25,185 bases of DNA from positions 1 to 25,185 of the IMG/VR virus record IMGVR_UViG_3300032605_000132; one strand, given 5' to 3'. This document shows positions 1-25,185 of the stretch, piece after piece. How positions within the stretch are numbered: the stretch's first letter is position 1; each line of letters begins with the position of its first letter. The translations under genes were made by a program, and so were the position numbers. The stretch comes from a virus. The notes beneath the pieces are model-generated. The model ran no database searches. It was not told the DNA's origin and was given only the letters and a program-made list of their open reading frames with translations.

Positions 1-30
1 CTCGGTCCCTTCGATGTGTGGAGACGCCCC

Positions 31-651
31 GTGGCCAGCACCCCCCTTAACCTCTCTACGCAGCTCAACGCCGTCAATGCCATGCTGGCCTCCACAGGCG
101 AGGCTCCTCTTCAAAGTCTTGCACCTGGGCAAAGTTCCCTGGCGGATAAGGCGGTGATGGCGCTGGCAGAGGCGAGCCGGTCCATCCAGGTGGTGGGCTG
201 GAGCTGGAACAAGGAGACGAACTGGCAGCTTGAGGCTGATGACCAAGGCAACGCTGTCCTCCCTGCGAACGCGATCCGGGTCACCCGCGTCTACTCCTCC
301 AATGGCGACATCCTGGTGCAGCGGGGGGGGCGCCTATACAATCGCACCCAGCAGACGTACACCTTCGGGACCTCCACTAACCCGGCTCCTCAGGTGGACA
401 TGGTGGTGTACCTTGAATGGGACGATCTGCCGGAGGGCGCCAAGCAGCCGATATTCTACCTGGCCACCCGCCGCTTCCAGCTCCGCGAACTCACCTCCAC
501 GGCGATCGATGCAGGGGTGAAGGAAGACTATGATGGCGCTATCGCGGCTTTGTGGGCTTCGGAGGATGAAGCTGAGACCCCCAACGTCATCACCGATAGC
601 AATGACCTGCAAGGGCTGTTCGGATACGCCCGCCGCCGTCCCTCCTACTGA
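31..651 (+). CDS. Tail tubular protein A (T7 gp11-like)
   Basis: This is the tail-tube gatekeeper or adaptor protein of T7-like podoviruses, which joins the portal to the nozzle. The N-terminal stretch LNAVNAMLASTGEAPLQSL matches the T7 gp11 pattern (AVN-IL-SIGE-PV-TL), and the later QVVGWSWN and GGRLYNR segments match gp11's QSRGW and RGGYLYDR. It lies 11 bp before a clear gp12 homologue, as expected for gp11. I chose the GTG at 31 because GGAG lies 7 bp upstream and the protein then begins close to the conserved part. The frame is open to the window's left edge, and an in-frame GTG at 16 is an alternative, so the true start could be slightly further upstream. The identification is firm; only the start is uncertain. 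Confidence 0.88.
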   Translation: MASTPLNLSTQLNAVNAMLASTGEAPLQSLAPGQSSLADKAVMALAEASRSIQVVGWSWNKETNWQLEADDQGNAVLPANAIRVTRVYSSNGDILVQRGGRLYNRTQQTYTFGTSTNPAPQVDMVVYLEWDDLPEGAKQPIFYLATRRFQLRELTSTAIDAGVKEDYDGAIAALWASEDEAETPNVITDSNDLQGLFGYARRRPSY

Positions 652-662
652 GTACCTCCCCG

Positions 663-3200
663 ATGGCACACGTTGACGCATACGTAGACGCTCCCTATCA
701 GGGGGTCTCCCAGGCGCCTGTCCAGGTCCGCCTTCCCACCCAAGCAGAGGTGATCGAAGACTGGCTCGTTACGGTGCCCGCAGGGGCCCAGGTCCGCCCG
801 GCTTTCCAGTTCCAGGCAGCCCTCCAGGGTATCACCACCGACAACTTCGCCTATGAGTTCATCAACAAGAGCGGACTGGGCAAGTTCATCCTCACGCTGT
901 CCCTGGAGGCGGGGGCGGTGGTTCCTCGCCTGTACAGTCTGAGCAGTGTCCTGCCCGGAGCCAACGTGGCGGACAGCCCCCTGGCGCCCCTGTCAGTGAC
1001 CATCTCCTCGGCAGCCCAGGCGTATCTCAATTCTGGCGCTGTCTCTCCGGACAACGATTTGCGGCTGCTGACTGTGGAGGATTACACCTTCATCCTCAAT
1101 CGCAACAAGGTCACCGCGAACGGCTCCGCCACCTCCGCCGCCCGCCCCTATGAAGCCATGCTCTGGCTCAAGTCGGGGGCCTATGGGCGCAGCTACACGG
1201 TTACGGTGACCCCTGATACGGGCACCCCTGTGACGGCCTCGATCCTAACGCCCAATGGTGCCACCGCCCCGGATAGTCCCTGGGTGGATACCTCGATCAT
1301 GGCAGGCGCCCTATACTCGGGCAGCTATACGACGCTCGATGGGGCTAGCGTAGGGGGCAGTGCTCTCAGCTCCCTGGCCTCGCAGGGCTTCACGGTCACC
1401 CACTTCCTGGACACCATCTACATCTCCCACCCCACAAAGAACTTCTCCGTGGATGTCTCAGACGGGCAGGCGGGGTTGGCGATGGTGGTGGCGAAGGATA
1501 CGGTGGGCACGGTATCGAACCTCCCAGGCCGGTGCCCCGTCAATGGCTTTACCATCAAGGTCAACCAGAACACAGCCACCCCCGACGATGACTTCTACAT
1601 GAAGTTCGTATCCGGGCCTGACAAGGGCCTGGGCGCGGGGACCTGGACGGAGTGCATCGCTCCCGGTACCAACCTCGGGCTGGACCCTAACACGCTCCCT
1701 GTGGCGCTGGTCTACGAGGAGCTGACTTCCACCTGGGTGCTCGATGTGGCAGCCTGGGAGGGTCGATTCGTGGGGGATGTCACCTTGGCTCCCGATCCTG
1801 GGTTCATCGGTCAGGCCCTCCGGGACATCACGTTCTGGAAGGGCCGCATAGGGCTATTGTACCCTGAGGGCATCCGGCTCTCCTCCAGTCAGAGCCCCTT
1901 CCGCTTCTACCCCCAGACACTCACCTCGGTGCTGGACAGCGATGCCCTGGAGATTATTAACCCCCTGGAGCTGCAAGCCAACTTCCAGTACGCTGTGGCC
2001 TTCAAGACCCGGCTGTTGCTGTGGGGGTCGGTGGCCCAGGCCCAGGTGACTGTCTCCCAGGGAGCCCTGACCCCACTGACGGCCCAGATCGATCCATTTG
2101 CGTACTACGAGTTCGAGCCCCTCGTGCGCCCCCAGAAGTGCAACGATCGGGTCTACTTCACGGCACCGCGTGGGACCACCGCCTCGGCTGTCTTTGAGAT
2201 GGAAATCATCGTCTACTTCACCCCAGAGCTGGCCTCAGGGGATGACCTGTCGGTGTCGATCCCCACCTATCTCCCGGCCTCGATCAACCGCGTGGCTACC
2301 TGCCCGGTCAACTACACCACGGTGTACACCACTTCCGGGTCCAGCAAGCTCCAGGTCCACAGCTACCGCTATGCCAACAAGCAGCGGGTGCAGAACGCCT
2401 TCGTCAACTGGAACCTCCCACAGGACACTGTGGCGTGCGGAGTATTCTTTGACAATACAAGGCTCTACACCTTTGGGCGCCGTGATGGGGTGTGCTACCT
2501 CTTCCTCACCGACATTGCCGATGGCCTGGTGGACCCCAACAGCACCTTCCACACACGGATGAACTTCCGGGTCCCCTCTGCGGATACCACCCGCGTCTAC
2601 AACTCCAGCACGGGGATCACCACAGTCACCCTGCCCTATAACCCTCACTCGGAGCCCCTGGTGCAGGTCACTGGCGCGGGGGGTGTGGGGGGCCCTGTCA
2701 TTGGGGGCTCGCCTCTGCCAGCCTACGAGGGCACCCGTGCGACGGTCCTGTCCTGGACGCCCACTGACGGGATCATCACCTTGGAGGGCGACTGGACGCA
2801 GGTGGACTTGCTGATCGGGGAAAGCATCACCAGCAACAAGGTGGTCCTCAGCCAGATATTCTACCGGGATCAGCAGGGCAAGCCCTCGCGGTCGGGGAGG
2901 CTGGTGGTCAAGAAGCTGAGGCTGGAGTTGTCCGAAACGGCGTATCTCCAGTGCCAGGTGCAGCTCGGCGGGCGGGAGCCCTACACGTACACCTTCGAGG
3001 CATCCTTGTGGGACCTGCCAGGCTCAGACTACAACAAGGTCAACCTCTACACGGGGGCCTGGGTGGTACCTGTGGGCGGAGACTCCTCGGAAGTGACAAT
3101 TACCCTCTTGACGGACCAAGCGCTTCCGGCCAAGGTGCTCGGGTACACCTGGGAAGGTGAGGTCAATCCGAAGGCTCAAAGGATGCAATCTCCGTCATGA
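663..3200 (+). CDS. Tail tubular protein B / tail nozzle (T7 gp12-like)
   Basis: This 845-aa protein forms the tail nozzle; T7 gp12 is 794 aa. Early landmarks match the family: an N-terminal YQGVSQAPVQVRLPTQAE segment corresponding to the gp12 'GGISQQPD..R.P.Q' start, and DLRLLTVEDYTFILNRN (about residues 137-153), nearly the T7 gp12 hallmark DLRMVTVADYTFIVNRN. The rest is beta-rich and low in Cys, as expected for a virion protein. No strong Shine-Dalgarno is visible before the ATG. Its last bases overlap the next gene's start (ATGA at 3197-3200), which suggests translational coupling. The strict late-gene order supports the call. Confidence 0.95.
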   Translation: MAHVDAYVDAPYQGVSQAPVQVRLPTQAEVIEDWLVTVPAGAQVRPAFQFQAALQGITTDNFAYEFINKSGLGKFILTLSLEAGAVVPRLYSLSSVLPGANVADSPLAPLSVTISSAAQAYLNSGAVSPDNDLRLLTVEDYTFILNRNKVTANGSATSAARPYEAMLWLKSGAYGRSYTVTVTPDTGTPVTASILTPNGATAPDSPWVDTSIMAGALYSGSYTTLDGASVGGSALSSLASQGFTVTHFLDTIYISHPTKNFSVDVSDGQAGLAMVVAKDTVGTVSNLPGRCPVNGFTIKVNQNTATPDDDFYMKFVSGPDKGLGAGTWTECIAPGTNLGLDPNTLPVALVYEELTSTWVLDVAAWEGRFVGDVTLAPDPGFIGQALRDITFWKGRIGLLYPEGIRLSSSQSPFRFYPQTLTSVLDSDALEIINPLELQANFQYAVAFKTRLLLWGSVAQAQVTVSQGALTPLTAQIDPFAYYEFEPLVRPQKCNDRVYFTAPRGTTASAVFEMEIIVYFTPELASGDDLSVSIPTYLPASINRVATCPVNYTTVYTTSGSSKLQVHSYRYANKQRVQNAFVNWNLPQDTVACGVFFDNTRLYTFGRRDGVCYLFLTDIADGLVDPNSTFHTRMNFRVPSADTTRVYNSSTGITTVTLPYNPHSEPLVQVTGAGGVGGPVIGGSPLPAYEGTRATVLSWTPTDGIITLEGDWTQVDLLIGESITSNKVVLSQIFYRDQQGKPSRSGRLVVKKLRLELSETAYLQCQVQLGGREPYTYTFEASLWDLPGSDYNKVNLYTGAWVVPVGGDSSEVTITLLTDQALPAKVLGYTWEGEVNPKAQRMQSPS

Positions 3201-3664
3201 CACAGTTGTATCCCCAGAAGTTCACCCATGAGGATGCCGAGGCGCTGGCTCCCATCATGCGCCAGGCGGACATCCGCGACCTGATCGTCCATCAGTCCTC
3301 TCCCAGGGATGCGCTGTTGCAGGTCTTCAATGAGGGAGGGGAAGCGTGGTCAGTTCACTCTGGGCGTGGAATCATTGGGGCTGGAGGGTGGACGCAGCGG
3401 GGGATCGTGTGGTCGCTCTGGGCGGACCTAACCTTCGAGGAGTCCAAGGCGTTAATGCGGACAGTGGTGCCGTGGGCCAGGATTATTGCGATCAGGGCGA
3501 AGCGGCCTCTATCGAATGTCTTCGTCAAGGGCAACCACCAGACGGAGCACTTCCTCCTAGCCACGCGGTGTGTCACCACCTTTCCCCAAGCTGAAATACT
3601 CCATGAGGGGCGGACGTACATCCCCTTCATGCTCAAGCCAATAGAGGACATGCCCCATGTGTGA
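3197..3664 (+). CDS. T7 gp13-like internal virion / assembly protein
   Basis: This 155-aa protein lies between the gp12-like and gp14-like genes, the T7 gp13 position, and has the family's usual size (T7 gp13 is 138 aa). Family-like features are an N-terminal segment with DAEALAPIMRQADIRDL, a central GGWTQRGIVWSLWADLTFEE and a basic C-terminal half (SNVFVKGNHQTEHFLLATR). The overall pattern resembles a degenerate GNAT-type fold, as proposed for this family, but no acetyl-CoA loop is clear, so catalytic activity is not implied. The start overlaps the gp12 stop by ATGA and the end overlaps the gp14-like start by 8 nt. In T7, gp13 is needed for virion assembly. Confidence 0.82.
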   Translation: MTQLYPQKFTHEDAEALAPIMRQADIRDLIVHQSSPRDALLQVFNEGGEAWSVHSGRGIIGAGGWTQRGIVWSLWADLTFEESKALMRTVVPWARIIAIRAKRPLSNVFVKGNHQTEHFLLATRCVTTFPQAEILHEGRTYIPFMLKPIEDMPHV

Positions 3665-4172
3665 CCCCGTATCCCTTGGCATCGCAACGGCGGCGATGGC
3701 TGCAACCCAGTCGGTGGCTTCCTATGTGGGAATGCAGCAGGCCTACTCTGCCAACGTAGAGGCGGCCAACCTGGGCTATGCCAACACCCAGAACTCGCTG
3801 ATGCAGGAGAACCGGCAAGCGGGTGACAAGTTCTCACAGCAGTCTCTGGACAGCGCCATCGCTGCGGCTAAGTCCCAGGGGCAGATCGCCAACGTGGAGA
3901 GCATTCAGGGGGGCGCTTCCTCCTCGGTCATCCAGAATATCAACGCCTCTATGTTCGGCATCGGTCGCCAGACGGCAGCCGAGGGTGCCAACTATGCGGA
4001 CACCCGCGAGCAGATCATGCAGGGGAATGTGGACAGTCAGCTCAAGCGCGAGAGCCAGATCAACAGCGTCCCTCAGGCAAACCCTGTATCGCTGATCCTC
4101 GGTCTGGGCTCCGCAGCCGCCAGTGGCGCGTCCACATATCAAAAGCAAGTCCAGATGGGCGGAGGGTCCTAA
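3657..4172 (+). CDS. T7 gp14-like internal core / DNA-ejection protein
   Basis: This 171-aa protein is in the T7 gp14 position (T7 gp14 is 196 aa). It opens with MCDPVSLGIATAAMAATQSV, the MC-plus-hydrophobic-helix start typical of gp14 homologues. A long helical, Gln/Asn/Ala-rich middle follows (about residues 22-130), then a second small-residue hydrophobic stretch, PVSLILGLGSAAASGAS. In T7, gp14 leaves the capsid first and inserts in the host outer membrane as part of the ejection channel; the two apolar stretches fit that role. AGAGGA lies about 10 nt upstream of the ATG. The gene overlaps the preceding one by 8 nt and is followed after 3 nt by the next core protein. Confidence 0.87.
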   Translation: MCDPVSLGIATAAMAATQSVASYVGMQQAYSANVEAANLGYANTQNSLMQENRQAGDKFSQQSLDSAIAAAKSQGQIANVESIQGGASSSVIQNINASMFGIGRQTAAEGANYADTREQIMQGNVDSQLKRESQINSVPQANPVSLILGLGSAAASGASTYQKQVQMGGGS

Positions 4173-4175
4173 CCG

Positions 4176-6497
4176 ATGGCCGATACAGACAGCCCATTCG
4201 CCGGTAACCAGATGGGCATCCAGGCGGGGCCCGACTTTACCGAGCTGCGCGCTCCCACCACCAACGCTGCTGAGCAGCTTGCCAGCTCCCTTGCCCAGGC
4301 CACTCCGGTGCTCCAGGGGGCGATGGACCAGTACGGGCAGTTCCAGCAACGCAAGATGGCCGAGCAAGCCAAGCGGGACGCCCTTATTACAAATGGGGCA
4401 GGGCTGGCCGATGCGGTGCGGGCGGGCACGATCAAGCCCACTCAGAACCCCTGGTACATGGAAGCTTACCACAGGGAAGCCGCTGCGGTACGCACCAAGT
4501 CGGCCCTCGCTGACCTCCAGGACCAGTCCTCGACGTGGCAGTCCAAGAGCGATCCTGTTGCCTTTCAGAAGCAGTGGAACGAGGAGGTCGGCAAGATCGG
4601 GCAGGGGTTCGCCTCTGATCCGTGGACCCTACAGGGCTTCAACGCTGCGGCCTCTCCGGTCACCTCTCAGGTCATCCAGCAGAACACCGCCGAGAATGTC
4701 CAGCGCATCGAGACCGAGCGGAAGAACAACCTCACCCAGCTCGCTGCGGACGCCCTCTCGGTGAAGCTCCGGGACGGGGCGGGCTATATGACGGCCAATG
4801 ACGCCTACAACGCCCTGACTCCGGCTCGCCAGCAGTGGTACGCTACGGGTGGCAACGACACGGAGTGGCACCAGCTCCTCCAGAACGCAGTCACCTCGGC
4901 GGCCCAGATCAGGCGCGATCCCAACCTCCTCAAGCTCTTGGGCGCCCCGGAGCTGCTGTACGGCCCGAGCAAGGCTGGCGACACGGCGATATATGGCTCA
5001 GGGCTCCTCTCAGGGCCTCTACAGGACCACCCCACGGTGGCCCCCGCTATCCCTACACCCGGCGAGGCTGCACCCGCTCCTGGGGCTCCTGCGGGGCTCA
5101 CCGTGAAGGCCCCTGTGGTGACCAAGCTGCCGATGCCCGTGCAGGGGGCTATCACCTCAGGGTTCGGTCAGCGCACTGCCCCGATCGAGGGCGCCTCCAC
5201 CAACCACAAGGGCATTGACATTGCCGCGCCTGGGGGGACACCCGTCTCGGCCCAGGCCACGGGGAAGGTCGTCTTTGCTGGCAAGGATGGGGGCCTCGGC
5301 AACGCCATCAAGGTGGACTACGGCAACGGGGTGGTGGCCACCTACGGGCACCTGTCGGCGGTGAGTGTCTCCGAGGGAGATGTGGTGGCCGCTGGCCAGG
5401 CTGTGGGTAATGTGGGGCGGACAGGGATTGCTACCGGCAACCACCTCCACTACCAGCTCGAAGTCAACGGCAAGCCGGTGGACCCCCAGACGTTCAACGG
5501 TCAGGTGGGCGGGCACAGTATCCCAACCACCCAGCAGGCGCCCCAGCAGCCCCCCAGCTCAGGCTTCCCCGGTACAGACCGCCCCTACCAGGCGTCCACT
5601 CAGAACCTCCCAGGGAACAACCTGGCGCGGGGACCCTCGCTGCTGGAAATGCCGGGGGTGGCCGGGCAGGCTGACCAGTCGGCGTTCTGGATTACCAGGG
5701 CAGCCGAGGAGGCTCCCATTGCAGCGCTCAATATCCTCAAAGCTCAGAGGGAGTCCCGAGGGTATGCCGCGAGCGATGACCTCGCTCAGCAGTTCGGAAC
5801 GGGGCTCCTGAGTGGCACAGTGTCCCAGGCCCAGATGACGGACTACCTCCACAGCAAGGGCTACTCGGTCCCTGAGATTGGGCTCGCCCTGGGCCAGGTC
5901 CACCAGCAGCTTGTCTCCTCGGTGGGCGTTCAGTCCGCTGTCATGGAGGCCAAGACGCAGGACCCCACCAAGGCCGCTGCGATCCTGGCGCTCACCCGAG
6001 AGGGGGCCACGAATGGGTCCTCCCCTGCGTACTTTGCCAAGGTGGAGTCGGCCCTCAAGAGAGGCGACATCACGGCGGAGGTCGCTACCCAGATGACCCG
6101 AACGGCGATCGATCGGAGCAACACCCAGTTCCAGATGGGGCTGGAGACTGACCGTGACGCCCGCCAGAAACAGGACGATGTGTATCGCATCAAGTTCGAC
6201 AAGTACCGCGAGCTGGAGGATGGCGTCCAGGGGCGCGCCGGAGCGGGGCTGGCCTATATGGGTAAGCTGATTGGTGACCCCCAGATGGCCGCCACCCTCA
6301 CCTCCGATCCGAAGGAACTCGCCAAGCTCAATGCCGTGGGTAAAGCCGCATCGCTGGCCTGGATTGACGCCCACCCGGATGACTTCGATGGGGCCTTGAC
6401 AGCAGCCACAAGAGCGGTCACACAGACGGTTCTGAGCAACCCGATCGTCGCTGCCGGAAGGGCGATGGCCGGTAAGAAGAAACCTCAAGCTAAGTAA
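4176..6497 (+). CDS. Internal core protein (T7 gp15 position) with embedded M23/LytM endopeptidase domain
   Basis: This 773-aa protein is in the gp15 slot (T7 gp15 is 747 aa). Residues 1-250 are helical and Gln/Ala-rich. A Pro/Ala-rich linker (about 290-310) leads to a complete M23 metallopeptidase domain at about 325-440. The zinc and catalytic motifs are intact: H344-x3-D348 (HKGID), YGH with H392, and H-x-H at 423/425 (GNHLHYQL). The C-terminal 330 residues are helical again, as in gp15-like core proteins. M23 enzymes cut peptidoglycan cross-bridges, so this is likely the virion lysin that opens the wall during DNA ejection. In T7 that job belongs to a lytic transglycosylase domain of gp16. 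GGAGG lies upstream of the start. The domain call is firm; gp15 homology outside it is inferred from position, size and composition. Confidence 0.88.
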   Translation: MADTDSPFAGNQMGIQAGPDFTELRAPTTNAAEQLASSLAQATPVLQGAMDQYGQFQQRKMAEQAKRDALITNGAGLADAVRAGTIKPTQNPWYMEAYHREAAAVRTKSALADLQDQSSTWQSKSDPVAFQKQWNEEVGKIGQGFASDPWTLQGFNAAASPVTSQVIQQNTAENVQRIETERKNNLTQLAADALSVKLRDGAGYMTANDAYNALTPARQQWYATGGNDTEWHQLLQNAVTSAAQIRRDPNLLKLLGAPELLYGPSKAGDTAIYGSGLLSGPLQDHPTVAPAIPTPGEAAPAPGAPAGLTVKAPVVTKLPMPVQGAITSGFGQRTAPIEGASTNHKGIDIAAPGGTPVSAQATGKVVFAGKDGGLGNAIKVDYGNGVVATYGHLSAVSVSEGDVVAAGQAVGNVGRTGIATGNHLHYQLEVNGKPVDPQTFNGQVGGHSIPTTQQAPQQPPSSGFPGTDRPYQASTQNLPGNNLARGPSLLEMPGVAGQADQSAFWITRAAEEAPIAALNILKAQRESRGYAASDDLAQQFGTGLLSGTVSQAQMTDYLHSKGYSVPEIGLALGQVHQQLVSSVGVQSAVMEAKTQDPTKAAAILALTREGATNGSSPAYFAKVESALKRGDITAEVATQMTRTAIDRSNTQFQMGLETDRDARQKQDDVYRIKFDKYRELEDGVQGRAGAGLAYMGKLIGDPQMAATLTSDPKELAKLNAVGKAASLAWIDAHPDDFDGALTAATRAVTQTVLSNPIVAAGRAMAGKKKPQAK

Positions 6498-6512
6498 GGC
6501 AGGACCCCGAGG

Positions 6513-9500
6513 ATGGCACTCACGATCGAACAAGCCATGGCCGAGGCCCAGGCACAGAACAACAGCTCCGCCGCTGGCGCTCCCCCCGCCCCTGGGGGTA
6601 GTAGCGATCCAGCCGCTGGGGCCGGTGGAGGGGGTATGCCCGCAGCGCCATCCCCGCAGGATGCCTCCTCCACTGCTGCCCCTGCCGAGGGGGCCCTGGG
6701 TTCTGCCGTGAGTGGTGCCACCGACATGGCCTCTTTCGGGCTCATGGACGAACTCTCTGCCGGGCTGGAAACTCTGGGGGTCCCTGGTGGGGCCGGTAAA
6801 GCCGTGGGCTGGACTGATCCCAACGGGTGGGGCGGAGCCTATGCAGCTAACCTCGCTGCGGAACGTGCCCAGATGGAAGCCGACAAGGCCCAGCACCCGT
6901 ATGCCTTCTTTGGGGGTGGCGCTGCGGGCGCTCTCCTGATGCCGGTCAAGGCGGGGATGCAGGGGGGCATCGGTTCGTTTGTCCGCGCAGGGGCCCTCCA
7001 GGGTGGCCTCTATGGGGCGGGCAGCGGGACCACCCTGGAGAACCGCGCCGAGGGAGGTGCTACAGGGGCAGTCATTGGTGGGGCCACCGCAGGGGTCCTC
7101 GGCAGGCTCACCCAGCTCATCAGCCCCCGCCTGGCCAACCTCTTCGGGCGCACTGGTGGGGAAGTCGCTCAGGAAGCCGATGCCGGTGCTCAAGAGCTGA
7201 CAACCTCCAAGCCCACCATCCTGGGGTCCACCACGGACGGCCAGCCCATCCTCGCCATGCACGCTGCCGAAGCGGTGGAGACAGGTGCGGGTGAAACCGA
7301 ACAGATCGTCCTGCCTGGGTTCGAGGAAGCTGACCTCGCCAACGCGGGAGAGAACGGGCGGGCTGACCTTGGCGCGACTGCCTCCACGGGGACTGCCACC
7401 CGCCAAGCCCTGGATGCTTTCCAGACGGACATGGAGAACGCCCTGGCCAAGGGTCGCCCTGCTGCGGACATCACCTGGGAGAGCGATCCTGCCCTGGCTG
7501 CGAAGCTGGGGGAGTGGCGCCTAGGGAATATGTCTGACAGCGACGTTGCGGTGGCCACTGCCAAGGCCCTGACGAATGTGATGGCTGGGCGGCCTCCCCT
7601 GACGGACCCCGAGCTGTATTCCAAGGCGGGCACCATTCTGACCTACCTGGGCGACGATGCCGAGCAGGCTATGGCTGTGGGCAAAGAGCTGGCGGCCAAC
7701 CCCGAGCACGCCCCTGTGGGAGCCATGGTGTTCAAGACGCTGTGGAGCCGGGCTGCGGATGAAATCCATGAGATGTACCTGTCTGGGGTCGATTGGGCCA
7801 CCGCTTCGGATGACCTTCTCAAGGAAGCCGGGCAGCGCATCTACAACCTGATGAGCCTCCAGCAGTTCAACAACCAGGTCAAGACAGGGTGGGGACGCCT
7901 GGGGCGTGTCCTCCAGCTCCCCAACGTGGATGACTACTTCGCCAGGATCGAAGCCGGTGGGGAAGCCGAAGCGGGCGGCGTGGGGATCGAGGAAGCCAAC
8001 CCCGGCCAGCCTGCCCCTTTGCCGAGTTCCCGCGATGGCTTCGATGCCTTCTTCCAGAAATGGGCAATGACCGGAGGTGATCCCAAGGCAATCGCCGCTT
8101 TGCTGGACGATAAGCTCGCAGGATACATTCCCTCGCCGTGGGATTACGCCAAGAAGTCCGTGTCGAATTTCTTTATGGGCAATATCCTCTCGGCACCGAA
8201 GACATTTGCCAAAGAGCTGGCTTTCCCGAACATTACCTTGGGATTGCACACTGTGGCGCGGTCATTAGGGGCGGCTGCGGCCTCCCTCGATCCTACCGTC
8301 TCGGCTGAGCAGCGGCAGGCCATGTGGATGGTCGCCCAGAACGCCTCCAAGGCCTACTTCACCAACTTCGGGCAAATCCAGGTGTACGCCAAGCAGGCGC
8401 TCCTGGCAGCCCAGGTCGATCGGTCGCTGATCGGGGGTACCTCTGAGGATGCCTCTGCGTATGCCCGCCAGTTTACCTCACTGGGCCCCATCACGCCCCG
8501 GATGATGCAGACGCTTGGGGTCGATCCGGCACAGGCTGGCTCGATGGGGTACACTCTGGGCAATGCCCTAAACTTCCTCCCCCGCACCGTCACCATGCCT
8601 CTCCACAGTGGGATGGCCGAGTTCACACAGAACCTCCTCTATGGCAACGAGGTGCGCCTTAACGCCATGGTCCAGGCCGCCCAGCAGGGTCTCGAAGGGG
8701 ATGCCGCTGACGCCTATGTGACGAATGCGGTAGGCAAGGCGTGGTCCGACACGGGGAAGGCTCAGAACTCGGCCCTCCTCGACCAGGCTCAGCGCCTCAA
8801 TATGTTCCGCACCCCAGGGGAACCTGGTTCGGGCCTCCGCAAGGTGTCCGATCTTATCAACGAGCTGCGGGGCTCCAGCCCTGTCATCCGCTTCCTGCTA
8901 CCCATCTACAACGTCTCAGCCAACTCCCTGGCCGAGGTGCTCCGCGCCATCCCGTTCGCCTCGAAGGTCCCCGGTGTGGGCGCCCTCTGGCACAACACTG
9001 CACAGGAGCTGTCAGGGGAGCTGGGGCCGGTTCGCCAGGCTGACGCCTACGGGCGCACGCTGCTGGGTGGCATGTTCCTGATGGCCGGGGAGGCGTTGAA
9101 CCGCACGGGGTCCCTGACGGGGGCAGCCCCCACCAATCCCAAGGATCGGGAAGCCTGGGAAGGCCGGGGCAGTGACGGCTCGGTGCGTATCCCCTATGCC
9201 CTCAAGGTGGGTGACAATTGGGTGGCCCTGAATGAGATACCTATGCTCGGCGGCCTGATGAGCATCCCTGCCACCATCCGCGATGTCACCCAGTACCACC
9301 CCGATGACAATGTACACCAGAATGCCGTCCTAGCGGGCGCTGGGGCCCTTGCGCAGTGGTTCCTGGACCGGAGTGCCATGAAGACTGCCGCTGAGGTCCT
9401 GAGCCTCGGGAGCGATCCTACGGCGGGTATTGGCAAGGTGGTCAATCAGGTTACCTCCGGGGTAGCCTCGGGCATGATCCCCTTCTCCGGCGCCATCCGG

Positions 9501-10253
9501 TCCCTTGACAATGCAGTCGATCCGTATGTCCGCATGAAGGACTCCTGGGGTGACTACATCCAGCAGATCATGCCGGGGCTGTCCGAGCGGCTGCCGGAAG
9601 AGCGTAACGTCCTGGGCGAACCCGTGCTCAAGGCCAATGCGGGGGCCCTCAATCAGATCAGCCCGGTGACTGTCGCCAGTGGGATCGATCGGGGTCACGA
9701 TCCGGTGTTGTCCGAGCTGGGCCGCCTGTGGCAGCAAACCGGCTATGGTGCTGACGCTGACCCGAACGCCACGATTGGGCACGGCTACTTCGATCCCGGT
9801 CAGGTGAACCTGGAGGATGGCTCCTCGCTGCGGGACCGCTTCTCGATGGAACGCCAGACGATGCAGATTGGGGGAAAGACGCTGCGGGAAAGCCTGGAGC
9901 ACCTCTTCGACAATCCGATCTACCAGAACGGCGTTGACGGGAACAGCACTCAGCGGACCACCTCTGCGGGACAGATCAGCCGGGCCTACCTGGTGTCGCA
10001 AACCTTCCGTCAGTACAATGACGCGATCAAAGCCCAGACGGCCCTCGGGAGTGACACCGCTCGGGATTGGATGGTCGCTGGAGCGGCGAAGCATAGGGAT
10101 GACGCATATCTGCGTGGAGTGAGCGCGGAGGACCTAGTGAAGAACCCCGACCTGTACCAGGCTCATGGTGTCGTGAAGGGTGTGTACGATGGGGCTCTCC
10201 TCCAGGGCGCTGCCTCCTCGCTGGCACGGGACTTCGAGAAGACGCCTGGGTGA
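6513..10253 (+). CDS. Large internal virion / DNA-ejection protein (T7 gp16-like)
   Basis: At 1246 aa this is close to T7 gp16 (1318 aa) and in the same place, last of the core-protein run. Residues 8-55 are low-complexity Ala/Pro/Gly/Ser. Residues about 130-200 are Gly/Ala-rich and apolar (FFGGGAAGALLMP, GAVIGGATAGVLG), compatible with membrane insertion. The remainder is a long, mostly helical region with moderately hydrophobic stretches such as SPVIRFLLPIYNVSANSL. I see no transglycosylase catalytic signature, consistent with the wall hydrolase having moved to the preceding gene. AGGA lies about 9 nt before the ATG. The call rests on length, order and composition rather than on a recognised motif. 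Confidence 0.8.
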   Translation: MALTIEQAMAEAQAQNNSSAAGAPPAPGGSSDPAAGAGGGGMPAAPSPQDASSTAAPAEGALGSAVSGATDMASFGLMDELSAGLETLGVPGGAGKAVGWTDPNGWGGAYAANLAAERAQMEADKAQHPYAFFGGGAAGALLMPVKAGMQGGIGSFVRAGALQGGLYGAGSGTTLENRAEGGATGAVIGGATAGVLGRLTQLISPRLANLFGRTGGEVAQEADAGAQELTTSKPTILGSTTDGQPILAMHAAEAVETGAGETEQIVLPGFEEADLANAGENGRADLGATASTGTATRQALDAFQTDMENALAKGRPAADITWESDPALAAKLGEWRLGNMSDSDVAVATAKALTNVMAGRPPLTDPELYSKAGTILTYLGDDAEQAMAVGKELAANPEHAPVGAMVFKTLWSRAADEIHEMYLSGVDWATASDDLLKEAGQRIYNLMSLQQFNNQVKTGWGRLGRVLQLPNVDDYFARIEAGGEAEAGGVGIEEANPGQPAPLPSSRDGFDAFFQKWAMTGGDPKAIAALLDDKLAGYIPSPWDYAKKSVSNFFMGNILSAPKTFAKELAFPNITLGLHTVARSLGAAAASLDPTVSAEQRQAMWMVAQNASKAYFTNFGQIQVYAKQALLAAQVDRSLIGGTSEDASAYARQFTSLGPITPRMMQTLGVDPAQAGSMGYTLGNALNFLPRTVTMPLHSGMAEFTQNLLYGNEVRLNAMVQAAQQGLEGDAADAYVTNAVGKAWSDTGKAQNSALLDQAQRLNMFRTPGEPGSGLRKVSDLINELRGSSPVIRFLLPIYNVSANSLAEVLRAIPFASKVPGVGALWHNTAQELSGELGPVRQADAYGRTLLGGMFLMAGEALNRTGSLTGAAPTNPKDREAWEGRGSDGSVRIPYALKVGDNWVALNEIPMLGGLMSIPATIRDVTQYHPDDNVHQNAVLAGAGALAQWFLDRSAMKTAAEVLSLGSDPTAGIGKVVNQVTSGVASGMIPFSGAIRSLDNAVDPYVRMKDSWGDYIQQIMPGLSERLPEERNVLGEPVLKANAGALNQISPVTVASGIDRGHDPVLSELGRLWQQTGYGADADPNATIGHGYFDPGQVNLEDGSSLRDRFSMERQTMQIGGKTLRESLEHLFDNPIYQNGVDGNSTQRTTSAGQISRAYLVSQTFRQYNDAIKAQTALGSDTARDWMVAGAAKHRDDAYLRGVSAEDLVKNPDLYQAHGVVKGVYDGALLQGAASSLARDFEKTPG

Positions 10254-10273
10254 TTGTTATAGGACATAACATA

Positions 10274-10298
10274 TGCCACTGGTATCTAGTATAACACT
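10274..10298 (+). promoter_or_regulatory. Candidate phage RNA polymerase promoter, copy 1
   Basis: A 25-bp element, TGCCACTGGTA-T-CTAGTATAACACT, recurs 148 bp downstream with a single difference. Length, same-strand orientation and position before the holin/terminase genes fit a T7-type promoter (T7 has its phi17 promoter at this spot). After AACACT comes a G-rich run (CTCAGGGG), comparable to the CACTATAGGG initiation region of T7 promoters. The orientation is inferred from the downstream genes. No copy was found by eye elsewhere in the window. Confidence 0.5.
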
Positions 10299-10421
10299 CT
10301 CAGGGGTACATCCCTCTATAGGCTCCCCAGAGGGGACCCCTCGTAGAGACCCCCTGACGTATTGGAGGGTATGGGTGCTGCTGGTGGGTAGTGGGGTTCC
10401 TATTGGGATAGCCCTAGTCCG

Positions 10422-10446
10422 TGCCACTGGTAGCTAGTATAACACT
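10422..10446 (+). promoter_or_regulatory. Candidate phage RNA polymerase promoter, copy 2
   Basis: Second copy of the 25-bp element, with G in place of T at position 12 (TGCCACTGGTA-G-CTAG). It continues AACACTAAGGGGG, which is closer than copy 1 to the T7-type CACTATAGGG start region. It lies about 75 bp before the holin-like gene, which has its own AAGGAG site. Confidence 0.5.
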
Positions 10447-10522
10447 AAGGGGGTCACACCTGATAGGTATACCCCTGCCGGGCAGAGAGCGGCAGTAGAC
10501 ATCCCTCTAAGGAGACACTGAT

Positions 10523-10810
10523 ATGACTACCCTTACAGGGCCTAGTATAGGGTATACCCCCCAGGGTAACAGACCCCCCACCCCCAGCCCCACCCAGAGC
10601 CTAGTGTTCATGGTAGGGGAGATGAAGGGTACCCTTGACAGTGTGGCCTCCCACCTCCTACCGAAGCTCAATGAGCATGACCACCGCATCGCCACCCTTG
10701 AGCAATTCCGTGCGAGGGTATATGGCATCTCGGCAGTCGTGGTGATCCTCGTTCCAACCCTCCTCTATCTGGTGACACACAATGGCACACTCCACATCGT
10801 TACCGGCTGA
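10523..10810 (+). CDS. Holin-like small membrane protein (T7 gp17.5 position)
   Basis: This 95-aa protein has a Pro-rich N-terminus, an amphipathic central helix ending in HDHRIATLEQFRARV, and one C-terminal membrane segment at about residues 67-85 (YGISAVVVILVPTLLYLV). It sits between gp16 and the small terminase, exactly where T7 carries its holin gene 17.5, so a role in lysis timing is the leading idea. The HD-RI--LE plus C-terminal membrane helix layout also resembles XhlA/DUF1515-type phage membrane proteins. AAGGAG 8 nt upstream gives a secure start. The end overlaps the next gene by 29 nt. The membrane segment is seen; holin function is inferred. Confidence 0.65.
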   Translation: MTTLTGPSIGYTPQGNRPPTPSPTQSLVFMVGEMKGTLDSVASHLLPKLNEHDHRIATLEQFRARVYGISAVVVILVPTLLYLVTHNGTLHIVTG

Positions 10811-11054
10811 CTTCGAACTCCAGCTCCTCAAGAAGCTTGTGGGCAAGCTGCTGGCTCACCTCGATGACCCCGAGTATGACATGCCCGTGGCGGAGATGGC
10901 TCTCATCACGAAACTGAGCCAGGACAACTCCATCACGTTTGCCTCGATCAAGCGGGGCGACTTTGGGCAGGCAGCCCAGCGGGTGGCCGAAGAGTTTCCC
11001 TTTGATGATGAGGGGCGGGTGGTTCCTATCCGGTCCTCCAGCCAGGAGTCCTGA
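10782..11054 (+). CDS. Terminase small subunit (T7 gp18-like)
   Basis: This 90-aa protein matches the length (T7 gp18 is 89 aa) and position of the T7-like small terminase, which recognises concatemer DNA and stimulates the large subunit. The segment DDPEYDMPVAEMALITKLSQ followed by DNSITFASIKRGDFG, and the C-terminal AEEFPFDDEG, are highly conserved in small packaging proteins of marine and proteobacterial T7-like phages. It starts inside the end of the holin-like gene (29-nt overlap), suggesting coupled translation. Confidence 0.88.
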   Translation: MAHSTSLPADFELQLLKKLVGKLLAHLDDPEYDMPVAEMALITKLSQDNSITFASIKRGDFGQAAQRVAEEFPFDDEGRVVPIRSSSQES

Positions 11055-11057
11055 CCG

Positions 11058-11282
11058 ATGAAAGCCACCAACCTCGACCACGCAGCGAAGCTCCACAGGT
11101 CCATCCTGTCAGTGCGGGAGCTGCGCAGGAAGCTCATGTCAGACGAAAACTTCCAGGTGTATCTGGGGGGTCTCAACCACGAGCAGAGCACGCCTCTGCC
11201 GGGGGTCCTGGCAAGTCTGATCCTCGATCAGGCCGAGCAGGGTCTCACCGCATCGTTGTCCGACTTGGGAGTCATCTTGTAA
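11058..11282 (+). CDS. Hypothetical protein between the terminase subunits
   Basis: This 74-aa product has no family I recognise. It occupies the position of T7 18.5/18.7 (Rz/Rz1 spanins) but has no N-terminal membrane anchor or lipobox, so it is not an obvious spanin. It looks helical and soluble, with a basic region (SVRELRRKLMSDENFQVYLGG) in its first half. AGGAG lies about 9 nt upstream of the ATG. Its stop TAA overlaps the start of the next small gene (TAATG), which argues that both are translated. Confidence 0.6.
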   Translation: MKATNLDHAAKLHRSILSVRELRRKLMSDENFQVYLGGLNHEQSTPLPGVLASLILDQAEQGLTASLSDLGVIL

Positions 11283-11353
11283 TGGCCACCCCGCTGTTCC
11301 TCCTCTTCGCCGCCCTCGTCGTGGCCATCTGCTGGGTGCGCGGGCAGTGGTAG
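11282..11353 (+). CDS. 23-residue single-span membrane peptide
   Basis: A tiny frame encoding a peptide that begins MATPLFLLFAALVVAICW and ends in a short basic tail (VRGQW). Nearly the whole product is one transmembrane helix. It starts in a TAATG overlap with the preceding gene's stop and ends 7 nt inside the start of the large terminase gene, so it is fully packed into the operon. Its place between the terminase subunits is where T7-like phages carry lysis accessories, so a role as lysis helper or minimal holin partner is possible but unproven. Confidence 0.5.
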   Translation: MATPLFLLFAALVVAICWVRGQW

Positions 11354-13233
11354 ACCCTCTCCGCAACCCGAAGAATTTCCTGTTCAAGGCATGGAGGTCG
11401 CTGGCATTGCCCGATCCCACGCCCTTGCAGTACGACTTCATCGAGTACCTCAACGATGGCCTGGCGTGGAACCAGATCACTGCCGAGTATAAAGCCAGTC
11501 TCCTATCGGGATGTGACCTCGCAGGGGCACGCAAGATACTGTTCGCCTTCCGTGGGGCCGCTAAGACGTATGTCTGCACAACGAACTCCGTCTACCGCCT
11601 CCGCCTCAATCCCCTAGAGGAAGTGTTGGTGGTCTCGGCCACGCATGACTATGCAGGCGCCATCGCCTCCATGGCCTACAACATGATTACCAAGTTCGAG
11701 TGGTTGGCTCCCGACCTCGCGCCTACCGCCGACCAACGGCAATCAGCACTGGCCTTTGATGTGAGGGGGGCTCGCACCGCTTCCAAGGACCCCAGCTTCT
11801 CGGCTGAGGGCATCTTCGGGCAGCTCACGGGTAAGCGTGCCACGATCGTGATCGGGGATGACTTGGAGGTCCCCAACACCTCGGACACCGAGGTCAACAG
11901 AGCTAAACTCCGCCATCGCGTTAGCGAGCTGGGTGGGGCTATCATCAAACCAGGCGGAGACATCTTTCTCCTGGGCACGCCCCAGAACGAGCAGACCATC
12001 TACAAGGAGTACGCCGACGACAAAGGCTATGAACTCCGCATGTACCCCATCATCTACCCCCGCCTGGGTAACTCCGGTGGCGGCGCCGATGATGCCTCCA
12101 AGTACGGCACACGGCTTGCCCCCCTCCTTACCCAGGCGCTGGAAACCAATCCGCTCCTGGCAGGGACCTCCACCGAGCCCGCTCGCTTCACCGAGAGGGA
12201 CATCCTGGCCCGTAAGAACGAATGGGGCAACACCGAGTTCGACCGCCAGTTCCGGCTCTTCATGGATGCAGGCGCAGGCCACGAGCACCCCCTCAAGCTC
12301 AAAGACCTGATCGTGATGGACCTCTCGCCGCCCCTGACCGGGCAGCAACCCAGGGTCATGCTCCCAGCAGAAATCCTCCGCAGCACCCTATACGAACACC
12401 GCGTCAGGGGGCTCTCACTGGACTCCCTCCCAGGTGACGGCTCGGTGTACTTCCCGATGAAGGTGGACATCATGCTGCCAGCGGAGGAGACCATCTGCTG
12501 GGTGGACCCGTCAGGCGAAGGCAAGGATGAGACCACCTGGACCATCATGGCGGGGCAAGGGGGTCGGGTATTCTTCCTGGCACAGGGAGCCTCAAGGGAC
12601 GGCTCATCGGCCCCTGTCTTGGAAGCCATCGCCAAGGACTGCAAGCGCTGGGGCGTCCAGATCGTCAAGGTGGAGAGCAACTTCGGCCAGGGCATGTTCA
12701 GCAGCCTCCTCCGACCCTACCTCATAGCTGCCGGGTGTGAGTGCGCCATCGAGGACATCCGCATAGGGAAAGTCCAGAAGGAAGTCCGCATCATCCAGAC
12801 CCTGGAGCCGATGCTCACCGCCCACCGCCTCGTGGTCAACCGGGAGGTCCTGGAGCGGGACTACCCCGTGATGTACGAGAACGTGGAGGAGGCCAAGCGG
12901 CGCTTCTACAGGCTGACCTACCAGCTCACCCGTATGACCAAGAAGCGGGGGGTCCTCAAGCATGATGACCGCGTGGATGGCCTGGCCGGGGCTGCCGCAC
13001 ACTTCGTAGACCGCATGAAGCGTACCCTGTCCGAGGCTGAGTCTCTGGGGCACGATCGGTGGTTGGAACAGCAGCTTGAACTCCTCAAGGAGGCTATGCG
13101 CAAGAATGGGCAGCCTATCCTCGGGGAAGAGCGAGACCGGGAAGCCGCACCCTTTGGCCGAGAGATTGGCAGGAGGCTGGTAGACCCCACCACCCACAAC
13201 CTACCCTCCACCCACAGGAAGCACACCCAATGA
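11347..13233 (+). CDS. Terminase large subunit (T7 gp19-like ATPase/nuclease)
   Basis: This 628-aa packaging motor is typical of the family (T7 gp19 is 586 aa). The ATPase half shows the Walker A-type loop FRGAAKT (68-74), a Walker B region VIGDD with D171/D172, and the coupling segment FLLGTPQNE (207-215). The RNase H-like nuclease half shows WVDPSGEGKDET with D387, VESNFG with E443 and KHDDRVDGL with D540, D541 and D544. All catalytic acids are present, so the enzyme should be active. The GTG start overlaps the preceding peptide gene by 7 nt, and the stop overlaps the endolysin start (ATGA). Confidence 0.96.
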   Translation: MVDPLRNPKNFLFKAWRSLALPDPTPLQYDFIEYLNDGLAWNQITAEYKASLLSGCDLAGARKILFAFRGAAKTYVCTTNSVYRLRLNPLEEVLVVSATHDYAGAIASMAYNMITKFEWLAPDLAPTADQRQSALAFDVRGARTASKDPSFSAEGIFGQLTGKRATIVIGDDLEVPNTSDTEVNRAKLRHRVSELGGAIIKPGGDIFLLGTPQNEQTIYKEYADDKGYELRMYPIIYPRLGNSGGGADDASKYGTRLAPLLTQALETNPLLAGTSTEPARFTERDILARKNEWGNTEFDRQFRLFMDAGAGHEHPLKLKDLIVMDLSPPLTGQQPRVMLPAEILRSTLYEHRVRGLSLDSLPGDGSVYFPMKVDIMLPAEETICWVDPSGEGKDETTWTIMAGQGGRVFFLAQGASRDGSSAPVLEAIAKDCKRWGVQIVKVESNFGQGMFSSLLRPYLIAAGCECAIEDIRIGKVQKEVRIIQTLEPMLTAHRLVVNREVLERDYPVMYENVEEAKRRFYRLTYQLTRMTKKRGVLKHDDRVDGLAGAAAHFVDRMKRTLSEAESLGHDRWLEQQLELLKEAMRKNGQPILGEERDREAAPFGREIGRRLVDPTTHNLPSTHRKHTQ

Positions 13234-13676
13234 GAACCGTTCCGATCGAAGTCGTCAGGGCCGCCCAACTCGCTCAGGCCCACTACCAGGTACCTGCCTC
13301 GGTCTCCATTGCACAGTGGGCCATAGAGAGCGCCTGGGGTTCGCACTCCCCCGGCAACAACTGCTTCGGCATCAAGGCGATCGACGGCTATGGCACCCAG
13401 ACGTTCATGACCCACGAGGTGATCCGTGGGGTGCGCGAGGAGGTGCCCCAGAAGTTCTGCCGCTTCGACACCCTGGATGAGGCCTTCACGGTCCACGCCA
13501 AACTGCTGTCCGAGAGCCTGACCTACAAGGCGGCCATGCTGGCATTGCCCGATCGGGAGAAGTTCATCAAGCTGATGGCCCCCCACTATGCCACAGACCC
13601 CCTCTATGCTACCAAGCTGACCGGGATCATCGCCTCCAACGGATTGGCCAAGTACGATGCCGCCCCTGGACGCTGA
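13230..13676 (+). CDS. Endolysin, GH73-type N-acetylglucosaminidase
   Basis: This 148-aa single-domain enzyme resembles the glucosaminidase (FlgJ/GH73) family that hydrolyses the peptidoglycan glycan strand. The catalytic segment IAQWAIESAWGSHSPGNNCF, with E33 as the likely acid, is followed by GIKAIDGYGT and a DEAFTVHAKLL segment. The C-terminal APHYATDPLYATKLTGII is the usual closing motif of the domain. It lacks a signal peptide, so it would need the holin-like product or another membrane factor to reach the wall. The start overlaps the terminase stop by ATGA, making it the distal gene of the packaging/lysis operon. T7 uses an amidase (gp3.5) encoded elsewhere. Confidence 0.88.
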   Translation: MRTVPIEVVRAAQLAQAHYQVPASVSIAQWAIESAWGSHSPGNNCFGIKAIDGYGTQTFMTHEVIRGVREEVPQKFCRFDTLDEAFTVHAKLLSESLTYKAAMLALPDREKFIKLMAPHYATDPLYATKLTGIIASNGLAKYDAAPGR

Positions 13677-13698
13677 ACCCTGAAAGGAGCAACCGCTT

Positions 13699-14076
13699 GT
13701 GAAAGCAGAGCACCCCTGGCCGCCCCTCAAGGCAAACGAGCTGCTGGTTCCACCCCTGGGCTGTGGGGCCCCTATCAAGGACCTCGAACGACTCTGGCTG
13801 GAATGCACCTGCTACTATGCCGTGTTCGATGATAACGTGATGGAGGACACCCACTGGGACCGCCTCACGAGAGAACTATGGGAGCGCCAGGGGGAGCTGT
13901 CCCCGTACTTCCGCAACTGTGTCCCGCTGGGCTGCCTGGAGAGTTCCACCGCAAGTGGGATCGAGTGGGAGGTCGGATTGCCCAGGGTGGTAGTCGATGG
14001 GATTATCAATGAGGGCAAAGCGAGGGTCGCCATGTGGAGACACCGAGTGGCTCGCCTCCAACCCCAGAAAAAATAG
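13699..14076 (+). CDS. Hypothetical phage protein with a ligase-Ia-like segment
   Basis: This 125-aa product starts at GTG with AAAGGAG about 10 nt upstream. The function is not recognised. The segment WLECTCYYAVFDDNVMEDT followed by HWDRLTREL resembles the adenylation-proximal Ia motif of NAD-dependent DNA ligases (YY-DDP-I-D-EYD-L-REL), which occurs alone in various phage proteins. The C-terminal SSTASGIEWEVGLPRVV is a second notable stretch. It is the last gene before a 404-bp non-coding region. The comparison with ligase is by pattern only; no other ligase domain is present. Confidence 0.55.
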   Translation: MKAEHPWPPLKANELLVPPLGCGAPIKDLERLWLECTCYYAVFDDNVMEDTHWDRLTRELWERQGELSPYFRNCVPLGCLESSTASGIEWEVGLPRVVVDGIINEGKARVAMWRHRVARLQPQKK

Positions 14077-14480
14077 CACAAATCTGTTTCACCCTCTATA
14101 CGTGGATAACGGGGCGCTGGTCCCCCCTAGGGGGGTCCGCCGTCCATTGCCTGATTCAGGCGCGGCTTGGTGTCCGCTCGATGGCTTCTTAAGCTAGGCG
14201 CACGCGCAACAGGCCTAGGTCCTGCCATCTCAACATATTGGCTAGTCTGTTAAGGGGCTGGCAGGGCTTATTGCGAATGATTCTTAGCTCCCTGGTACGC
14301 ATTGTGCTGCCTGTTGCTGCCTGCCAGACATATCGGGAGGGTGAGATTATTTTGCGGTTGGGGCCTCTCAGGTGCATTTTGTGGGTTTACATGCGGATTA
14401 ATCCATGAGAGAGGTAAGGCACCCTAGGGACTGCACCACTACGGTCACCCACTAGGCACCCACCACTAGGACACCTCACC
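14077..14480. other. 404-bp non-coding region at the expected genome-end junction
   Basis: It lies between the last late gene and the first early gene, where T7-like linear genomes have their terminal repeats and host early promoters. It is visibly less GC-rich than its surroundings. It holds a perfect 14-bp palindrome of C6-TA-G6 (14122-14135), an 8-bp inverted repeat CTGGCAGG/CCTGCCAG (14258-14265 and 14320-14327) and the palindrome GGATTAATCC (14395-14404). Near the downstream end are repeated CCACTAGG words. A weak host-type promoter (TTGTGGG, 10 bp, GATTAATC, about 14379-14402) is possible. A 43-codon frame (14277-14408) and a reverse-strand frame across it look spurious. Confidence 0.6.
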
Positions 14481-14774
14481 ATGAACGCTATCGACAACCT
14501 TATCGCAATCCACGCCAAGCGCACTGTCACAGGGTCAATCTATGAGGCGCCACACCCGGCACCTAAGCCAAAGGCGCCACGGAATAGCCCCTGCTACATG
14601 CTCATAGTAGGTGAAGGCCCTTTTCGCGAGTGCGACCAGATCGTATCAACCGAACGGGAAGCCAAGCGGGAGCGCCGTGACCTGATCGCGATGGATTGCG
14701 GCAAGGTGACAATCAAGCGCTTCGACACATGGGAAGCGGCTTACGCCTATGAGGATAAACTGAGGGGCTATTGA
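14481..14774 (+). CDS. Hypothetical early protein
   Basis: A 97-aa product with no recognised family. It has an N-terminal helix, a Pro/Lys-rich linker (about residues 24-36) and a basic, charged C-terminal half (STEREAKRERRDLIAMDCG then WEAAYAYEDKLRGY). It is the first gene after the presumed genome-end region and so should be expressed earliest from host polymerase. Proteins at this position in T7 relatives often modify host defence or host transcription, but nothing in this sequence shows that. The leader CCACTAGGACACCTCACC resembles that of the gene at 16071. Confidence 0.6.
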   Translation: MNAIDNLIAIHAKRTVTGSIYEAPHPAPKPKAPRNSPCYMLIVGEGPFRECDQIVSTEREAKRERRDLIAMDCGKVTIKRFDTWEAAYAYEDKLRGY

Positions 14775-14797
14775 CGCGGGGCACCTCTTGCTAGGCC
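14771..14797 (+). promoter_or_regulatory. Possible host-type promoter (TTGACGC, 12 bp, GCTAGGCC)
   Basis: TTGACGC at 14771-14777 matches the alphaproteobacterial -35 pattern TTGACGS exactly. GCTAGGCC at 14790-14797, after 12 bp, matches 6 of 8 positions of the GCTANAWC -10 pattern. It starts within the stop of the preceding gene, and the RNA would begin inside the hairpin at 14793-14825 upstream of the gene at 14876. The overlap with a strong hairpin makes real promoter activity uncertain. Confidence 0.33.
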
Positions 14798-14825
14798 CTT
14801 GGTAGGATATACCTGCTAGGGGCCT
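14793..14825 (+). other. Strong RNA hairpin between early genes, no U-tract
   Basis: AGGCCCTTGGTAGG pairs with CCTGCTAGGGGCCT around an ATATA loop. This makes a continuous 14-bp stem with three G-U pairs. No T-run follows, so it is more likely a processing site, attenuator or transcript-stabilising structure than an intrinsic terminator. Its core resembles the terminator near 18700 (GCAGGATACTGC). Confidence 0.6.
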
Positions 14826-14875
14826 TCCATGAGGCGCCGCGATCAATAAGCCCTAGACATAAGGATACCCAAGCC

Positions 14876-15145
14876 ATGCCCCTGTTAAACAACCTTCCTC
14901 AAGTGATCGATGGCCCCGGCGAATATGCCACGCGTGCGGGCAAGAGGGTGACCGTCTTTAGCGTGGATGCGCGGGGGTACTCTTATGCCGGGGGGACTGA
15001 GACAAGGTTTGCCGCTAAGGGCTCCCCGTGGGTTATGTTCCGGGGCAAACTGCGCCCACGGGGCTATGATATCTGGCACCTCTCAGGGCGTCACTCAGTC
15101 ATGACTGAGACACCGAGGGACATCGTTGGCAGGTGGGAGGCATGA
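14876..15145 (+). CDS. Hypothetical early protein (small beta-rich)
   Basis: An 89-aa product. The segment IDGPGEYATRAGKRVTVFSV is a pattern often seen in small uncharacterised phage proteins (GEY-TR-G--V-V), followed by aromatic/Gly beta-strand-like segments and RPRGYDIWHL. No catalytic motif is visible. Its leader (CCTAGACATAAGGATACC) is shared with the gene at 16304 and contains the AAGGA ribosome site. The stop overlaps the next small gene (ATGA at 15142-15145). Confidence 0.65.
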   Translation: MPLLNNLPQVIDGPGEYATRAGKRVTVFSVDARGYSYAGGTETRFAAKGSPWVMFRGKLRPRGYDIWHLSGRHSVMTETPRDIVGRWEA

Positions 15146-15255
15146 TCCTAGCCAATACCCTAATTCGTGCCCTATGCGTATTCGCCATTGGCTATGCCCT
15201 GTGGTCTATTGCGAGGGACCTTGTAACACTTTGGAGGAACTACCATGGCCAATGA
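15142..15255 (+). CDS. 37-residue single-span membrane protein
   Basis: A short frame beginning MILANTLIRALCVFAIGYAL and ending in a charged tail (ARDLVTLWRNYHGQ). Residues about 5-24 form one membrane helix. It starts in an ATGA overlap with the preceding stop and overlaps the next gene by 11 nt, so it is embedded in the early operon. Short membrane peptides at this stage could affect host envelope processes or superinfection, but nothing in the sequence identifies a target. Confidence 0.5.
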   Translation: MILANTLIRALCVFAIGYALWSIARDLVTLWRNYHGQ

Positions 15256-15793
15256 CACTGCAACAGGTATTACTCAGGAAGCTCCCTTGTCCTGTGGCCA
15301 CCCTCCTGACAAGGGCCACCCTGCTACGGTAAACGGGAAGTCCGTTATAGGATGGCGCAGCGTACGCCTAGAGGATGGCCGCGAAGTGTGCCATGCCTGC
15401 CATGCCGCTAACCCTATGACCCTAGACTGTGGTCACCCTGAGTCACCCCATAGCGACATCACGCGGGGCTATGGCATCGACTTGCAAGGCCGGAAAATAT
15501 GCTATGGCTGTTGTGCAGAGAATGACCGGGCGCAAATGCGGAAAACAGGCAAGGCGTGCCTATACCTCACCCGCAACAAGGTGGGGGCCCATGAACTAAG
15601 CAATTGGCCCGGCTCCCTCAAGATACCTGTCTTGTTTGTTCGCAAGGGCCGCCACAACATTGCCAAGGTTCGCTATGACTTTGAGTTTCGCTTTGAGGGT
15701 CTCAGGTGGATAGGTACTGTGTATGGGGACAACACTCAGATTGCACACTGTAGACGCCTCAAGGGGCAGGTATGGCAGAGGGAGGCAAGCTAA
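15245..15793 (+). CDS. Cys/His-rich conserved phage protein, putative zinc-binding
   Basis: This 182-aa product is rich in paired Cys/His: CGH in the first 25 residues, VCHACHAAN, then LDCGHPESPHSDITRGYG followed by a KICYGCCAENDRAQM stretch. The C-terminal half (GKACLYLTR, NWPGSLKIPV, GRHNIAKVRYDFEFRFEG, YGDNTQIAHCRRLKG) is a pattern I recognise from conserved hypothetical proteins in many unrelated phages, whose function is unknown. The spaced CxxC and CGH elements suggest one or two structural zinc sites. GGAGG lies 7 nt before the ATG. The stop overlaps the next start (TAATG). Confidence 0.72.
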   Translation: MANDTATGITQEAPLSCGHPPDKGHPATVNGKSVIGWRSVRLEDGREVCHACHAANPMTLDCGHPESPHSDITRGYGIDLQGRKICYGCCAENDRAQMRKTGKACLYLTRNKVGAHELSNWPGSLKIPVLFVRKGRHNIAKVRYDFEFRFEGLRWIGTVYGDNTQIAHCRRLKGQVWQREAS

Positions 15794-15981
15794 TGGCACC
15801 AAAAAGGATCACACAAGAGGCCCTTAATAGGGCATATCGGGCAGGCTTTCACAACGGGCTCACTATCACGGCATCTAGCTTTTATGGCATCGCTGGCAAC
15901 CCATGGTGCAACCCCGTGGAAGTCGAAGCGGAGTACACTCAGGGATATAGGGAGGGGGCTGCAAAAAGGCAGGCAGGCTAA
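15793..15981 (+). CDS. Ribosome modulation factor (RMF)-like small protein
   Basis: A 62-aa basic protein. I chose ATG 15793 over 15772 because it forms a TAATG overlap with the previous stop and has GGGAGG 7 nt upstream. The pattern A-RAGF-NGL, then NPWCNP, then YTQGYREGAAKR parallels RMF-family proteins (A--RGY-AG, then CPY, then W-GGWREA) at similar spacing. RMF binds the 30S subunit and drives ribosome dimerisation during hibernation, and phages are known to carry RMF-like small proteins. The similarity is by eye and short, so function is tentative. Confidence 0.55.
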   Translation: MAPKRITQEALNRAYRAGFHNGLTITASSFYGIAGNPWCNPVEVEAEYTQGYREGAAKRQAG

Positions 15982-15984
15982 CCC

Positions 15985-16012
15985 TTAGGGCACCTCTCAT
16001 AGGGTGCCCTAA
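15985..16012 (+). other. Perfect 10-bp RNA hairpin between early genes
   Basis: TTAGGGCACC (15985-15994) is the exact reverse complement of GGTGCCCTAA (16003-16012), with an 8-nt loop. It lies directly after the RMF-like gene's stop. No T-run follows, so a processing or stabilising element is more likely than an intrinsic terminator. Confidence 0.6.
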
Positions 16013-16070
16013 TAGATACCCTGCAACAGGTATCACTCAGTACACTAGACACCACAAAGGACACCACACC

Positions 16071-16259
16071 ATGGCCGGAATGACCAAGAGACACTTTCAA
16101 GCTATCGCCAATGTTATCGCAAGCTATGGGCCTGCCCCGGCAACGGGAGACCCTGAGCACTTGCGGCGCCAAATCGCGAGCGACCTTGCAACGATTTGCC
16201 GGGGCGAGAATCCTCAATTCGACCGGCAACGGTTTCTCAAGGCTTGCGAAGTCCTCTAA
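16071..16259 (+). CDS. Small conserved phage protein, function unknown
   Basis: A 62-aa helical protein. The pattern MTKRHFQAIANVIAS, then RRQIASDLATIC, then NPQFDRQRFLKAC is a common small phage protein type (F--IA--I, then R---A-D-A, then NP-FDR-RFL-AC) found in many siphoviruses and podoviruses without known role. The leader includes AAAGGA and an ACTAGACACC word shared with other early leaders. A second in-frame ATG at 16080 is an alternative start. Confidence 0.7.
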   Translation: MAGMTKRHFQAIANVIASYGPAPATGDPEHLRRQIASDLATICRGENPQFDRQRFLKACEVL

Positions 16260-16303
16260 CCCCCCTCACCTAACAGCAACCTTAGACACAAGGAAACCTA
16301 CCC

Positions 16304-16849
16304 ATGGAAAACACATTCAAAGGCATCGACCTAGGCATGAATGCTGCAATCCTACACATGGCCAGTCGGCTCTTCCCCTGCGGGTTTGACGTGGTGCCAG
16401 ACAGCGAGGCGCCTAACACTCTTGAGAGGGTGCAGGCGGACATCCTGCAAGGGCGATTGAGGGTCTCAGGTGACCATTGCGAGGGAACAGCATACGGTGA
16501 CCCTGAGGTGAATATCGCTTTCAGGGCATGGCACGACTGGACCCATTGGCGGCATTCAACGCCATTTACCCTTGAGGGGGAGATTGCCACGGCTTGGCTA
16601 CAGGTGGGGCACCTTCGCACCGTTGGACTGTGGTCACCATTCCGGGAAGCCTTCTTGCTGTCAGAGGTAGAGGATCAAGCGCGATACTATGCCAAAACAG
16701 GGGCCTTTCCTGTGGATCAGATGGGGGTGACCTTGGTAGGCATCCGCAAGCGCATTGGCTACCGCGATGCGTGCTTTGCAGGGTCTCATTACGAACGCCG
16801 TGCGGAGGCTTGGGGAGTGCATAACCTCCTGCAAGGAAAGGGGGCCTAA
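16304..16849 (+). CDS. Conserved phage protein with WHDWTH motif, function unknown
   Basis: A 181-aa product. The central FRAWHDWTHWRHSTPFTLEG followed by E and a later Q (TAWLQVG) resembles a conserved phage family with a R-WHDW-H---F---GE---A--Q signature. Its closely spaced His, Asp and Glu could bind a metal, and a later YYAKTGAFPVDQ is also family-like. No enzymatic role is established to my knowledge. The leader CTTAGACACAAGGAAACC nearly repeats that of the gene at 14876. It is followed after 3 nt by the next gene. Confidence 0.68.
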   Translation: MENTFKGIDLGMNAAILHMASRLFPCGFDVVPDSEAPNTLERVQADILQGRLRVSGDHCEGTAYGDPEVNIAFRAWHDWTHWRHSTPFTLEGEIATAWLQVGHLRTVGLWSPFREAFLLSEVEDQARYYAKTGAFPVDQMGVTLVGIRKRIGYRDACFAGSHYERRAEAWGVHNLLQGKGA

Positions 16850-16852
16850 GTC

Positions 16853-17323
16853 ATGTCTGATAAGACTTACAGGGCACACCTGACCGCGATCCACTCAGGG
16901 CAGGTCACCGCAACGAATGTCATAGGCATACGCAAGGCGATAAACGCTAGGGCGTGGTGCGACCTCGTGCGGCGATACCACGGCAAGCTACCCATGACAG
17001 CCTATCAACTATCTGAGATACGGGCGGCCATATATCGCAAGCGGCCCCGCGTGACTGGCACCTTGCATGAGACCGGCTTGGCAGTCCTACGCAATCCCCG
17101 GTACCGCAAGCGGTTTGATGAGCGGCAAACGTCTATCATTCATGCACCCGATGCACACTTTACCCTTGAGGGCTTTGAGTGGATCACGGAACGGACTGTC
17201 ACGCCTGTTTATGCCGTGTGGGCGAGGCAGGGGGACGTCTTGCAAGGCTTCACATTCCGCAATATCCCTTGGCAAAGCGGAGGCAAGGGGCCAGAGGTTG
17301 TGCCCCATGACTGGCCCCGCTAG
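16853..17323 (+). CDS. Hypothetical early protein
   Basis: A 156-aa basic protein with no recognised family. The first 60 residues are helical and basic, with alternating Arg/Lys and aromatic residues (RAWCDLVRRYHGKLPMTAYQ). The middle (VLRNPRYRKRF) is strongly basic and the C-terminal third looks beta-rich (FEWITERTVTPVYAVWARQG). Basic character suggests nucleic-acid contact, but no motif confirms it. AAAGGGGG lies about 8 nt upstream. Confidence 0.6.
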   Translation: MSDKTYRAHLTAIHSGQVTATNVIGIRKAINARAWCDLVRRYHGKLPMTAYQLSEIRAAIYRKRPRVTGTLHETGLAVLRNPRYRKRFDERQTSIIHAPDAHFTLEGFEWITERTVTPVYAVWARQGDVLQGFTFRNIPWQSGGKGPEVVPHDWPR

Positions 17324-17368
17324 CCTGCCCGCCCCATATCCAACCCATAGCAACGGGATACACTGACA

Positions 17369-17602
17369 ATGGCACACTATGCGGATTGGCCCCAAGAGCG
17401 GGGCAATGGTCACAAGATGGACGACTTCAAGGCGGTAGGCTTGGCGGAGGGTTTCTTAGAGCCTGACAGCCTTGCCGATCCTGAGGGGGAAGTCCGGGCC
17501 GCTTGGCAATACTTGCATGACACCCGCTTGGCATATCGCCTGCAAGGGTTTTTCGGGCGAGGCTGTCAGGCTCTGATCGCACAAGGGGAGATAATGGAAT
17601 GA
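17369..17602 (+). CDS. Small conserved phage protein, function unknown
   Basis: A 77-aa product. The C-terminal WQYLHDTRLAYRLQGFFGRG followed by ALIAQGEI matches a recurring short phage motif (W-YL-DT---LQG-FGR-A--LI--G) seen at ends of various phage proteins; the role is unknown. The N-terminal part is acidic and variable. It is translationally coupled to the next gene through ATGA at 17599. Confidence 0.65.
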   Translation: MAHYADWPQERGNGHKMDDFKAVGLAEGFLEPDSLADPEGEVRAAWQYLHDTRLAYRLQGFFGRGCQALIAQGEIME

Positions 17603-17853
17603 CAACCTATTACATAGGCAGGGATACAGACGGCAACCTAGTCTCGCGAGGGTCCACCCGGTCGGACTTTACCCACGCGGCTTTCGATCCTGATTACAGG
17701 GGGGAGGTGCCATCGTTCGGGACAAGTGCAGCGGGTGCCCTCGCGAATATGCAAGGCCGGTCATCCCCCGCGAGGCACCACAGACTCCGGGTGGTTCCCG
17801 TGCGGGTGGTATCCGCCAAGGAGTACCGCGAAGCTCGAAAGGGCCTGACATGA
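17599..17853 (+). CDS. Hypothetical early protein
   Basis: An 84-aa product, not recognised. It starts MTTYYIGRDTDGNLVSRGS, followed by a small-residue middle (FGTSAAGALANM) and a basic C-terminus (PVRVVSAKEYREARKG). AAGGGGAG lies 8 nt upstream. Both ends overlap neighbours by ATGA, so it belongs to a tight three-gene unit (17369-18200). Confidence 0.58.
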   Translation: MTTYYIGRDTDGNLVSRGSTRSDFTHAAFDPDYRGEVPSFGTSAAGALANMQGRSSPARHHRLRVVPVRVVSAKEYREARKGLT

Positions 17854-18200
17854 CCTCACGGCAATGCGCCCACTGCCTCAAACCCTTGCCAGCCTCCCAA
17901 CCGGCAACCGCTATGTTCTGCACCCGCAAGTGCAAGACGGATGCGGCGAACTTTGAGGCGGCGCGCGGGAAGCTACTCTATCGGCTGGCATACAACTGGA
18001 GGCGGGGCAAGGGTCCCGCTTTCAGCGACCTGTCATGGCTTGTCGATCAGTTTATCAAAGAGGATCGCGAGAGCGGGAGGCCAGCACCGCCTCCGGGACC
18101 TACAGACATGACCGTGGCGCAGTCATACCACACTAGGCAACGAGCGAGTGCTGGCGGGCGGGCCCGGAGCGTGCTCAGGATCGAAACAGGGAAGGAGTAA
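17850..18200 (+). CDS. Small protein with N-terminal zinc-finger-like Cys motif
   Basis: A 116-aa protein. Residues 6-29 carry CAHC and then FCTRKCK, a treble-clef-like CxxC-x(n)-CxxxC arrangement common in small phage and HNH-associated proteins. The rest is helical and basic, with a Pro-rich linker and a C-terminus rich in Arg/Ser (RQRASAGGRARSVLR). No HNH nuclease residues follow the Cys motif, so nuclease activity is not supported. A nucleic-acid-binding role is plausible. It is coupled to the preceding gene by ATGA. Confidence 0.62.
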   Translation: MTSRQCAHCLKPLPASQPATAMFCTRKCKTDAANFEAARGKLLYRLAYNWRRGKGPAFSDLSWLVDQFIKEDRESGRPAPPPGPTDMTVAQSYHTRQRASAGGRARSVLRIETGKE

Positions 18201-18208
18201 TCCCCGGC

Positions 18209-18289
18209 ATGAAAGCCCACCAACTCGCCACCCTGCTGGCATTCCTAGGCGTGCTGATCCTGATAGGAGGGACGCTCCTTGACCACTAA
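18209..18289 (+). CDS. 26-residue single-span membrane peptide
   Basis: A short frame starting MKAHQLATLLAFLGVLILIG and ending TLLDH. The core is one hydrophobic helix after a single basic residue. GAAGGAG lies about 11 nt upstream, near the previous gene's stop. It overlaps the next gene, whose TTG start and AGGAGG ribosome site lie within this frame. It is the third such minimal membrane peptide in the window. Function unknown. Confidence 0.42.
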   Translation: MKAHQLATLLAFLGVLILIGGTLLDH

Positions 18290-18641
18290 CGGCGAGGGGG
18301 AGCACCTAGACTTCTGGAATTATCCCGACTGGGGGCCTGAGGGGTCTAACAACCTCCGGGACCCCGGTAGGGTGCCCTTCTGGGAGAGACCCTGCAAGGC
18401 ACCTGCCCCTGAGCTTCCTGTTAGGCCTGCCCCTGAGGGTGATCCTTTGGGGGTACTCAGCAAGGGGGTCGGCACTGTGGTTTACTACAGAGGACAGAGG
18501 GTGCGCTCTTGCGTGTACTCTTTCCGGGATGACCTGTACGTACTGCGCCTTGAGGGTGATGCGCTGGCGGACTACTATGAGGTACGCCTACCACTGGCTG
18601 AACTTGTCAGGGGTTACCGCTACATGCCAGCCCCATTCTGA
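18279..18641 (+). CDS. Hypothetical protein, last gene of the early block (TTG start)
   Basis: A 120-aa product, not recognised. The TTG start is supported by AGGAGG 8 nt upstream. The first half is acidic and Pro-rich (FWNYPDWGPEGSNN, APELPVRPAPEGD). The second half looks like a small beta barrel (VVYYRGQRVRSCVYSFRDDL then YVLRLEGDALADYYEVRLPL). It is followed by the terminator at 18683-18716 and so closes the early transcription unit. Confidence 0.58.
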   Translation: MTTNGEGEHLDFWNYPDWGPEGSNNLRDPGRVPFWERPCKAPAPELPVRPAPEGDPLGVLSKGVGTVVYYRGQRVRSCVYSFRDDLYVLRLEGDALADYYEVRLPLAELVRGYRYMPAPF

Positions 18642-18682
18642 TCCCCTAGCAACGGGACCCCCTCACTAGGCCATTGACAAGG

Positions 18683-18716
18683 GCCCCCTAGCAGGATACT
18701 GCCGGGGGGCTTTTCT
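18683..18716 (+). terminator. Rho-independent terminator ending the early gene block
   Basis: GCCCCCTAGCAG pairs with CTGCCGGGGGGC around a GATA loop (one A-C mismatch, one G-T pair). It is immediately followed by TTTTCTT. This should stop host-polymerase transcription of the early genes before the tail genes. A TTGACA word at 18674-18679, 15 bp before GATACT, overlaps the hairpin and could be a weak promoter or chance. Confidence 0.8.
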
Positions 18717-18746
18717 TGTGTATGCGTCTCATAGGAGCCAGTCCCC

Positions 18747-19355
18747 ATGCCATTGCCCTCCCTGTCCACCACGGTCTCCCTCTCTGCGGGATGGACCGAT
18801 CTGACAACCCTCGCAGGCCTGACCCAACTGCCGAACCAGCCCACCAAGGTCAAATGCGTGGACAAAGGGGCGACCATCGGCGTGGTGGGCTCGCTCAGCG
18901 CCTCCGCTCCGGGTGCCTATGCTGCGTATCAGGCCAGCGGGTACAACCAAGAGCAGATCGTCAACGGCTATGCCCACCTGTGGGTCTACGCCTCAGCGAC
19001 CACTAACGTGCTGGTTTCCACGGCAGAGCAAGTCGAAGCGGTGCCCAAGGAGTTCGCCCCTGTAGTGCCTGCGGAAGAGGCTCTGCTTGTGTGGCCCGAC
19101 CCAACTGTCCCGTTCGATGCGCGCAAGTGGGGGTCGGTCTCCATCTGGTGCTTCGTGGCTCCGGCATCTGCGCGGGTCATCAATTGGGGTGACGGTGCGG
19201 CGAACATGATCCCGGCAACCCCAGTGGACAATGCCGCTGCGGGTATCACCACGCCTGTATCCATCTCGGCGGTCGGACGGTTTACTCTGGCAGGTGGCTG
19301 CTGGATTAGCCTCGCTGCGGGCACTGGCACGTTTATGATCGGACGGGGGAACTAA
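18747..19355 (+). CDS. Beta-rich probable tail or structural protein next to the tailspike
   Basis: A 202-aa protein rich in Thr, Val, Ala and Gly, with alternating strand-like segments (NGYAHLWVYASATTNVLVST, GSVSIWCFVAPASARVINWG, SAVGRFTLAGGCWISL) and few charges. This is typical of phage tail, fibre or decoration domains, but it matches no family I can name and lacks the T7 gp17 N-terminal anchor. It is followed after 3 nt by the tailspike-like gene, suggesting joint function, perhaps as adaptor between tail and spike. Base composition resembles the late virion genes rather than the downstream tailspike. AGGAG lies 9 nt before the ATG. Confidence 0.6.
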   Translation: MPLPSLSTTVSLSAGWTDLTTLAGLTQLPNQPTKVKCVDKGATIGVVGSLSASAPGAYAAYQASGYNQEQIVNGYAHLWVYASATTNVLVSTAEQVEAVPKEFAPVVPAEEALLVWPDPTVPFDARKWGSVSIWCFVAPASARVINWGDGAANMIPATPVDNAAAGITTPVSISAVGRFTLAGGCWISLAAGTGTFMIGRGN

Positions 19356-19358
19356 GCC

Positions 19359-21638
19359 ATGGGCAAGATGACAAAAGGGGCTCTCCTGGCAGGGCTCGCA
19401 ATGGGTATTCTCTGTGGGGGGGGCACCGCTTGGGCGAGCACCGATGCGGTCGCTCAGGGGCTTGCGGCCTCCCGCCCACCCAACCCTATCCAAATTTATG
19501 CAAATGCCAATGGCTGCATTTGGGATGGCGCGAGCGGGCATGACGTCGGGCCTTGCATCAACGCGGCAATCGCGCAGGCGGCTGCGCTGGGCGGCGCGGA
19601 AGTCATTGTTCCCTCCATCCCAGGGGGGGTGGCCTACGCAGCAACCAATATCCTGAATACATCGTCTGGCGTGCGTATCCGAGCCGCTGGGTGGGGGCCG
19701 CCGCGCAATGCTTCGGTCAACTCGATCCAGCCAGCGCTCAAGATCATCTATAATGGGAGCGCAGAAGCCGGGCCATTTGTGCAAGTTGTTCCTCTTAGCA
19801 CTTTACCCATTTCCGATGCGGGAATTGTCGGCATTGGCTTTGACTGCAATTCCTTGGTGGACACTTGCGTCAACATTCGTGACGTAACCTATTCTACCTT
19901 TCAATTCGATCAAGGCGGCGCTCGCAAAACCGGGGTCTTGTTCGATACCGGCGTTACTAATCCGGGGACACAGTTTAACGATGTTTGGGTCGCGGCGAAT
20001 AATACCAACCCATCCTATTGCGCGTCCGGCATTGTGCTGGACAAGGGTGTCAGTTCGACCGGTAACACCTCTTACAACCATTTTCACTTGCTCTATGCGG
20101 CCTATGGCTGCGGAGACGGCATTGTGCGCGGTGCGAATGACTCGAACGTCTATGACGTGGTGAGCGCCTATCACTACGGTACTGCAACCAGCGGATCGCC
20201 CGGCATCGATACCAACACCGCTTATACGCCTCCCTCCGGCGTTCCGACCCACAACTACAGCAACGACAACCTCACGCTATTCACAGGTATCCCGTTCTGG
20301 CATCAAGGGTTTACGCAGGGCGCGGTGTGGGCGGCGAATGGTGGCAACGTCGGGACAATGGCCTATGCTCCGGTTACGCTGACAACCAACGCAGCGTCCA
20401 ACACCAGCACATCAACTCTCTCGTTCGCAGCGGTGTCAGGCGTCGTAACAGGCCAAGGGGTGACTTGTGGCGGTGTCACGAGCGGCATCTACCCCAACAC
20501 CTATGTTACGACTGTTTCGGGGACCACGATAGGCTTGCAGCGCTACCCGGTGGCAGGAGGGGGCTTCTCGGGTGTTGCGTCTGGCCAATCATGCACCTTT
20601 GGGCTTTATGTCAATTCGTCGGCAGCACCAGGCCCATACACTATCACCGCGCTATCTGGTTCGACAGTGAGCGTGACCGCATCTGCTGGGGGCACCAGTC
20701 AGGCCAGCGTCCCGATCAGCGGCGGCGCGATCAAGGCAGCGGATTTTACCATTCCTGTGACCGGAACGCCAACGGCGGGGGATTACTGGACACTGACCGT
20801 GGCCACGCCTTCACAGATGAGTCAGACGATCCATACCGACAAGGCGAATAATGTTAGTGATGGTGGTTACGAACAGGGCGCTACCGGTCTTGATACCTTT
20901 GCGGGCCAAAAAGCGTTTTATGGTGACAGCACGCATTGCATGGCATTTTACAGCATGACAGGTGCAGCGTTGTCGGGCCAGGCCTGCAACGGAAATGGCG
21001 GTCTGTTCGGTGGTCAATCAGGCGGGGTTGCTGGCACCAATCCGGTAGGTTGGGGTGGATCAAACAACTATATCCTGTATCCTGCCGTCAATGCCTGTTA
21101 TCTCGGCGGCATCGGCAATACTGTCAGCGGCAATTATAGCTGTATCGTTGGCGGCAATGGCGCAAATGATCGGGGCCGCCGCGCCGTGACTTGTTTTGCT
21201 GCTGGCAGTTTCGCAACACAGGGCGATGCACAAATTTGCACCACTGTTTTGCGGGGGACTGGCGCAAGTGCCACCGCCTTTCGACTTACCAATGATGGCG
21301 CAACGGCAGGAACCGCCAACTGCGTCAACATCCCGAACAACACGTCTTATGCGGTCACCTACTCGGTCCATGTAGTGGACCACACGGGTATCACCACCAA
21401 GGGTGTGACGTGGACCAACGGCACCGGAACGCTTTATCGCGGTGCGAATGCGGCCTCGACGACATGGCTTCCGATCACTTCGCCCGCGTTCGGGTCGTTC
21501 GGCACCGTGACCGGCAGTAGTCTTGCCCTCAGTGCTGACACGACGAACGGCTGTCTATCACTTGTGTTCACGCCACCGACCGGGAATTCGGACACGTTGA
21601 ACGCGGTTGCGCGGGTTGAAACTGTCGAAGTCCAGTAA
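19359..21638 (+). CDS. Tailspike-like right-handed beta-helix protein with signal-peptide-like N-terminus
   Basis: A 759-aa protein. Residues about 6-27 look like a Sec signal (KGALLAGLAMGILCGG then TAWA|S). Residues about 60-110 (VGPCINAAIAQAAALGGAEV then IVP, with a later VRIRAAGWG) follow the pectate-lyase-3/tailspike start pattern (D----I--AI--A---GG-V--P-G-Y). Long beta-helix-like repeats follow. The last 140 residues (GDAQICTTVLRG, NDGATAGTANCVNIPNN, LSADTTNGCLSL, ARVETVEV) resemble a C-terminal domain common at the ends of phage tail proteins in alphaproteobacterial phages. It likely binds or degrades surface polysaccharide. Oddities are the signal peptide and a lower-GC, ATT/TTT-rich codon style unlike the phage's other genes, suggesting recent acquisition. 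No lyase catalytic residues can be assigned. Confidence 0.72.
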   Translation: MGKMTKGALLAGLAMGILCGGGTAWASTDAVAQGLAASRPPNPIQIYANANGCIWDGASGHDVGPCINAAIAQAAALGGAEVIVPSIPGGVAYAATNILNTSSGVRIRAAGWGPPRNASVNSIQPALKIIYNGSAEAGPFVQVVPLSTLPISDAGIVGIGFDCNSLVDTCVNIRDVTYSTFQFDQGGARKTGVLFDTGVTNPGTQFNDVWVAANNTNPSYCASGIVLDKGVSSTGNTSYNHFHLLYAAYGCGDGIVRGANDSNVYDVVSAYHYGTATSGSPGIDTNTAYTPPSGVPTHNYSNDNLTLFTGIPFWHQGFTQGAVWAANGGNVGTMAYAPVTLTTNAASNTSTSTLSFAAVSGVVTGQGVTCGGVTSGIYPNTYVTTVSGTTIGLQRYPVAGGGFSGVASGQSCTFGLYVNSSAAPGPYTITALSGSTVSVTASAGGTSQASVPISGGAIKAADFTIPVTGTPTAGDYWTLTVATPSQMSQTIHTDKANNVSDGGYEQGATGLDTFAGQKAFYGDSTHCMAFYSMTGAALSGQACNGNGGLFGGQSGGVAGTNPVGWGGSNNYILYPAVNACYLGGIGNTVSGNYSCIVGGNGANDRGRRAVTCFAAGSFATQGDAQICTTVLRGTGASATAFRLTNDGATAGTANCVNIPNNTSYAVTYSVHVVDHTGITTKGVTWTNGTGTLYRGANAASTTWLPITSPAFGSFGTVTGSSLALSADTTNGCLSLVFTPPTGNSDTLNAVARVETVEVQ

Positions 21639-21656
21639 CAAGGAGAACCCGGTACC

Positions 21657-22457
21657 GTGACTACCACCCTCGCCCAAGCCCACAAGTTCGCCGCCGACTA
21701 CTGGGACCGCAACGATCGTAACCTCAAAGCCAGGACCCCTGGAATGATGGCCATGCGGGCTCTCCGTTGCGTGTCCCTGCTAGGTGGCCCTGGCAAGCTC
21801 GCCTCCACGCTGTCTCCCAAGGACGGGGCTTCCCTCCTGGTGGCACTCAAGGCCGGGGGTCTCACGCGATCCTCGGTGGTGAGCTACTACTCGGCGTTCC
21901 GCAGGATGCTCGCCCTGAATGGCATCCAGACGGTGGACTGGCCCAAAGCCCCCTCGGCCCCTAGGCAGGTCCGCGATCCTGTGTCAGAGGAACACGTCCA
22001 GGCGCTCCGCGATTGGCTGGCTGCCAGGGGCTGGGATGACACCGCTGCCCTGATCGACCTGATGGGCTCTACCGGGCTCCGCGTGGAGGTGGAAGCCTTG
22101 AACGGGGACTGGCAGGCACGGGGGGACGGCAGGCTGGTGGTTCACTCCGGCAAGGGTGGCCATGCCAGGGTGGTGCCCTACCGAGGTCCTGAGAAGGGCC
22201 CCCTACGCGAGACCCTCAGCGATTTGACCTATGCGGGGCACCTGTGGCGGTGGCGTAAGGGGCTCAAGGAGCTGGGCCTCCCGAGTGACCTCCGCCCACA
22301 TGACCTGCGCCGGAAGTTCGTCAGGGACGTCTATGAGAGGTCGGGCAAGGATATTCGCCTGGCACAAGTCCTGGCCGGGCACTCCGATCCGGGGACCACA
22401 GCGGGTTATATTGGGGCCGATTGGGCTCAGATGGAGGCGGCTTGTGGCACATCCTAA
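21657..22457 (+). CDS. int: Tyrosine recombinase / phage integrase
   Basis: This 266-aa enzyme is on the short side for an integrase but complete. An N-terminal SAM-like DNA-binding part (about 1-100, with LTRSSVVSYYSAFRRML) precedes the catalytic domain. Catalytic residues seen are R142 (GSTGLR), K166 (HSGKGGHAR), H215 and R218 (RPHDLRR), H242 (LAGHSD) and Y251 (TTAGYI). Box I reads TGLRVEVEAL, with the usual Glu displaced by one position. The start is GTG, with AAGGAG about 11 nt upstream and only 18 bp after the tailspike stop. It makes the phage temperate. No att core is recognisable nearby. Confidence 0.93.
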   Translation: MTTTLAQAHKFAADYWDRNDRNLKARTPGMMAMRALRCVSLLGGPGKLASTLSPKDGASLLVALKAGGLTRSSVVSYYSAFRRMLALNGIQTVDWPKAPSAPRQVRDPVSEEHVQALRDWLAARGWDDTAALIDLMGSTGLRVEVEALNGDWQARGDGRLVVHSGKGGHARVVPYRGPEKGPLRETLSDLTYAGHLWRWRKGLKELGLPSDLRPHDLRRKFVRDVYERSGKDIRLAQVLAGHSDPGTTAGYIGADWAQMEAACGTS

Positions 22458-22791
22458 TCCGAACCACATCGAGAGGTGCCGCCGCTGCGGCTTTCCTGAC
22501 TCCATGGGCTATGAACAGGCCTATCGCCACCAGGAAGAGGAACGGGACAAGTTCGAGACCCTCAGGAGGAGAGCCCACCAGATGATCGCCAAAGGCATGA
22601 GTCCCCGGGAGGTAACCAAAGAGGTGCTGTTCTGCCTGGGGGTTGACCTCCGGGAGGTGGCCTCCGAGGCAGTGCACATGAGGCTGCCCTACATGATGGC
22701 CCCCTCATACCAGGACCAAGACCCCGTGGAGATTACTCGCCGGGAGCTGCATCCTGAGTGGAACTTCACTAGGGGCAGTTCCGGCAATTAG
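22444..22791 (+). CDS. Small CxxC protein overlapping the integrase end
   Basis: A 115-aa product starting at GTG 22444, with GGAGG about 5 nt upstream, inside the last 14 nt of the integrase gene. It begins MAHPNPNHIERCRRCGFPDS, with one CxxC pair, and then a charged helix (QEEERDKFETLRRRAH). The segment AKGMSPREVTKEVLFCLGVD resembles a helix-turn-helix in spacing. Its position could fit a recombination directionality factor or regulator, but excisionases are usually smaller and no family is recognised. A longer upstream frame exists but would lie within the integrase gene. Confidence 0.5.
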   Translation: MAHPNPNHIERCRRCGFPDSMGYEQAYRHQEEERDKFETLRRRAHQMIAKGMSPREVTKEVLFCLGVDLREVASEAVHMRLPYMMAPSYQDQDPVEITRRELHPEWNFTRGSSGN

Positions 22792-22796
22792 TAAGC

Positions 22797-22825
22797 TTGA
22801 CAACACCAAAAGGGGTCGCTAATCC
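22797..22825 (+). promoter_or_regulatory. Host-type promoter upstream of the secreted protein gene
   Basis: TTGACAA (22797-22803), 14 bp, then GCTAATCC (22818-22825) fits the alphaproteobacterial housekeeping pattern TTGACGS-N10-14-GCTANAWC well (perfect TTGAC, 6 of 8 in the -10 box). In E. coli terms it is TTGACA with a 15-bp spacer and GCTAAT. Transcription would start near 22830, leaving a leader of about 34 nt with AAGGAAAAGGG before the ATG at 22864. Confidence 0.55.
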
Positions 22826-22863
22826 TGGCCTCCCCTAACTTGCAAGGAAAAGGGAATACCTCA

Positions 22864-23373
22864 ATGAACCAACTTTTCAAACATACCCTGGGCGCAGCCC
22901 TGGCCATGATCGCCTCGCTGGCAATGCCCTTCGCGGCTCTTGCCCAAACCGTCCTGGTGACGCCCACCCCGAACGCGGTCAATTACACCTCGACCGGGAT
23001 CACCAACGGCGCTGCCAACTACACCAACTCGACCACCACCGCCTCCAACATCGTCTCGCTGACGGTGCCTGCCACTCGTGGTCCGGGCACAGCCGGGGAA
23101 ATCGTGGAAGCGTGCTTCGTGGGCGATGCGGTGAAGGCCACGGCCACCTCGGGCACCGTCACGTTCGTGGTCAACGGTACACCGGGCGCGGCCTACCAGA
23201 TCGCTTCCACCGCTGGCCGCTCGGAGCTGAGCCCCTGCTACTGGGTGGCGCGCCCCACCAACGGCTCATTCACTGTGGCCGTCACGGGCGTCAGCGCGGA
23301 CACCAACACCTTCACGGTCTACGGTTCGCAGCTCAAGGTCCAGACCTGGTTCGTCCTCCAGGGCAACAAGTAA
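22864..23373 (+). CDS. Secreted protein with Sec signal peptide; moron-like gene
   Basis: A 169-aa protein starting at ATG 22864 (a TTG at 22840 is rejected as it lies upstream of the ribosome site). The N-terminus, MNQLFKHTLGAALAMIASLA followed by MPFAALAQ|T, is a textbook signal peptide with an A-x-A cleavage site. The mature part is about 140 residues, Thr/Ala/Val/Asn-rich, beta-strand-like, with two Cys (EACFVG and LSPCYW) that could form a disulfide in the periplasm. No family is recognised. It has its own host-type promoter and a strong terminator, between integrase and RNA polymerase, which suggests expression in the lysogen, for example as superinfection exclusion or surface change. 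A virion role is the alternative. Confidence 0.75.
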   Translation: MNQLFKHTLGAALAMIASLAMPFAALAQTVLVTPTPNAVNYTSTGITNGAANYTNSTTTASNIVSLTVPATRGPGTAGEIVEACFVGDAVKATATSGTVTFVVNGTPGAAYQIASTAGRSELSPCYWVARPTNGSFTVAVTGVSADTNTFTVYGSQLKVQTWFVLQGNK

Positions 23374-23398
23374 GCCGTCTCCCCCTGTCGGAGATGGC
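23374..23398 (+). other. RNA hairpin directly after the secreted protein gene
   Basis: GCCGTCTCC pairs with GGAGATGGC around CCCTGTC (9-bp stem with one G-T pair), overlapping the last base of the stop codon. It has no T-run of its own and precedes the U-tract terminator at 23405, forming a tandem 3' structure that could protect the mRNA end. Confidence 0.6.
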
Positions 23399-23404
23399 CT
23401 AAGG

Positions 23405-23441
23405 AAGGGGTGGGTTGCGCGCATGGGCCCGCCCCTTTTTT
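23405..23441 (+). terminator. Rho-independent terminator between the moron-like gene and RNA polymerase
   Basis: AAGGGGTGGG (23405-23414) pairs with CCCGCCCCTT (23428-23437) with a single T-G pair, followed by a run of six T (23436-23441). It insulates the RNA polymerase gene from the upstream transcript, so the polymerase gene needs read-through, antitermination or another promoter. None is obvious in the 28 bp before its start. Confidence 0.87.
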
Positions 23442-23469
23442 ATGAACACGAGTGCCCAGAGGATACCCA

Positions 23470-25185
23470 ATGACACCGATCGAGGCCCAAGAGGAGCGCG
23501 AAGGCGCCCTCCGCAAAGCCGCAGTGGGACGCCGGGCCGATGCTATCCTCAAGGGTCGCTACGGGCCAGTTCTCCGCCGCTGGATTAACGCTGAGGTGGT
23601 CCCTGTGGCCGCCCGGCTCCGGGAAGTCGCAGAGGCGTACACCTTGGGCGATATGGCCTACGCGGCGCAGCTCATCGGCAACCCCACAGCGGAACTCACC
23701 GCAGGCGAACGCCCCCTCCTACCCCTCATGATCTGGTGCCAGCGGGGTCAATCCCTGGGGCGCGGTGATACAGGGGCAGCCACATCCTACGCCGAGGACC
23801 TGTGCCTGGCCTTCATGGCCACCGTCCTCACCAAGCTCTGCCAGTCGAAGGGCGAGGGTGTCCCCCTCACGGCTCTCCTGTCAGCAGCCTCCACCGCGCT
23901 TCGCGACACCGTGCAGGGCCAGTTCGTGGTGTCCGTGCAGGGCGCCGACGCAATGCAGGCCATCCGCGAGAGGCAATCACACTACTGGACCCAGCGCAAG
24001 AGCCTCGCCAGGATCGCCAAGCAGATGCGCGCCCAGGTCAAGCCCCAGCTCCTGGCCGAGGCGAGAGGCGAGACGGTTATTGCCACTAGGGGCCATCGCA
24101 AGGTCATCCAGGTCACCGACAAGGAAGGGGAGCTGCGCCGCCTGGAGCTGCTGCGGACCCCCGATGAGGTTGACTGGGCAGTGATGGACCTGTGCTGGCA
24201 CCCTGAGGAGGACGCTGGGGATAGTCGTCACAGGGGCGTGTGGCTGGCCTTCTCGGGGGTGCTCCTTTACCTGGTGCAGGGGGTGAGTGGGTGGTTCGAC
24301 ATCGGGCACGCATTCAAGTCCTCTACCGGACGGCGGCGCAAGACACGTACCCCTGTGGTGCAACTCAGCGAGGCTTCCCACGCAGCCCTCACTCGCGATG
24401 TGGAACGGTGGGTCGAAAACGCCTTTGACGCCCAGCCCATGCTGGTCCCTCCGCCTGATGGGGATTACCTCACCGTGAAGCACCACAAGGTTACCGGGCA
24501 GCGGCCTCCGAAAGGGATGGTCACCCGAGCAGAGGGCACCTTCGCGTGGACCGAGGGGGCTGTGGCCCTGGCACATTCTCCTTGGCGGGTAAACCCCTGG
24601 GCCCTGGAGAACCCAGCACTGGACACCTCCGATCCCTTCACCGCTATGAAGCTGGCCGCCCACCGCCGCCTCGGGCCTACCCAGGACTTCTACCTCCCAG
24701 TCAACATGGACTTCCGGGGGCGCATCTACTATCGGACCCCCTGGGTGACCCCGCAGTCGAATGATCTGGGGAAAAGTTTGCTTAGTTTTCCGCAGAAAAT
24801 ATCCGAGGGTTCCGACACCTCTTTGTTTGGCGCGACAGGCGATGCACTGGTGATGCATTTTGGCAATTTGTACGGCAACGGGATGGACAAGCAGCCCCTG
24901 GCGGTGAGAGAGCACTGGTTGCAGGACTGGGGCCTGGACGCGGACTGTTCCAAGGCGGAGGAACCCCTGACACTGGCCGCCCACTGGGCGCTCCACAAGC
25001 GGGGCCTCTCCGATTGCATCCCTGTGCAGCTCGATGGTTCCTGCAATGGCCTCCAGCATCTGAGCGCCTTGATGCGTGACGAGGTGGGGGCCGCCCAGGT
25101 GAACCTCGTGGGCACAGGGGACTATCCCGCCGACATCTACCTCCAGGTGGCAGACGCTTCCGGGCAGGAGTATTCCTCCGAGGCT
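23470..25185 (+). CDS. T7-like single-subunit DNA-dependent RNA polymerase (5' part, runs off window)
   Basis: The frame is open from ATG 23470 to the window end: 572 codons, against a T7 polymerase of 883 aa. Signature blocks are VNMDFRGRIYYRTPWVTPQS (411-430), equivalent to T7 YNMDWRGRVYAV--FNPQ, and VQLDGSCNGLQHLSALMRDE (520-539) followed by VGAAQVNL, equivalent to the T7 motif A block. D522 there corresponds to the metal-binding catalytic Asp537 of T7. The N-terminal domain is divergent, as usual. The promoter-specificity loop, second catalytic Asp and C-terminus lie beyond the window. The enzyme would transcribe the late genes, presumably from elements like those at 10274 and 10422. A weak AGGATACCC ribosome site precedes the ATG. 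Confidence 0.95.
   Translation, partial: MTPIEAQEEREGALRKAAVGRRADAILKGRYGPVLRRWINAEVVPVAARLREVAEAYTLGDMAYAAQLIGNPTAELTAGERPLLPLMIWCQRGQSLGRGDTGAATSYAEDLCLAFMATVLTKLCQSKGEGVPLTALLSAASTALRDTVQGQFVVSVQGADAMQAIRERQSHYWTQRKSLARIAKQMRAQVKPQLLAEARGETVIATRGHRKVIQVTDKEGELRRLELLRTPDEVDWAVMDLCWHPEEDAGDSRHRGVWLAFSGVLLYLVQGVSGWFDIGHAFKSSTGRRRKTRTPVVQLSEASHAALTRDVERWVENAFDAQPMLVPPPDGDYLTVKHHKVTGQRPPKGMVTRAEGTFAWTEGAVALAHSPWRVNPWALENPALDTSDPFTAMKLAAHRRLGPTQDFYLPVNMDFRGRIYYRTPWVTPQSNDLGKSLLSFPQKISEGSDTSLFGATGDALVMHFGNLYGNGMDKQPLAVREHWLQDWGLDADCSKAEEPLTLAAHWALHKRGLSDCIPVQLDGSCNGLQHLSALMRDEVGAAQVNLVGTGDYPADIYLQVADASGQEYSSEA

Follow-up and report, generated by a model that had tools for sequence, protein, structure and literature searches.

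A tailspike-family protein with a signal-type N-terminus encoded beside the integrase of a T7-like phage

Is a tailspike-like gene found next to the integrase of a T7-like phage the gene 17 product in a new place, or a part of another kind? The question is raised by a window of 25,185 bases (G000, a virus record, and a fragment of the genome of an uncultured T7-like phage), for which the original prediction held that the slot after gp16 is non-coding and that two proteins lie instead between the early block and the integrase. Both statements agree with the ORF list. The end of gp16 (10253) is separated from the start of the following + strand ORF (10523) by 269 nt; no ORF of at least 60 aa lies wholly within this gap, which is the sense in which the slot is called empty here. 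A 202-aa ORF (18747-19355) and a 759-aa ORF (19359-21638, hereafter the spike) separate the early genes from the integrase, and both lie upstream of the T7-type RNA polymerase. The landmarks are as follows:

10254..10522, no strand: empty gene-17 slot, flanked by gp16 and by an ORF for a small membrane protein
18747..19355, + strand: 202-aa protein, called beta-rich in the original prediction, without signal peptide and with three Cys
21657..22457, + strand: tyrosine integrase (PF00589, E = 1.2e-10; phrog_1, E = 2.4e-16)
22864..23373, + strand: 169-aa protein, across the integrase from the spike, with a predicted signal peptide cut between ..PFAALA and QTV
23470..25185, + strand: T7-type RNA polymerase, truncated where the record ends (PF00940, E = 2.2e-18; phrog_414, E = 4.5e-39)

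A place adjoining the integrase is indeed unusual for such a gene. The gene order of integrase-bearing T7-like phages was compared, as had been proposed, and the comparators hold a gp17-anchored fibre in slot 17, namely Lo5R7ANS (fibre and integrase both annotated), LUZ100 (fibre position determined here; integrase according to the accessible text of PMC10134795) and the prophage loci L005 and L006 (anchors seen in the fibre N-termini; integrases assigned by eye from the listed ORFs). PF03906, the gp17 N-terminal domain, matches neither the 202-aa nor the 759-aa protein, and an anchor HMM of nine sequences, which did recover the fibres of relatives, matches no window ORF of at least 60 aa; the claim that both proteins lack the T7 gp17 tail anchor is thus upheld for the 25,185-base record, a genome fragment whose remainder may still carry a fibre. 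Because the anchor is absent from all window ORFs, a gp17 moved intact is ruled out. No gene in the window deviates further in codon usage than the spike gene (z = -9.5), and L003, the relative with the closest gp16, has an empty slot 17 in the same arrangement; therefore nothing shows that the spike moved from slot 17. The original picture of a displaced gp17 module accordingly keeps its tailspike family and its empty slot but loses the relocation of a slot-17 fibre: the spike, which has no gp17 anchor in common with such a fibre, cannot be shown to be a relocated gp17. Since the slot of L003 is empty too, slot 17 may have emptied before the spike arrived, and by its foreign codon usage the spike gene looks borrowed from another phage. 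The 202-aa gene is near the phage norm (z = -0.7) and the 169-aa gene resembles late genes (z = 2.8).

The empty slot contains two exact copies of a 23-nt repeat, with none expected from shuffles, which we regard as a candidate promoter of the phage RNA polymerase; a degenerate form lies in slot 17 of L003 (3843-3864) and is the sole match among 166 loci. Two terminator-like hairpins, one just upstream of the spike module (-28.4 kcal/mol, z = -4.2) and one 3' of the 169-aa gene (-26 kcal/mol, z = -2.5), are absent from the listing of a consensus promoter and terminator scan, which was itself at or below chance (4 promoters found vs. 4.4 expected). Rfam gave no match and no tRNA was found.

10276..10298, + strand: candidate phage-RNA-polymerase promoter, first copy of CCACTGGTANCTAGTATAACACT
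10424..10446, + strand: candidate phage-RNA-polymerase promoter, second, exact copy of CCACTGGTANCTAGTATAACACT
18676..18725, + strand: terminator-like hairpin with a GC-rich stem, then TTTTCTT
23392..23446, + strand: terminator-like hairpin followed by TTTTTT

The description of the 759-aa protein as tailspike-like is borne out by its homologues, a common C-terminal domain and a beta-helix model of low confidence; judged by homology, the protein is a member of the tailspike family. Homologues found by phmmer in L119 (E = 8e-210) and L138 (E = 7e-109) cover nearly the whole mature protein, and 375 of 728 mature positions are common to the window spike and L119. The C-terminal domain is matched in L138, L120, L099, L119, L115, L130 and L123, as well as in the genome locus L149; its L120 form matches a putative tail fibre of cyanophage Cy-LDV1 (E = 8e-8), and another carrier, L164, has PF12708 above cut-off. 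Family scans with the spike, whole or in thirds, returned nothing beyond phrog_14442 ("tail protein") at an E-value of only 0.01, leaving it without a PHROG or Pfam match, and neither these scans nor the anchor HMM found a recognised virion-docking domain. No relative came from a whole-protein pattern scan of viral contigs or from tblastn in phages and in plasmids, none of 385 genomes belonging to one class matched, piecewise tblastn gave chance-level matches only, and scans of viral contigs with the integrase and with the fibre of L009, a distant relative, yielded no new one. Sequence searches of the PDB gave nothing useful. The AlphaFold model, built from seven sequences, has low confidence (pLDDT 56.9, against 34.6 from the single sequence), and Foldseek found no PDB entry for it at E <= 0.001 (best E = 9.4e-3); VIA-align of this weak model ranked CBA120 tailspike 2 first (Z = 11.8), with several tailspikes and beta-helix enzymes, mostly tailspikes or glycan enzymes, within about 1-2 Z of the best. 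As for the flanking proteins, searches of PHROGs, Pfam, NCBIfam, PDB sequences and phages gave nothing significant for the 202-aa protein, and the mature part of the 169-aa protein has no family match in scans including PHROGs and Pfam.

19359..19436, + strand: predicted Sec-type signal peptide of the spike (rule-based), MGKMTKGALLAGLAMGILCGGGTAWA, cut before STD
19437..20876, + strand: predicted right-handed beta-helix of the mature spike (AlphaFold model residues 1-480)
21129..21635, + strand: C-terminal domain common to phage tail proteins (phmmer), ending FTPPTGNSDT...VARVETVEVQ

For tailed phages, the general understanding is that tail spikes are folded and attached within the cytoplasm. 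The N-terminus of the window spike carries a predicted Sec-type signal peptide that the original prediction did not remark on and that alters the likely role of the protein. Signal peptides were called here by a home-made rule (basic n-region, hydrophobic core, AxA site), and the spike has all three elements; a twin-arginine motif is absent from MGKMTKGALLAGLAMGILCGGGTAWA. From codon 15 of the spike to codon 91 no in-frame ATG, GTG or TTG intervenes, therefore a common-codon start just past the signal peptide is impossible, and common start codons are likewise missing between codons 1 and 42 of L009 and between codons 15 and 99 of L138. The signals of the window spike and L119 share 7 of 19 aligned positions, and the n-h-AxA pattern is kept in both. 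Signal peptides are present in five of the seven distinct carriers of the C-terminal domain (window spike, L119, L138, L120 and G748/L164), the seven being viral contigs plus the window, with L119 equal to L130 by identical match figures; L115 and L123 have none. Under the same home-made rule, 10 of 94 ORFs (at least 100 aa, eight stretches) have a signal-like N-terminus, nine of them being spikes, fibres or their neighbours, and unrelated N-termini repeatedly combine a short n-region with a run of 10-15 hydrophobic residues and an AxA site. Export of the spike is supported at the level of sequence.

The window spike belongs to the early/integrase region and its homologues to late modules. In G748, three signal-bearing proteins stand in a row directly 3' of an internal virion protein (phrog_6651, E = 2.4e-26), at the slot-17 position and within a virion gene cluster with at least six signal-bearing proteins; one of the three combines PF12708 over cut-off with the C-terminal domain of the spike. 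In slot 17 of L009, a signal peptide directly precedes the PF03906 gp17 anchor (E = 3.4e-11). Of 60 anchor-bearing ORFs, a set that includes several duplicate records (L030 repeats that of L009), this fibre, cut at the contig end, is the only one whose signal peptide is convincing; the flag on L052 arose from an implausible upstream start, and no anchor-bearing ORF from gp12-selected or bacterial loci has a convincing signal peptide. That slot-17 signal peptides are general in T7-like phages was rejected, L009 being the only case among 17 gp16-selected loci, eight of which have no + strand ORF of at least 100 aa within 8 kb downstream of the match. Elsewhere, L115 encodes a signal-bearing GH16 protein (PF00722, E = 6.1e-8) after lysis-type genes, and the G745 spike comes after ORFs that, judged by eye, resemble endolysin, holin and lipoprotein genes. 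These tagged tail proteins suggest that some phages may mature receptor-binding proteins outside the cytoplasm.

The mature spike has 16 Cys; gp11 to gp16 together have nine in 3401 residues. Every one of 10 signal-bearing proteins has an even mature Cys count, vs. 11 of 33 others (Fisher, 1.8e-4); with three further signal-bearing cases, found later and even too, the pooled result is 13 of 13 vs. 12 of 38 (Fisher, 1.1e-5), figures to be read with hand-chosen controls and with a parity idea that arose after the first counts were known. Even counts are what disulfide-bonded exported proteins would show; the two signal-less spikes are even as well (6 and 4).

Altogether, the spike is probably a horizontally acquired tailspike, exported through Sec, matured in the periplasm and acting after lysis, on virions or free. 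This reading draws on the family homology, the signal-type N-terminus in independent homologues of diverged signal sequence, the even Cys counts, the foreign codons and the position next to the integrase, all of them features of the sequence. From them we infer cleavage, disulfides, glycan activity, timing and virion docking in the following way. The spike, as a member of the phage tailspike-type beta-helix family, would be made with a cleavable Sec signal peptide and exported to the periplasm, where disulfides would form during folding; lysis would release it, and outside the cell it would bind or cut surface glycans. Most likely it would dock onto released virions, perhaps via the 202-aa neighbour, a possible adaptor; otherwise it would act as a free depolymerase. 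A more general scheme, in which spikes and fibres are Sec-exported, disulfide-matured in the periplasm and mounted on virions only once lysis mixes the periplasm with the cytoplasm, a two-compartment route of assembly for tailed phages, can be advanced tentatively. Its clearest cases would be L009 (signal plus gp17 anchor) and G748, and it is with equal reserve that we count the window spike, by its integrase, as a part of the same kind.

One competing view, possible if doubtful, sees a moron or lysogenic-conversion cassette, with the spike and the 169-aa protein exported from lysogens, changing the host surface or preventing superinfection without ever being parts of the virion. The two genes do lie on either side of the integrase, terminator hairpins stand upstream of the module and downstream of the 169-aa gene, the spike codons are foreign, the gp17 anchor is missing, and the exported bacterial WceF is proposed, in the accessible part of PMC7949094, to act on the exopolysaccharide of its own cell. 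However, in other phages the homologous spikes with signal peptides are encoded in clusters of late virion or lysis genes, the chance-level promoter scan shows no excess of promoters, and the 169-aa gene has late-type codon usage. The placement of the L115 GH16 protein and of the G745 spike behind lysis-type genes would instead suit a soluble exported depolymerase, freed at lysis to clear capsule or debris for the progeny and never virion-bound, but L009, with its gp17 anchor behind a signal peptide, and G748, with three signal-bearing ORFs at the slot-17 position, point to virions; we hold this view, too, to be rather unlikely. Less likely still is an ordinary virion tailspike, assembled in the cytoplasm away from slot 17, whose hydrophobic N-terminus would be an uncleaved anchor or insertion segment: homologues within virion gene clusters, the signal-less L115 and L123 proteins that resemble ordinary tail proteins and the empty slot 17 argue for it, while the recurrence of the n-region/hydrophobic/AxA pattern in unrelated N-termini, the even Cys counts and the want of a known docking domain argue against it. 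Finally, although the signal calls come from a home-made predictor, a wrong start codon or chance is a very improbable source of the hydrophobic N-terminus, given the stretches free of common start codons and a pattern recurrent in several independent phages.

The periplasmically matured tailspike proposed here can be set against known systems. Like the right-handed beta-helix tailspikes CBA120 TSP2, HK620, Sf6 and LKA1, it has a predicted beta-helix (Z of about 10-12 over model residues of about 18-480) and a C-terminal domain common to phage tail proteins; unlike them, it begins with a predicted signal peptide, no head-binding or anchor domain being recognisable there, is rich in Cys and has its gene beside the integrase. 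Compared with T7 gp17, the L009 fibre has the same anchor in slot 17 but behind a signal peptide, whereas the window spike lacks the anchor and lies outside the slot. Our literature search returned no report of exported phage tail spikes, only the bacterial WceF of Pantoea stewartii (6tgf; VIA-align Z = 8.8). According to the accessible text of PMC7949094, WceF is a tailspike-like beta-helix with an export signal, as the window spike would be, but its signal peptide is of the Tat type and its gene belongs to a bacterial exopolysaccharide cluster, whereas the window spike has no twin-arginine and is found in a phage. The signal peptides in the accessible parts of PMC8951688 and PMC10820202 belong to endolysins.

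If the Sec route is true, receptor-binding proteins stabilised by disulfides, docking after lysis and depolymerases exported in free form all become open to test, and signal peptides could help to detect receptor-binding proteins that family models overlook, as they did the window spike. A spike swapped in beside the integrase would also give temperate T7-like phages a way of changing their host range. In the window, as in LUZ100 and Lo5R7ANS, the integrase follows the early genes and precedes the RNA polymerase (accessible text of PMC10134795); both of these phages differ in holding their fibre in slot 17, and just before their integrase they have a regulator, at the place where the window has the spike (Lo5R7ANS annotation; PMC10134795, same portion).

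The window is a virus record of 25,185 bases; read from the ORF list and family matches, its gene order is as follows:

Window start: tail tubular protein A (PF17212)
Next: tail tubular protein B (homology to L009, a distant T7-like relative, and Lo5R7ANS, an integrase-bearing T7-like phage)
Next: internal virion protein (phrog_308), then the gp14-position ORF
4176–6497: gp15-position ORF, internal virion protein with a peptidase M23 domain (PF01551, E 1.4e-31)
Next: gp16-position ORF (by homology)
Next: a gap, small ORFs, large terminase (phrog_38), glucosaminidase (PF01832) and early genes
18747–19355: 202-aa ORF
19359–21638 (+): 759-aa ORF, the spike
21657–22457: integrase, then a small ORF
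22864–23373: 169-aa ORF
23470–25185: RNA polymerase, cut at the record end

The M23 domain is likely an ejection-associated peptidoglycan endopeptidase. At 13233–14481, the terminase continues into the early genes, and the record thus spans the genome ends of linear T7-like records, a crossing consistent with an assembly that is circular, concatemeric or derived from a prophage. Within this region, a 125-aa ORF (13699–14076), located 3' of the endolysin, is conserved in the locus L002 (54% identity), where a fibre-like ORF of no recognised family (3609–4304) comes after its counterpart.

As originally noted, the slot after gp16 is devoid of a fibre gene: the ORF list has a 269-nt gap there, with no ORF of at least 60 aa. 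In L003, whose gp16 (39%) and terminase (65%) are the nearest among the relatives, the interval between these two genes is without a fibre too. Other T7-like loci retain a gp17-anchored fibre in this slot. A 23-nt repeat occurs twice in the gap (0 expected by chance) and, with up to three mismatches allowed, nowhere else in the window; in the 166 loci fetched, a degenerate form turns up once more, within the slot 17 region of L003. Since T7 has a late promoter immediately upstream of gene 17, it is a fair guess that the repeat is a candidate phage-polymerase promoter.

The codon usage of each of the 29 genes was scored relative to the rest of the window genes, and the spike came out as the strongest outlier (z −9.5), while its neighbours were not outliers (202-aa gene: −0.7; integrase: 1.5; 169-aa gene: 2.8). 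The early genes are likewise deviant (z down to −4.9), so the codon z partly reflects length; in mean log-likelihood per codon, the spike is the lowest of the 29 genes (−1.269), with a 69-aa early gene a close second (−1.262). The deviation spans the entire spike gene, the integrase on its 3' side being normal and the 202-aa gene on its 5' side just mildly low.

The spike had no match of note in Pfam, PHROG, NCBIfam or PDB sequences, and tblastn returned nothing from 50,697 phage and 72,556 plasmid records. Scanning with a pattern built on the C-terminal motif recovered 54 viral contigs, in seven of which phmmer identified homologues (L099, L115, L119, L120, L123, L130, L138). Of 398 bacterial genomes searched separately, one has a homologue. 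L119 and L138 match almost the entire mature protein. L119 and L130, with identical match figures, look like one phage. The C-terminal domain also occurs on L123 (PF12708 tail protein) and L164 (PF12708, E 3.2e-10) and reaches, via L120, a putative tail fibre of cyanophage Cy-LDV1. An AlphaFold model from seven sequences (pLDDT 56.9) was aligned by VIA-align to CBA120 tailspike 2 (Z 11.8; 210 residues, 3.9 Å), with many tailspikes and pectin/alginate enzymes scoring the same or slightly lower. Foldseek alone found no PDB match at E ≤0.001, its ranks 1–4 (all E >0.001) being tailspikes and phage fibres. The fold is thus probably a beta-helix.

According to our own rule, only two of the 29 window proteins carry a predicted signal peptide: the spike, with MGKMTKGALLAGLAMGILCGGGTAWA predicted to be cut off before STDAV, and the 169-aa protein, whose signal closes with PFAALA before QTV. 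The homologues on L119, L138, L120 and L164 each have their own predicted signal, differently worded, and those on L115 and L123 have other N-termini and no signal peptide. Over eight stretches, 10 of 94 ORFs pass the rule, nine being spikes, fibres or neighbours and the tenth spanin-like by eye; the L164 spike is absent from this count because its start falls outside the scanned stretch. The slot-17 fibre of L009 (12634–13353), inside which the contig stops, has a predicted signal peptide immediately 5' of its PF03906 anchor, and what comes after the anchor resembles the beginning of a spike.

In G748, the phage of the L164 homologue, an internal virion protein of 1779 aa is followed directly by three consecutive signal-bearing ORFs; the second has a GDSL match below threshold and the third is the PF12708 spike. 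Three more are found upstream, near tail genes. The virion gene cluster of this uncultured phage (L168:5306–10722 and L164:10440–15519) encodes six or more signal-bearing proteins; one, of 578 aa, has by eye an S74-type chaperone-like end that Pfam does not report. Among other homologue contigs (functions by eye), G745 has the spike closing a late-looking module, 3' of endolysin-/holin-like ORFs and preceded by a small signal-bearing ORF, G746 has it flanked by terminase-like and portal-like ORFs, and G747 has a baseplate-like ORF near a 1060-aa spike. L115 further encodes, 3' of lysis-type genes, a GH16 glycosidase with a signal peptide (2743–4104).

Cysteines tend to be paired in exported disulfide-bonded proteins. 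Mature cysteine counts are even in all 10 signal-bearing proteins counted first vs. 11 of 33 others, and also in three later ones from another part of G748, one of which has no clear AxA site. Pooled, this gives 13/13 vs. 12/38 (one-sided Fisher 1.1e-5), the cut L009 fibre being left out. The signal-less spikes of L115 and L123 are even too (6 and 4 cysteines), at lower density; they are not among the controls, which would become 14/40 with them.

The most likely order of events would be expression of the spike gene, Sec export with signal cleavage (as the sequence suggests), oxidative folding after export (as the cysteines suggest), putative release at host lysis and, as the last step, binding or cutting of glycans by a spike either docked on the virion, as L009 and G748 argue, or free, as argued from the GH16 protein and the absence of an anchor in the window spike. 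Bacteria are known to have exported tailspike-like enzymes (WceF, with a Tat signal; PMC7949094). Paper searches within open PubMed Central text listed no report of exported phage tail spikes, which is weak evidence of absence. For the window spike, the integrase-side position would also allow a lysogenic-conversion role. In Lo5R7ANS and LUZ100, both integrase-bearing T7-like phages, a regulator lies directly 5' of the integrase, whereas the window has the spike in that place (18641–21657).

Follow-up and report, generated by a model that had tools for sequence, protein, structure and literature searches.

A predicted exported protein encoded between the integrase and RNA polymerase genes of T7-like phages, with a possible role in superinfection exclusion or surface change

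In this study, we analyzed a linear virus record of 25,185 bases from a T7-like phage (the whole of this stretch is called the window) and found that the gene preceding the RNA polymerase gene, here named X, encodes a predicted exported protein which is kept at the same place in two divergent relatives. The reading that we tentatively prefer places X at the end of the integrase (lysogeny) unit of a temperate T7-like phage lineage, with a product that is exported and acts at the envelope or surface, likely in superinfection exclusion or surface change. The gene, its signal peptide, the terminator that follows it, its synteny and its conservation were read directly from the sequence.

Gene X and its relatives

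The tail tubular, internal virion and terminase genes of the window phage were closest to those of Autographiviridae, for example Mesorhizobium phage Lo5R7ANS. The phage has a single-subunit RNA polymerase, T7-type tail and packaging genes, and an integrase upstream of the polymerase, as in the integrase-carrying lineage of that T7-like family. On the + strand, the gene for a tyrosine integrase of 266 aa (21657–22457; PHROG integrase E 2e-16, Pfam PF00589 E 1e-10) is overlapped at its end by an ORF of about 115 aa (22444–22791), which has a CxxC motif and no family in Pfam or PHROGs. X follows at 22864–23373, and the single-subunit (T7-type) RNA polymerase gene begins at 23470 and is cut by the contig end at 25185 (PHROG RNA polymerase E 5e-39, Pfam PF00940 E 2e-18). 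The first-pass annotation had placed X between integrase and RNA polymerase, which is right as to position, but a further ORF, at about 22444–22791, lies between the integrase and X. This small ORF was considered as a conserved partner of X and was not supported as such, being non-homologous to the ORF found in the same place in one of the relatives described below (L092). Rfam and tRNA scans returned nothing, so that the surroundings of the integrase gave no tRNA-derived attachment site.

The reading frame of X runs on the + strand from an ATG at 22864 to a stop at 23373 and encodes 169 aa. By our own rule-based test, with which signal peptides were called throughout, its N-terminus, MNQLFKHTLGAALAMIASLAMPFAALA followed by QTVL, is a type I Sec signal peptide of 27 aa (22864–22944) with a predicted cut between ALA and Q. 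Signal peptides were called by the same rule in all three X homologues (3/3), with canonical AxA-type cleavage sites, and X has no lipobox. Two cysteines align between the window protein and the L092 copy, which fits an exported protein. X is present as a single copy in its phages, and it had no credible match in Pfam, PHROGs, NCBIfam or PADLOC, and none, in particular, to the exclusion or defence families in these libraries; the Protein Data Bank gave no credible match by sequence either. A profile match to bacterial microcompartment shell proteins (E 0.03) was dropped, as it consisted of four marginal matches only and the proteins were absent from the fold-search list. The earlier description of X as a signal-peptide protein belonging to no known family was thus borne out on both counts.

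In searches of close relatives, X was absent from sequenced phages and plasmids, and X alone as a query also found nothing in IMG/VR. Two related contigs, L010 and then L092, were reached through alignment of the T7-type RNA polymerase; a third contig returned as an integrase relative, L136, proved to be an unrelated phage and was set aside. L092 (IMG/VR contig IMGVR_UViG_3300048915_000059, 42.3 kb) has an RNA polymerase 49% and a terminase 54% identical to those of the window, and the corresponding values for L010 (IMG/VR contig, 43.3 kb) are 35% and 43%. In each of the two, a homologue of X that begins with a signal peptide is encoded between integrase and polymerase, so that the homologue search among related phages which the first-pass annotation had proposed gave two divergent carriers of X at the same place. 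Over 131 aa, the L092 protein is 43% identical to X (E 2e-28). The L010 protein aligns with that of L092 at E 7e-17, and its identity to X is 37% over 76 aa. X is therefore kept in all three members of its lineage, whose terminases are only 43–54% identical, and the small ORF that precedes it in the window is not kept.

L092 has a second, larger integrase downstream of its RNA polymerase (38532–39746), besides the small integrase of the lineage that stands next to X, and the conserved integrase may therefore not be the lysogeny integrase in that phage. The X family was absent from 50 other T7-like virus contigs, had no match in a profile search of GTDB genomes, and was not found in 36 host genomes with T7-like prophages, where the best hit (E 0.011) was not credible. 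No lysogen or host of the X-bearing phages was found in the sets searched, among them the 50 T7-like contigs and the GTDB genomes. The family accordingly consists of three known homologues, all from uncultured phages. Judged by these searches, X represents a small and new protein family whose genomic context is coherent.

The neighbourhood of X in the relatives bears on its timing and on one further role. In L010, the stretch between X and polymerase (6777–8884) encodes a C1q-like protein with a membrane/signal segment, a holin-like gene and Rz-like genes, which is an unusual place for them; these late-looking holin and Rz-like genes mean that the timing of X could be late. Rz-like ORFs also stand just after the polymerase gene in L092. 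X might on these grounds be a lysis accessory acting in the periplasm, but it has no muralytic, transmembrane or spanin features and in the window the adjoining lysis genes have not been kept beside X, and we consider this role very improbable.

Sequences flanking gene X

Ahead of X, the sequence TTGACAA-N14-GCTAATCC (22797–22825, + strand) had been described as a good alphaproteobacterial promoter match. It scores 10/14 against the alphaproteobacterial consensus TTGACGS-N10-14-GCTANAWC; the + strand of the window holds 88 matches that good (87 besides this site) and shuffled sequences hold 71–105, so that the consensus match before X is at chance level. What stands of the claim is a modest match of 10/12 when the site is read as TTGACA-N15-GCTAAT, a score that just two + strand sites of the window reach, against 0.75 expected. 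The site before X lies 39 nt upstream of the X start codon in an intergenic leader, and both sites are in intergenic leaders, intergenic DNA making up 6.5% of the window. The other site, at 18674, overlaps the hairpin of an intrinsic terminator (18674–18719, + strand; fold z = -4.9) upstream of the run formed by a 202-aa ORF, a 759-aa ORF, the integrase gene and X. It is plausible, with modest support, that the sequence before X is a promoter, and if so possibly a weak one. When the whole window was searched for a repeated phage-polymerase promoter, none was found upstream of X. A 25-bp element, TGCCACTGGTAKCTAGTATAACACT, occurs in two copies (10274 and 10422) within the noncoding DNA at 10254–10522 between the gp16 homologue and the packaging genes, and the two copies are candidate phage-polymerase promoters.

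Behind X, one hairpin directly follows the stop codon (23374–23398, + strand; fold z = -5.4), and a second hairpin followed by TTTTTT (23400–23441, + strand; z = -2.9 alone and -4.5 with the first hairpin) makes an intrinsic terminator between X and the RNA polymerase gene. The two hairpins together have a fold energy of -41.8 kcal/mol versus -26.7 for shuffles, and none of 200 shuffles was as good (z = -4.5), in agreement with the tandem hairpin/U-tract terminator reported earlier. The generic terminator scanner missed this terminator (23374–23441) because its loop is longer than 8 nt. L092 likewise has a strong intrinsic terminator between X and the polymerase gene (z = -5.9). The window terminator occupies the position of terminator T4 in Pseudomonas phage LUZ100, which was mapped between integrase and polymerase by transcript sequencing (PMC10134795). 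T4 stops most lysogeny-gene transcripts, and leakiness has been proposed, by which read-through supplies the polymerase (PMC10134795).

Terminators are found at this place in phages without X as well. Among temperate T7-like phages, RHEph21, CRP-171 and Lo5R7ANS resemble the window in having an integrase upstream of RNA polymerase, and RHEph21 and CRP-171 also have intrinsic terminators in the same integrase-polymerase interval; unlike the window, none of the three carries X, and Lo5R7ANS has other cargo there. The LUZ100 cassette (MarR-integrase-T4-RNA polymerase) likewise shares with the window an integrase, an intrinsic terminator and a T7-type polymerase gene on one strand. It differs in having no X, T4 being separated from the polymerase by no more than a phage promoter and a short hypothetical ORF, whereas no MarR gene was recognized next to the window integrase. 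Since terminators stand at the same place in phages free of X, the terminator does not belong to X. Strong + strand terminators were present in 16 of 45 short integrase-polymerase intervals versus 17 of 208 random windows, and as the reverse strand of the same 45 intervals gave 11, part of the + strand excess comes from hairpin-rich intervals.

These results bear on the proposal of the first-pass annotation that X is a self-contained moron with a host-type promoter and a terminator of its own. On this view X came in together with these signals as one piece and would be expressed constitutively in the lysogen. The TTGACA-N15-GCTAAT site, the strong terminator after X, and the absence of X from the same interval in RHEph21, CRP-171 and LUZ100, so that it is present or absent at one site among related phages, are all what a moron would show. 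Against this, the terminator is not the gene's own, the fit to the alphaproteobacterial consensus is no better than chance, and X is retained across its lineage. In L010, moreover, X starts 4 nt after the integrase stop, which leaves no room for a separate promoter and makes X most simply part of the integrase unit. The codon usage of X is core-like and not foreign: its codon score in the window (0.302) lies inside the 95% range of the phage core genes (0.145–0.325), and X is within the core-gene range in all three phages. The moron proposal did not hold up well against these observations, and we regard it as unlikely. It is reasonable to expect that X, which encodes a predicted exported protein of no known family and has a lysogeny-gene position, is expressed together with the integrase as the closing gene of its unit, either in the lysogenic state or early.

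The genes upstream of the integrase have a different composition. The 202-aa ORF (18747–19355, + strand), which has no family, shows somewhat atypical codon usage (codon score 0.111, below the core range of 0.145–0.325 in the window) and lies directly upstream of the 759-aa ORF (19359–21638, + strand), whose product went unmentioned in the earlier annotation. The 759-aa product is a second predicted exported protein, with a strong signal peptide by the rule-based test (cut between AWA and S), the look of a pectate-lyase-type spike and no database match; its codon usage is also atypical (codon score -0.059, below the same core range). Its gene apparently shares one gene run with the integrase and X. 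It looks like the best moron candidate in the window and more moron-like than X. The tail-fibre gene is missing from the window phage at 10253–11347, its usual place after the gp16 homologue, and is present there in L010 and L092; the signal-peptide-bearing 759-aa spike may replace it.

Predicted fold and possible roles of X

The fold of X was modelled. An AlphaFold2 model from the 3-sequence alignment (mean pLDDT 67.9, pTM 0.63) shows nine strands, with the first 41 residues disordered, and its residues 41–163 (22984–23352, + strand) form an all-beta, C1q/TNF-like jelly-roll domain. The L092 copy, modelled from its single sequence without an alignment, gave pLDDT 35 and was uninformative. Foldseek matched the X model to C1q-domain phage proteins and phage fibre proteins, and among solved structures to the lambda fibre tip, the TNF-like lectins BC2L-C and PLTL, BclA and Pgp3, with TM of about 0.5–0.6 and identity of about 11%. 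The C1q/TNF-like jelly roll is defined by ten strands, while the X model shows nine at a TM of about 0.5–0.6 to its members. With moderate confidence, we take X to be predicted as a C1q/TNF-like jelly roll, the likeness being at the level of fold and no evidence of function. The C1q/TNF-like domains of phage fibre tips, BC2L-C, PLTL, BclA and Pgp3 are, like the X model, a single all-beta jelly roll of about 120–140 residues; X differs from those proteins in having an export signal instead of a virion-anchoring or collagen-like stalk, besides the low identity of about 11%. The idea that X had been copied from the fibre tip of its own phage was not supported, as X is unrelated by sequence to the fibres of these phages.

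A fold like that of X is common in virion proteins, and jelly rolls are typical of phage fibres and decorations. X could thus belong to the virion, for example as a small decoration or fibre-tip protein, and its hydrophobic N-terminus would then serve in assembly or as a membrane element and would not be a true export signal. The C1q-like protein among the next genes in L010, which weakly matches a tail-protein family, and the lack of a fibre gene at the usual place in the window are in line with this. T7-like virions, on the other hand, assemble in the cytoplasm, and the canonical signal peptides with AxA-type cleavage sites in all three homologues speak against a virion component. So do the position of X beside the integrase and not among the structural genes, and the normal fibre gene that L092 and L010 possess in addition to X. 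A place in the virion is, in our judgement, unlikely, though less so than any other alternative considered here.

The solved structures point in another direction as well, since the best matches include the TNF-like lectins BC2L-C and PLTL. X might be a secreted lectin or adhesin that serves lysogen fitness through attachment, aggregation or matrix binding, unrelated to phage exclusion, which would be a case of lysogenic conversion. The second exported protein encoded just upstream in the window, with its glycan-active-spike look, would suit such a trait, but a similarity of TM about 0.5–0.6 and about 11% identity is generic, and we rate this role as improbable, behind both the virion component and the moron. 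More speculative still is the idea that X is a soluble exported fibre-knob decoy, a new family without a virion anchor, which prophages of temperate T7-like phages would make from the integrase unit and which would occupy the host receptor or glycan and so block superinfection; we regard this as doubtful.

The interval as a cargo site and a model for X

In the T7-like loci compared, the integrase-polymerase interval is often empty and otherwise holds varied cargo. In Lo5R7ANS this is a BglII-type endonuclease, a methyltransferase and RtcB, and the cargo of other loci matched endolysin, anti-repressor, ASCH-domain and methyltransferase proteins. The signal-peptide rule was passed by 8 of 63 interval ORFs versus 17 of 1094 ORFs in the remainder of these loci (Fisher p = 3e-5), with the 8 coming from two lineages only (the X lineage, and L044 with L051) and the test treating related phages as independent, so that an enrichment of the interval in exported proteins is suggestive only. 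The low figure outside the interval makes the earlier remark that T7-like phages rarely carry exported proteins roughly right. In L044 (6375–6890) and L051 (6412–6909), which belong to an unrelated T7-like lineage, a different predicted exported protein is encoded in the same interval; it is Ser/Gly-rich and has a C-terminal membrane helix.

Two phage proteins from known systems guided our preferred reading of X, which has a predicted export signal (3/3 homologues by our rule) and a gene beside the integrase in the lysogeny module. Ltp of Streptococcus phage TP-J34 is a small protein which is exported and brings about superinfection exclusion; its gene adjoins that of the integrase within the lysogeny module and is transcribed in the prophage (PMC3952083). 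Unlike X, Ltp is a lipoprotein of a Gram-positive system, whereas X is a jelly roll without a lipobox and has no recognizable sequence relation to it. Glo of Vibrio phage K139 is a soluble periplasmic protein that is exported and excludes superinfecting phage (PMC3952083). X is likened to Glo by predicted export only, and the profile libraries gave no sequence relation between the two. Superinfection exclusion or surface change is favoured because Ltp is analogous in gene place and Glo in soluble export, and by this analogy such a role for X is plausible.

Considering the above results, we propose a model in which the transcription unit, the timing, the binding partner and the effect of X are inferred. 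Host RNA polymerase would start at an upstream promoter and transcribe the integrase gene, the small ORF and X, with a possible further start at a putative weak promoter just before X. Most of this transcription would end at the tandem-hairpin terminator after X, so that the phage RNA polymerase gene would stay off in the lysogen and be reached only by read-through, as proposed for LUZ100. Exported X would most likely bind an envelope or surface glycan or receptor, and bound X may hinder adsorption or DNA entry of further phages, or otherwise alter the surface of the lysogen.

The comparison with phages free of X separates two things that had been merged in the earlier account, namely a terminator that would gate the polymerase, which is found with or without X, and a cargo gene standing before it. 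A predicted exported protein that is conserved beside the integrase in three divergent phages is a candidate agent of lysogenic conversion, or of superinfection exclusion, among these T7-like phages.
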